Positions 1-64,000 of a stretch of 64,000 bases of DNA are shown here, piece after piece (position 1 is the first letter of the stretch; each line of letters opens with the position of its first letter). The stretch is from Nitrospira sp. (GTDB taxonomy: Bacteria; Nitrospirota; Nitrospiria; Nitrospirales; Nitrospiraceae). A program made the translations under genes and the position numbers. Below the pieces are notes generated by a model. The model was not told the DNA's origin and did not search any database. It was given only the letters and a program-made list of their open reading frames with translations. Location of the stretch: the NCBI GenBank assembly GCA_024998645.1, contig JACOEJ010000001.1, positions 40,506 to 104,505 on the forward strand. The letters are read 5' to 3'.

Positions 1-1
1 C

Positions 2-172
2 GATGGAAGCGTCGTGCGCCTGACCTTGAACGGCAGCGGAGCTGATGACGTTTTCTGGTTTGACCCTGAGGACATGCAGAGCCTGCTCAACGATGTCCTC
101 ACCGACAGTTTCGCGAAGCTGACACAGGACACCACGGTTGAGAACAGGATGCTCCGGCTGAAAAATCCATGA
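2..172 (+). CDS. C-terminal fragment of a hypothetical protein, possibly a YajG-like lipoprotein (5' end outside window)
   Basis: Open frame from window start ending ...SFAKLTQDTTVENRMLRLKNP* at 172. Confidence 0.5.
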   Translation, partial: DGSVVRLTLNGSGADDVFWFDPEDMQSLLNDVLTDSFAKLTQDTTVENRMLRLKNP

Positions 173-325
173 ACAGACGAGTCCCCATGCGTCATCTGCG
201 CCGAAGGCGATCGATATGCACCGGGGCCACATTGGTTTCTGAAGCAGTCCCGCATCGCGAGTGTTGAGCCTTGAGGAAGAGGCACAGCACTCGGAATCCT
301 CCACTCCGAAATCGCGGAAACGTCT

Positions 326-2053
326 ATGTATCGCCGGATCATGGCTTTCGACTTCGACGGCACACTGGCCGTCAACGGGGATGTGCCTCCCGAGGTGGAG
401 TCGGCCTTGGCACGCTGCCGTGACAGCGGCCATGTGCTCTTCCTCGTCACGGGGCGCCGCTACGAAACCGTCCAGCTAGGCTATCTGGGAAGTCTGTTCG
501 CCGGTATCGTCTGGGAAAACGGCGCAGTCCTGTCCCATGCGGCCAGCGGGGAGACGTACCTCCCGTTCGGGCAGCTCGACAGTCGATTGCTCAAGGCGAT
601 TGAAGAGGCAGGCATTCCATTCGAGCGAGGACTCGCCATCGCCGCGACCTGGACACCCCATGACCAGGCTCTCTGGCGCATTCTCAGCGCCCACGGCGGC
701 AGCACGTCGGTCGAATACAACAAAGGCGCAGTCATGGTCCTGCCTCCTGGCGCGACAAAAGGCTCCGGTCTCGAACGGCTCCTCGCCTTGTGCGGTCTGT
801 CGCCGAGAAACCTGGCGGCGTTCGGCGACGCCGAAAACGACCTCTCCATGATGACCTTGGCCGAGGTGTCTGTCGCGGTAGGCGATGCGGTCCCGGCCGT
901 CAGAGAAATCGCCGATATCCTTGCCTCAGCCCCCGGCCCCCAGGGCGTCCTTGAAATTCTCAACGAGTATCCGCTGGGCGGGAAGTTCCTCGATATTCCG
1001 CTCAAACGCGAACGGCAAATCTTGCTCGGACAGACCGACTCCGGCACGGTAATCAATATCCCCGCTGCCCGCTTAGCCGGGCGCAATCTGGGGGTCTTCG
1101 GCAATTCGGCAACCGGCAAATCCTGGATGGTCGGCTTGATCGCGGAAGGCCTGCATCATGAAGACTATCAGGTCCTCCTCATCGATCCAGAAGGGGACTT
1201 TCGCGGGCTCCGCGTCCTCCCGCGATTCGTGTCGGTGAGCGGCGACCGAACTACCCTCCCCCCTCCATCCGCCGTCGTCTCACTCCTTGATGAGGGAGGG
1301 GTGTCGCTGGTCCTCGATCTGAGTCAATATCCCATCAGCTTGCGGAGCCCATATATTGCGGAGCTGATCCGGGCGCTACGCCCGGTGCGCGAACGCAAAT
1401 TTCGCCCCCACTGGATCGTCCTGGATGAAGCCCAGGAGTTTTTGCTTGAAGGGAGTGAAATCACAGGACTGCTCCGCCCATTGCTGGAAGCCGGCGGCTG
1501 GGCCTTCGTCTCCTACCGTCCGGACCGTTTGAGCGATTCGGTTCTCGCCTCCCTCCATCACCTGCTCTTGACCAGACTCACAGACCGCCAGATTGGGCAA
1601 TGCCTGCAGACACACTGCGCGATCTGCAGTTTGAAAGGAGCAAATCTTCAACAGATTCCGATGGGAAGCGCCCTGCTCTGTGGGGGCGAACTCGTTCGTA
1701 TGCGCCCGGCCATCCGGCGTGTCCCCCACATCCGCCATCTCTACAAATACCTCGATATCCCCCTTCCGCATGGGAAGCGCTTCTCTTTTAGAACGGAAAC
1801 GGGATATCTCGGCATCGAAGCAGCGAGTCTGTATGAGTTGTCTCGTTTGATTTCGACCCTTCCGTTCGAAAGCCTCGAGTATCACGACCGGCGGGAAGAT
1901 TTTGTGAAATGGGCCGACTGGACACTCGGCGACGGAGGACTCGCCTCACGACTTCGAAAGGTGGCGAATCGTCACTATCAGGGAGAGGAACTCCGTGAAG
2001 CGCTCAAACAAGTCGTGTCGACACACTACGAAGAGCTCCGGCAACTCCGGTAA
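326..2053 (+). CDS. HAD-family hydrolase fused to a P-loop (DUF87/HerA-like) ATPase
   Basis: N-terminal FDFDGTLA and GDAENDLSM HAD motifs; C-terminal GNSATGKSW Walker A and WIVLDEAQ Walker B. Confidence 0.85.
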   Translation: MYRRIMAFDFDGTLAVNGDVPPEVESALARCRDSGHVLFLVTGRRYETVQLGYLGSLFAGIVWENGAVLSHAASGETYLPFGQLDSRLLKAIEEAGIPFERGLAIAATWTPHDQALWRILSAHGGSTSVEYNKGAVMVLPPGATKGSGLERLLALCGLSPRNLAAFGDAENDLSMMTLAEVSVAVGDAVPAVREIADILASAPGPQGVLEILNEYPLGGKFLDIPLKRERQILLGQTDSGTVINIPAARLAGRNLGVFGNSATGKSWMVGLIAEGLHHEDYQVLLIDPEGDFRGLRVLPRFVSVSGDRTTLPPPSAVVSLLDEGGVSLVLDLSQYPISLRSPYIAELIRALRPVRERKFRPHWIVLDEAQEFLLEGSEITGLLRPLLEAGGWAFVSYRPDRLSDSVLASLHHLLLTRLTDRQIGQCLQTHCAICSLKGANLQQIPMGSALLCGGELVRMRPAIRRVPHIRHLYKYLDIPLPHGKRFSFRTETGYLGIEAASLYELSRLISTLPFESLEYHDRREDFVKWADWTLGDGGLASRLRKVANRHYQGEELREALKQVVSTHYEELRQLR

Positions 2054-2096
2054 CCTCGTCCCATAAGGAAGCCGGGAACTATTCGCGCCTCTTGTC

Positions 2097-4787
2097 TTGC
2101 CTATGACCGGATGTGACACGCTACAGGCTTTTGTTCGCGCGCTGGCTGCTCAGAGGAACCGCCCGGCGCTTCTGGCGTTCCACAAACCTACAATCGAAAC
2201 ATGGTCTTTTGCAGAGCTGGTGGATGCCGCCACGCGGCTGGCCTCAGGTCTTCTAGAGGCTGGTCTGCGTGACGGCGAGCCTGTGGCGATCTACTCGCCG
2301 AACCGGGTCGAATGGATCATCGCCTGCCTGGCCCTGCTGGATGCGGGCGCCTTGCCGGTTCCCATCGACTCTCAGATGGCGAGCGACGACCTCGCACATG
2401 TGCTCGAGGACAGCGGGGCTCGGCGGCTGATAACCATTCGCCCTCTGGCGGACCGCTTAACGACACTGGGTCTCCACCGGGACCGCTCCATCATAGTATT
2501 GGATGCCGACAAGGATGATCCCCGGAGCTGGCAACAGTTCCGGCAGGAACCGGCACGCACAGGCCCTTCCGTAAAGCCTGAGAATCCAGCCTTGATGTTT
2601 TACACCTCCGGCGTCAGCGGCCGGCCCAAAGGCGTGCCGTTGAGCCATCGCAATCTCATGTCCAATCTCCAGGGGCTGCTGACCGCGCAGGTCTACCGCC
2701 CCGATGAACGGCTGCTCCTGCCGTTGCCGCTGCACCACGTGTATCCCTTTATGATCGGACTCCTTGCACCGTTCGCGCTGGGGCTTCCTGTCATCCTTCC
2801 CCATTCACTGACCGGGCCTCAGATCCTGCGCGCCCTGCGGGAAGGTCGCGTCACCGCAATCGTCGGGGTCACTCGACTCTATTCCGCGCTGTACGCGGCG
2901 ATCGAGCAGCAGGTGCGACAGAAAGGACGGGGCCTCTCCGCAGCCTTTCACGGGATGCTCATGCTGTCCGCTCTGTTGATTCGATATGGGAACATCCGGC
3001 TCGGTCTGCGCCTGTTCGCCCCGCTCCGCGCGCAGGTGGCACCGGAGCTGAGATCGTTGGTCTATGGCGGAGCCGGGCTGCCGCCGGATCTCGCCTGGCG
3101 ATTGGCGGGATTGGGCTGGCAGATCGCCGGAGGCTTCGGACTCACGGAAACGTCCCCGATTCTCACGCTCATCGCCCCCGGCAGCCGGCACATTGACACG
3201 GCGGGCACACCGCTCCCCGGTGTTCATATCCGCATCGCCGATCCGGACCCGGCCAGCGGCCAGGGGGAAATCCAGGCCCGGGGCCCCAATGTGTTTGCCG
3301 GCTATCTGCATCTGCCGCACAAGACAGTTGAAGCGTTCACTCAAGACGGCTGGTTCAGAACAGGCGATGTAGGCTTCATCGATAAGAACGGGTGCGTGCG
3401 CCTGGTCGGGCGCGCCTCCTCCCGTATCACCTTACCCGGCGGCGAAAAGATCTGGCCTGAGCGGGTGGAGGACGTCCTGGATGGCGCTCCCTCGATCAGG
3501 GAAACGGGCGTGCTCGCTTACGAAGGCCGCCTGGTGGGAGTCATCGTCCCGCGCGCCGCCGCGATCCAAGCAGGCGAGCGGGATGCCGTGACACGCCTGA
3601 TCCGTGCTGAGATTGAAGCGCGCCTGGGCCTCCTGCCTTCATATTGTCGTCTCACCGACTTCACGCTCAGCCTCGACCCCTTACCTCGAACGCGACTCGG
3701 CAAGATCCAACGCCATAAACTCGACGATCTCTTCGCAGCGGGCAAACAGCGACAGGACAAGGCCCTCGTCGAATCGCGACCGATCCCCATCGAGCTGATG
3801 GCGCCGGAAGACCGGCAATTGCTGGAAGATCCTGTCGTGTTGCGAATGTGGAACTGGCTGGCCGGCCGGTTTCCCGCCCTGCGGCTCACCCCAGACACTG
3901 CTCTGTCGCTCGAACTGGGTCTGGACTCACTGGAATGGATGTCGATGACGCTGGAGCTGCGCGACCAGGTCAGCGTCGATCTGCCTGAAGAAGCCCTCCA
4001 ACGGATCGGAACCGTGAGGGATCTGCTGCGGGAAGCAAGCGAAGCTGAAGAGGCGACCAGCGCGGCGATTGATCCGACGGTTCAACTCGCGCAGCCGGAA
4101 GAGCTGCTCGATCCACGACAACGGCGCTGGATTGCGGAGAGGGGATGGTTCTTACGAAGACTCGGGGCAGTGCTGTTTGGGCTCGACCGACTGCTCATGC
4201 GATCGCTGTTCGATTTCGAAATCCTTGGGGCCGAGCGGATACCGGCACAAGGCGCCTGCGTCCTGACACCCAATCATGCCAGCCTGCTCGATCCGCCGGC
4301 CCTCATTGCTGCGCTGCCCGCCGGTTTCGTGAACCGGACCTACTGGGGAGGGTGGACTGGGATTATGTTTCGCGATCCCGTGATGCGCCTCGTCAGCCGA
4401 GCGACGCGTGTCTTCCCCGTTGACCAGAGCAGCCGTCCGTTGACGAACCTTGGCCTCGGCGCGACTGTACTCGCGCGCGGCCATAATCTGGTGTGGTTTC
4501 CCGAAGGAAGTCGATCTCCGGACGGCACGCTCCGGCCGTTTCAGCCTGGAATCGGTTTGATTCTGGCGGCTCATCCGGTCCCGGTCGTTCCCGTCCGCAT
4601 CGAGGGGAGCTTTGAAGCGCTTCCGCCCGGCGCATGGTGGCCGCGCCGACGACGGATCACGATCATATTCGGCCGAGCGCTCAACCCGACCGCACTTGTC
4701 GGACAGAGTGAGGGAGCCGAACGCTATCGAGAGATCGCAGCCGCGCTTCATGATCATATCGCAGGACTGGGCGTTCATCCCGAATAA
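2097..4787 (+). CDS. Multidomain AMP-dependent acyl-CoA/ACP synthetase + phosphopantetheine carrier + PlsC-type acyltransferase
   Basis: YTSGVSGRPKGVPLSHRN AMP-binding motif; ELGLDSLEW carrier Ser; TPNHASLLDPP and FPEGSRSPDG acyltransferase motifs. Confidence 0.88.
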   Translation: MPMTGCDTLQAFVRALAAQRNRPALLAFHKPTIETWSFAELVDAATRLASGLLEAGLRDGEPVAIYSPNRVEWIIACLALLDAGALPVPIDSQMASDDLAHVLEDSGARRLITIRPLADRLTTLGLHRDRSIIVLDADKDDPRSWQQFRQEPARTGPSVKPENPALMFYTSGVSGRPKGVPLSHRNLMSNLQGLLTAQVYRPDERLLLPLPLHHVYPFMIGLLAPFALGLPVILPHSLTGPQILRALREGRVTAIVGVTRLYSALYAAIEQQVRQKGRGLSAAFHGMLMLSALLIRYGNIRLGLRLFAPLRAQVAPELRSLVYGGAGLPPDLAWRLAGLGWQIAGGFGLTETSPILTLIAPGSRHIDTAGTPLPGVHIRIADPDPASGQGEIQARGPNVFAGYLHLPHKTVEAFTQDGWFRTGDVGFIDKNGCVRLVGRASSRITLPGGEKIWPERVEDVLDGAPSIRETGVLAYEGRLVGVIVPRAAAIQAGERDAVTRLIRAEIEARLGLLPSYCRLTDFTLSLDPLPRTRLGKIQRHKLDDLFAAGKQRQDKALVESRPIPIELMAPEDRQLLEDPVVLRMWNWLAGRFPALRLTPDTALSLELGLDSLEWMSMTLELRDQVSVDLPEEALQRIGTVRDLLREASEAEEATSAAIDPTVQLAQPEELLDPRQRRWIAERGWFLRRLGAVLFGLDRLLMRSLFDFEILGAERIPAQGACVLTPNHASLLDPPALIAALPAGFVNRTYWGGWTGIMFRDPVMRLVSRATRVFPVDQSSRPLTNLGLGATVLARGHNLVWFPEGSRSPDGTLRPFQPGIGLILAAHPVPVVPVRIEGSFEALPPGAWWPRRRRITIIFGRALNPTALVGQSEGAERYREIAAALHDHIAGLGVHPE

Positions 4788-4861
4788 GAACGAGCCGAAC
4801 AAGAACGAGACGACGATCCATTACCTCCCCCCTCGTTTGGTTCATACACCGCCGGATCGGA

Positions 4862-5092
4862 CTACTTCAGCCCATGGTAGGGGTCGTCGAATTTGGCGCC
4901 GCACTCGACACAGTGGACCTTGCCGGTCCGCTTGCCGTTTCTCGTCAGGACGTCATCGATGAGCCGACCGTGGCTGCAGGTTTTCTCAAGGATCATACTG
5001 CTTACCTGCTGGGCGGTCACGCTGTCCATGCTCTCCTCCTCATTATCTGAAGCAGAACCCATTGCTTCCTCCTCGTCTTGCTGCCGTGGCAT
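4862..5092 (-). CDS. Small hypothetical protein with C-terminal CxxC
   Basis: 76 aa ORF ending KVHCVECGAKFDDPYHGLK. Confidence 0.6.
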   Translation of the reverse strand: MPRQQDEEEAMGSASDNEEESMDSVTAQQVSSMILEKTCSHGRLIDDVLTRNGKRTGKVHCVECGAKFDDPYHGLK

Positions 5093-5136
5093 AAGGCTAA
5101 CCCCCGCCTGTCTTCCTCATGACCCGATGGATCTCC

Positions 5137-5358
5137 TTAAGTCTGGAGCTCCCGGTCGTGAACGGCCTGAACTCTATACGTCCTGCCGTCGTCCACGGTC
5201 ATGCGAATCTGCCCGCTCCGGCTTAGATAGTCGACAGCAAGAAAGACCTCGTTCCAACTGAGATGCGGACAAAGCGCGCCGACCTCTTCCAGCGGACAAT
5301 CGGTGCCGAGCTGCTCCAGTGCGTTATAGACCTGCTGGACCATCGTCTCGACCCTCAT
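5137..5358 (-). CDS. Small winged-helix-like protein (paralogue 1)
   Basis: MRVETMVQQ...SWNEVFLAVDYLSRSGQIRMTVDDGRTYRV; GA-rich RBS upstream of 5358; similar to 11615..11866 and 24603..24857. Confidence 0.75.
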   Translation of the reverse strand: MRVETMVQQVYNALEQLGTDCPLEEVGALCPHLSWNEVFLAVDYLSRSGQIRMTVDDGRTYRVQAVHDRELQT

Positions 5359-5415
5359 CGCCCATCTCCCTTCCCCAGTGCATCGCAACTCCACCGTTCA
5401 ACCCGCGAGAAACCC

Positions 5416-5880
5416 TCAGCGAATCGACGGCCATTTAGATCGGACAAGACCCGCGGTTAACGCGCCGTCCCCAAGCTCCCCTTCCCCACTCACCCCCAGG
5501 CCGACATAGCGGTCGCCCGCGAGCACATGCAGCAGGGCTTGAGATAGTTCCGCATGAAGCGCCGTCTTCTTGAGAATATAGCCGCAAGCCCCCGCCTCGA
5601 ATGCCAGGGTCACGTAGGCCGGCTCCTGAAAGCTCGATAAAATAATAACCCGACTATCCGGCACCTGCGCACTGATCGCCCGCGTCGCGTCGAGGCCATC
5701 CATCTTGGGCATCGAGATATCGGTGAAAATAATGTCCGGCTTCAGCCGTTGCGCGGCTTGCACGAGTGCCTGACCATCCGTCACCGTTCCGACTACCTCG
5801 CCCAATTCGCTTACGAGATCCCGCAAGGCCTTCAGCAGGTCAGGATGATCATCGGCAAGTAAGATACGCGCGCTGGCCAT
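5416..5880 (-). CDS. Receiver-domain response regulator without recognisable output domain
   Basis: LLADDHPDLLKAL...IIFTDISMPKMDGLDATRAI...GYILKK; ends without HTH. Confidence 0.85.
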   Translation of the reverse strand: MASARILLADDHPDLLKALRDLVSELGEVVGTVTDGQALVQAAQRLKPDIIFTDISMPKMDGLDATRAISAQVPDSRVIILSSFQEPAYVTLAFEAGACGYILKKTALHAELSQALLHVLAGDRYVGLGVSGEGELGDGALTAGLVRSKWPSIR

Positions 5881-6042
5881 GGACCAATACCCTCAAATCT
5901 CACATAAGTCGGAGATATCGTAGGCTTCATGAAGGGGGGCTGGAACTAGGAAGAACCCTGGTGCCGCGGGAGATTCGTACTAGCGCTACTTGGTCATGCG
6001 GGATAGACAAAGGTGGAGAAACTGAGGTGTGCAGGGTGTTTG

Positions 6043-6723
6043 CTAGAGACCGGTGAGGCCGTGGGCGATGGCATACTTGGTCAAATCGGCGGTGGTATGA
6101 ATGTCCAGATGCTGCATGATGCGGGCTTTATGGAACTCCACCGTTTTCACCGACACATTGAGGATCGTGGCGATCTCCTTCGTGCCGTGGCCTTCAGCGA
6201 CGAGCTGCAACACTTCCCGCTGACGGTCGGTGAGCGAGGAGGACGCAGCCTTGACTGCCTCGCCGGTGGATGGCTTCAGGACCGATTCCAGCACATCCTT
6301 CGTCAGCGACGGCGTGAGATAGTGCTGGCCTTGGAGGACGGCCTTGATCGCCAGACCGAGTTCCGACGCCGCGGAACGTTTGAGGAGATACCCGGAGGCC
6401 CCGGCTTGGAAGGCCTCGGTCGCATAGGTCGGGCTGGCATGCATCGTCAGAAAAATGACTTTGCTTTCGGGAAGGAGCTTCCTCAGCTGGCGGGCCGCGT
6501 CGAGCCCGTTCAAGAGCGGCATGGAGATATCCAGGAGAATCAGATCGGGCCGCAGTCTCTGCGCCGCCTCCACCAGCGCCCGGCCGTCCTCCACTGCGCC
6601 GACCACATCACACTCAGCCTCTACCAGCTTCCGCAAGCCGGCCAGGATCAACGAGTGGTCGTCGGCCATGAGCACACGGGGCCGTTTCATGCGTCCTCCT
6701 GAGAGCGGGGAATCCAGACGCAC
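6043..6723 (-). CDS. NarL/FixJ-family response regulator
   Basis: Receiver domain plus LuxR HTH LTDRQREVLQLVAEGHGTKEIATILNVSVKTVEFHKARIM. Confidence 0.95.
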   Translation of the reverse strand: MRLDSPLSGGRMKRPRVLMADDHSLILAGLRKLVEAECDVVGAVEDGRALVEAAQRLRPDLILLDISMPLLNGLDAARQLRKLLPESKVIFLTMHASPTYATEAFQAGASGYLLKRSAASELGLAIKAVLQGQHYLTPSLTKDVLESVLKPSTGEAVKAASSSLTDRQREVLQLVAEGHGTKEIATILNVSVKTVEFHKARIMQHLDIHTTADLTKYAIAHGLTGL

Positions 6724-8348
6724 ACCTTCGTCCCATCCGCCGGAAGGGAATGGACGCGAAAAAACCCGCCCAACAGACGCGCCCGCTCTTGCATACTCGT
6801 GAGGCCGAGCCCTTTCACGCGGGCGGCCTTACTCTCAAGGTCGAACCCCTTGCCGTTATCACGCTCCGACACACCGACCCCCTTGGACGATCCGCTCAGC
6901 CTGACCGTCACACGGCTCGCATGGGCATGCTTGAGCACATTCTGGAGACTCTCCTGCAAGACGCGGAACAGATTGGTCTTCACTTCCGGTGAAAGCACCT
7001 TCGGCACCTCACGGGGAGTAAACGTCGCCGGAAGCCCTGTCCGTTTCGTAAACTCGGCGACATGGTCCCGCATAGCCACCTCCAAACCGACGTGATCGAG
7101 CAACGAGGGATGCAGATTGTACGCGAGATCGTGCAGGTCGTCGGATAGCCGCCCGATTCCAGCGCGAATTTCCGCGCACTGCCGGGAGATCGGCTCAGGG
7201 AGATGGACGATCAAGTTGCGTTCCAGCGTCTCGAGTTCGACCGCCAGCGCTGCGAGCCGCTGGTTGAAGTCGTCGTGCAAGTCGCGCGCAATCCGCTTGC
7301 GCTCCTGCTCCTGAGCCTGGAGGAGTTTCTGCGTCAACGATTCCAGCTCGCTCTGCTTCTCACGAAGCAGAGCGACGTGCCCCTCCAAGGCCCGCGCCGC
7401 CACAGACCGCTCCGTGACATCGCGCAGAATCACGGTCAAGAGCGTCTTGCCGACCAGCAAAACCCGGGAGATTGAGGCCTCGATGGGAAACTCCTCTCCA
7501 TTGGATCGCAGGCCGTACAAGGTGCCGCCGCGTTGCATCGTGCGGGAGACCACACCGCCCCTGGCGAAGAAGCTCATGTGACCGTGATGCGCCTCTCTGA
7601 ACCGTTCCGGAATGAACCGGTCCAGCAATTGTCCGATCGCGTCGTCCGCCCGGCAGCCGAACATGGATTGAGCCGCCCGGTTGAAGAGCAACACGCGCCC
7701 CTCTGCATCCACGGTAATGATGGCGTCCATCGCCGACTCGATAATCGCATTCAGCTGCGTCCGCTGCGCCTCCAGCTCCTGCTCAGTCCGCCTCCGATCA
7801 CTGATGTCCAGCAACGACGTCCGCCAGTGGGTGATGTGCCCGAACTCTTCGTGCACCGCGAGACTCTCGAGATGGACGCAATCGGAGGCGCCGGCCTTTT
7901 TCCGGATATGCACCTCACAGGTCTGTCGGGTACCGTTCTTCAAGACCTCCTGACAATGCCGGTGGAACAAGTCCTGGTCATCCGGCGTAACGAAGCGTGC
8001 GAGTGATTGTCCGATCAGCTCCTTCCGGTGGTTGCCCAGCAACAGCCCGGCCCTCAGACTGGCCTCCACAATCGTACCGTCCCGATCCAGCGTGAGATGG
8101 CCGGCGGGTGAAAAATCGTAGAGATCTTCATAGCGATCACGAGCGGCTTGGAGCTCCACCTGAGTCCGGCGGAGTTCGTCGTTCTGCATCTCCAGCTCGA
8201 CCTGATGGACTTGCAGCTCATGCACCAGCTGCTGTACATCCTTGACCGGCATGGCGGCCACGTCACGTTCGGCCATCCGGAGGAGTTCCTCCGCCTGTCG
8301 GCGAAGCCCGGTGAGGTGCTTGGGGTCGTCCGGCTTCTTAGCCATCAA
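6687..8348 (-). CDS. PAS-domain sensor histidine kinase (HisKA_3 type)
   Basis: PAS repeats; ERKRIARDLHDDFNQRLAAL H-box; ATPase region DNGKGFDLESKAARVKGLGLTSMQERARLLGG. Confidence 0.95.
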   Translation of the reverse strand: MMAKKPDDPKHLTGLRRQAEELLRMAERDVAAMPVKDVQQLVHELQVHQVELEMQNDELRRTQVELQAARDRYEDLYDFSPAGHLTLDRDGTIVEASLRAGLLLGNHRKELIGQSLARFVTPDDQDLFHRHCQEVLKNGTRQTCEVHIRKKAGASDCVHLESLAVHEEFGHITHWRTSLLDISDRRRTEQELEAQRTQLNAIIESAMDAIITVDAEGRVLLFNRAAQSMFGCRADDAIGQLLDRFIPERFREAHHGHMSFFARGGVVSRTMQRGGTLYGLRSNGEEFPIEASISRVLLVGKTLLTVILRDVTERSVAARALEGHVALLREKQSELESLTQKLLQAQEQERKRIARDLHDDFNQRLAALAVELETLERNLIVHLPEPISRQCAEIRAGIGRLSDDLHDLAYNLHPSLLDHVGLEVAMRDHVAEFTKRTGLPATFTPREVPKVLSPEVKTNLFRVLQESLQNVLKHAHASRVTVRLSGSSKGVGVSERDNGKGFDLESKAARVKGLGLTSMQERARLLGGFFRVHSLPADGTKVCVWIPRSQEDA

Positions 8349-11300
8349 GACTCTTCCCTTCCCCCGCCTTCACCTCTTCCATCGCCAGCAGAATTCGACC
8401 CGGCTCCGGAGCGTCCTGCTCCAGGCGGCGGCCGTTGAGCGCCAGCACTTTGCGGCCGATGCGGGGGAACGTCTTCGCCACGATAAAATCCTGAAACGAG
8501 GTACGCTTGGGCAGAATCTCCTCCAGCATTGAGCGCAATTCGGGAATGTTCCAGGCCCCGTCGCAGAGGTGGTAGAGCAGCTGTTGCTCGACCTCGCGCG
8601 GCGTGACCTGAAAGATCCGGTAAAAGGACTGGTTCACCGAGACCACGCGAAGTTGATCGTCCAGCACCAGCAGCGGTTCTCGCACCGTCTCTACGATACT
8701 GGCAGCCACGCCGCGCACCGCTTCGATCGCCCGCTCCGCCTCCTTCACCTTGGTAATGTCCAGAAACGTCAGCACAAGCCCATCGATGATATTCTTAGCA
8801 GTTCGATACGGCAGGATCCGCATGAGGAACCAGCTACCGTCGGCGGCCTGGACTTCCCGCTCCTTGCTGACCAGCGTCTGCAACACGTCCTGCGCATCCT
8901 CCAACAGCCGGTCATAGGCCAGCTTCGAGACGATGTCCGAGAGCGGGCGGCCGACATCGATGGCGATCAGGTTGCTCACACGCTTCGCCTCCGCGGTGAA
9001 CCGCTTGATGTGCAGATCGTTGTCCAGGAAAATGGTGGCCACCTCGGTGCTGTTCAAGAGATTCTGCAAGTCGTCGTTCGCGTCCGCCAGCGCATCGAGC
9101 TTGCCTTGCAGTTCGGAGTTGACGGTCACCAACTCCTCGTTCAGGGATTGCAGTTCCTCCTTCGCCGTCTCCATCTCCTCGTTCGTGCTTTGCAGTTCTT
9201 CATTGGTGGATTGGAGTTCCTCGTTGGTGGACTTCAACTCCTCATTGGAGGTTTGCAGTTCCTCGATCGTCCGCTGCAGCCGCTGCTTGGTGAACTCCAG
9301 TTCCCGCTTGAGCCCGGTCTCCCCGGGCTTCGACAAGACCGCCGCTCGCGCCTGTCGCCCCTTTCGTACGGGGGTCTTGTCCACACGCTCGGTTTCAAAC
9401 GTCACCAGGAACAACCCCCGGAGGGACTCCGGTTCGGCAATCTTCCTGACCGTCAGAGTGACCAGAATGAACTCGCCGTTGGCCTTCACCCGCACACCAC
9501 GGCGCACGACTTCATCCTGCTTGCCATGCGCCTGATGGAGCGCAGTCGCCAGATCGTGATCCAATCCCTCCCGTGCCATCTCGACCAAGTGGTGCGTGGG
9601 TTGACCGGGAGCCGGTTGGAGATAGGCCCCGGTGTGCCCGTGGATGTAGACGACCTCGCCCCGCTCGTTGACGACAACGGCCGCCGGCGCGAAACGCGCG
9701 ACCAACAGGTGCTGGACCAGATCGGGAATCGAGGCAGGTCGCGTCGTGCCGGACTGCGCCTCGAAGTCCGCGCGGGCCTCGGCGATCTCTTTCATCAATC
9801 CACCGGGAAACCGTTCCAGCCGGGGGAACGCGCCGGGCTCCTCGGACCGCCTGAACAGTTTCCATTTCCGATCGATCACGCTATAGAGCCGCTCAAATCC
9901 GCCGATCGTTTCGGAAGAACCGAGAAACAGAATGCCGTTCGGTTTCAACGCGTAGTGGAACAGCGGCAGCATTTTCTGTTGTGCCTCGGCATCCAGATAG
10001 ATCAGGAGATTGCGACAGGACAACAGGTCCAGTTTCGTAAACGGCGCATCGGTCAGAATGTTATGCGTCGCAAATACCACCAGGTCCCGAATCTCCTTCT
10101 TGACCCGGTAACTACTGTCTTCCCGCGCAAAGAATCGCTGGAGCCGCTCCGGAGCAATATCTCCGGCGATGCCGATCGGATAGAGGCCGGCGCGGGCCGT
10201 TTCTATGGCCCGGCTGTCCAGATCCGACGCAAAGATCTGCACACCGAGACGAAGCTTTCGCTCGGTGAGGTATTCACGGATGAGCATGGCCAGGGAATAG
10301 GCTTCCTCTCCCGTGGAACAACCGGCCACCCACACACGCAACGTCGCGCCTTCGGGCTTGCCCTCCACGAGCTCGGGTAACACTTTCTGGGCAAGGACTT
10401 CGAAGGCTTGCGGGTCGCGAAAGAAGCTGGTGACCCCGATGAGCAACTCCTGAAACAGCGCATCGAGTTCGTGCGGATTCGCCAGCACAAACCGGAGATA
10501 CTGCTTCAGGTTGCCGATCTGATGCACGTTCATCCGGCGTTCGATGCGCCGCTGAATCGTGTTGGCTTTATAGAGCGCAAAATCGTTTCCGGTCCGATCG
10601 CGCAACAGGATGAAGATCTTCTGGAGCGTCTGAGCCGCATCATGTTCAGGCAGCGGCAGGCCCGGCTTCGTCAGGCTGCGGGCATAGGCCAGCAGCGGCA
10701 CCGACATCTGGCCCGCCGGCCGAACGACATCCACGACGCCGGCGGCAATGGCGCTGCGCGGCATGCCCTGATATTTGGCGGCCTGCGGATCCTGGGCCAT
10801 CGTCATGCCGGACTCGGCTTTGATCGCGCGCAACCCCAGGGTCCCGTCAGTGCCGGTCCCTGAGAGAATGATCCCGACAGCACCTTGCTTTCGATCTTCT
10901 GCCAGTGAGCGAAAGAAGTAATCGATCGGCAGCGGCACTCGCTCCTGCGAGACAGGCTCCATGAGATGCAACCTGCTATGCAGAGTCGCCAGATTGGCTC
11001 CGCCCGGCGCCAGGTAGACCCTGTTGGGCTCCACCTCCATCCCGTCTGAAACCTCAACCACCGGCATCGCGGTGCATTTGCTGAGCAGACCGGGCAGGAG
11101 ACTGACATGGCCCGCATGCTGATGCGACACCACCACGAAGGCCATCCCGCTGCTAGGCGGCATGTGCTGGAAAAACTCTTCCATGGCTTCCAACCCGCCG
11201 GCAGAGGCGCCGATCCCGACGATGAGAAAACCGGACGATTCCGGCGGCAGACCGGCCACTGAAGCAGGTTGTACGGAAGGGAGGGAGGAGGCACCGCGTT

Positions 11301-11589
11301 TCTTCTTGGTGGCTTTGGGCCTGGCGCCTACGGTGGCAGGGGTCGCTTTACTCGCCTTTTTTCGTACCTTGGCCACAGAATCTTCTCCCGGAAGCGGACG
11401 GAGAACCCGGCATCCCGCACACGTGTCGAGGAAAAGCCAATACAGAAGCCGGAGTTTAGGCTCTTTCCCCGTTTCCAGCAAGCGAGACAACCACGACCAG
11501 ACCGGCGCTGGTAAGGTCTCCAACCAGAACCAGGGTTTCTCCGAGTGTGCCCGGGGTGGCGCCTGTCGTACAAAGTCAGCGGAAGACAC
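8338..11589 (-). CDS. CheB methylesterase / CheR methyltransferase / PAS fusion protein (true start may be an internal GTG near 11378)
   Basis: GIGASAGGLEAMEEFF CheB motif; CheR WVAGCSTGEEAYSLAM; coiled coil LQSTNEELQSTNEE; PAS domains. Confidence 0.92.
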   Translation of the reverse strand: MSSADFVRQAPPRAHSEKPWFWLETLPAPVWSWLSRLLETGKEPKLRLLYWLFLDTCAGCRVLRPLPGEDSVAKVRKKASKATPATVGARPKATKKKRGASSLPSVQPASVAGLPPESSGFLIVGIGASAGGLEAMEEFFQHMPPSSGMAFVVVSHQHAGHVSLLPGLLSKCTAMPVVEVSDGMEVEPNRVYLAPGGANLATLHSRLHLMEPVSQERVPLPIDYFFRSLAEDRKQGAVGIILSGTGTDGTLGLRAIKAESGMTMAQDPQAAKYQGMPRSAIAAGVVDVVRPAGQMSVPLLAYARSLTKPGLPLPEHDAAQTLQKIFILLRDRTGNDFALYKANTIQRRIERRMNVHQIGNLKQYLRFVLANPHELDALFQELLIGVTSFFRDPQAFEVLAQKVLPELVEGKPEGATLRVWVAGCSTGEEAYSLAMLIREYLTERKLRLGVQIFASDLDSRAIETARAGLYPIGIAGDIAPERLQRFFAREDSSYRVKKEIRDLVVFATHNILTDAPFTKLDLLSCRNLLIYLDAEAQQKMLPLFHYALKPNGILFLGSSETIGGFERLYSVIDRKWKLFRRSEEPGAFPRLERFPGGLMKEIAEARADFEAQSGTTRPASIPDLVQHLLVARFAPAAVVVNERGEVVYIHGHTGAYLQPAPGQPTHHLVEMAREGLDHDLATALHQAHGKQDEVVRRGVRVKANGEFILVTLTVRKIAEPESLRGLFLVTFETERVDKTPVRKGRQARAAVLSKPGETGLKRELEFTKQRLQRTIEELQTSNEELKSTNEELQSTNEELQSTNEEMETAKEELQSLNEELVTVNSELQGKLDALADANDDLQNLLNSTEVATIFLDNDLHIKRFTAEAKRVSNLIAIDVGRPLSDIVSKLAYDRLLEDAQDVLQTLVSKEREVQAADGSWFLMRILPYRTAKNIIDGLVLTFLDITKVKEAERAIEAVRGVAASIVETVREPLLVLDDQLRVVSVNQSFYRIFQVTPREVEQQLLYHLCDGAWNIPELRSMLEEILPKRTSFQDFIVAKTFPRIGRKVLALNGRRLEQDAPEPGRILLAMEEVKAGEGKSLDG

Positions 11590-11614
11590 TCAGTCGTATT
11601 GCGCGGGAGATCTT

Positions 11615-11866
11615 ATGCTTCGGACAGACTCGCTTGAGTCGGCCATCTGCCGGGAACTTGGAAGGATCGGCCCTTGTTCGCTGGAGGAACTCAACGAGCG
11701 TTTACCCTACTATTCTTGGAACCAGGTATTTGCCGCCGTCGATCGGCTCACCCGTGAAGGCATCGTGACCCTCCAGCGACCGGACTCGTTAGACTACATC
11801 CTCTCGCTCGCTCGCCCCCGCTCTCCCTTTTCACCCATCAAAACACCCCACAAAATCCCGGCCTGA
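11615..11866 (+). CDS. Small winged-helix-like protein (paralogue 2)
   Basis: ATG at 11615; MLRTDSLESAICRELGRIGPCSLEELNERLPYYSWNQVFAAVDRLTREGIVTLQ. Confidence 0.75.
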   Translation: MLRTDSLESAICRELGRIGPCSLEELNERLPYYSWNQVFAAVDRLTREGIVTLQRPDSLDYILSLARPRSPFSPIKTPHKIPA

Positions 11867-12196
11867 ATGCAGGCCGCACACATCTGGGCGCGGCATGACC
11901 TCCGGGCTATTTTCCCTCCGATGCGCTCACCTCATTCAACGTATTCCCATCGCGCCAGGAATCAACCCTCACGCATGTCCGGCTCTCCGGTAAACGCCCC
12001 GTATCCTCCCTCACTCTCTCTCCAGCGATTGTTTGGCACTAGTACATTGCGCTGGCGTAACTGGTGAGTTCCCCAGTTTCACAAACGGCTACGAATCGCC
12101 ATGATTGCCCCGTCACATCCACTATCAGTGTCGCCATAAGACGATGTTTCCGTGCCCTGTTCGCCGGGTGACTGAAGCGAATGAAGGAGGTGCTGC

Positions 12197-12478
12197 ATGT
12201 CTCGCGAAGAACTATCCATGCAGAAGGCTCCTCACCCACCTTCCGCTTCGATGAGCAATCGATACATCACACAGCAACTGCTCCCTGTCTGTTGTATCTG
12301 CGGATTCGTTGGAGAAGAAGCGGGATGTCCCCCTCAGCGCGGGCGGTAGGTCGCGCCGCGGACCTATCAAAAGCTACATGGGGAGAATCTGGCGAATTCC
12401 TCTTTGACACATACCTACTGTCCGAAATGTCTGGTGAAAGTCCGGAAGACCGTTCGGCAGCCAGGAGGGGAGATTTGA
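12197..12478 (+). pseudogene. Zn-ribbon-like small protein interrupted by an in-frame TAG at 12347-12349
   Basis: AAGGAGG RBS at 12184-12190; frame reads MSREELSMQK...VCCICGFVGEEAGCPPQRGR*VAPRTYQKLHGENLANSSLTHTYCPKCLVKVRKTVRQPGGEI*; paired CxxC motifs straddle the stop. Confidence 0.6.
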
Positions 12479-12625
12479 ACAACCCAATGACTCCTTCTCT
12501 CCGACCTTCTGGATACCATCCCTTCCCGTCAGGGGGCAGATTCGGGCCGGCGCGCAGGACCGCCGGGAGGGCCTCAGAGCCCAGGTCTGGCGGGCGGAGC
12601 GGCAACAGGCATTACCCGGCAACAC

Positions 12626-13663
12626 GTGCGTGAACGTAACGATCAGGAGGGCGACGCCGTGACTGCACCCAACACATCGGATCAGCTCTGGTCGATTATC
12701 CTGGCAGGAGGGGAAGGGTCGCGGATGAGCGCCTTCGTGCATCGGTGGCTGGGCCGGCCCAGACCGAAACAGTATTGCGCCTTCGTCGGCACACGCTCCA
12801 TGTTTCAGCACACGCTGGACCGGGCGAGCCGGCTGACGCCGCCGGACCGCATGGTTACCGTTGTCGCGCACAGCCATCGCCATGATGCGCTCGCCCAATG
12901 GGGAGACCGGCGGGGCGGCACCATCCTCTTCCAACCCGCCAATCGCGACACGGCGGCCGGCCTGTTCCTGCCGCTGACCTATATCCGCGCCAGGGCCCCG
13001 GAGGCCACCGTCGTGCTCTACCCGTCGGATCATTTCGTCTATCCCGAAGACCGGTTCCTCGAAGCGGTCCGGCGCGCGGTCCGGGTCGCCGAGTCGCGCA
13101 CTGATCGGGTGGTGATGCTCGGCGTCGCCCCTGATCGCCTGGAACTGGACTACGGATGGATCCAGCCCGGCTGCCCCCTCGATAGCCGGGACGGCGAACC
13201 GGTGCAGACCGTTCGCTCGTTTCTTGAAAAGCCCAACGCCGCCCAAGCCGACGCCGCGTTGCGGGCCGGCGCTCTCTGGAACACGCTGGTATTGACCGCA
13301 AAAGTTGATGTGCTGTGGAAGCTCGGCTGGCAATGCCTGCCGGACATGATGCGGCGCTTTGAGCAATTGGGACAGGCCATCGGAGGGCCGGAAGAAACGC
13401 GGCTTCTGAACGCCATGTATCACGATCTGCCGATGCACAATCTCTCGTCCGACCTGCTGCAACTAGTCCCGGATCAACTTGCGGTGATCGAACTCACCGG
13501 CGTCCTCTGGAGCGACTGGGGCAAGCCCGAACGGATTGCCGAGACGCTGCGGCGGATCAACCGGCGACCGGCGTTCCCCTTGACCTGCCTCGAGCATCCA
13601 TTCGTCCCGCTCCCGATGACCGCCCCGGAGGTAGGGCTGTCTCTGGGTGTGTCATTCCAATAA
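12626..13663 (+). CDS. Mannose-1-phosphate guanylyltransferase-like sugar nucleotidyltransferase
   Basis: IILAGGEGSRMSAF...RPKQYCAFVGTRSMFQHTLDR; YPSDHFV motif. Confidence 0.85.
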   Translation: MRERNDQEGDAVTAPNTSDQLWSIILAGGEGSRMSAFVHRWLGRPRPKQYCAFVGTRSMFQHTLDRASRLTPPDRMVTVVAHSHRHDALAQWGDRRGGTILFQPANRDTAAGLFLPLTYIRARAPEATVVLYPSDHFVYPEDRFLEAVRRAVRVAESRTDRVVMLGVAPDRLELDYGWIQPGCPLDSRDGEPVQTVRSFLEKPNAAQADAALRAGALWNTLVLTAKVDVLWKLGWQCLPDMMRRFEQLGQAIGGPEETRLLNAMYHDLPMHNLSSDLLQLVPDQLAVIELTGVLWSDWGKPERIAETLRRINRRPAFPLTCLEHPFVPLPMTAPEVGLSLGVSFQ

Positions 13664-13681
13664 TCCAAGGAGGAAACAGCC

Positions 13682-13933
13682 ATGAAGTCAGTCACCATCA
13701 GCACGACAAAGCAGGAGCGCAAAGCACCGGTTGCCCAGCAACAACAACTGCCGAAAAAGACGGCGACGCAGAAGTTTCACGTGCTACCGCTGTCGCCCTG
13801 CCAGGACCCGCATGCCTTGATCACCAAGCGGGCCTATGAGCTCCATTGCGAGCGGGGTTATCGGCATGGCAATGCCCTGGAGGACTGGCTCGACGCAGAG
13901 CGGGAGATTCTGAGCCAGTACAATGGGCAATAA
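13682..13933 (+). CDS. DUF2934-type small protein
   Basis: ITKRAYELHCERGYRHGNALEDWLDAEREIL; AAGGAGG RBS. Confidence 0.85.
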   Translation: MKSVTISTTKQERKAPVAQQQQLPKKTATQKFHVLPLSPCQDPHALITKRAYELHCERGYRHGNALEDWLDAEREILSQYNGQ

Positions 13934-13935
13934 TT

Positions 13936-14338
13936 ATGAAACTGCTTGACCAGACCAATGGGGCAGTTGAAGGGATCATCCTCCTACCCCCATCCTGTGA
14001 TGTACTGTATATGAGTCCGAGGGCGACACAGCAGATCACACAGCTCACGATCAGCCCGACGGGAGATCCGCCATCAGATGCAGGCCTCTCTGAAGCATGG
14101 CAACGGACTCACATGCAATGTAACGCATACGATTTCCTCAGCGGGAAGGACATTGTTCGTGCAGGGCCTGGGAGCGCCGAATCAGTATGAGGGAGGATTT
14201 ATTACGACTTTAGTTGTCTCCGAATCGCCGATACAGATCACTTTGCCGCGCAGGAGGTCTATGACGAGCCCTGTCCTGCCACGCATGGATCATTGAATAG
14301 CATAGGGCCGGCTCTCAGTCCCGATACGATCACCCATT
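13936..14338 (+). pseudogene. Probable frameshifted remnant of a small protein
   Basis: Coding-like peptide stretches switch frames: MKLLDQTNGAVEG...ATQQITQLT (frame of 13936), FVQGLGAPNQYEGGFITTLVVSES (frame of 14078), ADTDHFAAQEVYDEPCPATHGS (back in frame of 13936 after a stop). Confidence 0.4.
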
Positions 14339-14344
14339 GAACGA

Positions 14345-14363
14345 CTGTCGCCATTTGCGCCAG
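14345..14363 (+). promoter_or_regulatory. Candidate enhancer/UAS palindrome 1
   Basis: CTGTCGCCATTTGCGCCAG, 127 bp upstream of a GG-N10-GC element. Confidence 0.65.
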
Positions 14364-14489
14364 GAGCTTTCTCTGAATTGGAGCGCTTTGCGGCAGGAGA
14401 CGGAATGCAACTCGGCTTCTCCTGCGTCTCCAGGGCCCAAAACCCTAACCCTATCAATATTCTCTCCCTGCAACCAGACCTGCAATCAT

Positions 14490-14505
14490 CGGCATGTCGC
14501 TTGCT
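14490..14505 (+). promoter_or_regulatory. Candidate sigma-54 promoter (-24/-12)
   Basis: CGGCATGTCGCTTGCT; GG-N10-GC. Confidence 0.7.
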
Positions 14506-14685
14506 CCTTAATGTCTGACATCGATAAAGTCACTGGTACCTTGCGATGTCCTGAAGTATCGATCATGTTGCCTGTGCGCGATGCAGTCACGGCTCAATCC
14601 AGGGGCATATTCTCTTACCCTGTAACCGTGTGGGGCAAATAACCGATCATCACCCGCGCGCAAGCGCGTCACAAAGGAGGGGTCC

Positions 14686-14886
14686 ATGTCCGTCGCCAAG
14701 ATCATCGAGATCAGTTCCGAATCGCCGAAGAGTTTTGAGGATGCCATTCAGAACGGGATCGCCCGGGCATCCAAGACCGTGCATAACATCAAATCGGCCT
14801 GGGTGAAGGAGCAGCATGTCGTAGTCGACAACGGGAAAGTTTCTCTCTATCGCGTGGACCTGAAAGTCACCTTTGTGCTGGACTAA
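14686..14886 (+). CDS. Dodecin family protein
   Basis: 66 aa MSVAKIIEISSESPKSFEDAIQNGIARASKTVHNIKSAWVKEQHVVVDNGKVSLYRVDLKVTFVLD. Confidence 0.93.
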   Translation: MSVAKIIEISSESPKSFEDAIQNGIARASKTVHNIKSAWVKEQHVVVDNGKVSLYRVDLKVTFVLD

Positions 14887-14964
14887 CAAGCATCTCCGAT
14901 CGCTCAGCATGGCCGTTCGGTCGCGGCGTCGTACCGCGGCCGTACCACAGTGAGGATCCATCAC

Positions 14965-15621
14965 ATGACTCCCACCCGCCTCCGCCGCTGGAATCTCCGG
15001 GCTGCAGCCTGCTCTCTGCTTCTACTTCTTATTCTCGCGGCAATTCCACATGCATCTTGGGCATCAAGCCAGCCCGCCGAATCGCCCACTGCGGTCGTGC
15101 GGGCGACGCTCACAGAAGTGTTCCGCATTCTGGATGATCCCAAGCTGAAGGATCCGGACAAGCTCATGCCGCGCCGGCGCATGCTGGAACAGGTCATCGG
15201 CGAGCGCTTCGACTATGCGGAAATGTCCAAGCGCGCCCTGGCCGCCAACTGGACTCCTTTGACCAACGACCAACGAGCCGAATTCGTCGAGTTATTCAAA
15301 GCCTTCCTGTCTGACCGGTATGCGGGAAAAATCGAAGGTTATTCCGGCGAGCGGACCGAGTATTTGAGCGAGCGGCTGGAAGGGCAATATGCGGAAGTCC
15401 GCACCAGGCTGATCTCCAGCAAGACCGAAATCCCGATGGATTACCGAATGATCAATAAAGCGGGCCGCTGGTATGCCTACGATATCATCGCGGATGGCGT
15501 CAGCCTGGTGAAAAATTACCGCAGCCAGTTCGACAAGATCATCCACTCCGACTCCTATGATGAACTGGTCAAACGACTGCGCGACCGCACCGTCGGCGAA
15601 GAGAAGAAGGAAACACGGTAG
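14965..15621 (+). CDS. mlaC: MlaC/Ttg2D-type ABC transporter substrate-binding protein
   Basis: Signal peptide plus FDYAEMSKRALAANWTPLTNDQRAEFVELFKAFLSDRYAGKIEGYSGE...VDYRMINKAGRWYAYDIIADGVSLVKNYRSQF-type sequence. Confidence 0.88.
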   Translation: MTPTRLRRWNLRAAACSLLLLLILAAIPHASWASSQPAESPTAVVRATLTEVFRILDDPKLKDPDKLMPRRRMLEQVIGERFDYAEMSKRALAANWTPLTNDQRAEFVELFKAFLSDRYAGKIEGYSGERTEYLSERLEGQYAEVRTRLISSKTEIPMDYRMINKAGRWYAYDIIADGVSLVKNYRSQFDKIIHSDSYDELVKRLRDRTVGEEKKETR

Positions 15622-15650
15622 CGCGCTGGTCGGATCACCCTTCCCGCCGA

Positions 15651-15890
15651 CTAGCCGCCGGCAGGAAACTTCCGTACACCCGTGCGCCCGGCCAGCTCAT
15701 GCAGTTTCTCATGCACCGATTCATTGCAATAGGTCTGCACTTCGGAGAGGGCCACACAGTAATCAGTCAGCGCCTCCAACCATGCCTTCTGGTTCTCACA
15801 GGTCAGGGGGCCTTGCCGGGCCGCCTCGATCCTGAACGAGGCTTCCTTCATCCTGGCCGCGGCGTTGTCCAGATGCTGAGGTACTGTCAT
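15651..15890 (-). CDS. Small hypothetical protein
   Basis: ATG at 15890 with GGAGGCACGT upstream; MTVPQHLDNAAARMKEASFRIEAARQGPLTCENQKAWLEALTDYCVALSEVQTYCNESVHEKLHELAGRTGV. Confidence 0.7.
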   Translation of the reverse strand: MTVPQHLDNAAARMKEASFRIEAARQGPLTCENQKAWLEALTDYCVALSEVQTYCNESVHEKLHELAGRTGVRKFPAGG

Positions 15891-16092
15891 ACGTGCCTCC
15901 CTGTGTGATGGCGGCACCTTCACGAAAGAGGAACGATCCGGCATCGTTCGCGTGATCATCCGATGCCACTGCCGTTCCGCCGGGCGCCGCTGTTCATGGT
16001 CTCTGGTTGCCAGCCCCACATTCCACCATCGGGAAGACTGAGGTATTTCGTTCGCTGCCATTGATGCCACCGGCCTCTTCACACTATTACCT

Positions 16093-16632
16093 TCACCCGC
16101 AGCGATACGTCTCCAATGTCCCGGCTTCGACCGCGGTTTCCAGGTCCTTGATGGTTCTCCCGGACAATACCGAGTCGTCATGTTCCTCCACCACCTCCCG
16201 GCCTGGACACGCCTCCGCGTCCCGCTGTTTGATGAGCAGCCACTGCCGGGGCCGGTCTTTCATCCGCACCAGCGTAAAACCGCCACGCAGACATTGCCCG
16301 TGCAAACACACCTCCACTTTGCCTGCATGAACCATCCCGGCCAGGGACTCCATGTCGTGGTTCGCATCAAGCGGCTCGAACCAACCTGTATCCCACACCA
16401 ACACCGGCCCGCTTCCATAATGACCTTCTTCGATGACACCTTCGAAGTTCGCATAGTCGAGATCGTGGTCCTCCACTTTAACGGCCAGCCGCTTGACCGA
16501 AGGATCCAATGAGGGACCTTTGGGGATTGCCCAGGACTTCAACACCCCGCCGATCTCCAGCCGGAAATCATAATGGACGTGAGAAGCCCGGTGTTTCTGT
16601 ACCGTAAAGATCGGCCGCTTGATTCCCGACAT
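16093..16632 (-). CDS. Stand-alone LigD-type 3'-phosphoesterase domain protein
   Basis: FTVQKHRASHVHYDFRLEIGGVLKSWAIPKGPSLDP...EGVIEEGHYGSGPVLVWDTG. Confidence 0.92.
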   Translation of the reverse strand: MSGIKRPIFTVQKHRASHVHYDFRLEIGGVLKSWAIPKGPSLDPSVKRLAVKVEDHDLDYANFEGVIEEGHYGSGPVLVWDTGWFEPLDANHDMESLAGMVHAGKVEVCLHGQCLRGGFTLVRMKDRPRQWLLIKQRDAEACPGREVVEEHDDSVLSGRTIKDLETAVEAGTLETYRCG

Positions 16633-16645
16633 GGGCTCCTGTGCC

Positions 16646-17134
16646 TCAGAGCTTGTAGCCGAATCGGCGTAATAGTGCTTTCCGTTCGGCGATCTCTGTC
16701 TCCCCTTCGATCCCCTTTGGAGGATATCCGTCGATCACGCCGAGAATGCCGCGCCCCTGCTCCGTCTCCGCCACGATCACCTCTACCGGATTGGCCGTCG
16801 CACAAAAGATCTGACACACTTCCGGAACCAGACGGAGAACCGGCAGCACATTGATAGGAAAACAATCCCGCAACAGCACGACGAAACTATGTCCTGCGCC
16901 GATTGCCAGTGCGTTGGTCTGTGCCAACGCCATCAACTCCTGATCCGTCCCGCTCCTTCGCACCAGGCAAGGCTCCGAGGCTTCGCAGAACGCCAGACCG
17001 AATTTGATGCCGGGCACGGCGGTCACGAGCGCCTCGTGCAGATCCTCCACCGTCTTAATAAAGTGGGCCTGGCCGAGCATGACATTGACCGACTCAGGTT
17101 TCTGAACCGGGACCGCATGCAACGTGATCGACAT
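16646..17134 (-). CDS. Adenosine-specific kinase family (DUF355)
   Basis: ALVTAVPGIKFGLAFCEASEPCLVRRSGTD...GHSFVVLLRDCFPINVL...DGYPPKGIEGE. Confidence 0.9.
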   Translation of the reverse strand: MSITLHAVPVQKPESVNVMLGQAHFIKTVEDLHEALVTAVPGIKFGLAFCEASEPCLVRRSGTDQELMALAQTNALAIGAGHSFVVLLRDCFPINVLPVLRLVPEVCQIFCATANPVEVIVAETEQGRGILGVIDGYPPKGIEGETEIAERKALLRRFGYKL

Positions 17135-17152
17135 CGACGCCTCTCCGGTCTT

Positions 17153-18043
17153 CTATGGTTTCACGATAAGAACAGGACACGTGGCCAACTGCGCCACTGC
17201 GCGGGATACGCTTCCAAGCGAAATTGCTTTAACACCCGTGAGACCGCGCGATCCGACGACCAGCAAATCCACCCCCTCGCGTTGCGCCGCCCGGACAATC
17301 GTTTGGGCCGGATGGCCGGACAACACTCGTGTGCGAAGTGGGGCTTGAATACCTTTCAATGCTTCCATCGCCCCCTCGATGGCCTGATGCGCAAGCTCCT
17401 TTCGATGACGGATGAACTTCGCCTGCATTTTCCGGCTCTCGGCGTCATGAAAACGGTCGAGTACCAGCTTTTCAGCTCCCAGCGGACGTGCCACACTGAC
17501 GACGGCGATCTCGCGCAACTCGGGCAGCGTGGCTAACACACGAGCCGCTCTCTGCGCATCGGCCGAACCATCCGTCGCCAGCATGACCCGCAGCCCTCCG
17601 CCACGCTGAACCCTGCCGGGGACTAAGAGCACCGAGCAGGGAGCATAGGACACCAAGCGATGAGAGACGCTGCCTAATCCAAATCCGGCAGCCTGGTGGG
17701 GCCCGCCCCGTCCGGAGATCACAAGATCCGGCTCACATTCCCGTATTAATCGAAGAAGCTCCTGACCTGGGACTCCTTCCCGCGTGATCACCTCCACAGC
17801 CGTAAACTTCTCTTTCAGAATCCGTTGCGCCCAGCTGAGAGCCGTATCGATCATCGCTTCCTGTTGCTGCAGGAGAAGCTGTCGACCGGCGGCTCCGATC
17901 GCGTCAGGAATCTCCAGCGGCCCCAGGACATGCACCAGCGTCACAACCGTATTCCCTGGATGCGGGAAGTCCCGCATCCACTGGACGATCTTTTCTGCCG
18001 TACCGGATTCGTCCAGTGCGACCATCCAACGCCTGGCTACCAC
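17153..18043 (-). CDS. Universal stress protein (tandem UspA domains)
   Basis: VISGRGG...GSVSHRLVSYAPCSVLLVPG and LLVVGSRGLTGVKAISLGSVSRAVAQLATCPVLIVKP. Confidence 0.93.
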   Translation of the reverse strand: MVARRWMVALDESGTAEKIVQWMRDFPHPGNTVVTLVHVLGPLEIPDAIGAAGRQLLLQQQEAMIDTALSWAQRILKEKFTAVEVITREGVPGQELLRLIRECEPDLVISGRGGPHQAAGFGLGSVSHRLVSYAPCSVLLVPGRVQRGGGLRVMLATDGSADAQRAARVLATLPELREIAVVSVARPLGAEKLVLDRFHDAESRKMQAKFIRHRKELAHQAIEGAMEALKGIQAPLRTRVLSGHPAQTIVRAAQREGVDLLVVGSRGLTGVKAISLGSVSRAVAQLATCPVLIVKP

Positions 18044-18084
18044 AAGCCCCCTCCTGAGACTTCCAGCCTCCCTCCACGTTGATA

Positions 18085-18100
18085 AGCATCGGCCGTGCCG
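18085..18100 (-). promoter_or_regulatory. Candidate sigma-54 promoter for the USP operon
   Basis: Minus strand CGGCACGGCCGATGCT; GG-N10-GC. Confidence 0.7.
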
Positions 18101-18212
18101 GACTCATTCGATTCGCTGACGATCACAAGCAAGACAATCACCCGCCCTTTCTTCAAGAGAACCGGTGCTTACGCGCAAGGGGCCGTTCTAGGAATCAGTC
18201 CCCGACGAGATG

Positions 18213-18231
18213 CTGTCCTATAATGCGACAG
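18213..18231 (-). promoter_or_regulatory. Candidate enhancer/UAS palindrome 2
   Basis: CTGTCCTATAATGCGACAG, about 113 bp upstream of the minus-strand GG-N10-GC. Confidence 0.7.
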
Positions 18232-18551
18232 ATACAGCAAAGAACGGTGTGGCATCACCGCCCTCAAGATGAAGCTTGACCGGGCGCGGAAGAGCGTTAT
18301 GTAATAATTGAGCGGAGGCCTCGGTGAGAGGAACAGTCAAGGACAAGAGGCCGAGCGCAGGGGTGGTGAGCAAGCCCGCAGAACGAGCGGGAAGCCTGAA
18401 GCTCCTCCAAGGTCTCAAAAATTGGCCCAAGCTCTCTAAACCCGCCCCCGCTCCGCTTTTTGTTTCCGGATAAACCCCTTCCAAGATGAGTGGACTCTTC
18501 AACTTCTCCAGGGAGGTGTTTTTGTATGATTTCGATGAGATGTATGGCGGG

Positions 18552-18575
18552 CTAAAAAAAAGGGGCCTGCCCTTA
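18552..18575 (-). terminator. Candidate rho-independent terminator
   Basis: Minus strand AAGGG-CAGGC-CCCTT followed by a T-run (+ strand AAAAAAAAGGGGCCTGCCCTT). Confidence 0.55.
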
Positions 18576-18904
18576 TGTGGTTCCACGGAATGCCGCCCAC
18601 TGGCCGGAATCGGATTCAGCAACCCTTCAGTCGCTTGAGGCTGATTGCTCCGCGTCTCGACTTCATACAGACTCGAATCAACGACCATGCCTAATGGCAC
18701 CGATGATCGATAACGCGTCCCTCGAACCCGAACCCGCTACTCTCTCGACAACCGCGCCCTCTGCACGTTGGCTGCATAAGAGCAGATCGAACTTCCAAGA
18801 GGTTGCTACCCTCACTACGCCGCTCCCACCTCCCTCACTTTTATGGTAATCACTCTCCCCCGGGGATCAAGCGAGTCTCCAAGCCGCGACGGTCGCCCGA
18901 TATC

Positions 18905-20248
18905 TCACGGTTCAGGATTCGGCGGTGTTGGAATAACCCCTTGGCCGGTGAGGACGGCAAGAGCCTTCCGGGCATCGCTGATCCGGTCCACCGCAGACCG
19001 GTGCAACTCTTCGGCGGTTTTCAGCAGCCGGGCGACGCCCTGCGCTTGCGCTTTCATCGCCGTTGCCACAGCCACTCTCGGAACGACCTCCCATTCATCC
19101 ATCGCCGGCAGAATGTACCCGTCGTGGAGTCCCTTGTCCGCCGCACACTGGGCGAGCTCATGCGCTGCCGCCATCGCCATCTCATCGGTGATGGTCCCGG
19201 CCCGCACATCGAGCGCGCCACGGAAGACGGCCGGAAAGACGAGGGAGTTGTTGACCTGATTCGGGAAGTCCGACCGCCCCGTGGCGACAATGCGGGCGCC
19301 CGCCGCTTTCGCCTCCCACGGCCAGATCTCAGGGACCGGATTCGCACAGGCCAACACGATGGCGTCCCGGGCCATCGTCCGCACCCACTCCGGCCTGATG
19401 ATACCGCCGGCGGCAAAGGCCACACACACATCCGCTCCGGCCAACGCCTCGGCTATTCCTCCTCGACGCTGCTCCCTGTTCGATTCCACGCACACCGTCC
19501 ATTGCTCGCTATAGTCCTGATCCGTTTGATACTCACGACGATACGGTCCGAGAATCCCTCCGAGATCGCAGGCCACGATCTTCCCCGCATCCGCGCCGCA
19601 GGCCTTCAGATAGCGATAGGTCGGGATATTGGCCGCACCCATACCGATCATCGCGAGACGGACATGGCCGATCTGTTTGCCGACGACCTTCAAGGCGTTC
19701 AGCACCGCCGCGAGCACCACCGTGCCGGTCCCCTGCTGATCGTCATGCCACACCGGAATCGTGCACAGCCGACGGGCTTCGCGCAGAACGCGAAAGCACT
19801 TCGGCATCGAGATATCTTCGAGATTGATCCCCCCGAACGAGGGCTCCAGCACCTTCACCGTGCGAACGATTTCATCCGGATCTTTGGTCCCGAGACAAAT
19901 CGGCACCGCATCCACTCCGCCCAGATACTTAAACAGCAGCGCCTTGCCTTCCATGACCGGCAGCCCGGCCTCCGGTCCGATGTCGCCTAGGCCGAGGACT
20001 CGCGTACCGTCTGAAATGACGGCGATCGAATTCGCCTTATTGGTGTGCTCATAAACCAAATCCGGCCGAGCCTGAATCGCACGGCAGGGAGCGGCGACGC
20101 CCGGCGTGTACCAAATCGAGAAATCCTCGACGCCTCGAATGGGACACTTGGGCGCCGTCTGGATCTTGCCCTTGTAATAAGCGTGGAGCCGGAGCGCCTC
20201 TTCGGCCGGCTTCCGGGCTTTGGCGAGCAACTCTTCCGGCGTGGGCAT
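18905..20248 (-). CDS. NAD(P)-dependent malic enzyme
   Basis: DFSIWYTPGVAAPCRAI; KANSIAVISDGTRVLGLGDIGPEAGLPVMEGKALLFKYLGGVDAVPI; internal start MPTPEELLAKARKPAEEALRLH. Confidence 0.95.
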   Translation of the reverse strand: MPTPEELLAKARKPAEEALRLHAYYKGKIQTAPKCPIRGVEDFSIWYTPGVAAPCRAIQARPDLVYEHTNKANSIAVISDGTRVLGLGDIGPEAGLPVMEGKALLFKYLGGVDAVPICLGTKDPDEIVRTVKVLEPSFGGINLEDISMPKCFRVLREARRLCTIPVWHDDQQGTGTVVLAAVLNALKVVGKQIGHVRLAMIGMGAANIPTYRYLKACGADAGKIVACDLGGILGPYRREYQTDQDYSEQWTVCVESNREQRRGGIAEALAGADVCVAFAAGGIIRPEWVRTMARDAIVLACANPVPEIWPWEAKAAGARIVATGRSDFPNQVNNSLVFPAVFRGALDVRAGTITDEMAMAAAHELAQCAADKGLHDGYILPAMDEWEVVPRVAVATAMKAQAQGVARLLKTAEELHRSAVDRISDARKALAVLTGQGVIPTPPNPEP

Positions 20249-20379
20249 CAGCGCCCCCTTTCCTGCACATGATCGTGCGTCAACCGCATGACGCACCAAT
20301 GCGCTGCGGCGCACGTTCAATTCGTCGTATCGTGGACTCTTGCTTCCGGTCTTGAAGCCGGCGGGACTGTCGGCCTTGT

Positions 20380-20413
20380 CCGAACAGGGAGCGGCAAGGC
20401 TCCCTTGTTCCGG
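20380..20413. terminator. Long imperfect hairpin downstream of the 20426 gene
   Basis: CCGAACAGGGAGC GGCAAG GCTCCCTTGTTCCGG. Confidence 0.5.
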
Positions 20414-20425
20414 CAGGCCTGTGGG

Positions 20426-20668
20426 TTAGCTGAGAGAGAAATGTCTCTGGCTGGTACCGATGTGTCCACGTTCCGGCTCCGCGACGGGTTGCCGACGATG
20501 GGCGAGAATCACCGGATCGATCCGCTCGCCGCAACTGACGCAGCGCCAGTCGAACGAGGCGAGTTCGTGCACCGGCTCCGGAACCATGAGACCGCCGCAA
20601 CGATGACAGTGGTCGGCATGAGCCTGCCCTCGCGCGACGGATAGACTTGAGCGTTTGATCATACGCAA
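20426..20668 (-). CDS. Zinc-ribbon-like small protein
   Basis: CHRCGGLMVPEPVHELASFDWRCVSCGERIDPVI; two CxxC pairs. Confidence 0.8.
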   Translation of the reverse strand: MRMIKRSSLSVARGQAHADHCHRCGGLMVPEPVHELASFDWRCVSCGERIDPVILAHRRQPVAEPERGHIGTSQRHFSLS

Positions 20669-20792
20669 CTCCTTCCTTGTGGCTGAAGTATCGGTTTACA
20701 CCTATGAGCCACAATCCCGTAAAAGGATTCATCCCTGCTATTCCTCCTTCAATTCCAAGTGAGGCCGCTTCATGATCGTTGCGTAGTCCGGA

Positions 20793-20815
20793 CCGCTCAC
20801 GCCTGAGCGTGACGG
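20793..20815. terminator. Hairpin immediately downstream of polX-like gene
   Basis: CCG-C-TCACGC-CTGA-GCGTGA-CGG. Confidence 0.45.
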
Positions 20816-20817
20816 TT

Positions 20818-22551
20818 TCACGCCCTCCGCATCGTACGCATGAGCAATGGGCGCAGCTCATGCAGTGGCCTGGCATTCAGGACCTCGCGCGTTTCGATCC
20901 ACCCCCGTCGCGCCTGTCCCACCCCGTACCGGAGATTCCCGAGGTCGAGGGTGCTGTGGGCATCGGAGTTGATGCTCACCATGACGCCTGCTTCTTTCGC
21001 CAGCTGACAGTCTGTATCGGCCAGATCCAGACGGATCGGATGCGCATTCACCTCCAGGAAGCAGCCCCGCTCACGCGCATGACGGATGACCCGCGGCATA
21101 TCCACATCGTACGGCGCACGTTCATCGATGAGCCGGCCGCTGGGGTGCGCCAGGATCGTAAAATACGGATGGTCCATGGCCCGCAGAATCCGCTCGGTCT
21201 GCTTCTGCCGGGAGAGCCGGAAGTGGCTATGGACGGCGCCGACAACCAGGTCGAGCCGGCTCAGATCGTCATCCGGAAGATCCAGGCTGCCGTCCTCCAG
21301 AATATCCACCTCGATCCCCTTCAAGAGCGTGATGCCGATCGCGGTGTCGTTCAGCCGGTCGATCTCCTCAAGCTGTTCACGCAACCGTTGGGAATCGAGG
21401 CCTTTCGCCATCGCGAGCCGTCGTGAATGCTCGGTGATCGCCAGATATTCCAGCCCGCGGTCGCGCGCCGCCGCCGCCATTTCTTTGAGGCTGTTCTGAC
21501 CGTCGGTCGCCTTGGTATGGGCATGCAGGTCCCCTTTCAGATCGGCAACCTCCACGAGCCTCGGCAGGCGTCCGGCCAGCGCCGCGTCGAACTCTCCGCG
21601 ATTCTCCCGCAGTTCCGGTGGAATCCAGGGCAGCCCCACCGCGGCGTAGACCGATTCTTCGGTGGCGCCAGCGACAGCTCGATCGCCCTTGAACACTCCG
21701 TACTCATTGATCTTGAGCCCTCGCCGTTGAGCCATCTGGCGAAGCGCCACATTGTGCGCCTTGCTCCCGGTGAAATATTGAAGCGCCGCTCCATAGCTTT
21801 CCCCGGGTACAACCCTCACATCGACTTGCAGCTTACAGGCAAGGCGAAGACTTGCTTTCGTGGCACCCTGCGCCAGCACCTCTTCGACTTCCGGATAGGA
21901 CACGAACCGGTCCATCACAGCACTGCCGGGAGCAGCCGTGACCAGAAGATCGAGATCCCCGATCGTTTCTTTCGCCCGCCGGTAGCTCCCCGCTGCGACA
22001 ACTCGTTCCACCCCGGGAGACTCTTTGAGGTATGCGATCAGAGATTCGGCATATTGGGCCGCAATCGCCAGTTTGACGCGCTTCGCTTCACCGGTCCTGG
22101 CTTGCAGATGATGCAGGAGATATTGTTCGGTTTTGTCTCCGAACCCACGGAGCGTTCTCACGCGCCCCTCCTCCGCCGCCTTTTGCAACTGGTCGAGGGT
22201 CCGGATACCGAGATCGTGATACAGCACTTTCACCCGCTTCGGTCCGATACCGGGGATTTTGAGCAATTCGACCAGCGTCGCCGGCACCGTCTTTCGATGT
22301 TCTTCCAGCATGGCCGCTGTGCCGGTTTCGACAATCTCCCGAATCTTCGCGGCCAGATCTTTGCCGATCCCCGGCAATTCGGTCAGATCCTGGCCCTTTG
22401 CGAGCATCGCCGCGACATCCTGAGGCAGATCGCGAAGTGTACGCGCCGCGTTACGATAGGCGCGGATGCGGAACGGGTTGGCGCCTTCAATCTCAAGCAG
22501 GTCCGCCAACTCATCGAAGTCCGCGGCGATATCCGCATTGTGTACCGGCAT
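20818..22551 (-). CDS. polX: DNA polymerase X family with PHP domain
   Basis: HhH motifs LPGIGKDLAAKIREIVE; GSYRRAKETIGDLDLLV; PHP region DLKGDLHAHTKATDGQNSLKEMA. Confidence 0.95.
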   Translation of the reverse strand: MPVHNADIAADFDELADLLEIEGANPFRIRAYRNAARTLRDLPQDVAAMLAKGQDLTELPGIGKDLAAKIREIVETGTAAMLEEHRKTVPATLVELLKIPGIGPKRVKVLYHDLGIRTLDQLQKAAEEGRVRTLRGFGDKTEQYLLHHLQARTGEAKRVKLAIAAQYAESLIAYLKESPGVERVVAAGSYRRAKETIGDLDLLVTAAPGSAVMDRFVSYPEVEEVLAQGATKASLRLACKLQVDVRVVPGESYGAALQYFTGSKAHNVALRQMAQRRGLKINEYGVFKGDRAVAGATEESVYAAVGLPWIPPELRENRGEFDAALAGRLPRLVEVADLKGDLHAHTKATDGQNSLKEMAAAARDRGLEYLAITEHSRRLAMAKGLDSQRLREQLEEIDRLNDTAIGITLLKGIEVDILEDGSLDLPDDDLSRLDLVVGAVHSHFRLSRQKQTERILRAMDHPYFTILAHPSGRLIDERAPYDVDMPRVIRHARERGCFLEVNAHPIRLDLADTDCQLAKEAGVMVSINSDAHSTLDLGNLRYGVGQARRGWIETREVLNARPLHELRPLLMRTMRRA

Positions 22552-22595
22552 AGGTGGCCTGCTCTCTCTCTCCTACGGCTGGCTGGAAGCGGGCT

Positions 22596-22754
22596 TCACG
22601 GCCCCGCCTTGTCGCTTCTTTTTCTCTGAGACCGTTTCCTGCTCGGTTTGACCGCTGCCCCCTTGGCCGCTTCCCGCTCTTTCTCCAACCTCAACTTCTT
22701 GAATCGCTTCGCCTGGATTTTCGGCAGATTCTTAAACAACAGGCGCTGCTTCAT
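22596..22754 (-). CDS. Small highly basic hypothetical protein
   Basis: ATG at 22754; MKQRLLFKNLPKIQAKRFKKLRLEKEREAAKGAAVKPSRKRSQRKRSDKAGP. Confidence 0.4.
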   Translation of the reverse strand: MKQRLLFKNLPKIQAKRFKKLRLEKEREAAKGAAVKPSRKRSQRKRSDKAGP

Positions 22755-22806
22755 GAACGGTCCTCGCGACTCCCGGAATATCGGGTTGCATGGCCCCGGC
22801 CTTTCG

Positions 22807-23280
22807 TTAGAAGCTCCCCAATGAGGCCGCGAAGCCGGCAACCACATGCCTGGCCACCGGACTCTTGCCGGCTCCCGTCCGTACCGCACAGATGGAAATC
22901 ACGGGTTTCGTCGACCGGAGCATCGTGGCATGCGGACCCATCAGCCGGAAGTCCGCGCCTGCGGCCAGTGCACGCGATGCCTTATGCATGAGCTCTTCAT
23001 GCGAGACATCGCTGTACGCAAAAATCACTTGATCAACCGCCTGGTCTGCAATGAGGGTTTCCAGAGATTCCTCCGGCATGATCGGGATACCGTCCGGATA
23101 CAGCGCTCCGGCCAGAGCGGGCGGATACATCCGTCCCGCGATGTTGGGAATCTGCGCGGCAGTAAAGGCCATGACCCGGTAGTCGGGGTCGGATCGGAAC
23201 ACGACGTTGAAGTTGTGGAAGTCTCGGCCGGCTGCCCCCATAATCACGACCTTGATAACCTTGCTGACGCGATTTGCCAC
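22807..23280 (-). pseudogene. Truncated GTPase / cyclic 2,3-diphosphoglycerate synthetase-like protein (N-terminal part only)
   Basis: VIKVVIMGAAGRDFHNFNVVFRSDPDYRVMAFTAAQIPNIAGRMYPPALAGALYPDGIPI...VRTGAGKSPVARHVVAGFAASLGSF*; ends just after the P-loop. Confidence 0.6.
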
Positions 23281-23295
23281 TAGCCTTCTCCTGCT

Positions 23296-23314
23296 CTGGT
23301 GATTTCTGCGACAA
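23296..23314 (+). promoter_or_regulatory. Candidate enhancer/UAS palindrome 3 (weaker)
   Basis: CTGGTGATTTCTGCGACAA; about 83 bp upstream of GG-N10-GC. Confidence 0.45.
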
Positions 23315-23396
23315 ACTGAGACAGCCTTATGCCCTGCCCCTGAGTTGGAATCCCTGGATTCACAAGAAGATCGCGCAGGCCGCCGCACTTACTTCC

Positions 23397-23412
23397 TGGT
23401 CTCTACCTTGCA
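23397..23412 (+). promoter_or_regulatory. Candidate sigma-54 promoter (weaker -24)
   Basis: TGGTCTCTACCTTGCA; GG-N10-GC. Confidence 0.5.
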
Positions 23413-23462
23413 GTTCTCATACTCACGGTCACAGACAGATCACTCACAGGAGGACGATTCCT

Positions 23463-24008
23463 ATGAATGTTCGATCAGCCTCGATTTTGGGTGTCGCATG
23501 TCTCGGGATAGGGCTCTGGGCGGCACAACCACTTCTCGCCGTTGCCAAAACCCAGGTCACAGCGAGCACGATTCTGGAGGTCGACCCACAAACGACGAAG
23601 GACTTGCTCGCCACCTTCGAGCAGGCCGAAAAGGCGATGCAAGCCCAGGATCTGGATGGCATCATGGCGTTGTATGCGGATGACTATTACTACCATGGCC
23701 TCAAGAAGGCCGACATCCGGAAAGTCTGGGCACAACTCTTCGACCATTACAAAGATCTGGAAAGCTTTCACACGTTTTCAGTCATCCGGACGGTAGGAGC
23801 CGGAAGCAAGCTTACCGCTGAAATGACTTGCACCGGCGTCGTCTGGGGCACCGCCAAGAACACCAAACTGAGAAGTCCGGTCGATAGCTGGTATGAAGAA
23901 GTCCACTTTCTGAAAAAGGAAAACGGCAGATGGCGTATTACGGGAAACGCCGGTGGTGAATCGGAGCCGATTCTTCCTTTTGGAACGGCCCCGCATCCAT
24001 TGTTCTGA
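23463..24008 (+). CDS. Secreted SnoaL/NTF2-like (DUF4440-type) protein
   Basis: Signal peptide; TFEQAEKAMQAQDLDGIMALYADDYYYHGLKKADIRKVWAQLF...ENGRWRITGNAGGE; AGGAGG RBS. Confidence 0.8.
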   Translation: MNVRSASILGVACLGIGLWAAQPLLAVAKTQVTASTILEVDPQTTKDLLATFEQAEKAMQAQDLDGIMALYADDYYYHGLKKADIRKVWAQLFDHYKDLESFHTFSVIRTVGAGSKLTAEMTCTGVVWGTAKNTKLRSPVDSWYEEVHFLKKENGRWRITGNAGGESEPILPFGTAPHPLF

Positions 24009-24433
24009 GCATCATTCCTCCAATTCCGTTCCGGTTCTCTGGACTGGAGGCGAAGAACCCGCACCCGGGACGGGTACGACCGGCATCATTCACAGGAAAC
24101 AATAAAACACCCCGCTTCTGTGAGGAGCCCTCCGGTCCGACCTTCACTTCTGGAGTGAAACCGAGCGACCCGGCACGCCCAACCCTTTCCGATCACTCTG
24201 CGCCTCTCAGTCTTCGGGCTCTCTTTAGAGCCGTGCCTCCTACGGGCACCGCGATAGAAGCGCATCCCCTCAGACCCACTCCACTCCCGGCCTGGACCCG
24301 AGCCCCGAACCAACCGTCCAGCACAGAAGCGGGAACTTCCGATTATCCTGGTCTCACCTCCCCTCCTACTTTTCTGATAACGCAGAGCGGTGCGAGATCA
24401 ATGGCGAACAACTCCCCAGCGGCACAATCGGCG

Positions 24434-24452
24434 CTGTCCTATAACGCAACAG
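24434..24452 (+). promoter_or_regulatory. Candidate enhancer/UAS palindrome 4
   Basis: CTGTCCTATAACGCAACAG; near-identical to 18213..18231. Confidence 0.68.
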
Positions 24453-24545
24453 TACCCGATTCATTCTCTCACCTCCGACTCCGGCTCCATGATCGAACCC
24501 GTTGAATCTTCACCAATTGCATTTTTTGGCAAGACCTCTTTTCTT

Positions 24546-24561
24546 TGGCACCGTCGATGCT
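24546..24561 (+). promoter_or_regulatory. Candidate sigma-54 promoter
   Basis: TGGCACCGTCGATGCT; GG-N10-GC. Confidence 0.7.
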
Positions 24562-24602
24562 ATTGCTCTTCTTAGCAATACACCGGTTGGTTGAGGTGCA
24601 CC

Positions 24603-24857
24603 ATGGCGACCGCTCAAGATCTCAGCGCCATTCTCCTGGAGATGGTCGAAGAGACTCCGGATTGCGACGTAGAAGAGCTAACGGCGCACTGCCCCCAGGC
24701 CACGTGGAATCAGGTGTTTTTGGCTCTGGACAACTTGAGTCGTGCAGGGCGAGTGACGCTTCGGCAAGAGGGTCCAGGGCGTTACAAGGTCGGGTTGGCC
24801 TCACAGAGGTCAGTCAATAGTCAGGTTTCTCACAACATTACGCCTAACGCAGTATAG
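24603..24857 (+). CDS. Small winged-helix-like protein (paralogue 3)
   Basis: MATAQDLSAILLEMVEETPDCDVEELTAHCPQATWNQVFLALDNLSRAGRVTLRQEGPGRYKV. Confidence 0.78.
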   Translation: MATAQDLSAILLEMVEETPDCDVEELTAHCPQATWNQVFLALDNLSRAGRVTLRQEGPGRYKVGLASQRSVNSQVSHNITPNAV

Positions 24858-24874
24858 GCAAGGAGGAATAGGTT

Positions 24875-25348
24875 ATGAGTACTCTCACGAGATGGGAACC
24901 GATGAGCCGCTGGAGCCCCTTTAAGGAAGTGGAAGAACTGGAGAAGCGCCTCTCTCAGCTCCTGGGTCGGAGTGCACCGGCGGGAAGCGGTGAGAAAAAC
25001 GAGGCGATTTCCGTGGCCCAATGGTCGCCGGTGGTCGATATCAGCGAGGACGAGAAGGAATATGCGATCAAGGCCGAGTTGCCGGATGTGAAGAAAGAAG
25101 ACATCAAGCTGAACGTGCATGACGATGTCCTGACGATTACCGGCGAACGGAAGTATGAAAAGGAAGAGAAGGGGAAGAAGTATCATCGAGTCGAACGCGC
25201 GTACGGAAGCTTTATGCGCAGTTTCACTCTGCCGGAAGATGCGGACGGGACGAAGGTGACGGCAGAATACAAGGATGGCTTGCTCAACGTCCGATTGCCG
25301 AAATCGGAAAAGGCCAAGCCGAAATCGATCGAAGTCAAAGTGGCCTGA
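24875..25348 (+). CDS. Hsp20/alpha-crystallin small heat shock protein
   Basis: WSPVVDISEDEKEYAIKAELPDVKKEDIKLNVHDDVLTITGERKYE...FMRSFTLPEDADGTKVTAEYKDGLLNVRLPK. Confidence 0.97.
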   Translation: MSTLTRWEPMSRWSPFKEVEELEKRLSQLLGRSAPAGSGEKNEAISVAQWSPVVDISEDEKEYAIKAELPDVKKEDIKLNVHDDVLTITGERKYEKEEKGKKYHRVERAYGSFMRSFTLPEDADGTKVTAEYKDGLLNVRLPKSEKAKPKSIEVKVA

Positions 25349-25422
25349 GACAAGCGGTCGAGTTCAAGGTTAGGCTGAAGTGGGTACGCTTTCCTCAGAC
25401 TGACCTGTTTAGAAAGGAGGCG

Positions 25423-25581
25423 ATGATGTTTCGCCATCCCCATTACTTGGACATTCCCTGGGATATCCACTGGCACCAGGACGCACAGACACGCCATCGG
25501 CACGTCTGGTGGCTGGTCGGCGTTCTGGTGCTGATCGCACTGCTCCTGATCGGAGTGCGTGCCGTCGGCGGAGAGTTCTAG
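25423..25581 (+). CDS. 52-aa single-pass membrane protein (not in supplied ORF track)
   Basis: MMFRHPHYLDIPWDIHWHQDAQTRHRHVWWLVGVLVLIALLLIGVRAVGGEF*; AGAAAGGAGG RBS just upstream. Confidence 0.6.
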   Translation: MMFRHPHYLDIPWDIHWHQDAQTRHRHVWWLVGVLVLIALLLIGVRAVGGEF

Positions 25582-25630
25582 GCCGCGGGTTTCGTTGTTC
25601 GTTGAATGACGTAGCAGTAAGGGAGGCGTA

Positions 25631-26332
25631 ATGTTGTTCCGCGATCGTCGCCATGCCGGTATTCTGTTAGCCAATCATCTGCAGGCCTACCGGGGAGATC
25701 ATCACGCGGTCGTGCTCGCGCTTCCGCGCGGAGGGGTCGAGGTGGGACATGAGCTGAGCATGGCGCTCCATCTCCCGCTGGACGTCTTCATCACCCGGAA
25801 GATTGCGGCACCGGAATCGCCGGAATATGCCGTCGGGGCCGTGAGCGAAACGGGCTCCGTCTATCTCAACCAGGAAGCCGTGCGGGGGATGCAGCTTTCC
25901 CAAGAAGATCTCGACGGGCTAATCGCCGCGCAACGCCGTGAAATTGAGCGGCGTCGGGTCCTCTATCGCGAGGGGCGCGGTTTACCACACCTCAATCATC
26001 GGACGGTGATTCTTGTCGACGACGGAGTCGCGACGGGGGCGACTCTATTTGCCACGCTCGATGCCCTGTCCGCGCTGAATCCTTTGCGCGTGGTGGTGGC
26101 GATGCCGGTCGCGCCGCCCTCGACAGCCGAACGCATTCGAGCACTCGTCGACGAGTGCGTGATTCTCTCGACCCCGGAACCGTTCGCAGCCGTCGGCTGT
26201 TTCTACGAAGAGTTCGAGCAAGTGACGGACGACGAAGTGATTCGCACCCTGCACCAGGCCAACGAGGCCTTCCAGGGTGAACCCAATGCCAGACGGACAC
26301 GTTCTGCCATGCCTTCAACCAAGGGAGTATGA
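25631..26332 (+). CDS. Phosphoribosyltransferase family protein
   Basis: VLALPRGGVEVGHELSMALHLPLDVFITRKI...TVILVDDGVATGATLFATLDAL. Confidence 0.93.
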   Translation: MLFRDRRHAGILLANHLQAYRGDHHAVVLALPRGGVEVGHELSMALHLPLDVFITRKIAAPESPEYAVGAVSETGSVYLNQEAVRGMQLSQEDLDGLIAAQRREIERRRVLYREGRGLPHLNHRTVILVDDGVATGATLFATLDALSALNPLRVVVAMPVAPPSTAERIRALVDECVILSTPEPFAAVGCFYEEFEQVTDDEVIRTLHQANEAFQGEPNARRTRSAMPSTKGV

Positions 26333-26335
26333 TCG

Positions 26336-26836
26336 ATGACCAACAGTCCCAATGCCGGAGGGCATGAGGCCCGCCGAGACCGTTTTGTTGAAGAACACCG
26401 ACACGACTCGTACAAATTGCCGAATAAACTGGAAGAGCCGACGGTGTGCCCCAAATGCAGCGCAGTGTTTCATAATGGACGGTGGAGCTGGGTTGCCCCG
26501 CCGGTCGGCGCACATGAAACAATCTGTCCCGCCTGCCATCGGTTGCAGGACAAGCGCCCGAAGGGCGTGCTCATGCTGAAAGGCAGCTTTGCTTCCCAGC
26601 AGTCGGAACAGGTGATGGGTGTGATCAAGAATATCGAAACGAAAGAAAATAAAGAGCATCCTCTCGCCCGCATCATGAGCATCGAGACCACCCCGGACGG
26701 GCTGGTCGTCTCGACCACGGATTCGCATTTACCCAGGCAGATCGGCGAGGCATTGAAGCATGCCTATCATGGTGAGCTGGACATCCACTATGGCGAAGGT
26801 GAAGATTCCGTCCGGGTCAACTGGACGAAATCCTAA
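26336..26836 (+). CDS. BCAM0308-type protein with Zn-ribbon
   Basis: VCPKCSAVFHNGRWSWVAPP...TICPACHRLQDKRPKGVLMLKGSF. Confidence 0.85.
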   Translation: MTNSPNAGGHEARRDRFVEEHRHDSYKLPNKLEEPTVCPKCSAVFHNGRWSWVAPPVGAHETICPACHRLQDKRPKGVLMLKGSFASQQSEQVMGVIKNIETKENKEHPLARIMSIETTPDGLVVSTTDSHLPRQIGEALKHAYHGELDIHYGEGEDSVRVNWTKS

Positions 26837-26878
26837 CACCCCCGCTACAAGGCCGGGAATGCCACACAGGGAGCAGCC

Positions 26879-27736
26879 ATGAAGATTGTCGCGGGTGTCG
26901 ATTGGTCCGATGAGGCGTTTGCCGCGGTTGAGCAACTCGGCCTCTTATACAAGCCGGAGGAGGTCCTGTTGGTCCACGGAGTGGATCTGGGCATGTTTCA
27001 ATCGCCCCTGCTGGCCGGAGCGGCTAATCTACAAGGATACGACGAATTCCGCGGAGCGATGATCGACGCGGGACGCCAGGCCGTCGAACGCGGCCGAACC
27101 GTGTTACCCGCCGATATCCCATCCGTAAAGACCAAGTCCGAGCTGCACCACGCCGCCGCATTTATTCTCGACAACGCCAGTGCCCTCAAGGCCGACCTCA
27201 TCGTCGTCGGCACCCATGACCACTCCCGCCTCGCAGAACTGCTCGTCGGCAGCGTGTCGCATCATGTATTGCTCCACTCACGCATCCCGACACTCATCGT
27301 CAAAGGCAAAGCCAAGCCCGTCGCGCGCGTACTCCTGGCCATCGAGGGCCATGACGATGCCGCACGTGTGCAGTCCTGGCTCACGAAACACCCTTTCAGA
27401 AATCCCGTAGCCCTGACCATCCTATCGATCGTGCCGTCGCTCACCATGGTCGAGCCGGACATCATGGCAGGCTACCAAACCTGGTCAGAGGAGCATAAGC
27501 GCCAGGCCGAACACATCGTGACCGAGGCAGCCAAAGCGTTGGCCGGCCCGCGGGTCACCGTCACTACCCAGGTTCGCTCGGGCGATCCGGTCACCGCGGT
27601 CTGCGAGGCGGCAACCGGATACGATTTGCTCATCGTCGGGTCACACGGCCGTACGGGAATGGATCGGTTCCTTCTCGGCAGCGTATCGCATGGCATCGTT
27701 CATAAAGCCGGATGCTCCGTCCTCGTGGTACGGTAA
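26879..27736 (+). CDS. Universal stress protein (tandem domains)
   Basis: LIVVGTHDHSRLAELLVGSVSHHVLLHSRIPTLIVKG and LLIVGSHGRTGMDRFLLGSVSHGIVHKAGCSVLVVR. Confidence 0.93.
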   Translation: MKIVAGVDWSDEAFAAVEQLGLLYKPEEVLLVHGVDLGMFQSPLLAGAANLQGYDEFRGAMIDAGRQAVERGRTVLPADIPSVKTKSELHHAAAFILDNASALKADLIVVGTHDHSRLAELLVGSVSHHVLLHSRIPTLIVKGKAKPVARVLLAIEGHDDAARVQSWLTKHPFRNPVALTILSIVPSLTMVEPDIMAGYQTWSEEHKRQAEHIVTEAAKALAGPRVTVTTQVRSGDPVTAVCEAATGYDLLIVGSHGRTGMDRFLLGSVSHGIVHKAGCSVLVVR

Positions 27737-27766
27737 CGCCGGTTCTACAAAGGAGTTCACACCGCT

Positions 27767-28129
27767 ATGAGAACCTTTTCCGTGATCTGTGCGCTCGGTC
27801 TCGTCATCCTCGGATCCTCCTGGGCCGCCGGACAGACCGCACGGGGGAACCCTGATGCCGGCCAGGCCGTCTACGAGAAACAATGTCTGCGCTGCCATGG
27901 CAGTAAGCTGGATGGGAAAGGCCCGGACAGCCAGGATCTCATCGTCCGCCCCGCCAACCTCCAGTCGCAAGCCTCCCGCACCAAGACCGATTGGGAATTG
28001 CTCGTGACCATTTCCAATGGCGTGCTCTTCAGCCCGATGCACGGGTTTCGAGGCAAGTTGACGGATCAGCAGATGCTCGACGTCTTGTCGTACATCAGAA
28101 GCGTCGTGCCGTCTGAAACCGTGAGTTAG
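27767..28129 (+). CDS. c-type cytochrome
   Basis: Signal peptide; GQAVYEKQCLRCHGSKLDGKGP. Confidence 0.92.
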   Translation: MRTFSVICALGLVILGSSWAAGQTARGNPDAGQAVYEKQCLRCHGSKLDGKGPDSQDLIVRPANLQSQASRTKTDWELLVTISNGVLFSPMHGFRGKLTDQQMLDVLSYIRSVVPSETVS

Positions 28130-28220
28130 AACCGGCCCGGTACCCACTGGAGCATGAGCGGTATCTGCCCCGCATCACAAGCGTTGGTAATATTTCTTGA
28201 CCAAAGGACGATGAGTACTA

Positions 28221-28239
28221 ACCCCCGCTAATTGGGGGT
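28221..28239. terminator. Possible terminator hairpin after cytochrome gene
   Basis: ACCCCC-GCTAATT-GGGGGT. Confidence 0.45.
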
Positions 28240-28428
28240 CGGCTTCCTTATTCCACCCTTCAAGTTGCACGCGTATTTATTGAGCCCTGACGGCGAGCGG
28301 ATCCGCACGATGCGCACGCCAGAGCTATCTTGCGTCAACATTCGATTGGCGTCCGAAAACTTTTCATGCATACTTGCCACTTCGCTGACGGAACTTCACG
28401 CTGGCTTTATACACACAGGGTAAAGACT

Positions 28429-28884
28429 ATGGCACTTGTACAGCATTCTGTTCTTACATCGAGAACTCTGCTGCCCTTTATTACGGGTATGATCGCGTTG
28501 ACTGAATCAGCACTTGCTTGCCCGGGAGTCGGTGAATGGCGCCTGCCTGCTGAACTTGAGAGCAAACTACAATCAACTGCAGCCGCCGAAGACCATCTCT
28601 CGGCTGCATTGATCTATCAGAAACAGGCTCAACAAGCAGAAGTTACGGCTCTGAAGTTTGAAGATTCGGCACGGAAGATTACTCCGCTCGAAGATCCTAA
28701 GAATTTCCGGCGAAGCGGCCTCAAGATTGCCGGCCAAGAATGCCGCAAGGAAGTGATCGAACTCCGGAAGCTTGCGGATCATCATCAGCAAAGAGCCGAA
28801 ACTCTCCAGGAGAACCACCGGGCAGAACTTAATGGGACAGCCCCCTTATCCCAATCCGGCTTTGATTCAACGAGCCGTCAGTAG
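28429..28884 (+). CDS. Secreted hypothetical helical protein
   Basis: Signal peptide-like N-terminus; EDHLSAALIYQKQAQQAEVTALKFEDSARKITP...LRKLADHHQQRAETLQENHRAE. Confidence 0.6.
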   Translation: MALVQHSVLTSRTLLPFITGMIALTESALACPGVGEWRLPAELESKLQSTAAAEDHLSAALIYQKQAQQAEVTALKFEDSARKITPLEDPKNFRRSGLKIAGQECRKEVIELRKLADHHQQRAETLQENHRAELNGTAPLSQSGFDSTSRQ

Positions 28885-29204
28885 TGCAGGCTCATCGTCA
28901 GATCCAGGGTCTCGCCGTTATACAGGAAGCTGGCGGCAGAGAATGAAGGCGCGCCCAAAACACCCTTTCGCGTCAGCTGTTTCTTACGTTCAGAATATTC
29001 ACATGGATTCCCGGGCAGTGGGATTGGGGAAAAGCGAACGTCGGAAGATTCGCACAGACCAGTACTGCGAGCGATGCGACGCCCCGAACCCCACTGCAGC
29101 CTCATTGAGAGGATTGCTTGACCGCGAAGACAACCACCGACTTGAGAAGGCTTGGCGTGGTCATGGAGGAACGTCCGGTGTCGGACCTTTTGATTTTCTT
29201 CAAG

Positions 29205-29585
29205 TCACCGCAACGTCTTCAGCCAGGCTTGAATGTCGGCCATCTGCTGTTCGGTGATCGCGCCTTTCAACGGTGGCATCACGTGCCGCCCTTCGTACAC
29301 GACTTTCCAAAACGCATGCTCATTGGATAGCACGGGATTGCCCGCTAACCGGGGACCAAGGCCACCTGTGGCACCGGATTTATGACAGACAATACAACTG
29401 GCATTGTAGAGTTCCTCGCCTCTGCTGCTGTCCCCCACAGGACGCATCGACACACTCCCGCTCGATCCAATCGTGTCCGCGTTCTGCGGCCCACCGTCGC
29501 TCGCCCCATTCACAACCCCGTTTCCCGCGACCTCAAGAACGACTAAAGAGAGGACGGCGCAGATCACCCATCTATTCATCGGCAT
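29205..29585 (-). CDS. c-type cytochrome
   Basis: GEELYNASCIVCHKSGATGGLGPRLAGNPVLSNEHAFWKVVYEGRHVMPPLKG. Confidence 0.92.
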   Translation of the reverse strand: MPMNRWVICAVLSLVVLEVAGNGVVNGASDGGPQNADTIGSSGSVSMRPVGDSSRGEELYNASCIVCHKSGATGGLGPRLAGNPVLSNEHAFWKVVYEGRHVMPPLKGAITEQQMADIQAWLKTLR

Positions 29586-29607
29586 CACTCCATTTCGTTT
29601 TCCGGCA

Positions 29608-30036
29608 TCACTTGGGTGCCGCTGCGCCTCCCTTCCTAAGGAGGGCCAGATACGCCAGAGTATCGGCAAGTTCCTGATTCGTCATCGTCGTATCGGGAAA
29701 CATCCCGGTGCCCGGATGGCCCTCACGAACGGCTTTCGCACGCTGCTTGTCGTTTTTCAGATGGAGTGTTTTCGAATTACGGAGATCGGCCGGCGGAGGA
29801 CTCAGGCGGGCAATCAATGCAGCGGTATCGGCGGCTAACTGAGGCCGCTTCTCCATTTGCCCGTCGACACCATGACAGTAGTAACAGACGCCTTTCCCGT
29901 TGAACACCGCTCGCCCGGCACCGGCATTGCCTTGTGCGGAAGTCGACTGGCTTGCCTGCTGCCGCGCCGCTTGAACAGAATGGCCATCACATAAGACAAA
30001 CCCGATCAGGGCAAGACCAACGTAGGATATTCTCAT
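29608..30036 (-). CDS. c-type cytochrome
   Basis: GRAVFNGKGVCYYCHGVDGQMEKRPQLA...GMFPDTTMTNQELADTLAYL. Confidence 0.92.
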   Translation of the reverse strand: MRISYVGLALIGFVLCDGHSVQAARQQASQSTSAQGNAGAGRAVFNGKGVCYYCHGVDGQMEKRPQLAADTAALIARLSPPPADLRNSKTLHLKNDKQRAKAVREGHPGTGMFPDTTMTNQELADTLAYLALLRKGGAAAPK

Positions 30037-30106
30037 CGTGATATTCCTTCTGCGTTAGCTGTTCCGGGCTTACCTCATAGGTGCGGCGGAGATGTGCAGT
30101 AGCCCA

Positions 30107-30457
30107 CTAGTATTTCTCCACTCCCTTTCGTCCTCCCGCATGACAACGAAGACAGTCGGCAAAACGCCCGGGGCCATGAATGCCCTGCGCTTTCGACCGA
30201 AGATTTCTGACCAGATCGTTATCCAACGTCCGGGGGCTGAGGCTCTGGTCTCGTTCCGCCCGGTGACAGTCCCAACAAGTCTTCGCACCGGTGGCGCGAA
30301 AGATCAGATCGCTGTGGGGATTGATTGTCTGGTCAACCGCAACGGGTACCAATAAGGTCTCGTGCGACGCTCCTTCGCTGCCCCCGATCCATACCCCCGC
30401 GACGAAGACCCCCACAAAGAAGCCAGACCATCGAGCAACCCTATCAGGCATGAACAA
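30107..30457 (-). CDS. Small multiheme-type c cytochrome (two CXXCH)
   Basis: AKTCWDCHRAERDQS...FADCLRCHAGGRKGVEKY. Confidence 0.85.
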   Translation of the reverse strand: MFMPDRVARWSGFFVGVFVAGVWIGGSEGASHETLLVPVAVDQTINPHSDLIFRATGAKTCWDCHRAERDQSLSPRTLDNDLVRNLRSKAQGIHGPGRFADCLRCHAGGRKGVEKY

Positions 30458-30483
30458 CGTCCTTCTCCGCCAGGCATCATGCT

Positions 30484-30927
30484 TTAGGCAATCTGCTCCA
30501 TGGCGCGAAACGCTGTCTCGCGCTCCTCTGCGCTGATCATGCGATCCATTTCAGGATAGAGCACCTCCTCTTCCGACATGTTGTGCCGGTCCAGCAAATC
30601 GAGCAGAGTCTCTTCCTCCCGCTCGGTGTCCGGATTCTGCGCCTGGATCTTGCGATAAATGGCTTCCAACCAGTCCCCGATTTCCCGGTGCTCGTTACGC
30701 ATGACAATCGTGGGGCCTCCGCCGGTCATCCCCGACTTTCTCTCCCACAGGGGAAACAACACATCCTCCTCCCACACCACATGCCGCTGCAGTCCCGCCT
30801 TGAACTCAAGAAATGCGCTCTTGGCCTTGGGAAAATCGCTTCGCTTCAGAGTCTGGAAGGATTTGAACAGCGCATCCAGCCGTTCATGGTCTTCGTCAAA
30901 CATGGTGCTGATGGTGCGTTCGGGCAT
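30484..30927 (-). CDS. Hemerythrin HHE domain protein
   Basis: STMFDEDHERLDALFKSF...LQRHVVWEEDVLFPLWE...LLDRHNMSEEEVLYPEMDRM. Confidence 0.93.
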   Translation of the reverse strand: MPERTISTMFDEDHERLDALFKSFQTLKRSDFPKAKSAFLEFKAGLQRHVVWEEDVLFPLWERKSGMTGGGPTIVMRNEHREIGDWLEAIYRKIQAQNPDTEREEETLLDLLDRHNMSEEEVLYPEMDRMISAEERETAFRAMEQIA

Positions 30928-30940
30928 ACACGCTCCCTCC

Positions 30941-31456
30941 CTATGAACTTCGCAGTTTGTATTCCAGATGGCAGGCCACGCAGGCCTTCAACACGTTATT
31001 GAATTGCGGCAGAATCTGCTTGAGATCTTTTGTCGGAATGATGCGGGCAAGCTCCTCCGCGGCCGCATGATGGGCCATGGTCAGGTCATGATAGGCCGGA
31101 GGAAAGTTCCCCGGCTGCTGATTCGCCATCGCCTGCCGATGCATGAAGAAGCCCAGATGTGTTTCCGTTAAACCTTTCGCCAACTCATAGTCTTCATCAA
31201 CCAGCGCATTCATGATCACTTGAATGGTTTCCAGATGCTGCAGCATCACGGCGCGATGTTCTGTTCCGGCTGCCGGCGACAGCGGAATGGCCTGTCTGAC
31301 ATCGGACGTCAGAATAGGATTCGACCGTTGCTCTCCGTGGCGATGTTCGACCTTCGTGCAACCAGCGAAGAACAACACACAGAGAGCTCCAAGACTCGCC
31401 GCTCCAAGAAGCACCTGCTTCCCTTTGTATCTTGATTGCGACCAACTCTGAAACAT
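30941..31456 (-). CDS. Cytochrome c'-like heme protein with C-terminal CXXCH
   Basis: LKQILPQFNNVLKACVACHLEYKLRSS*. Confidence 0.75.
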   Translation of the reverse strand: MFQSWSQSRYKGKQVLLGAASLGALCVLFFAGCTKVEHRHGEQRSNPILTSDVRQAIPLSPAAGTEHRAVMLQHLETIQVIMNALVDEDYELAKGLTETHLGFFMHRQAMANQQPGNFPPAYHDLTMAHHAAAEELARIIPTKDLKQILPQFNNVLKACVACHLEYKLRSS

Positions 31457-31553
31457 TCCAAACCCCTCTCAATAGCATCCAGCTGTTGCTATCAGTAAGT
31501 CAGAGTGCGCCGCTCACCCGCCAAACTATCAATCGGCCTATACCAGGATGATG

Positions 31554-31569
31554 AGCAATGGGCATGCCT
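31554..31569 (-). promoter_or_regulatory. Candidate sigma-54 promoter for cytochrome/hemerythrin operon
   Basis: Minus strand AGGCATGCCCATTGCT; GG-N10-GC with TTGCT. Confidence 0.75.
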
Positions 31570-31682
31570 CCGACCACTCCACCAGAAGCACGTGATTATT
31601 TCACAGAGACAGCAACTTGGCTGACTCTTCTGAAATGTGGTCGATGAGAATGGGGTCAATTGCTCCAGCAGCCCGATCGGTA

Positions 31683-31701
31683 CTGGCGCACAATGCGACA
31701 A
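31683..31701 (-). promoter_or_regulatory. Candidate enhancer/UAS palindrome 5
   Basis: CTGGCGCACAATGCGACAA; 114 bp upstream of the minus-strand GG-N10-GC. Confidence 0.7.
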
Positions 31702-31795
31702 TTGGATCCTCTACTATGGATTCACAAATACTAAAGTTCCGCCAGGCCGCAATGTAGTAGTATTGCATTCACCTCCACCACCACGAGTGCAAGCC

Positions 31796-34474
31796 ATGGG
31801 ACAGCATTACCTACGCAGCCTTTTTTCTCCCAGGTCGGTAGCCGTCATCGGTGCCAGCGAGCGTACCAATGCAGTGGGCGAGATCGTATTCCGGAACATC
31901 CTGGGGAGTGGGTATACGGGCTTACTCTATCCGGTAAATCCAGCCCATCAGAAAGTGCAGGGCCGGCGTGCCTACGCCACAATAAAAGAAATCGAAACCC
32001 CAGTCGAGTTGGCCGTGATATGCACTGAGGCCGAGACCGTGCCCGATATCATCGAGGCCTGCGGCAAACATGGCGTGCGCGCTGCGATGGTGCTCTCCGC
32101 CGGTTTCACCGAAGTGGGTACCCGAGGCGCTGCGCTCGAGCGCACGATGCTGGCCAATGCCAAGAACTATGGGGTGCGTATCATCGGCCCCAATTGCTTG
32201 GGGATTATCCGTACAGCGATCGGGCTCAACGCCACGTTTTTCAAAGGCAGCGTCAAGGCTGGGAACCTTGCGCTGGTTTCTCAGTCGGGGGCCTTGTGCA
32301 CGGCTATCCTCGACTGGGCACCGGCCAACGACATCGGCTTTTCAAGTGTGGTGTCGATGGGTGCCGCATCCGATGTGGACTTTGGTGAAATTCTCGACTA
32401 TCTCGCGACCGACGTGGAGACCGGCAGTATTCTGGTCTATGTCGAAGGCGTCCGCAAAGCGCGTGGCTTCATGAGTGCCTTGCGCGCTGCCGCAAGAAGT
32501 AAACCAGTGTTCGTGATCAAAGTCGGGCGTCATGATGCCGGCTCAAGAGCGGTGATGTCGCACACGGGCGCGCTGGTTGGTTCGGATGACGTGTTCGACG
32601 CCGCGCTGCGTCGCGCCGGAGTGGTCCGCGTGGCATCGATCGGCGGGCTGTTTTCTGCCGCGAAGTCACTCGCCTCGCCCCACAGGTACCGCGGCAACCG
32701 TCTGGCCATCATCACCAACGGCGGCGGACCCGGCGTGATGGCAATCGACCGCGCGGTGGATCTGGGTGTGAGCGTCGCCAGCCTGTCTCCCGAAACCGTC
32801 GAGAGGCTCAACCAGGTGTTACCTGTTACCTGGTCGCACAACAACCCGGTAGACATCATCGGCGACGCCACGCCGCAGCGCTATCGTGACGCCGTAGGCA
32901 TTTGCATGGAGGACCCCGGCGTGGATGGTGTGCTAGTGATTCTCACCCCCCAGGCAATGACACAGCCGCTGGAAGTCGCCAAATTGCTGGTCGATGACGC
33001 AGGAAAATTCAGCAAGCCGCTGCTCACCAGTTGGATGGGGGCTTCTCAAACCATGGACGGGCGGGCACAGTTCGTTCAGGCTGGAATTCCATCATTTAGC
33101 AACCCTGAAGCGGCAGTCGAGGCCTATTCTTACATCACCGCCTATTACCGCAATCAGCGCCTGTTGGCACAAGTACCGGAACCCTTGTCGCACCACGATG
33201 TGCCGGATGTAGCGGGTGCACGCATGGTGATTGAGACCGTATTGGCGGAACGGCGCAAGGTGTTGTCTGAAATGGAATCGAAGGCGCTACTGTCGGCCTT
33301 CCATATTCCGGTGGCGAATACGGTGGTTGCCCGTTCTCCCGGCGAGGCACTCCTGCTGGCGGAGGAGTTCGGTTTCCCGGTGGCAATGAAAGTCAATTCG
33401 CCGGACATCACCCACAAATCCGATGCCGGCGGTGTGAAGCTAAACCTGATGAATGCCGCCGCAGTTCGCGCGGCCTATAACGAGATTCTCGAGGAGGTGA
33501 AGGCAAACCGTCCGGATGCACGAGTCGACGGCATCGCCCTCCAGCCGATGGTGCGTAAGCCCAACGGGCGCGAATTGATGGTAGGGGTCATCTCGGATCC
33601 GATTTTCGGCCCGGTTATCAGCTTCGGCGCGGGAGGCACCACAGTGGAAGTGCTGAGGGATCGCGCCATTGCACTGCCCCCTCTGAACGGTTTTCTGGCA
33701 AGAGAACTGATCGGTGGCACGCGCATCGCAAAACTGCTCGGTTCGTTTCGGCATATGCCGCCGGTGCAGATGGAGGCGCTGGAAAGTCTGCTTCTACGGG
33801 TTTCCGAGATGGTGTGCGAACTGCCATGGTTAAAGGAAATGGATATCAATCCACTGATTGTGGATGAGCATGGCCTGATAGTGGTCGATGCGCGCGTCGT
33901 GGTGGATTTTGCGCCGGTCTCAGCCGACCGTTACGCCCACATGGCGATTCATCCTTACCCGGCCCACCTGGTCACACATTGGCAATTGCCCGATGGCACG
34001 GACATCAACATTCGTCCTATGCGTCCCGAAGACGCCGCGATCGAACAGGAATTTGTGCGCCACCTGTCGGAAGAAGCGAAATACTTCCGGTTTATGCACG
34101 CCGTGCAAGAGCTTTCCGAACCCATGCTGGTGCGTTTTACCCAACTCGACTACGACCGTGAGTTAGCGCTGATCGCCGTGACCGAAGAGCAGGGCCGGGA
34201 AGTTGAAATCGGCGTATGCCGCTATGCCATCAATCCAGATGGAGAATCATGCGAATTTGCGCTGGTGGTCAGCGACCAGTGGCAGCACAAGGCGATCGGC
34301 CACAGGCTGATGGGCAGCTTGATCGACGCAGCCCGCAGCAAGGGGCTAAAGGCTATGGAGGGCGAAGTCATGGCAAGCAACCACGAAATGCTTAAATTAG
34401 TGGCAACGCTTGGCTTTACCGTTGCCACCAGTCAGGAAGACTCATCGATCAAGAAGATCACCAAGGTATTGTAG
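31796..34474 (+). CDS. NDP-forming acetate/acyl-CoA ligase fused to GNAT acetyltransferase (Pat-like)
   Basis: LFSPRSVAVIGASERTNAVGEIVFRNIL; SHTGALVGSDDVFDAALRRAGVVRV; ATP-grasp FPVAMKVNSPDITHKSDAGGVKLNL; C-terminal GNAT region. Confidence 0.94.
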   Translation: MGQHYLRSLFSPRSVAVIGASERTNAVGEIVFRNILGSGYTGLLYPVNPAHQKVQGRRAYATIKEIETPVELAVICTEAETVPDIIEACGKHGVRAAMVLSAGFTEVGTRGAALERTMLANAKNYGVRIIGPNCLGIIRTAIGLNATFFKGSVKAGNLALVSQSGALCTAILDWAPANDIGFSSVVSMGAASDVDFGEILDYLATDVETGSILVYVEGVRKARGFMSALRAAARSKPVFVIKVGRHDAGSRAVMSHTGALVGSDDVFDAALRRAGVVRVASIGGLFSAAKSLASPHRYRGNRLAIITNGGGPGVMAIDRAVDLGVSVASLSPETVERLNQVLPVTWSHNNPVDIIGDATPQRYRDAVGICMEDPGVDGVLVILTPQAMTQPLEVAKLLVDDAGKFSKPLLTSWMGASQTMDGRAQFVQAGIPSFSNPEAAVEAYSYITAYYRNQRLLAQVPEPLSHHDVPDVAGARMVIETVLAERRKVLSEMESKALLSAFHIPVANTVVARSPGEALLLAEEFGFPVAMKVNSPDITHKSDAGGVKLNLMNAAAVRAAYNEILEEVKANRPDARVDGIALQPMVRKPNGRELMVGVISDPIFGPVISFGAGGTTVEVLRDRAIALPPLNGFLARELIGGTRIAKLLGSFRHMPPVQMEALESLLLRVSEMVCELPWLKEMDINPLIVDEHGLIVVDARVVVDFAPVSADRYAHMAIHPYPAHLVTHWQLPDGTDINIRPMRPEDAAIEQEFVRHLSEEAKYFRFMHAVQELSEPMLVRFTQLDYDRELALIAVTEEQGREVEIGVCRYAINPDGESCEFALVVSDQWQHKAIGHRLMGSLIDAARSKGLKAMEGEVMASNHEMLKLVATLGFTVATSQEDSSIKKITKVL

Positions 34475-34721
34475 GCGGCGATTGAAGCGGTATGGGAACG
34501 GACAAAAGCACGTTCGCGCTGAGATTCTGCCGAAGTATGAAGTGATTGGTCTTAGTAGATCGGTTATGAGCTAGGCGTTAGTAGCCATCGTCAAACGTCA
34601 TATTACATCACGCCATAGCCGTGACTGATCTCCCCTCCAAGATACTCTTGCGCAGTTACGCTGCGGTCCTTGTCTGGGTCACCTGAGCTGCGAAGTTAAC
34701 ACGCGACGCGGGATGATCATC

Positions 34722-35156
34722 CTAGATTTGACTGCGAACCCAACGCACAATGTCCTGTAGGCCGAGGGCTCCGGATTGCCGCGCTACTTCACGCCCTCCG
34801 CGAAGCAACATCACGGTCGGGATACTCTGAATGCCGAAGCGAGCCCCAAGCGCCTCTTCCTCTTCGGTGTTTACCTTCGCCAGACGAAACTGTGGCTCCA
34901 GAATCTTGGCAGCCTGCTCATACGCCGGCGCCATCATTCGGCATGGGCCGCACCACGGCGCCCAGAAATCTACGGCCAGAGGAATGTCGCTTCGGGTGGC
35001 ATGCAGGTTGAAATCCTCCGCTGTCAGCGCGATCGGATGTCCGGTGAACAGCCGCTCGTGACACTGGCCGCATTTAGGGCCTTCGCTCAGACGGGTTCCG
35101 GGCACGCGATTGACGCTCCGGCAATGGGGACAGACGATGTGCAACGGCTCATGCAT
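34722..35156 (-). CDS. trxC: Thioredoxin 2 (TrxC-like) with N-terminal zinc motif
   Basis: VCPHCRSVNRVPGTRLSEGPKCGQCHERLF; VDFWAPWCGPCRMMAPAYEQAA. Confidence 0.94.
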   Translation of the reverse strand: MHEPLHIVCPHCRSVNRVPGTRLSEGPKCGQCHERLFTGHPIALTAEDFNLHATRSDIPLAVDFWAPWCGPCRMMAPAYEQAAKILEPQFRLAKVNTEEEEALGARFGIQSIPTVMLLRGGREVARQSGALGLQDIVRWVRSQI

Positions 35157-35472
35157 CCACGTCCAGCCCCGCCCGCTTCAAGCGAGCGCGCAACTGTTCG
35201 ATCTGATCGAGCAGATCGAGCATCACTGCGGCCGCATCGAGGCTGGCATCAAAATCACGTTGCAGGCGGGCTACCCGGCGGGCACAGGTGAGATCCGCCG
35301 CGCGGAACCGCCAGCGCGAGGTTTCCGTACCTTGCGGCTCCAGCACCCCCACGGCCACCAATTCGATAACCCACTGCGCCTCCGCGCGACAGGCTTTCGC
35401 TAACTCCTCGATCGACAACACACCCTCATCACCGATCACACTGCCCATCAGAATGTCCTGCTCTCTGTCCAT
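35149..35472 (-). CDS. cbpM: Chaperone modulator CbpM-like (MerR-type HTH)
   Basis: LSIEELAKACRAEAQWVIELVAVGVLEPQG...FRAADLTCARRVARLQRDFDASLDAAAVMLDLLDQIEQLRARL. Confidence 0.85.
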   Translation of the reverse strand: MDREQDILMGSVIGDEGVLSIEELAKACRAEAQWVIELVAVGVLEPQGTETSRWRFRAADLTCARRVARLQRDFDASLDAAAVMLDLLDQIEQLRARLKRAGLDVDA

Positions 35473-35474
35473 AA

Positions 35475-36407
35475 TTAGACCCCCAGTGCTTGGCGCGGAT
35501 TGAACGCCAGTTCCCGAGCCATGGTCTGATAAATCTGTTGGGCCGACTCCGTGTCCGCTTTCGGCAGAACCACGTTCAGGGCGAGATAGAGATCGCCGGC
35601 AGGTTCGCCGGGTATGCCACGTCCTTTGAGTCGTAGCTTCCGCCCGCTCTGTGATCCCGGAGGGATTTTGACTTCCACCACGCCGGTCGGGGTCGGCGCT
35701 TTGACCGTCGCCCCAAGCGCCGCTTCCCAGGGTGCAATGGGCAATGACAGCGAGAGGTCCCGACCCTGCACCTGATAGAGGGGGTGGGGATGAAAATGGA
35801 TCTCGAGATACAGATCACCGGGGGTACCCCCCTGGATTCCCGGCGCACCTTGCCCGGCAAGTCGGATATGCTGGCTTTCACGGATGCCCTTGGGGATCTG
35901 GACATTCAGCGACCGCTCCCGCAGCACCACCCGGCCTTGCGCCTCCACCTGCGGCGAGCGCAGGGTCACCGTGTGGGTTCCGCCGTGAAATGCGGCCTCA
36001 AGATCTATGAAGATCTTGGCATGGTGGTCCTCGCCATGAGCACGAGTGGATGCGCCGTGACGAGAGAAGTTGCCGAACAGAGTGGAGAAGAAGTCGCTAT
36101 AGTCGGTACCTTCCGCTGCGGAATCGCCGCCTGGGGTGAACTCGAACCCCGCACCCCATTCGGGCGGAGGGGTAAATTCCTGCCCCCCTCGCCAGCGATC
36201 GCCGAGTTGGTCGTAGGCGACGCGCTTCTCCGGATCCTGAAGTACTTCGTAGGCTTCGCCGATTTCCTTGAAGCGCGCTTCAGCTCCGGGCTCCTTACTC
36301 ACATCGGGGTGATACTTGCGCGCCAGCTTGCGGTAGGCGCTTTTGATGTCGTCGGCCGTCGCCGTGCGGTCAACCTCGAGAAGCTTGTAGTAATCCTTAA
36401 ACTCCAT
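35475..36407 (-). CDS. cbpA: DnaJ-class curved-DNA-binding protein
   Basis: MEFKDYYKLLEVDRTATADDIKSAYRKLARKYHPDVSKEPGAEARFKEIGEAYEVLQDPEKR plus DnaJ C-terminal domain. Confidence 0.94.
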   Translation of the reverse strand: MEFKDYYKLLEVDRTATADDIKSAYRKLARKYHPDVSKEPGAEARFKEIGEAYEVLQDPEKRVAYDQLGDRWRGGQEFTPPPEWGAGFEFTPGGDSAAEGTDYSDFFSTLFGNFSRHGASTRAHGEDHHAKIFIDLEAAFHGGTHTVTLRSPQVEAQGRVVLRERSLNVQIPKGIRESQHIRLAGQGAPGIQGGTPGDLYLEIHFHPHPLYQVQGRDLSLSLPIAPWEAALGATVKAPTPTGVVEVKIPPGSQSGRKLRLKGRGIPGEPAGDLYLALNVVLPKADTESAQQIYQTMARELAFNPRQALGV

Positions 36408-36507
36408 CTGGCGTCGTCTCCGGCTGTTCAGTCGACCGCGTCGGGGACTCTCCGGCTGTCCGTTACGCTCCTGATAAATGATTCATGAGCGCGGACGATC
36501 TACTCAC

Positions 36508-36864
36508 TTATTTCCTGAGCGCCGCCTGGGTCTCTCCCGCCTGTTCGCAAACCATACACATGGCGGCCGCAGGGACTACGTCCAGCCTGGACTGAGGGAT
36601 AGCCTTTCCGCATTGCTCACATCGGCCATACTGTTCGGACCCCAGCTTGAAAAGCGCCCGGTCGATCGCCTCGATCTCGGCCTTCTCTCGCCCGTCCAAA
36701 CGATCGAGCAGCCGCACTATCGTCTCCTCCTGCCCCCGCTCCTCCACTTCGCTTTCGATATCGCTTTGGAGCCAGCGCAGATCCTCTTCCGTCTTGGCCA
36801 CTTCCCGAAACAACTCACGCCGTTGGGCAATCAGCTTCTTTCGAATATCGTCGACCAGTAGCAT
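36508..36864 (-). CDS. TraR/DksA C4 zinc-finger protein
   Basis: ALFKLGSEQYGRCEQCGKAIPQSRLDVVPAAAMCMVCEQAGE. Confidence 0.92.
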   Translation of the reverse strand: MLLVDDIRKKLIAQRRELFREVAKTEEDLRWLQSDIESEVEERGQEETIVRLLDRLDGREKAEIEAIDRALFKLGSEQYGRCEQCGKAIPQSRLDVVPAAAMCMVCEQAGETQAALRK

Positions 36865-36893
36865 CGCTCTACCCCTTCCTGACGATGGCCGCG

Positions 36894-37205
36894 TCAGCTA
36901 CAACATTTATCCATCTTCTCTTTCATGGCTTCTTTGCCTGCCGTGACCGCGGCGTCAACATCCGCGCGTTTCTCGGCCACGAAATGCTTCCCTCGCTCAA
37001 TCATGTCATCGAGCGCGGCCCGCGCTTCCTTGGCTCTCTCGATCACCTCTTCCTCCGCCTTCCTCGCATATCCTCGTAACTCACGCCTCGTCTCTTCTCC
37101 CGACTTCGGCGCGAGCAGAATCCCGGCGACCGCTCCCGCAAGGGCACCGCCGAGAAAGGCCAGGGCAACAGCTTGTGATGAACATCGTGCGTCGTGGTTA
37201 TCCAT
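36894..37205 (-). CDS. YtxH-like protein
   Basis: ALAFLGGALAGAVAGILLAPKSGEETRRELRGYARKAEEEV. Confidence 0.88.
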   Translation of the reverse strand: MDNHDARCSSQAVALAFLGGALAGAVAGILLAPKSGEETRRELRGYARKAEEEVIERAKEARAALDDMIERGKHFVAEKRADVDAAVTAGKEAMKEKMDKCCS

Positions 37206-37246
37206 GGCTATTCCTCCGTGATGAATAAGTTCCTCATAAATTGAAA

Positions 37247-37262
37247 AGCCAGGTTCATGCCA
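37247..37262 (-). promoter_or_regulatory. Candidate sigma-54 promoter for YtxH-chaperone operon
   Basis: Minus strand TGGCATGAACCTGGCT; GG-N10-GC. Confidence 0.65.
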
Positions 37263-37376
37263 GACTCGACCAGCCGGTCATCCGCCGATTGCGCCGGTTT
37301 GATGAGTGCTTACAGAGCGGAAAGGAGATGAAGAAGAGCGGTACTGGGGCATTCCAGGTCTTGAAGGGAAAGAGGC

Positions 37377-37395
37377 CTGATGCAAAAGGCCCCAG
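37377..37395 (-). promoter_or_regulatory. Candidate enhancer/UAS palindrome 6 (diverged)
   Basis: CTGATGCAAAAGGCCCCAG; 115 bp upstream of the minus-strand GG-N10-GC. Confidence 0.5.
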
Positions 37396-37526
37396 TGGCA
37401 AGCAGGAGAAAGATGATCAGGTCGGTCCGTCAGTCATATGTGCAATCGCTGAATGACCGAGAGGAAGGGAACCATGAGGAAGGACACTGCCGATGAAAGG
37501 ATTCTGACTGGCGTGATCGATGCGGT

Positions 37527-37559
37527 AGCTGAAGCCGTCTCAAGAGGACGGCTCTAGCT
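37527..37559. terminator. Strong hairpin, possible terminator or structured RNA
   Basis: AGCTGAAGCCGTC-TCAAGAG-GACGGCTCTAGCT; 13-bp stem with one mismatch and one wobble. Confidence 0.55.
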
Positions 37560-37581
37560 TCACCGCAATGGTACTCTCATA

Positions 37582-38172
37582 TTACCGATTACAGGCTTCG
37601 CCCTCACATCCGCCCATTCCACCTCTCGGGCCTCGATGCTCCATGCCGCCCATTCCTCCGCCGGGTCCCATCCCAGGGCCCATACCCTCGCCGCGCCCCA
37701 TCATCCCGTGACCATGCTCTCCGGCAAAGCTCCGCTCGTATTGGATGATCGACCAGATCTCTTCGTCGGTGAGCTGATCGCCGAATCCGATCATGGCCGT
37801 CCCGGGCGAGCCGTGCTTGATGACCCAGTAAATCTCGCCTTCCGTCCGATGCCGCCAGAATCCATGGTGCTGAAAATTACGCGGCGAGGGATCGAGGCCG
37901 ACTGCCGCCATGCCGTTTCCCGATCCGTCTTTGCCGTGGCAATTGAAGCAGGTGCCTTTGCCGTTGTAGAGCGCCTTGCCCTTCTCGACGATCTCGGCAG
38001 AATCCGGCAACGGACTCGCCAATGCGCGCGCTTCCGCCAGCTTGTCGGCCGGCACCAGCGACTGCATCATCTGGCGCTCAGCCGCCGACAAGGCCGATGC
38101 ACTCAAGACCGCACAAGCCAGCACAACCGCCAGCATACGTGTAATTGTCATGGCCGCAATCCTGCTCCTCAC
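37582..38172 (-). CDS. c-type cytochrome with Gly/Met/His-rich C-terminal tail
   Basis: GKALYNGKGTCFNCHGKDGSGNG; tail GHGMMGRGEGMGPGMGPGGGMGGMEHRGPRGGMGGCEGEACNR. Confidence 0.92.
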   Translation of the reverse strand: MRSRIAAMTITRMLAVVLACAVLSASALSAAERQMMQSLVPADKLAEARALASPLPDSAEIVEKGKALYNGKGTCFNCHGKDGSGNGMAAVGLDPSPRNFQHHGFWRHRTEGEIYWVIKHGSPGTAMIGFGDQLTDEEIWSIIQYERSFAGEHGHGMMGRGEGMGPGMGPGGGMGGMEHRGPRGGMGGCEGEACNR

Positions 38173-39230
38173 AAATCGAGCTCCACCATCTTGCGATGAA
38201 AGCGCGTGATGATATTGGGATCCGGGGTCAGACGAATCTGGGTCTCTTCTTTGCCCTTGTAGGGCAGGAGATTCAACACATACCGCAGGCTCTCCAGCCG
38301 GGCGGACTGCTTGTCATTCGCCTTCACAATGATCCAGGGACTGAAGGTGGCGTGCGTTTTACTGAACATTTCCTCTTTATAGCGTGTATAGGAATCCCAG
38401 AGTTCCTGCGCTTTCTCATCGACCGGACTCAGCTTCCACTGTTTGAGGGGATTCTGCCGGCGCGCTTCAAACCGTTTCGCCTGCTCTTCTTTGGAAATGG
38501 AAAACCAGAACTTGATGATGGTCACGCCATCTTCATAGAGCATATGCTCGAACTCAGTGACCTGCTGCAGGAAGCGCTGATGATCCTTCTTGCTGCAGAA
38601 TCCCATCACCGGTTCGACCACCGCGCGGTTGTACCAACTGCGGTCGAAGAAGACGATCTCGCCTTTGTTCGGCAATTGCCGGATATAGCGCTGGAAATAC
38701 CATTGGCCCTTTTCTTCATCGCTCGGTTTCGGCAACGCGACCACGCGCATCGCACGAGGATTCAGATGCTCGGTAAACCGACGGATCGTGCCGCCCTTGC
38801 CGGCCGCGTCGCGGCCTTCGACCAGAATCGCAATGCGCTGGCCGCTCTCCTGCACCCACCGTTGCAATCGAACGAGTTCAACCTGAAGCTGCCGCAATTC
38901 CTGCTCATAGAGCAGCGTCTTGCGCACTTCCTCCAGATCGACCTCTTTACGCTTCAGGAGTGTCAGCAGCCCTCTTCGGGTGTTGATGCGAATCAGTTCG
39001 TCATCCGTCAACGCGTGCCCGGCTACACCGATCGCATAGGCGATCTGATCGACGGTTTTGCTCTGTCTCTGGCGATAGCCATCACCTTGCTTGGGGATCG
39101 CCGTGGGAATGGTTTCCAGTTCATCGGCCAACAGTTCGCCGTCATGACCGATAATGCCATCGGAGCCTTGCTCGTTTCGGCTCTCTTTTTTGTTCTTGGC
39201 TTTGCCGGTCGACTCATCATCAGCAGCCAT
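38169..39230 (-). CDS. ppk2: Polyphosphate kinase 2
   Basis: IAILVEGRDAAGKGGTIRRFTEHLNPRAMRVVALPKPSDEEKGQWYFQRYI...FFDRSWYNRAVVEPVMGFC. Confidence 0.95.
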   Translation of the reverse strand: MAADDESTGKAKNKKESRNEQGSDGIIGHDGELLADELETIPTAIPKQGDGYRQRQSKTVDQIAYAIGVAGHALTDDELIRINTRRGLLTLLKRKEVDLEEVRKTLLYEQELRQLQVELVRLQRWVQESGQRIAILVEGRDAAGKGGTIRRFTEHLNPRAMRVVALPKPSDEEKGQWYFQRYIRQLPNKGEIVFFDRSWYNRAVVEPVMGFCSKKDHQRFLQQVTEFEHMLYEDGVTIIKFWFSISKEEQAKRFEARRQNPLKQWKLSPVDEKAQELWDSYTRYKEEMFSKTHATFSPWIIVKANDKQSARLESLRYVLNLLPYKGKEETQIRLTPDPNIITRFHRKMVELDL

Positions 39231-39262
39231 GACATCCCCCCGCGTTAGACTCGCTCCGCGAA

Positions 39263-39622
39263 TTAGAATACGACACTGCGGTCCCGCTCCGCGACCGCTT
39301 TGATGTAATCCGGCATGCCTTTAATAGACGCGCCGGCGACCAGATCCGCTCCGCCGATTTGCCTGGCCACCGCGCAGGCGCCGCAGACCCATATGGGAAT
39401 ATTTGCAGTTTGCACCCCGGCAAGCAAGTCTTTTAACGGAGTCAAATTCACGCCATGGACATGATCGGCTGTGCCCTTCCGTCCCAGCGTGACCGCTTCA
39501 TTCCAGAGCCAGAGGACGACATCGTGCCCCTGCTCCTTGGCCGCTTTCGCCGCGACGAACGGGAGCGTCGCCATCGTGGGATCATCCGTGCCGCGGCTCC
39601 CAGAAATAATAAACGTCGCCAT
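39263..39622 (-). CDS. DsrE-family protein
   Basis: MATFIISGSRGTDDPTMATLPFVAAKAAKEQGHDVVLWLWNEAV...IWVCGACAVARQIGGADLVAGASIKG. Confidence 0.85.
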   Translation of the reverse strand: MATFIISGSRGTDDPTMATLPFVAAKAAKEQGHDVVLWLWNEAVTLGRKGTADHVHGVNLTPLKDLLAGVQTANIPIWVCGACAVARQIGGADLVAGASIKGMPDYIKAVAERDRSVVF

Positions 39623-39677
39623 TAATTGCTCCTCCGTGAATCGTCACTCGTCAAGCGTCGCTCGCAAATCGGACGGT

Positions 39678-39717
39678 GAGGCGTCTCTCGCGCATTACGC
39701 TTCGAGAGAGACGCCTC
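39678..39717. repeat. Perfect 12-bp inverted repeat, possible terminator
   Basis: GAGGCGTCTCTC ... GAGAGACGCCTC, 12 bp beyond the stop of the 39729 gene. Confidence 0.6.
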
Positions 39718-39728
39718 CCGCGCTTGCG

Positions 39729-40739
39729 CTACTTCGGCCCTTTGAACGTCGTCTTCAAATACGCCATGACATCGGCCACGCCCTGTTGCCCGATGGTCAG
39801 ACCCCAATAGGGCATGTTGGCGGACTTTCCCATCGCCGCGCCGCCGTGATTGATCATGTTGTAGAGATATTCCGTCGGCACTTCGCTGAAATTGATGTTG
39901 GCGTGAATCGCCGGTTTCGGCTCAAGAGTGGGGGCCGCAGGTCCGTCGCCTTTTCCGGTGGCTCCGTGACACTGCATGCAGTACTCCTTGTAAATGATCT
40001 TGCCGCGCCCCGGGCTCGCCTTTGCGAATTCCGGCGCCGTCCAAGGCTCGTAATACGTGAAGTCAGGGACGCCCTGCGCGGCGAGATAGCCGATGACCGC
40101 CCGCAATTGCGGCTCGGTGGCGTCGGCCAGAAATTCCCCGGTGTGAATGATGAAATCCTGCGGGTTCTGGCCGAAACGGAACAGCCAATCCATGTTGTAC
40201 CGCTGTCCGGATTTCTCCAATGCAATGCTCTGCTGTCCGCCGATGAGCTTCCCGTTTTCTTCGATCGTATGACAGCCGAGACAGGCGTGCGCCTTGTAAG
40301 CCATCCCGCCGAACGCCACTTCATACTTGGAGACCTTCCCAACATCGAAAGCCCCGACTTTCACTCGGGGATCCTTGTTGTGCTCGGCAAAATAATCGGC
40401 GATGCCGTTGGCCTCGGCCTCCGATACGGTCACATGTTTATGCGCTTCCTGCGATTGATCCCAGCGATACCCTTTGACGTACAGAGGCGCTTCTTTGCCG
40501 GTCAACCATCGAATCAACCAGGCCCGGTTATACTTGCTCCCGGCCCAGATAAGATCGGGCGCCTTGAGATTGAAACGGGATTCAGCCTGGCCTTCCATCC
40601 GGTGACATTGGACGCAGTTCTGCTGGACCAGCTCCTTCGCCTTCGGCAGATCGGCGCCGAACAACACCGGCGGAATCGACAGCGCTCCCACCAACGTCAG
40701 CAACGCCCCTCCGACAACCACGCTCTTTCTCACGTTCAT
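39729..40739 (-). CDS. Triheme c-type cytochrome
   Basis: QQNCVQCHR, HACLGCHT, KEYCMQCHG. Confidence 0.93.
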   Translation of the reverse strand: MNVRKSVVVGGALLTLVGALSIPPVLFGADLPKAKELVQQNCVQCHRMEGQAESRFNLKAPDLIWAGSKYNRAWLIRWLTGKEAPLYVKGYRWDQSQEAHKHVTVSEAEANGIADYFAEHNKDPRVKVGAFDVGKVSKYEVAFGGMAYKAHACLGCHTIEENGKLIGGQQSIALEKSGQRYNMDWLFRFGQNPQDFIIHTGEFLADATEPQLRAVIGYLAAQGVPDFTYYEPWTAPEFAKASPGRGKIIYKEYCMQCHGATGKGDGPAAPTLEPKPAIHANINFSEVPTEYLYNMINHGGAAMGKSANMPYWGLTIGQQGVADVMAYLKTTFKGPK

Positions 40740-40775
40740 GCCGCTCCTTTCCTCTGTAGTGAACTCCGCTCTCCG

Positions 40776-41393
40776 CTACTTCGTCAGTAACCATGTGTGA
40801 ACATCGGCAATATCCTGCTGACTCAGCACCGATCCCCAGGCCGGCATCGGCCCCCGCCCATGCAACACAGTTTCCCAGAACAGATCGTCCTGTTTCAGGA
40901 TCGGATTCTTCGCCAGCTTCGGTCCCATGCCACCGGTTGCACCGGCGCCGTGACAGGCCTGGCAATTGTGTTCGAAGATGCCCGCCCCTCTTGTCGATAC
41001 GCCGACGAGCGGACCGGTGTCCGCCGGCTCTTGTGTCAGCGGCTCCGCTTTTCTCAATTCATGATCAAGCGTCGGCAGATGATCCGGCGCAGCCGGGTGA
41101 TAGCGGGCGGACAGATACCGCACGAGAAGGTCGGCTTCATCGTCAGCAATCTCCGCCCCCCAATGTTTCATCTTGTCGACGGTCGCTGCCCAGCGGTCTT
41201 TCGGCAGGCGCTGTTGAGACACCAGATCAGGACTGTGGCACACCGAGCAACGCGCAATGATCAACCCTTCGGCACGCGGCGCCAGCGCGGCGCTCACCGA
41301 CGCCAGATCGTCTTCTTGCGCCGCCGTCATCGCAGCCAGCCCTGCAAGCCCCAAGACGAACAGGCCAATGAGTGGAAGGCTCCGCGTCATCAT
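40776..41393 (-). CDS. Diheme c-type cytochrome
   Basis: ARCSVCHSPDLVSQQRLPKDRW and NCQACHGAGATGGMGPKL. Confidence 0.93.
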   Translation of the reverse strand: MMTRSLPLIGLFVLGLAGLAAMTAAQEDDLASVSAALAPRAEGLIIARCSVCHSPDLVSQQRLPKDRWAATVDKMKHWGAEIADDEADLLVRYLSARYHPAAPDHLPTLDHELRKAEPLTQEPADTGPLVGVSTRGAGIFEHNCQACHGAGATGGMGPKLAKNPILKQDDLFWETVLHGRGPMPAWGSVLSQQDIADVHTWLLTK

Positions 41394-42574
41394 AACGCCA
41401 CCGTAATAGCAACATGGTCCCACCCGTTCCACAAGAATCCGCCGGGGTTCCACGGGCTCTCTTGGGGTTGGACCTGTCCATTGGCATCCGTCGCTCGACA
41501 GAGGATCGTCACGGCACCAGCTGTCTTGGGCCTCCACAGAAACTGCCATTGCCGCCAGGCGTAGGGCTCGTCCTCGCCGACCAGCCGGGCCTGTTCCCAG
41601 GTCTTGCCGTCGTCGAACGAGAGCTCCACGGTCGCGACAGCGGCGTCTCCGCTCCAAGCCACGCCCTGCACGGTGACCGGTCCCCGTCCGACCTGGTCGC
41701 CGTTTGCCGGCAAGGCGATCAGCGACTTCACCACCATCGCTTCGACGGGAACCATCGAGGTCCCCGGCAGACCGGAGTTCGGCTGAATCGCCGTGACCGG
41801 CACGCGGTAGGCCGTCTGCATGTAATAGCCCTTAGCTTCATCCGCCTGCACCGTGATATCCGTCAGCCACTTGGTGCAGGAGTCCGCCATCCAGCCGGGA
41901 GTAATGACCCGCAACGGCGCGCCATGCAGCAGCGGCAAGGGCCGCCCGTTCATGTCATAAGCAAGGATCGTGTCCGGATGAACGGCTTTCTCCAGCGGAA
42001 TGCTTCGAGTAAATAACGGGACAGACGATACAACCGGGCGATCGGCGCCCTGGAGTTGCACATGTTTCCCATTGGGGCGTACACCGGCCTTGGCCAGCAC
42101 GTCCCGCAGCCGCACACCGGTCCACTGCGCATTGCCGACCGCGCCGCGCTCCCATTGCACACCCGGCACTTTCGGACGATGGAATGCGCGCCCGTTGCCG
42201 CTGCATTGGACGACCGCCGTAATTGTCACCTGCTCGAATTCTTTGAGATCCTTGAGCGTGAGTTCCAACGGATGTTCGATCAATCCCCCGACATGCAGCC
42301 GCCAATTGGCCGCCGCAATCAATTCAGGCGCGGGCGGGCCGAAATGACTCCGCACGAAAAACCGATGATTGGGGGTCAGATAGGACGTGAATTCGCGCAC
42401 GGGCGTTTCTGCATCGTACGGCCGCATCACGCGAACGGTCTGCGGGCCGGTTTCCGGTGAAGCCGTCTGCTCGGCCGGCGCCGGTCGCACCTGATGCCAG
42501 ACCGCGAGTCCGCCTAGGATTTGGGCCATGCGCTGCCAGAGGGTTCGACGTGACAGTGAGAGGGATTCGCTCAT
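41390..42574 (-). CDS. Sulfite oxidase-family molybdopterin oxidoreductase, Tat-exported
   Basis: SRRTLWQRMAQILGGLAV; LTLKDLKEFEQVTITAVVQCSGNGRAFHRPKVPGVQWERGAVGNAQWTGVRLRDVLAKAG; moco-dimerisation domain. Confidence 0.92.
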   Translation of the reverse strand: MSESLSLSRRTLWQRMAQILGGLAVWHQVRPAPAEQTASPETGPQTVRVMRPYDAETPVREFTSYLTPNHRFFVRSHFGPPAPELIAAANWRLHVGGLIEHPLELTLKDLKEFEQVTITAVVQCSGNGRAFHRPKVPGVQWERGAVGNAQWTGVRLRDVLAKAGVRPNGKHVQLQGADRPVVSSVPLFTRSIPLEKAVHPDTILAYDMNGRPLPLLHGAPLRVITPGWMADSCTKWLTDITVQADEAKGYYMQTAYRVPVTAIQPNSGLPGTSMVPVEAMVVKSLIALPANGDQVGRGPVTVQGVAWSGDAAVATVELSFDDGKTWEQARLVGEDEPYAWRQWQFLWRPKTAGAVTILCRATDANGQVQPQESPWNPGGFLWNGWDHVAITVAL

Positions 42575-42984
42575 GCATGCACTCCCGGTGCATGAGGATT
42601 GAGCTGGATCGTGACGGCCGGGGCACCGGAGAGAGATTGGTGCACCGTGCACCCCTGGGCGACCTTCAACAAGCGCTCTTTCATGTCCGGCGTGAGACGA
42701 TGCGGCAACCGGATCGCCAACATCATCTTCCCCACGCGATGAGGCCCTTCTGCCATCTCCCACTCGGCATCCACCGCGAGGCCTTCGCGCGAAATGTCAT
42801 GCCGCGCGCAGAACTGACCGACGAAGTAGCCGACACAGCTGGCGACCGAGCCGACAAAGAGTTCGACCGGACTCATACCCGCATTGTGGCCGCCGTCTTC
42901 TTTCGGCTGATCGGTCACCACACGATGCTGACCGCTGGTGATGTCATAGCGTGTACCACCGTGATAGGCCACAGTAAGATTCAT
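42571..42984 (-). CDS. OsmC-family protein
   Basis: MNLTVAYHGGTRYDITSG...SPVELFVGSVASCVGYFVGQFCARHDIS. Confidence 0.9.
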   Translation of the reverse strand: MNLTVAYHGGTRYDITSGQHRVVTDQPKEDGGHNAGMSPVELFVGSVASCVGYFVGQFCARHDISREGLAVDAEWEMAEGPHRVGKMMLAIRLPHRLTPDMKERLLKVAQGCTVHQSLSGAPAVTIQLNPHAPGVHA

Positions 42985-43030
42985 CGCACACCTCCCGACT
43001 ACGCTCGATTGCCGCCTGACAAACGACGAT

Positions 43031-43885
43031 TTAGTACGGTATATCCGCCGGCTTGCCACCCTTCGGCCAATCGAGCTGCTTGCCGGGGAAATCCGGACGC
43101 GGCTGGCTGTTCACATAGGCCGCCACATCGAAGGCTTCATCGTCGGTCAGTGTCCAACCCCAGCCCCTCGGCATATTGGACTTGATAAACGACGCCGCCA
43201 CCGTGACGCGAGCCATCCCGGCTGCAACATTGTAGGAATGCGGACCCCAGACCGGCGGCGCGGCCATCGTCCCCTGTCCGTCCGCGCCATGGCAGAACAC
43301 ACACTTCGTGGCAAACTGCTTCTTGCCGTTCACGAGATCCGGAATGTGACTGGAGGTCAGACGTGGAATCCCTCGCCACGGCACCGCACTGCCCGGCGGG
43401 ACGTTTTGCGATAACCATTCGATATAGGCCACGACGGCCTGCAACTTAGAACTATCGGGGGGAAGGGCCTTGCCGTTCATACTGCGTTCGAAACATTCGT
43501 TGATGCGGTCCGCCAGCGTCATCTGCCGGTCCGCCCGCGCCCGATACTCCGGATACAAACGGCTGATGCCCACAAAAGACGCGGTGTTCGGATTCATGCC
43601 GGCATCGAGATGACAATTCGTACAATTCAGCCGATTGCCCACATAGGGACGCCCATAGTCCTGCGTATCGACCACGATCTTGTAGCCTAAACGTATCTGT
43701 TCCCCTCGCTGATCGCCCGGGATCGCATCCGGCGATGGCGGCGCAAACAACATATCAGCGGACGTTAACCCGTCCCCCCGGTGGCCGGACTCAAGAGTCG
43801 AAACGGCCTTCGGGGTTGGCGTGCACCCCCCCTCGCCGACCAAAAATCCAACCACCATAACGCAGGTCCAGAAATATGATCGCAT
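43031..43885 (-). CDS. Diheme c-type cytochrome (lipoprotein-like N-terminus)
   Basis: VGNRLNCTNCHLDAGMNPNTASF and FATKCVFCHGADGQGT. Confidence 0.92.
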   Translation of the reverse strand: MRSYFWTCVMVVGFLVGEGGCTPTPKAVSTLESGHRGDGLTSADMLFAPPSPDAIPGDQRGEQIRLGYKIVVDTQDYGRPYVGNRLNCTNCHLDAGMNPNTASFVGISRLYPEYRARADRQMTLADRINECFERSMNGKALPPDSSKLQAVVAYIEWLSQNVPPGSAVPWRGIPRLTSSHIPDLVNGKKQFATKCVFCHGADGQGTMAAPPVWGPHSYNVAAGMARVTVAASFIKSNMPRGWGWTLTDDEAFDVAAYVNSQPRPDFPGKQLDWPKGGKPADIPY

Positions 43886-43895
43886 GGGCTCCTCG

Positions 43896-44114
43896 CTAGC
43901 TCTTTCTTCCTGAGGTGATGGGACAGGTATTGATCCCGAACACGGCCCACAGCGGGCAAAATCCAATTGCGCCCGTCACCAGCGCAATAGTCCCAACCAC
44001 CAGTGCCACCCCGGTACCCACCGGCGGCAACCCCGCAAAGGCCCCGATTCCAAGTGCCAGAATACCAACGACAATTCGAATGGGTCGCTCAATTCCGCCC
44101 ACGTTGCATGTCAC
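43896..44114 (-). CDS. DUF2892/YgaP-like transmembrane protein
   Basis: MTCNVGGIERPIRIVVGILALGIGAFAGL...IALVTGAIGFCPLWAVFGINTCP. Confidence 0.9.
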   Translation of the reverse strand: MTCNVGGIERPIRIVVGILALGIGAFAGLPPVGTGVALVVGTIALVTGAIGFCPLWAVFGINTCPITSGRKS

Positions 44115-44210
44115 AATGGCACCTCCTGGTCTGAGGGATATATGAACTCTGTGCTACCGGCTGGTTGGAGGCACGGAGCCTGAAAGAGATTCATCCGCAC
44201 ATCAAGCGAC

Positions 44211-44576
44211 TTACTCCTGCCGGAACGTTCGCACATAGGCCAATACATCCCAGATTTCGTCGTCTGATAATGCAGTACTCCATGCCCCCATCGCCGTATT
44301 AGGCTTGCCATCGTGAATTCGTTTGAAGAGGCTGGCATCCAACCGGCTCTGGATACCCGGGGAGGTCAGGTCGGCCGGCTTTGGAACGAGGTGAAGTCCC
44401 ATCGTTCCCTTGCCGTCGATCCCATGACAGCGGATGCAGGTATTGGAATAGATTTCTCGACCGGTCACCGCGTCATATTCTTTCCCTGACGCGGGAAGAT
44501 CTTTCAATCCGCCGCCACCGAACCCGACCGAGACCATCCCGATCACAACGCTGAATATGATTCCGACAACACGCAT
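44211..44576 (-). CDS. c-type cytochrome
   Basis: GREIYSNTCIRCHGIDGKGTMGLHLVPKPADLTSP. Confidence 0.92.
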   Translation of the reverse strand: MRVVGIIFSVVIGMVSVGFGGGGLKDLPASGKEYDAVTGREIYSNTCIRCHGIDGKGTMGLHLVPKPADLTSPGIQSRLDASLFKRIHDGKPNTAMGAWSTALSDDEIWDVLAYVRTFRQE

Positions 44577-44605
44577 ACGACCTCATCTGTTTACCAGAAA
44601 AGTAA

Positions 44606-44621
44606 TGCGAGCGATGTGCCA
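44606..44621 (-). promoter_or_regulatory. Candidate sigma-54 promoter for cytochrome/sulfite oxidase operon
   Basis: Minus strand TGGCACATCGCTCGCA; GG-N10-GC. Confidence 0.72.
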
Positions 44622-44744
44622 TCGGTGCGGAAGTCAGGCGAGAAAACTATTCAATGATCCCAGTAGGTTAGCCTCTATGCCTGAAGGACGGATGGGCGCG
44701 TGAACTTCAACTGGCGAGAAACACCCCAGGCCAGCTTTCACACA

Positions 44745-44763
44745 TTGTCCCAGGATGCCCCAA
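44745..44763 (-). promoter_or_regulatory. Candidate enhancer/UAS palindrome 7
   Basis: TTGTCCCAGGATGCCCCAA; about 125 bp upstream of the minus-strand GG-N10-GC. Confidence 0.58.
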
Positions 44764-44773
44764 TACGAGGGAA

Positions 44774-45208
44774 TTAACGAATGGTTGGAACGAGGGTGAC
44801 GTGAGCCTTCATGGAGTTGGAAATGAGGCAATTGGCTTCAGCCTTTTCGATCAGCTCCTTCGCTTTGGCGGCATCCCCTCCGGCAGGAAGCGTAATCACC
44901 GGTTTCAGCATGATGGCCGTGAACTGAAACTTTCCCTCCACAAGTTCGAGCCGCCCTTCGGCGGAGCTCTCGTACGCCGTGAATGCTAATCCGGCCCGCT
45001 CGGCCACTGCGAGAAACGTCGTCATCAGACAGATATTCGCCGATGCCACGAACAAATCCTCCGGCGACCAGATGCCGTCGTGCCCTTTGAATTCCGGCGG
45101 CGTCGCGATCTGCACATCGGGTTTGCCCGCGCAGGAGATCACTCCCTTGCGCTGCTCCGTCCATTTCACTGCCGTGTGGTACAGATAGACTTTCGGTTTC
45201 GATTCCAT
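44774..45208 (-). CDS. OsmC-family protein
   Basis: VQIATPPEFKGHDGIWSPEDLFVASANICLMTTFLAVAERAGLAFTAYESSAEGRLE. Confidence 0.88.
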   Translation of the reverse strand: MESKPKVYLYHTAVKWTEQRKGVISCAGKPDVQIATPPEFKGHDGIWSPEDLFVASANICLMTTFLAVAERAGLAFTAYESSAEGRLELVEGKFQFTAIMLKPVITLPAGGDAAKAKELIEKAEANCLISNSMKAHVTLVPTIR

Positions 45209-45251
45209 GCTCCTTCCCCTTCTTCTTGTTTCTCAGGTTATATTTCACGTT

Positions 45252-45701
45252 TCACGGCTTTATGTACGCCCACCCTTGCTCCTGTCGCTCCATCAGCCGC
45301 ACCATCGCCGGTACCGTATCGCCGACTTCATCGAGCAGATCTTCACGCGAGACCTGCATCGCCTTCATCGTGTTGGAACAGGCCGTGTACTGCACCCCGT
45401 ACTCGGTCTTGAGCTGAGCCAGTTCAGCGCCGAATGTGGTCGTCTTCTTGGTGAGCAGCCCGAGCCCGGCCCCATGCACCACCAGTTCCAGTTCAAGACG
45501 CTCGCGCCCGACCGCCTGATAGAGATGACGGATATTATTCAATACTCCCCGTTGAACTTTCTCATCGCCTGAATTCAGATGCATGACGACACGATGTTGC
45601 TGATCCGGTTGATTCTGCCGACCAACTCTGTCTCCGGCCAAGAGAGGTGACGCCATGACCACCACTAGAAGCGCTGACATGGCAACCCACTGTTTCCTCA
45701 T
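45252..45701 (-). CDS. Secreted DsrE-family protein
   Basis: Signal peptide; HRVVMHLNSGDEKVQRGVLNNIRHLYQAVGRERLELELVVHGAGLGLL. Confidence 0.85.
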   Translation of the reverse strand: MRKQWVAMSALLVVVMASPLLAGDRVGRQNQPDQQHRVVMHLNSGDEKVQRGVLNNIRHLYQAVGRERLELELVVHGAGLGLLTKKTTTFGAELAQLKTEYGVQYTACSNTMKAMQVSREDLLDEVGDTVPAMVRLMERQEQGWAYIKP

Positions 45702-45725
45702 AGCTCCCCCCCGTCACTGGCGATA

Positions 45726-46268
45726 TTAGGATGAACCGCCGGCTATCAGTCGAATCAGCTGTGCCGCGGCCCAGACAAAAAATACTCCGTACACCGATCC
45801 AAAAAACCAGGGAAAGCTGACGGCGCGATGGGCCCACCACTGGCGATGTTGGCGGAACGCCCAGTTCGGCAGGAATACCGGCGGCTCGTTCCGTGGGTCT
45901 TGAATCGGCTGCCTCGACTCATGGAGCTGATAGAGACTCGTGACCAGCTTCTGCCGATCCCAGCCGGGAGATTGCTCGATCCCGCGCAACCGCCACTCCC
46001 ACAAGGCATTCTGGCCCGACAATCGTCCAAGCACGATCGCCATCTGGAGGCACATCAACACGCCAAACGCGCAGAGCAGGACAATCAAGATGGTGAACGA
46101 CAGAGGCAGCAATTCCCGCGACACTATCAGGCCGATCACCGCCACGAAAATGGAATGCGCCGTCAGGTAGTCGGAGAGCATCGTATGATAGTCGCGCACT
46201 CCCGAAGTCCAGAGCATCAGCAGATGCTCATAACTGGAATCGAGATCGGAGTTAGCTGCCGCAGTCAT
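45726..46268 (-). CDS. Hypothetical membrane protein
   Basis: Two apparent TM segments (IFVAVIGLIVSRELLPLSFTILIVLLCAFGVLMCLQ; WFFGSVYGVFFVWAAAQLIRLI). Confidence 0.7.
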   Translation of the reverse strand: MTAAANSDLDSSYEHLLMLWTSGVRDYHTMLSDYLTAHSIFVAVIGLIVSRELLPLSFTILIVLLCAFGVLMCLQMAIVLGRLSGQNALWEWRLRGIEQSPGWDRQKLVTSLYQLHESRQPIQDPRNEPPVFLPNWAFRQHRQWWAHRAVSFPWFFGSVYGVFFVWAAAQLIRLIAGGSS

Positions 46269-46381
46269 CCTGGCCTCCCGTCCGTCATGTACTACTAAAC
46301 TCCGCACCAGCCGCAAGGGTGTGAGGGCGCCTCCCGTAGCGCAATCACCGACGATCTTTCAGTTCCCCAACATCATCGGAC

Positions 46382-48985
46382 TCAGAGGGGTGCCGGGATT
46401 TGCGGGATGGACAGTCCCTTCGCATTGCCTCTACCAAACCGTTTCGTCGCTTCAAAGGCGACGAGACTGACAATCCCCGCAGCCACACACACAGCCAGAT
46501 CAATGGGCTCGAGTGCTGAGAACCGAAATACCTCCCGCAGAAACGGGAGAGTCAGCACAAGCGTCAATAACGCCAGGGCGCTCCCGGCCACCCACCACAG
46601 GGCTTGATTGGGCACGCGAAACATGTCGGCCATTGAGCGTGACCAAGACCGATTGGTAACGATGAGTCCGAGACTCGCCAATATCAGCGCCGTGAACGTC
46701 AATGTTCTCGCATGCTCCGCACCGTCACCACGGTACAGCGAAACAGAAAAGATCGTCAGCACAATCAGGAACAGACAGAGCCCTTGCACCAGACCCAGCG
46801 TGATGGTGGATCGATCAAAGAGCGGGGCATCGGTGGCACGTGGCGGTCGGCGCATGATGTCGTTTTCTTCCGACTCCGCTTCGAAGACGATTGAACAGGC
46901 CGGATCGATAATCAGCTGCAGGAATAAGATGTGGACCGGCAACAGAATCAACGGCCAGCCCAACATGACCGGCACGAGCGACAAACCGACGATCGGGAAA
47001 TGCGCCGCGATCACGAAGGCGATGGCCTTCTTCAGGTTGTCGAAAATCCGTCGCCCCAGCTTCACCGCCTCAACGATCGATGAGAAATCGTCATCCAACA
47101 ACACCACCCCCGCCGCTTCGCGCGCCACATCGGTCCCGCGCCCCCCCATGGCGATACCGATATCCGCCGCCTTCAGTGCCGGAGCATCGTTGACGCCGTC
47201 TCCGGTCATCGCGACGATTTCACCGCTGGCCTTGAGCGCATTCACGAGACGAAGCTTTTGCTCCGGCACGACCCGACAGAATACGTTGATACGGCCGACC
47301 TGACGCTGCAACTCCGCATCGCTCATGGCATCAAGCTCCGGCCCGGAAATGATGCCATCGTCAGACACGAGGCCGATTTGCTGTGCGATCCTCCGCGCAG
47401 TGGTCGGATGATCCCCTGTCATCATTACCACCCGAATACCGGCTTCCCGGCTCTCCTTGATCGCCGCAGGAACGGCGGGGCGTACCGGATCCAGTAGGCC
47501 GATAAGCCCGAGCAGCTGGAACTCGAAATCATGCTGGATGTCCGGCAAGGTAGTGCGCATAAACCTCGCCTGAGCCACACCCAACACGCGTAGGCCTTGC
47601 TCCGCCATGACATTGATCTGCCGGCTGACCGCTTCGGCTCGTTGCGGATCCAGGTGGCACAAATCTACGATCGCTTCCGGGGCACCCTTGGCGGCAATGA
47701 CATATCGGTCGCCCTCTGGTGATTGCCACACCCGGGACATCGCCAGCAGCTCCGGAGATAACGGATACTCTTCCACCAGCATCCAGTCCTCGTGCCAATG
47801 TTCTGTGCCGGCAAGGAGCGTCTGTCCCGCATCACGGATGGCCTTTTCCATCGGGTCAAACGGATCGCGTTGACTTGCCAGAACACTGAACTCCAGCAGC
47901 TCGTGATACGTCTCGGGGAGGCCACCGGGGTCAGGCGCACTGACATCGAACGATTGTCCGTCGACAGACACCATCGCCAGCGCCATGCGGTTCTGAGTCA
48001 GCGTGCCGGTCTTGTCGACACAGAGCACCGTGGTCGATCCAAGCGATTCGACTGCGGGGATGTGCCGAATCAAGACTCGTTTTTTGGAGAGGCGCCACGC
48101 CCCTAACCCGAGAAAAATCGTGAGAATGACCGGCAGCTCTTCCGGCAAAATGGCCATGGCCAGCGTAATCCCGACGAGGAACCCGTTCAGCCAATCGGTG
48201 CGGGTCACGCCATACCAGATGGCCACGAGGGCCGCCAGCGCTAACCCGACCCAGGCCAATCGTTTCACCGTGACCCCGGTTTCACGCTGAATGCGAGTCG
48301 GTTCCTGCTCCAGGCGAGTCAACGCCTTGCCGATACGGCCGATTTCCGTGCGCGGTCCGGTTGCATGGACCGTCGCAGTCCCTTTCCCTTGCACCACCAG
48401 CGAGCCTGAAAAGATGAAGGGCAGATCATCGCCCCCCGGCCGCCCCTGCTGTGTCTCCTGGGCCCGACCGGCCCTCTTTCGCACAGGAACGGATTCCCCC
48501 GTCAGGAGCGACTCGTCGATTGCCAGGACCGAACAGGACCTCAGCACCGCATCGGCCGGCACTCGATCACCTTCGGCGAGCATGATGAGATCGCCGCACA
48601 CGACATCTCGGCCGGGAATCCGAATTGGTTCACCATCACGGACCACCAACGCGCGCGGGCTGGACAGGTCGCGCAGCGCCTCCAATGCGCGTTCAGTTTT
48701 TCGTTCCTGAAACAATGTGATGCCTATCACGATACAGACAAACCCGAGCAGCATCAGCGCCTCTTGGGCATCCCCGATGACCAGGTAAATCGCACCACAG
48801 ATCATCAACAGTATGAACATCGGCTCGCGGGCCACATTGAACGCGATCGCCCACGTGCTCCGCGGCTTGGAGGAAGGCAATTCGTTATAACCCTCCGTCG
48901 CTATGAGTGCTTCCGCGGCGGCGGCCGTTAAGCCCGCTGTCGAGGCCGTAATCGGCAGACGATCGTTTAATTCACGCGTTGGCAA
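46382..48985 (-). CDS. Cation-translocating P-type ATPase (Ca2+-type)
   Basis: VLCVDKTGTLTQN phosphorylation motif; MTGDGVNDAPALKAADIGIAMG. Confidence 0.96.
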   Translation of the reverse strand: MPTRELNDRLPITASTAGLTAAAAEALIATEGYNELPSSKPRSTWAIAFNVAREPMFILLMICGAIYLVIGDAQEALMLLGFVCIVIGITLFQERKTERALEALRDLSSPRALVVRDGEPIRIPGRDVVCGDLIMLAEGDRVPADAVLRSCSVLAIDESLLTGESVPVRKRAGRAQETQQGRPGGDDLPFIFSGSLVVQGKGTATVHATGPRTEIGRIGKALTRLEQEPTRIQRETGVTVKRLAWVGLALAALVAIWYGVTRTDWLNGFLVGITLAMAILPEELPVILTIFLGLGAWRLSKKRVLIRHIPAVESLGSTTVLCVDKTGTLTQNRMALAMVSVDGQSFDVSAPDPGGLPETYHELLEFSVLASQRDPFDPMEKAIRDAGQTLLAGTEHWHEDWMLVEEYPLSPELLAMSRVWQSPEGDRYVIAAKGAPEAIVDLCHLDPQRAEAVSRQINVMAEQGLRVLGVAQARFMRTTLPDIQHDFEFQLLGLIGLLDPVRPAVPAAIKESREAGIRVVMMTGDHPTTARRIAQQIGLVSDDGIISGPELDAMSDAELQRQVGRINVFCRVVPEQKLRLVNALKASGEIVAMTGDGVNDAPALKAADIGIAMGGRGTDVAREAAGVVLLDDDFSSIVEAVKLGRRIFDNLKKAIAFVIAAHFPIVGLSLVPVMLGWPLILLPVHILFLQLIIDPACSIVFEAESEENDIMRRPPRATDAPLFDRSTITLGLVQGLCLFLIVLTIFSVSLYRGDGAEHARTLTFTALILASLGLIVTNRSWSRSMADMFRVPNQALWWVAGSALALLTLVLTLPFLREVFRFSALEPIDLAVCVAAGIVSLVAFEATKRFGRGNAKGLSIPQIPAPL

Positions 48986-49179
48986 TCACACCTCTGGGCC
49001 ACACTCATTGGCATTGGCAACGGCTGGTTCATCTTGGCTATGGACGGCACCATCACTCGTGCAAGCTCTCAGCCTGCCGATGAAGGACGGGCAATCGGAC
49101 AGCGCATTGCCTGGAATACCGAGTTTGTACGCGACTGGGAGTATGAGATGGGCCGACTCCCGAAACAATCGCACCATCC

Positions 49180-49530
49180 TCATCGAGGAAAGGTCAGGAT
49201 GTAGGCCAACACATCGCGGATCGCCTCATCCGACAATGTCGTCTTCCACGCGTCCATCACCGTATTCGTCCGGCCGTCATGGATGCTTCGGAGTAACCGC
49301 GAATCGGGTTTCATCAGGACCTCGCTCGACGTCAGATCCGCCACCGGCGGATCAAACTGCGTCGCGCCGTCCCCTCTCCCCTGCGGGCCATGGCAGGCCA
49401 GGCAATATTTCTCATAGACCTGCTTCCCTCGAGACAGATTCGCTTCGCCGGCCGCATGTCCTGGAATGACCGGCACCAGCCACCAGCCGATCACGGCGAC
49501 CACGATCATCTGCATGCGAAAATCCATCAT
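49180..49530 (-). CDS. c-type cytochrome
   Basis: GKQVYEKYCLACHGPQGRGDGATQFDPPVADLTSSEVLMKPDSRLL. Confidence 0.92.
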   Translation of the reverse strand: MMDFRMQMIVVAVIGWWLVPVIPGHAAGEANLSRGKQVYEKYCLACHGPQGRGDGATQFDPPVADLTSSEVLMKPDSRLLRSIHDGRTNTVMDAWKTTLSDEAIRDVLAYILTFPR

Positions 49531-49570
49531 GATCTCCCTACCGCCCCGCTTCGAATGGCCTGCCGCTCAT

Positions 49571-50203
49571 CTACCGATTGCACTCCGGCTGATGCCGCAC
49601 ACAGCTCTGGAGCCACGACGTGACCTGCGTGAGCACGGCGGCGGTTGCCTGGTTCGCCGCCAATACACCCCCGTAGGCATCCTCGCTCGGAGCCTGGGCC
49701 ACCGCTTCGAATGTTTTCGTACTCACAACGCGAGACTCTTTGAGATCCACGAGCTGGCTGCGGAGCGTCATCCGCACGCGGCTCGGCCGTTGCAGAAACT
49801 CCTGCTGAACGGCGAACCCCGCCACATCCAACCGATAATCCCCGCGAATGGAACTCGGCAAGGCGACGACCGTGCGCCAGTCACCGGTTCGACCGGCCGA
49901 CTGCACCAGCAACGGCGAGAACAGACGCGCGGGACTCTCGGCCCATTGATTCGCGGCGTAGTACTCCAATTCGAACTGCCGCGTGACATAGACCATCCGC
50001 TGCGTCTCAAACCCGGGTTCCGCCTGTGGCAGACTCACCAACAAGACCGGCCCATCCACTGGAACAGGAAGCCCTTCATCAGACCCTCCGTCCACACTCA
50101 ATTGAAAGGTATGAACCGGAAGGGCATCGCCCCGCGGCGAGAGACAGCCCGGTGCCGTCAACAACAACAGCGTCAATACCGTTCGTCCAGACCACGATTT
50201 CAT
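49571..50203 (-). CDS. ABC-type transport auxiliary lipoprotein (PqiC/Mla-associated)
   Basis: Lipobox LTAPGC; FVYVTRQFELEYYAANQWAESPARLFSPLLVQ-type sequence; downstream of mlaD-like gene. Confidence 0.82.
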   Translation of the reverse strand: MKSWSGRTVLTLLLLTAPGCLSPRGDALPVHTFQLSVDGGSDEGLPVPVDGPVLLVSLPQAEPGFETQRMVYVTRQFELEYYAANQWAESPARLFSPLLVQSAGRTGDWRTVVALPSSIRGDYRLDVAGFAVQQEFLQRPSRVRMTLRSQLVDLKESRVVSTKTFEAVAQAPSEDAYGGVLAANQATAAVLTQVTSWLQSCVRHQPECNR

Positions 50204-50213
50204 CTGTGCCTCC

Positions 50214-51176
50214 CTACTCGCCGGGCCCGCGGCGCTGCGCCGGCTTCCCGAACACCAGCGCGTTCGGTTCCCGCTCCAGATCGCGCACCACGCGATTGAG
50301 GGTTCCGGTCAATTGCCGCAGTTCGCTCACCAACAGACTCGACTCCGGCAAGGTCTGTCGTGAGAACTGCTCGACCTCCGGCTTCGTCTCATTGACCAAC
50401 GCCCCGACGGCTTTGCTCGTCACCGCCAACTCGTCGGTCAATCGCTGAAGCGACAGGGCACTCTTGTTGATCCGCCCGAGCAGCAACGGTACATGCTCGT
50501 TGAGCGACAGGGTCATCTTCGCGAGATTGTCCGCACTCCGCTCCGCGCCGGTCAGCCCGCGGTCCAGCTGATCTTTATGAGCGGCGATCGTCTGCGCCAC
50601 CTCGGACAGATCTTTGAGCGTCTGCTTTAACCGGACACTGTTCTCCTCATCCACCACCTCCGACGCCCCCTTCACCAACACGTCAAGATCGGTGAGCAGT
50701 TTGGTCAGCCCCTTTTCGGATAAGAGCCGGGACACAGCCTCGTCGAGACGAAAGAACAAGGACGGCCCCGTCTTAATGACGGGGTATGCCTGCCCTGCCG
50801 CCGCCTGCAGCGGAGGAGCCTCCCGGCTTCCCCCGGTCAGATTGATCGTCGCCAGGCCCGTCAATCCCTGGGTCTCGAGAACGGCGATGGTATCGGTCTT
50901 GATCGGCGTCCCGCGGGCAATATCCAACGTCAGCCGCACCTCTTCGGGATTGTTCTGATTCAAATCAATGGCCTTCACCCGTCCCACATCGACGCCGCGA
51001 TACTTCACCGTGGAGTCCACGCTCAAGCCGGCGACGGACTCCCGCATAAACGCTTCGTACCGGTCATTGACGCCGCGGTAGTCCGTTTTCCCCAGCCAGA
51101 ACATGGCGATCACCATCGCCGCGCCGAGAACGACGACAAAGGAGCCCACGAGAAAATAATTTACCTTCGGTTCCAT
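50214..51176 (-). CDS. mlaD: MlaD/MCE-domain protein
   Basis: NYFLVGSFVVVLGAAMVIAMFWLGK...VKYRGVDVGRVKAIDLNQNNPEEVRLTLDIARGTPIKTDTIAVLETQGLTGLATINLTGG. Confidence 0.93.
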   Translation of the reverse strand: MEPKVNYFLVGSFVVVLGAAMVIAMFWLGKTDYRGVNDRYEAFMRESVAGLSVDSTVKYRGVDVGRVKAIDLNQNNPEEVRLTLDIARGTPIKTDTIAVLETQGLTGLATINLTGGSREAPPLQAAAGQAYPVIKTGPSLFFRLDEAVSRLLSEKGLTKLLTDLDVLVKGASEVVDEENSVRLKQTLKDLSEVAQTIAAHKDQLDRGLTGAERSADNLAKMTLSLNEHVPLLLGRINKSALSLQRLTDELAVTSKAVGALVNETKPEVEQFSRQTLPESSLLVSELRQLTGTLNRVVRDLEREPNALVFGKPAQRRGPGE

Positions 51177-51216
51177 GACACCCTCATTCTACTCGCTTCC
51201 TGCTCTCCTGAACGCG

Positions 51217-52032
51217 TCACGTGCGGCGACCTTGTTGATTCCAGGCCGCCTGCTCCTGCGCCGCCCGCCCCCGCTGGCCCTGGAAATATTCACGAATGAC
51301 GGGGTCGTCGGACTGTGACAACTCCTGCATCGTCCCGACGCCGAGGACCTTCCCGTTACCCAAGACGGCCACCCGATCGGCGATGCGCCACAGCGAATCC
51401 AGATCGTGCGTCACCATGACCACCGTCAGCCCCAGCAGGCGCTTCAGAGAGAGCACCAGATCATCAAATCCCGCGGCGATGATCGGATCCAAACCGGCCG
51501 TCGGCTCATCGAGGAACAACAGTTCAGGATCCATCACGATCGCCCGGGCCAGCGCCGCCCGCCGCCGCATCCCGCCGCTCAACTCGCTGGGAAATTTGGT
51601 GGCGCTATCCGGCGGCAATCCCACCATTGCAATCTTGACGGCCACAATCTCCCGGATCAGCTGTGCGCTCAGGCCCGTAAATTCCCGCAGCGGCACCGCG
51701 ACATTTTCCGCCAGCGTGAAGGAACTGAACAACGCGCCCTGCTGGAACATCACCCCGAACCGCCGATGGATCGGTCGACCGTCGTATTCTTCCAACGCCC
51801 GGCTGTCTAAACCGAATAGGTGGATCGAACCGGACGAGGGTGTGAGCAGCCCCACGATTTCCCTCAGCAACGTCGATTTTCCGCACCCGTTGCCGCCGGC
51901 AATAGCAAAGACTTCGCCGCGCCGGACCGAAAGGTTCACGTCCGCGTGCACCACGGCCTGGCCGAATCGAGTCGCCACATGGCTGACCTCGATAATCGAT
52001 TGCTGTTTCTCGACGCGTTCTGGGTTCGCCAT
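51217..52032 (-). CDS. mlaF: ABC transporter ATP-binding protein (MlaF-like)
   Basis: FAIAGGNGCGKSTLLREIVGLL; LSGGMRRRAALARAIVMDPELLFLDEPTAGLDP. Confidence 0.95.
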   Translation of the reverse strand: MANPERVEKQQSIIEVSHVATRFGQAVVHADVNLSVRRGEVFAIAGGNGCGKSTLLREIVGLLTPSSGSIHLFGLDSRALEEYDGRPIHRRFGVMFQQGALFSSFTLAENVAVPLREFTGLSAQLIREIVAVKIAMVGLPPDSATKFPSELSGGMRRRAALARAIVMDPELLFLDEPTAGLDPIIAAGFDDLVLSLKRLLGLTVVMVTHDLDSLWRIADRVAVLGNGKVLGVGTMQELSQSDDPVIREYFQGQRGRAAQEQAAWNQQGRRT

Positions 52033-52034
52033 TG

Positions 52035-53204
52035 CTAGAGATCCCACCAGTTCAGCAGAATACTGCAAATCGCGTCGAACACGATCACCAGGAAAATCCC
52101 CTGGACCACACTGATCGTCGTATGACGTCCGACATCGTCCACCCCGCCGCGAATCTGGAATCCCTGGTAGCATCCGACCAGTGCAATGATAATGGCAAAA
52201 AACGGCGCCTTGGCGATCCCGATGAAAAAGTGCCGGACGGCGACCGCGTCTTCAAAGCGCGAGACAAACTCCGTAAAGCTGACATTCAACTGGCCCGAGG
52301 CGATCAGCATCCCCCCGAAGACTCCCAACACATCCGCGTACACCGTCAGCAACGGCAAAGCGATGACCAACGCCAGCGCCCGTGGAAGCACGAGCAGCGC
52401 CATCGGCGAAATGCCCAGCGTCCGCACGGCATCCAGCTCTTCCGTCACCTTCATGGTCCCGATCTCGGCCGCATAGGCCGATCCCGATCGCCCGGCAATC
52501 AGGATGGCCACGATCAATGGTGAAATCTCACGGAGCAACGAGATGCCCACCAGATCGACGATAAAAATGTTCGTCCCGAACTTTCGCAGCTGCTCGGCGC
52601 CCTGATAAGCAATCACCACGCCGATGAGAAACGTCAGCAACCCCGTGATCGGCAGGGCATTCACCCCGTCGATTTGCAGCATCCGTAAGAGAGAGCGCCA
52701 GCGCAGCGATCCCGGTCGACGCAGCACGCGCAGAAAGGCGACGGTGCTCTCGCCAAGAAAGGCGAGACCGCGACTACCGGACTCCAGTTGATGCCACGCG
52801 GCCCGACCCACTCGCTCAATCCATCCCCCTTGCCACCCTTGCGCAGGGACCATCCCGGACGCGCTCACCGACTGAGTCTCGACCATTTGGAGCAACGCAG
52901 CAAATTCCGGTGGCAGGCCTTGGAGAGACGACGTTCGTCCACCCCGACCGGCCGCACGGACGCTTTGATGCAAGAGCACCGCCCCGCCCGTATCCATCGC
53001 AGTAATCTTGCTCGCGTCATAGATCACCCCGCCCCTCTCGGGCCAGCCGAGCGCACCGGCCTGGTGTTCAAGGTCGGCGACATTCGGCAGAACCCACCGG
53101 CCGCGGCAATGCATCACGTTGTCCACGCGCTCGATCGATGCCTGCTGTTCCATCGTCATACTCGATTCACACCTCGTGTCACCCAGCCCCGCCGTCCGGC
53201 GCAT
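52035..53204 (-). CDS. mlaE: MlaE-type permease with N-terminal STAS domain
   Basis: GGVIYDASKITAMDTGGAVLLHQ; LIVAILIAGRSGSAYAAEIGTMKVTEELDAVRTLGISPMALLVLPRALALVIALPLLT. Confidence 0.93.
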   Translation of the reverse strand: MRRTAGLGDTRCESSMTMEQQASIERVDNVMHCRGRWVLPNVADLEHQAGALGWPERGGVIYDASKITAMDTGGAVLLHQSVRAAGRGGRTSSLQGLPPEFAALLQMVETQSVSASGMVPAQGWQGGWIERVGRAAWHQLESGSRGLAFLGESTVAFLRVLRRPGSLRWRSLLRMLQIDGVNALPITGLLTFLIGVVIAYQGAEQLRKFGTNIFIVDLVGISLLREISPLIVAILIAGRSGSAYAAEIGTMKVTEELDAVRTLGISPMALLVLPRALALVIALPLLTVYADVLGVFGGMLIASGQLNVSFTEFVSRFEDAVAVRHFFIGIAKAPFFAIIIALVGCYQGFQIRGGVDDVGRHTTISVVQGIFLVIVFDAICSILLNWWDL

Positions 53205-53232
53205 CCCAGGCGCCGCACACCCTTCGCGCAGA

Positions 53233-55035
53233 TCAGTGCGTATCCATGATCGCTCTCAGCTCACTCCCGCTGATGACTTCCCGTTCCAGCAGGACCCGCG
53301 CACCTTCGACCAAGGCAGCTTTGCGCTGCTCGAGTAGCTGCGTCACCCGCTCGTACTGTTCGTCGATAATCCGCCGCACTTCACAATCGATCTCCCGGGC
53401 CGTCTCTTCGGAGTAGTCCCCTTTTTCAGAGGCTACCGGAATCTGGACGAACTGCGGCTGCCGTTCCCGTTCCAGCGTAATGGTGCCCAGTCTCTCGCTC
53501 ATTCCGTAGGCCTTCACCATGCTCTTGGCAATGTCCGTCGTTTTGACCAGATCGTTCTGCGCGCCGGTGGAGGCTTCGCCGAAGATCATTTCCTCGGCAA
53601 TCCGTCCCCCTAAGAGCACCGCAATCTTGTTCTCCAACTCGGACTTCGTCATCAGAAACCGGTCCTCTGTGGGCAGTTGCAGCGTGTACCCGAGCGCCGC
53701 CACGCCGCGAGGAATGATCGAGATTTTCTGCACCTGGTCCGAGCCCGGCAACGAGATCGCCACCAACGCATGACCGGTCTCATGATAGGCCACCCGTTCT
53801 TTTTCCATCTTATTGAGGACCCGATTCTTCTTTTCCAATCCGGCGATCACCCGTTCCACCGCTTCCTGCAACTCCGAAATCCCCACCAGGTCTTTGCCTC
53901 GCCGAACTGCCAGCAAGGCCGCCTCATTGATGATATTGGCCAGATCGGCGCCGGAGAACCCGGGCGTCATTGCCGCGATGTTCTCGAGATCCGCATCAGG
54001 ACCCAACGGCACCTGCTTGGCATGCACCAGGAGGATGGCCAGACGGCCGATCTTGTCCGGACGGTCCACGACGACGTGGCGATCGAACCGGCCGGCGCGC
54101 AAGAGCGCCGGATCGAGAATTTCCGGACGGTTGGTCGCCGCCATCAAGATGACGCCGATGCGCGGATCGAACCCGTCCATCTCAACCAGCAATTGATTGA
54201 GCGTCTGCTCGCGTTCTTCGTGGGCCATAGGCCCCATGCCCCGCGCTTTTCCCAACGCATCAAGTTCATCGATGAAGATGATGCAGGGCGCCTTCAGCTT
54301 CGCCTGTTCGAAGAGATCCCGCACGCGCGCCGCCCCCACTCCCACAAACATTTCCACAAACTCCGAGCCACTGATGCTGAAGAACGTCACCCCGGCTTCT
54401 CCGGCAACCGCCCGGGCCAACAGCGTCTTGCCGGTTCCCGGCGGGCCGACCAATAAGATGCCTTTGGGGATCTTTCCCCCCAGTCGGGTGAACTTCTCCG
54501 GAGTCTTGAGGAACTCAATCACCTCGCGGAGTTCCTCCTTCGCTTCGTCCACGCCTGCGACATCGGCAAAGGTAATCTTGATATCGGTCTCAGCGTAAAT
54601 CTTCGCTTTGGACTGGCCCACCTGCATAAAGCCACCCTGGGTCTGCCCCAACCGGCGAATGAAAAAATACCAAATGGCCCCGAAAATGGCGGCCGGAAGA
54701 ATCCAGGACAAGACATCACGCCAGAAGGTGGTCTCGATGACTCCGACGAACTTCACTCCGTGCTGATTCAACTCCCGAACGAGATCCTGATCTTCGACCC
54801 GAATGGTCGAAAACAGCTTCGGCTCCTTGGCATCGCCCTCCGGCTTAAGCGTCCCCGTCAAGGTGTGGCTGCCGACCGCAACCTCGGCAACTTTGCCGGC
54901 CACCACGAGCTGCCTGAATTCGCTGTAGGGAAGCTCTTCGATCTTCTGGAGAGCATGGATCAAGTCATGGACGAGGATCACCGCCCAGATGGCGAGGAAG
55001 ACGTACCAGATGGAAAAAGAGATTTTCTTATTCAT
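53233..55035 (-). CDS. ftsH: ATP-dependent zinc metalloprotease FtsH
   Basis: [55 protein letters not shown]. Confidence 0.97.
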
Positions 55036-57410
55036 CGCCGGGCTCCCGGCCATGTCCAATTGCGAATCTCCGGCAGGTCCTCGCCATGTTCGGTGATGTA
55101 TTGTTTGTGTTCGATGAGTTTGTCACGCATCGCCTGCCTCACATAATCGGCGCGGGACCCGTGCAATGGTACCCGGTCGATGACGTCCCCGGCCAGATGA
55201 AAGCGGTCCAGATCGTTCATCACCACCATGTCGAACGGGGTACTCGTCGTGCCTTCCTCCTTGTAGCCCCGCACATGTAAATTCCCATGGTTGGTTCGCC
55301 GGTACGTGAGCCGATGGATCAACCAGGGATAGCCATGGAACGCGAAGATGATCGGCTTATCGACGGTGAAGAGCGCATCGAACTCCTTGTCGCTCAGTCC
55401 ATTGGGATGCTCTCTGGTCGGTTGCAACTTCATGAGATCCACGACGTTGACGACCCGGACCCTCAATTCCGGCAGGTGCTCGTGCAGCAATGCGACCGCC
55501 GCCAGCGTTTCCATCGTCGGCACATCTCCGCAACAAGCCATGACCACGTCCGGTTCGCTGTCCTGGTCGTTGCTCGCCCACTCCCAAATGCCGATACCGG
55601 CCGTGCAATGTTTGATCGCGGAGTCCATGTCCAGCCACTGCGGCGCTGATTGCTTGCCGGCGACGATCACGTTGACGTGGTTGCGGCTGCGCAGGCAATG
55701 GTCCGTGACGGACAACAAGGTGTTGGCATCGGGCGGAAGAAAGACCCGGATCACCTCCGCCTTCTTATTGACGACGTGATCGATAAAACCGGGATCCTGA
55801 TGGCTGAACCCGTTATGGTCCTGCCGCCAGACGTGGGACGACAACAGATAATTGAGCGATGCGATCGGCCGCCGCCAGGGGATGTGGCGGCAGACCTTCA
55901 ACCATTTGGCATGCTGGTTGAACATCGAGTCGATAATGTGGATGAACGCCTCATAGCAGGAAAAGAATCCGTGCCGGCCGGTTAGAAGATAGCCCTCCAG
56001 CCACCCCTGGCACTGGTGCTCGCTGAGCATTTCCATCACCCGACCGTCCGGTGCCAGGTGATCGTCGTACGGATAGCGATCCGCCACCCAGGCGCGATCG
56101 GTCACCTCCAGGACATCCTGCCAGCGATTCGAGTTGTTCTCATCCGGGCTGAAGAGGCGGAAGTTGCGGCTGTCCATATTGATTTTCATCGTATCGCGCA
56201 GGAACTGTCCCATGAGACGGGTGGACTCCGCGTCAACCCCGCCCGGCTTGATCACCTTGACGGCGTACGTGCGGAAATCCGGCAGGCGCAAATCCTTGAG
56301 GAGGAGCCCGCCGTTGGTCTGGGGATTGGCGCTCATGCGACGCGCCTTCTTAGGTGCGAGCTCTGCGAGTTCCGGCTTGAGTCGTCCGGCCTTGTCGAAC
56401 AACTCCCTCGGTTTGTAGCTCTTCATCCACTTTTCAAGAATCTTGATGTGCCCCGGCTTACCCATATCGCCCATGGGCACCTGGTGAGAGCGCCAGTAAT
56501 CCTCCGCTCGCTTGCCATCGATCAACTTCGGACAGGTCCAGCCCTTCGGCGAGCGCAGGACGATCATCGGCCATCGCGGACGGCCGGTGAATCTTTTCGT
56601 GCGGGCTGCGCGCTGAATCTTCTTGATCTCCGCGACGACGGCATCCAGCGTAGCCGCCATGAGTTGATGCATCGTGCGGGGATCCCGCCCTTCGACGAAA
56701 TAGGGCCTGTAGCCGTACCCGCGAAACAGCTGATCCAGTTCCTCGTGGCTGATTCGGGCCAGGACCGTGGGATTCGCAATCTTGTATCCGTTCAGATGAA
56801 GGATGGGCAGTACCGCACCGTCCGTAGCGGGATTCAGAAACTTGTTCGAATGCCAACTCGTCGCAAGCGGACCGGTTTCCGCTTCGCCGTCGCCGACCAC
56901 GCAAGCGGCAATAAGGTCGGGATTGTCGAACACGGCCCCATAGGCATGCGACAACGAATACCCTAACTCGCCGCCTTCATGGATGGAACCCGGCGTTTCC
57001 GGCGCCACGTGACTCGGGATACCGCCGGGAAATGAAAACTGTTTAAAAAGCCGCTTCATCCCCGTTTCGTCCTGCGAGATGTTCGGATAGACCTCGCTGT
57101 AGGTGCCTTCCAGATAGGCATTCGCCACAATTCCAGGACCGCCGTGCCCCGGACCGGTGATATTGATCATATCCAGGTCGTGCTGCGTGATCACCCGGTT
57201 CAAATGCATATAGATAAAGTTGAGCCCCGGCGTGGTTCCCCAGTGCCCCAATAGCCGCGGCTTGATGTGCGCACGCGTCAGCGGCTTCTTCAGGAGCGGG
57301 TTATCGTAGAGATAGATCTTACCGACCGACAGGTAGTTCGCCGCCCGCCAATAGGCATCCATCTTCTTGAGCAGATCCTGTTTGAGCGGTTTCTTCTTTG
57401 TCAGCAGCAT
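55032..57410 (-). CDS. xfp: Phosphoketolase
   Basis: [96 protein letters not shown]-type region. Confidence 0.96.
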
Positions 57411-57426
57411 CGTCTTCTCACCGCTC

Positions 57427-58632
57427 CTATCCCGTCTTAGCCAGTAACGGAAGCACGGATTGCGCAATCTCACGCTCTTCATCCGTATGGATGACACGCA
57501 CGCTCACCCGGCCACCCTCTGTCGAAATCACTGCGTCATTGATCCCGTTGCGCCGGGCATCAATCGTGATGCCGAGAAACCCCAAACCCTCACAAATCCT
57601 GGTGCGGACGACCGGCGAGTGCTCGCCGATTCCGGCACTGAACACCAAGGTGTCCACACCGCCTAACGCGGCGGCCAACGCGCCGATGGCTTTCTTCGCC
57701 TGATAACAAAACAGCGCGACCGCTTCGGCGGCCCGCGGGTCATGCTCCTCCAGGGCGAGTAAATCGCGTATATCAGAACTGCTCTCCGACAGGCCGAGCA
57801 GGCCGGACTCTGAATTGACCATCGTGTGGAATTGCTCCACGGTCAGGCCTTCCGTTCTCGTGAGATAGGACATCAATCCCGGGTCGAGATCGCCAGAGCG
57901 CCGGCTCATAGGCAGACCCGAAGTCGGCGTGAACCCCATGGTCGTCTCGATGCTCTTCCCGCCCAGCACCGCCGTCATGCTGGCCCCGTTGCCCAGATGC
58001 GCGAGAATGATCCGCCCCTCGGCCTCCCCCTGCTTGCCGATTCTGGCCAACTCCTTCATCAGGAACGCATAGGATAGTCCGTGAAAGCCGTACCGTTGGA
58101 TGCCCAGCTTGTCATACCTTCTCGGGATCGCCAGCAGGTGAGCCACGCGCGGCATGTCGCGATGAAAGGCCGTGTCGAAACAGGCGATTTGAGGCACCCG
58201 TGGATAACGCCGGCTGAACACTTCCATGAGACCGATTTCTGCCGGCAGATGTTCCGGATCATAGGGGCTGATTCGCCGCAACTCAGCGATCAATGCCGGA
58301 GTCACCGGCTCAGGCTGGCTGTACTTCATACCGCCATGGACAATGCGATGCCCCGCAGCCAGCAGAGCGGATGCACCGACTCGTTGCTCAATCCGATCCA
58401 GTAGAGGCTCGACACAGGCCGCATGATCAGCCCCCTGTATCGCGATCTGCTCTGTCCGGCTGCTCAGGACATCCGTCATCGACAGCCGGGTGCCGGGCAA
58501 TCCGATGCGTTCGACCTGACCTTCCATGAGACGACGCAGCGGCGGCTTAGCCTCAAACAACGCCAGCTTGATACTGGACGAACCGGCATTGATCGCCAGA
58601 ATTCCAGGAGCCGGCTGAGGCAATGACGACAT
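57427..58632 (-). CDS. ackA: Acetate kinase
   Basis: [70 protein letters not shown]. Confidence 0.96.
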
Positions 58633-59318
58633 CAGGCCCTCCTCTGAAGTGAGGCAGGCAACACCGAACAATCATGGTCGAGCAAGTCACCGATACGCTC
58701 GACCGTCACATCCGGCGACGGATAACGGCCCGGCAGCTGCGGATCCAACGCATAGTGCCCCTGGCGCGGAAGCACGGTCGTCACCCGTGAGCCCCAGGAT
58801 TTTTTCACCGCAGTGAGAATACGTAATTTGTCATCGATCAGCACGTACTGCTGAGCCGGATACCGTTGCGCCACATCGCGTAACTCCTGCTCCTTATGCA
58901 CATAAATCAATACATTCCCCTCAACGGCTTCAAACAATCCCGACCGCTCGACTTTCCTGGGCTGAAACACCGCGTCACCATCGGAAAGAATGACGACCTT
59001 GCCCCACCGCTTGACATGTTCCACGACTGCCAGCGCCTTCGGGTAAAGCCGGTCGGCAAACGGATAATGAATCATGAAGCGAGAGACCGTTAACAGATGG
59101 GGGTCATGGGGATACTCGATGCGGTACTGTTGCAGAGCGCCTAAATAGTCTGCGTAGCCCAGCTTGGCCCGTAACTGTTCGAAAATGATCCAATAGCGTT
59201 GCTGACGCTCGTGCCCGACCTCCTGATCAAGGTAATCCGCGAGATCTTCTGTGACCCGATCGTTGTCCAGCAGCGTGTTATCGACATCAAACAGAAACAC
59301 CATGTCTGATGACGACAT
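58632..59318 (-). CDS. HAD-family hydrolase
   Basis: VFLFDVDNTLLDNDRV...VVILSDGDAVFQPRKVERSGL. Confidence 0.88.
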   Translation of the reverse strand: MSSSDMVFLFDVDNTLLDNDRVTEDLADYLDQEVGHERQQRYWIIFEQLRAKLGYADYLGALQQYRIEYPHDPHLLTVSRFMIHYPFADRLYPKALAVVEHVKRWGKVVILSDGDAVFQPRKVERSGLFEAVEGNVLIYVHKEQELRDVAQRYPAQQYVLIDDKLRILTAVKKSWGSRVTTVLPRQGHYALDPQLPGRYPSPDVTVERIGDLLDHDCSVLPASLQRRA

Positions 59319-59411
59319 AACGAACTCCCTCTCAGACGTAAAGACCCGATACCATGAACCTATCGTCCTTCCAAACTATCAGCCATGGCAGAACTTCGCA
59401 TTGTGGAAGAG

Positions 59412-59427
59412 TGCAAGCAAAAGACCG
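59412..59427 (-). promoter_or_regulatory. Candidate sigma-54 promoter for HAD-ackA-xfp-ftsH-mla run
   Basis: Minus strand CGGTCTTTTGCTTGCA; GG-N10-GC with TTGCA. Confidence 0.6.
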
Positions 59428-59542
59428 GAATGGCTGACAAGAGCAATTCTGTCTCTCAGTAGTCAATTCCAGCAGTTGCCGGAGACCGATACAGATCGAA
59501 CCCTCTCAACAGGGGAGCCTCTCCCCAGCACTCTTTGACGAG

Positions 59543-59561
59543 CTGTAGCGGAATGCGTCAG
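59543..59561 (-). promoter_or_regulatory. Candidate enhancer/UAS palindrome 8
   Basis: CTGTAGCGGAATGCGTCAG; about 117 bp upstream of the minus-strand GG-N10-GC. Confidence 0.6.
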
Positions 59562-59628
59562 TCTCTAAATAATGAACCTTCCGCTCCGACGACGCAACGG
59601 AGGCCGTTTCCTGCCCTGGGTCAGACTT

Positions 59629-62600
59629 TCAGAGGGCACCGGCGGGCACAACAGAGCGCCGCTGCACATGGTAGTACAGCAACGGGATGACGATGAGCGT
59701 GAGCAAGGTCGAAGCCCCCACGCCGAACAGCAGCGACACGGCTAACCCTTGGAAGATGGGATCGAGGATGATCACGAACGCGCCGACCATCAGCGCGGCG
59801 GCCGTCAACAAAATAGGTCTGGTGCGGATCGCACCGGCCGTGATGACGGCTTCCAGCAACGGCACTCCCGCCTGTTCCTGCAACTGGATAAAGTCCACCA
59901 GCAGAATGGAGTTCCTCACGATGATACCGGCAAGCGCAATGAAGCCGATCATGGAGGTCGCGGTGAAATAGGAACCAGTGAGCCAGTGGCCCGGCAGAAT
60001 CCCGATGAGCGTGAGCGGGATCGGCGCCATGATGATGACCGGCGTGAGAAACGATTGGAACTGACCGACGATCAACAGATAGATCAGCAGCATCGCCACT
60101 GCGAATGCGATGCCCATGTCGCGGAACGTTTCATAGGTGATCTGCCACTCCCCGTCCCATTTCATCGCCAGCTTCTCTTCCGACCAGGGTTGTGACGTGT
60201 AATACTGCTCCACTTGATAGCCCTCTGGCGGCCGATACCCTTCCAGTTTCTTTCCGACACCGAGCACCCCATAGACGGGGCTTTCGGCCTTCTCCGCGCC
60301 GGGGCCACCCACATCGGCCACGATATAGACCACCGGCTTCTGATTCTTGTGATAGATCGCCTTCTCCAGCCTCGTCTGCTCCATGGTCAGGAGCTCGGAC
60401 AGTTGCACCATCCCGCCGGTATTCGTCCGCAGGCCGATCTCCCCGATGTGCTCAAGTCCGGTCCGCTCGGCCAAGGGCAGCCGCAACACGATTTGCACCG
60501 GGCTTTTTTCCTGGGGGATGTGGACCAATCCGATCTTCGTACCTTCCAAGGCCATCCGCAACGTATGCACAATTTCCTCGGACGGAATGCCGGCCAGCGC
60601 CGCCTTTGCATGATCAACGGTAAACAGGTACTTCACCTGATCGGCTTCAATATAGTCGTCGACATCAACAACCCCGATCGTAGATTCCATCAACGCCCGG
60701 ATCTCCCGCGCGACAGCGAGTTGCCGGCCATAATCAGGTCCGTATATTTCAGCCACCAGCACCGATTGCACGGGAGGCCCCGGCGGGACTTCGACGACTT
60801 TCACATTGGCCCCGTACGGACGGGCAATCTTCTGCACCTGCGGACGCAGCCGTTGCGCGATCTGATGACTTTGCGCGGAACGCAGACCCTTCGCCACCAG
60901 GTTGATTTGGATATCGGCCTCATGCGGCTGCTCCCGCAGATAATAGTGGCGGACCAATCCATTGAAGTTGAACGGCGAAGCCGTGCCGACATAGGCCTGA
61001 TAGTCCCGCACCTCCGGAACGGTGCTCACGTAGCGGCCGAGCGCCTGCGTGACTCGTGCCGTTTCCTCCAGCGTCGTGCCTTCCGGCATATCCACCACCA
61101 GCTGCAATTCGCTCTTGTTGTCGAACGGCATCATCTTCACCACCACATGCCGGGTATAGAACAATAAGCAGGATCCGACCAGCAGCAGCGCAACGCCCCC
61201 CAAGAACGCATAGGCCAGAATCGGATGAACCAGCAGCGGCGACAGCACTCGCCGGTAGAAGCGAGCGATCAGCCCCTGATCATCCGTTTCATGATCGATC
61301 CCTTTCACGACGGATCCCGGTCGATAGCAGGTCTGGCAAAACCAGGGAATGACGATGAACGCGACGAGCAGCGAAAAGAACATGGCAATGGAGGCATTCA
61401 CCGGAATCGGCCGCATGTAGGGGCCCATCAATCCTGACACGAACGCCATCGGAAGCAGCGCTGCGATGACCGTGAACGTAGCCAGAATCGTGGGATTTCC
61501 GACTTCGTCGACCGCATAGATCGACGCTTCCTGGTGGGGCTTCAGGCGCAACGTCAAATGGCGGTAGGTGTTCTCGACCACGACGATTGCATCGTCCACC
61601 AGGATGCCGATGGAGAAAATCAGCGCAAAGAGCGTGACCCGATTGATCGTGTACCCGATGAGCATGGAAGTGAACAGGGTCAATGCCAGCGTCAGCGGAA
61701 TCGCCAGCGAGACGACAATAGCCGGGCGAAACCCCAGCGTCAGTCCGAGAAAAGCCACGACCGCGGCCACCGCAATGAAGAGATGCCAGAGCAACTCGTC
61801 GGCCTTCTCGCGGGCCGTCTCCCCGTAGTCGCGCGTCACCGTGACGCGTACATCGGCAGGAACAGTCACCCCCTTCATATCCTCAACCTTGCGGATGACG
61901 TTCTCGGCCACGGTGACGGCATTCGTCCCGCCCTGCTTGGCAATCGCCACGGTCACGGCGGGGCTTTGCTCCAGATCGCGCGCCCCGAACCAGACATACT
62001 GCTTCGCCTCATTCGGTCCGTCGGTCACTTCAGCCACCTGCCGGAGATAGACCGGACGTTGCTCATTGATACCAACGACTAAAGATTCCAGATCCGCACG
62101 GGATCGAAGGAATCGCCCCGTTTCCACCAGGAAACTCTGATTGCGGCTATCGAACCGGCCCGTCGGCAAGGCCCGATTCTCGCCGCGGATCACGCCGGCC
62201 ACCTGCAACGGGGTCAGGCCATAGGCTTTCAATCGCGTCGGATCGATCTGTACTCCGAGTTCGCGCGCCCGCCCCCCGACGATGAAGCCGTTGGAAGTCC
62301 CCGGCACTTTCTTGGTCTCTTCCAACACCTGCTCGGCCAGTCGATGGAGTTCAAACTCGCCGTATCGCTGGCTCGACAGTGTGACGGTCACGATCGGCAC
62401 GTCGTTGACGTCTTTCGGCTTCACCAGAAAGGGCTCGGCTCCCGGCGGCAGAAGATCCTGGTTCGACATCAACTTGTCATACAGGTCGACCAGACTCTGC
62501 TCCATCGGCTGGCCGACGTAGAACCGCACGATGATCAGTGCGCCGCCGGGGCGCGAGGTCGAATAGACGTACTCCACGCCTTTGATCTCGGAGATTTTGC

Positions 62601-62829
62601 GCTCGAAGGGCTTGGTCAGCTGTTCTTCGACGATCTTGGCGGAGGCGCCGGGAAAGGATAGCCACACGTCGGCCATCGGGACGACGATCTGCGGCTCTTC
62701 TTCGCGAGGGGTGACGATGATGGCAAACAGGCCCAGCAACAACGCCGCCAGCATGATCAGGGGCGTCAGCTTGCTCCCGATAAACAGAGCCGCGATCCGA
62801 CCACTGAGCCCTGGGCGATACTGGTCCAT
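59629..62829 (-). CDS. RND-family efflux permease (AcrB/heavy-metal type)
   Basis: 1066 aa; GRIAALFIGSKLTPLIMLAALLLGLFAIIVTPREEEPQIVVPMADV; FSIGILVDDAIVVVENTYRH; C-terminal TM repeats. Confidence 0.95.
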   Translation of the reverse strand: MDQYRPGLSGRIAALFIGSKLTPLIMLAALLLGLFAIIVTPREEEPQIVVPMADVWLSFPGASAKIVEEQLTKPFERKISEIKGVEYVYSTSRPGGALIIVRFYVGQPMEQSLVDLYDKLMSNQDLLPPGAEPFLVKPKDVNDVPIVTVTLSSQRYGEFELHRLAEQVLEETKKVPGTSNGFIVGGRARELGVQIDPTRLKAYGLTPLQVAGVIRGENRALPTGRFDSRNQSFLVETGRFLRSRADLESLVVGINEQRPVYLRQVAEVTDGPNEAKQYVWFGARDLEQSPAVTVAIAKQGGTNAVTVAENVIRKVEDMKGVTVPADVRVTVTRDYGETAREKADELLWHLFIAVAAVVAFLGLTLGFRPAIVVSLAIPLTLALTLFTSMLIGYTINRVTLFALIFSIGILVDDAIVVVENTYRHLTLRLKPHQEASIYAVDEVGNPTILATFTVIAALLPMAFVSGLMGPYMRPIPVNASIAMFFSLLVAFIVIPWFCQTCYRPGSVVKGIDHETDDQGLIARFYRRVLSPLLVHPILAYAFLGGVALLLVGSCLLFYTRHVVVKMMPFDNKSELQLVVDMPEGTTLEETARVTQALGRYVSTVPEVRDYQAYVGTASPFNFNGLVRHYYLREQPHEADIQINLVAKGLRSAQSHQIAQRLRPQVQKIARPYGANVKVVEVPPGPPVQSVLVAEIYGPDYGRQLAVAREIRALMESTIGVVDVDDYIEADQVKYLFTVDHAKAALAGIPSEEIVHTLRMALEGTKIGLVHIPQEKSPVQIVLRLPLAERTGLEHIGEIGLRTNTGGMVQLSELLTMEQTRLEKAIYHKNQKPVVYIVADVGGPGAEKAESPVYGVLGVGKKLEGYRPPEGYQVEQYYTSQPWSEEKLAMKWDGEWQITYETFRDMGIAFAVAMLLIYLLIVGQFQSFLTPVIIMAPIPLTLIGILPGHWLTGSYFTATSMIGFIALAGIIVRNSILLVDFIQLQEQAGVPLLEAVITAGAIRTRPILLTAAALMVGAFVIILDPIFQGLAVSLLFGVGASTLLTLIVIPLLYYHVQRRSVVPAGAL

Positions 62830-62838
62830 AGAAATCAG

Positions 62839-63888
62839 CTAGGGCATTGCCGGAGCGGCAATGGAGTTGAGAATCTGCACAGGCGCGCCGTCGATCCCCC
62901 GGCTCCCGTCCAGCAACACCCGCTCACCCACGTTCACACCGGAGAGGATTTCGAGTTGTTGATCAAACCGCCGTCCGGCCTTGATCCAGCGGAGTCGGGC
63001 GACCCGGTCGGCCCCGACGACATAGACACTCGTCAGTTCCCCCCGCTCGACCACAGAGGACGCCGGAATCAGGATCGTGTGACTGATCCCTTTGTCCAGC
63101 TGAAACCGGCCGAACATGCCGGTCTTCAACCCGGCGGTCTTGGGAAGATCGACTTTTACCATGAAGGTATGAGTTTGCGGATCGCCGGCCGGCAGGATCT
63201 GGCTCACCACTCCGCTCAGCGCCTGCGCCGCCAACGCATCGATGAGCACGGGAATCTTGTCTCCCCGGGAAATCGATTTCAGATCGCCTTCCGCCACAGT
63301 CGCCTCCAGGCGGAGTTGGAGAGGGTCTTCCATCTTCAGCAAGGGTTGACCGGGCGACGCCAACTCCCCTGCTTCCACTTTTTTTTCGGTGATCACACCG
63401 TCGAACGGAGCCTTCACCACAGTGTAGCTGAGTTGGGCTAGCACGGCCTTGCGATTCGCCTCGGCAACCTTGAACGTACGGGACGCATTCTCCACTTCCT
63501 GCTTGGAAACGGCCTCATCCTTCAGTAGAGAGTTCATCCTCTTCAGCTGTGTCCTCGCATTCTCCTCTTCCGCCTTGGCGCGCGCCAGATCGGCTTGTAC
63601 ATCGCGGTTATCGAGCTGAATGAGAGTCTGTCCCTTAGAGACACGCGTGCCTTCCCTCACCAATAATGTATCAATCGTGCCTTGGATACGGCTGGAAAGC
63701 ACGGCCTGGAAAATGGGCGTCACCTGCCCGGTGACCTCGACGCGGACCGGTACCTGCGATGACGCAATCTCAACAACCGCAGCCTCAATAGTCGCCTGCG
63801 ATGCTGCCGACACGACAGCGGTAGCCGGCTCCTCTTTGGAACCGCATCCGCTCAGCACCAGAAGCGCTGCGATAAGCCAACGTTTCAC
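62839..63888 (-). CDS. RND efflux periplasmic adaptor (lipoprotein)
   Basis: Lipobox VLSGC; SRIQGTIDTLLVREGTRVSKGQTLIQLDNRDVQADLARAKAEEENA; PFDGVITEKKVEAGELASPGQPLLKMED. Confidence 0.94.
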   Translation of the reverse strand: MKRWLIAALLVLSGCGSKEEPATAVVSAASQATIEAAVVEIASSQVPVRVEVTGQVTPIFQAVLSSRIQGTIDTLLVREGTRVSKGQTLIQLDNRDVQADLARAKAEEENARTQLKRMNSLLKDEAVSKQEVENASRTFKVAEANRKAVLAQLSYTVVKAPFDGVITEKKVEAGELASPGQPLLKMEDPLQLRLEATVAEGDLKSISRGDKIPVLIDALAAQALSGVVSQILPAGDPQTHTFMVKVDLPKTAGLKTGMFGRFQLDKGISHTILIPASSVVERGELTSVYVVGADRVARLRWIKAGRRFDQQLEILSGVNVGERVLLDGSRGIDGAPVQILNSIAAPAMP

Positions 63889-63914
63889 TCGACTCTCCCC
63901 GCCTCATCAACTTT

Positions 63915-64000
63915 CTACTCTTGTACACCTAACTTCCTCAGAAGCGCCATCATCGGACACCAGCCCGTAAACGCCGACTGAATCAAGTTCGCCGCCACAA
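63915..64000 (-). CDS. C-terminal fragment of DUF2892/YgaP-like protein (start outside window)
   Basis: Minus strand VAANLIQSAFTGWCPMMALLRKLGVQE*. Confidence 0.7.
   Translation of the reverse strand, partial: VAANLIQSAFTGWCPMMALLRKLGVQE

Follow-up and report, generated by a model that had tools for sequence, protein, structure and literature searches.

Nitrite oxidizers look aerobic, and a cluster of five small redox genes in a draft Nitrospira genome bears on the question of how they come through anoxia. The window analysed here, i.e., the whole stretch of DNA of 64 kb (G000:C22:40506-104505), is part of this 3.2 Mb genome. The cluster is best explained, with a probability of roughly 0.6, as an operon of a sigma-54/NtrC-type regulon that probably responds to low oxygen or a redox signal and combines protection by a hemerythrin-type (HHE) protein with periplasmic electron transfer.

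Gene layout and immediate setting

The five minus-strand genes occupy window positions 29205-31456 (Table 1), and their order, strand and coordinates, as given in the preliminary description of this DNA, were all verified with the open reading frames and Pfam. From CPRIME to CYTC1m the genes are separated by gaps of 13, 32, 70, and about 28 bp, the start of CYTC1m being probably the ATG at 29579 (a longer TTG open reading frame begins at 29669). No convincing terminator was found between the five genes, terminator-like matches in the region being at the level of shuffled DNA, and a search of the operon region for a sigma-70-like site was negative. From this layout, we infer that the five genes are co-transcribed as a single operon. 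Both monoheme proteins match the Cytochrom_C family of Pfam, and the diheme protein is barely over the cut-off of a paired-CXXCH model (20.8 vs 20.6 bits); the signal peptides of these three proteins were read by eye.

Two other parts of the window deserve mention. A molybdopterin sulfite-oxidase-like protein, multiheme and SoxA/TsdA-like cytochromes, and a DsrE protein are encoded at 39263-43858, a group that is kept beside the operon in many relatives. The protein encoded at 26336-26836 matches the NMD3 family significantly (E 2e-9), which is odd for a bacterium, as this family is known from eukaryotes and archaea.

Table 1. Genes and predicted regulatory elements at the locus and elsewhere in the window (window coordinates)
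Feature	Coordinates	Strand	Remarks
CYTC1m, monoheme cytochrome c	29205..29579	-	124 aa, apparent signal peptide
CYTC1, monoheme cytochrome c	29608..30036	-	142 aa, apparent signal peptide
Diheme protein, two CXXCH	30107..30451	-	114 aa, apparent signal peptide
HHE hemerythrin-type diiron protein	30484..30927	-	147 aa, without signal peptide
CPRIME, class II (cytochrome c'-like) lipoprotein cytochrome	30941..31456	-	171 aa, lipobox FAGC, one CVACH heme site
Sigma-54 -24/-12 promoter AGGCATGCCCATTGCT	31554..31569	-	rpoN in genome; conserved in relatives
Enhancer-type upstream activator site (UAS), palindrome TTGTCGCATTGTGCGCCAG	31683..31701	-	predicted, conserved
ADP-forming acetate-CoA ligase-like protein fused to GNAT domain	31802..34474	+	divergent neighbour of the operon
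Dodecin (14686-14886) promoter: UAS CTGTCGCCATTTGCGCCAG, site CGGCATGTCGCTTGCT (14490)	14345..14505	+	predicted regulon member
Universal stress protein (18043-17153) promoter: UAS CTGTCGCATTATAGGACAG, site CGGCACGGCCGATGCT (18100)	18085..18231	-	57 bp before gene
Promoter of small gene 24603, then HSP20: UAS CTGTCCTATAACGCAACAG, site TGGCACCGTCGATGCT (24546)	24434..24561	+	57 bp before gene
YtxH (37205-36894) promoter: UAS CTGGGGCCTTTTGCATCAG, site TGGCATGAACCTGGCT (37262)	37247..37395	-	57 bp before gene
Cytochrome c (44576-44211), possible member: weak UAS TTGGGGCATCCTGGGACAA, site TGGCACATCGCTCGCA (44621)	44606..44763	-	45 bp before gene

The lipoprotein cytochrome CPRIME

The product of the first gene was initially called cytochrome c'-like, to be compared with cytochrome c' by structure prediction, and its predicted fold bears this out in part. 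The model is good in the core and moderate as a whole (pLDDT 74); it shows a four-helix bundle (helices 61-86, 90-112, 120-142, and 145-165) with a C-terminal CXXCH, the CVACH heme site at residues 159-163, as in the cytochrome c' fold. The sequence likeness, however, is confined to the C-terminal helix: the PF01322 cytochrome c' match barely passes its cut-off (26.7 vs 26.5 bits) and covers the last 46 residues, hhalign against cytochrome c' gives a probability of 52% over 34 columns, and none of the NCBIfam models matches. In Foldseek comparisons, the best matches among heme proteins are cytochromes c', but the E values are about 0.01 and up, the TM scores are 0.33-0.49, and PsbQ bundles score similarly.

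In a species-wide genome collection, CPRIME occurs only in Nitrospira/Nitrospirota records, bar one labelled Nitrospinaceae and one labelled Nitrosospira. Seven residues (Met71, His74, His106, His123, His129, His130, and Glu134) do not vary among 16 sequences, the most distant of which has 38% identity, and, judged from the sequence, the single heme site does not explain them. Met71 lies in the first core helix and would be compatible with a six-coordinate electron-transfer heme; the earlier suggestion that the c'-like protein buffers NO is weakly favoured by its fold, while Met71 may speak against it. CPRIME copies at three loci, L076 (G034:C24), L099 (G013), and L078 (G017), are broken by stops or frameshifts, as is one hemerythrin, which suggests that parts of the genus can do without CPRIME. 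Other Nitrospirales have a more distant family of CPRIME paralogues (L205-L222), whose genes lie next to those of other cytochromes and lack the hemerythrin neighbour.

The HHE hemerythrin-type protein

The second gene encodes an unmistakable member of PF01814 (E 2e-17, 64.2 vs 25.3 bits), modelled as an all-helical protein with a pLDDT of 94. Its ligand pattern within the helical bundle, H, HxxxE, H, HxxxE, is that of the PF01814 type, and the ligands H14, H49xxxE53, H80, and H115xxxE119 are invariant in 22 sequences. Canonical O2-carrying hemerythrin binds its diiron center with five His, one Glu, and one Asp (PMC9388753); in the 22-sequence alignment, the second His four residues after H80 that belongs to this five-His set is absent. 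Therefore, while the protein is indeed of the hemerythrin type, the O2 buffering that had been proposed for it becomes uncertain, because its ligand set is HHE rather than five-His. The hemerythrins of most relatives end in an EDRYNACCSxH-like tail with paired cysteines, and those of the window's clade are without the tail.

The closest solved fold is that of the Mycobacterium kansasii HLP (6q09), with a TM score of 0.72 and 21% identity over the fold alignment. Since this protein is an NO peroxidase (PMC8913304), since the HHE protein is also partly similar to YtfE (a partial match to the YtfE/RIC NCBIfam models, 41.8 vs a cut-off of 254 bits), and since CPRIME, among heme proteins, comes closest in fold to cytochromes c', the operon might serve in nitrosative defence, with the HHE protein destroying NO or peroxide and the c'-like cytochrome binding periplasmic NO, so that the nitrite oxidizer is shielded. 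We consider this unlikely: the sequence likeness of CPRIME to cytochrome c' is limited to the surroundings of CXXCH, its invariant Met71 may fill the sixth heme position, and the company of dodecin, universal stress protein, YtxH, and, in relatives, POR genes (see below) looks more like survival at low energy or low oxygen than NO detoxification.

The NCBIfam model of PA2171 from Pseudomonas aeruginosa aligns more fully than the YtfE models and nearly over the full length (residues 9-145, E 1.2e-6), and PA2171 has been reported as a ribosome-binding repressor of translation (PMC13041383). By analogy, the HHE protein might slow translation through ribosome binding when the cell is starved or anoxic, with the cytochromes co-regulated and otherwise unrelated; a regulon with a universal stress protein would fit such a dormancy function. 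This is a distinctly improbable alternative, as the score is far under the cut-off (28.4 vs 190 bits), all six HHE ligands are invariant, implying metal chemistry, and hemerythrin is steadily paired with a cytochrome gene (25/30). Protection by the HHE protein coupled with periplasmic electron transfer, under sigma-54 control, remains the preferred reading, and the control region is considered next.

Promoter and upstream activator site

The -24/-12 element before CPRIME bears a GG-N10-GC core and is close to the TGGCACG-N4-TTGCW consensus (AGGCATG-CCCA-TTGCT). Taken alone, it is not unique: it had been singled out as the best sigma-54 match in the window, a ranking that we reject, as the window contains several sites with equal or higher scores and shuffled DNA up to four single sites of this score per 64 kb (the scoring weights are approximate literature values). 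What distinguishes the promoter is its pairing with the UAS, which deviates from the consensus CTGTCGCA-N3-TGCGACAG in one of 14 positions and lies 132 bp upstream of the -24 element. The palindrome and the -24/-12 site together reach a summed score of 37.0, against 22.7 for the best pair in ten shuffles, and the claim of a sigma-54-type promoter with an upstream palindrome is thereby upheld, the pair being far above chance and conserved in relatives.

In two related genomes (G025 and G030), the UAS is identical at 19/19 bases and the -24/-12 block is invariant, while the outer flanks have diverged on both sides; the upstream genes differ among the three species, and in G025 the same promoter precedes hemerythrin, CPRIME being absent. 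The genome contains rpoN (one gene with Sigma54_DBD) and 26 matches to PF00158, typical of enhancer-binding activators, of which more than 20 are strong. Regulation of the operon via sigma-54 and an enhancer-bound activator is, therefore, predicted with high confidence. That ordinary co-located redox genes run from housekeeping promoters behind a chance match is hardly credible. A lone -24/-12 site as good as this one does turn up a few times in 64 kb of shuffled DNA, but the UAS and site at fixed spacing are absent from shuffles, the pair has been kept while its flanks diverged and is seen again ahead of genes with coherent functions, and no sigma-70-like site was found in the region.

A predicted regulon

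A joint search of the window for UAS and site placed 31569, 18100, and 14490 at the top, with zero to two matches in each shuffle. With a UAS matrix trained on other loci only, six window promoters stand out, all of them intergenic and each before a gene on the same strand; their summed scores range from 20.9 to 38.8, and five exceed every shuffle (best shuffle 22.7). The promoter of the cytochrome c gene at 44576 is within noise, because its score falls in the best-shuffle range. Since the UAS recurs before the dodecin, universal stress protein, and YtxH genes (Table 1), the operon appears as one unit of a predicted sigma-54 regulon, and its membership in a regulon with these three genes is predicted with a confidence only slightly below that of sigma-54 control itself. 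The 24603 product matched no Pfam family. This 84-aa protein (24603-24857, plus strand) and the 73-aa protein encoded at 5137-5358 on the minus strand look like paralogues, with the motifs CPxLSWNEVFLAVDYLSRSG / CPQATWNQVFLALDNLSRAG. On the adjoining segment of the same contig (L140, C22:20001-40000), positions 3350, 8441, and 10128 carry three intergenic sigma-54-like sites with weak UAS matches.

Beyond the window, pairs were sought in 79 named loci plus the window (UAS with at most 2 mismatches, sigma-54 score of at least 12, 40-300 bp allowed between them). In these 0.87 Mb, 32 pairs were found, 31 of them spaced 129-145 bp, as compared with no pair in three shuffles; most of the 32 pairs, which correspond to 27 distinct combinations, are orthologous promoters and not independent events. 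The perfect UAS is present in 11/79 genomes, all of the genus Nitrospira, with one match in the reversed control. In the window's own genome, a UAS scan at 3 mismatches gave 44 places vs 38 in the reversed control and is therefore uninformative, so that only matches with at most 2 mismatches are useful; of the latter, 3/5 lie on the window's contig.

Arrangements in relatives

The promoter pair or a close variant stands directly before CPRIME-hemerythrin at L144, L148, L149, L151, and L195, several loci of this direct arrangement having an apparent arsenic-resistance operon upstream (by eye), and farther upstream in others. In Candidatus Nitrospira defluvii FP929003 (L188), the UAS and sigma-54 site are followed by the genes for YtxH, POR gamma, alpha, and beta, CPRIME, hemerythrin, the diheme protein, a b561-like membrane protein (below the Pfam cut-off), and a multiheme cytochrome. 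Many relatives share this arrangement, with YtxH and 2-oxoacid:ferredoxin oxidoreductase subunits ahead of CPRIME-hemerythrin; the POR subunits were recognised by PF01558 plus 4Fe-4S, PF01855, and TPP_enzyme_C.

Hemerythrin is the next gene at 50/59 CPRIME loci, and POR gamma lies within 4.5 kb upstream at 21/59. In a hemerythrin-centred set, a CYTC1-type cytochrome follows in 25/30 cases and POR is upstream in 5/30, CYTC1 being the most constant downstream partner of hemerythrin across the genus. Most CPRIME-less genomes retain hemerythrin-CYTC1, and therefore this pair is the core. In the window's own clade, POR is outside the operon, and two POR gamma genes are found elsewhere in the genome. 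The perfect UAS with a strong sigma-54 site also precedes a second POR operon (L231), and genes for a hypE-like protein and a cytochrome c flank a perfect UAS with a sigma-54 site (L223, L234).

A candidate activator

At two loci (L228, L229), the perfect UAS precedes the gene of a 459-aa REC-AAA-Fis activator of the NtrC type. Orthologues are present in 23/49 genomes at a strict threshold, and most of their genes are preceded by two tandem UAS copies that lie 32 bp from each other ahead of the start codon; in the window's clade, the upstream site is weak (5 mismatches). Behind the orthologue of this genome (C1:10170-11546) come genes for a PAS histidine kinase, a receiver protein, and another sigma-54 activator; a globin domain was sought in the PAS kinase beside the Nitrospira activator and none was found. 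The REC-AAA-Fis protein is a candidate regulator of the regulon, because it would regulate its own gene through the same operator, which is an argument and not proof.

Other possibilities were discarded. The window's response regulators at 5416 and 6043 (154 and 215 aa) are too short and, therefore, cannot hold a sigma-54 activation domain plus receiver and HTH; no PF00158 match was found on the window's contig. On contig C104, a match to the UAS in the vicinity of two activators was dropped since it is inside a coding region.

Proposed function and signal

According to the reading preferred here, sigma-54 RNA polymerase would transcribe the five genes as one operon after an NtrC-family activator has bound the palindrome about 130 bp upstream and acted on the -24/-12 site. 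The regulon would also cover the universal stress protein, dodecin, and YtxH genes, probably with those of a chaperone and cytochrome c as well; in relatives, it would take in those of the ferredoxin-dependent 2-oxoacid oxidoreductase. The gene content, together with the NmpR regulon of Myxococcus described below, makes falling oxygen or redox imbalance a rather likely signal. The context of universal stress protein, HSP20, dodecin, and, in relatives, ferredoxin oxidoreductase agrees in a general sense with the redox-stress buffering that had been suggested for the operon.

For the cytoplasmic HHE diiron protein, the most likely task is to remove O2, peroxide, or NO, or else to support iron in O2-labile [4Fe-4S] enzymes, e.g., pyruvate/2-oxoglutarate:ferredoxin oxidoreductase. 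Whether it protects ferredoxin-dependent enzymes is evenly balanced, the POR linkage in relatives and the analogy with Campylobacter jejuni HerA being the basis for this idea. CPRIME, the diheme protein, and the two monoheme cytochromes would carry electrons in the periplasm; as the HHE protein is cytoplasmic and the cytochromes are periplasmic, they need not share one reaction. We infer which activator is at work, that the signal is oxygen or redox state, and what chemistry each protein performs; taken together, the operon most likely protects O2-labile Fe-S/ferredoxin metabolism and moves electrons around oxic/anoxic shifts.

More tentatively, one may think of a dedicated Nitrospira sigma-54 low-oxygen programme, in which the C1:10170-11546 activator, acting on the CTGTCGCA-N3-TGCGACAG operator, induces POR, the HHE protein, the Nitrospirota-restricted class II cytochrome, and stress proteins. 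If true, such a programme would ready an aerobic nitrifier for anoxic fermentation and re-oxygenation. A comammox Nitrospira has been proposed to ferment to acetate with POR (PMC7078480); the open-licence literature searched describes neither a regulator nor an operator of Nitrospira POR fermentation. In the window, phosphoketolase and acetate kinase genes, with an FtsH-like protease (by eye), form a minus-strand run at 53233-58632 and represent a possible second acetate route near the regulon genes. They and the acetate-CoA ligase-like gene at 31802 fit the acetate idea, which does not imply membership in the regulon. With a defined operator, promoter, and candidate activator, survival of anoxia can be put to the test in cultures of N. 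defluvii or N. moscoviensis, and existing transcriptomes can be re-examined for a regulon.

Comparison with known systems

In a full-text search of open-licence papers, none was found to discuss a Nitrospira hemerythrin operon or this sigma-54 regulon. With class II cytochromes c (cytochrome c', c-556), CPRIME shares the predicted four-helix bundle, the C-terminal CXXCH, and a PF01322 match just past the cut-off, but it is a lipoprotein and its N-terminal half is not recognisably related by sequence. By structure comparison, the HHE protein has the same fold as the mycobacterial HLPs (Rv2633c / M. kansasii HLP), at the low identity given above.

In Campylobacter jejuni, the hemerythrin HerA protects Por and Oor (PMC4257069). 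Like HerA/HerB, the Nitrospira protein is tied to pyruvate/2-oxoacid oxidoreductases, in C. jejuni by mutant phenotype and in Nitrospira by operon linkage in relatives. Unlike them, it has ligands of the HHE type instead of the five-His set, POR is absent from the window's operon, and the Nitrospira system is known from sequence.

A close parallel in architecture is the sigma-54 hypoxia regulon of Myxococcus xanthus, which is controlled by the NtrC-like regulator NmpR and includes a universal stress protein and hemerythrin (PMC11841059). The two differ in several respects. The NmpR site is GCGCA-N5-TGCGC (PMC11841059), while that of Nitrospira is TGTCGCA-N3-TGCGACA; NmpR targets include the cbb3 oxidase and HemN, whereas the predicted ones of Nitrospira include YtxH, dodecin, small cytochromes, and, in relatives, the ferredoxin oxidoreductase; and the NmpR type works with a heme-binding protoglobin kinase, whereas the Nitrospira REC-AAA-Fis protein is encoded beside a PAS kinase with no detected globin domain. 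Hypoxic induction has been shown for the NmpR regulon and is predicted for that of Nitrospira, the two being likened by architecture and half-sites. In both, an NtrC-family activator (a candidate in Nitrospira), sigma-54 promoters, and a palindromic enhancer with CGCA...TGCG half-sites come together, the operon of the regulator bears its own sites, and a universal stress protein and a single-domain hemerythrin are among the targets.
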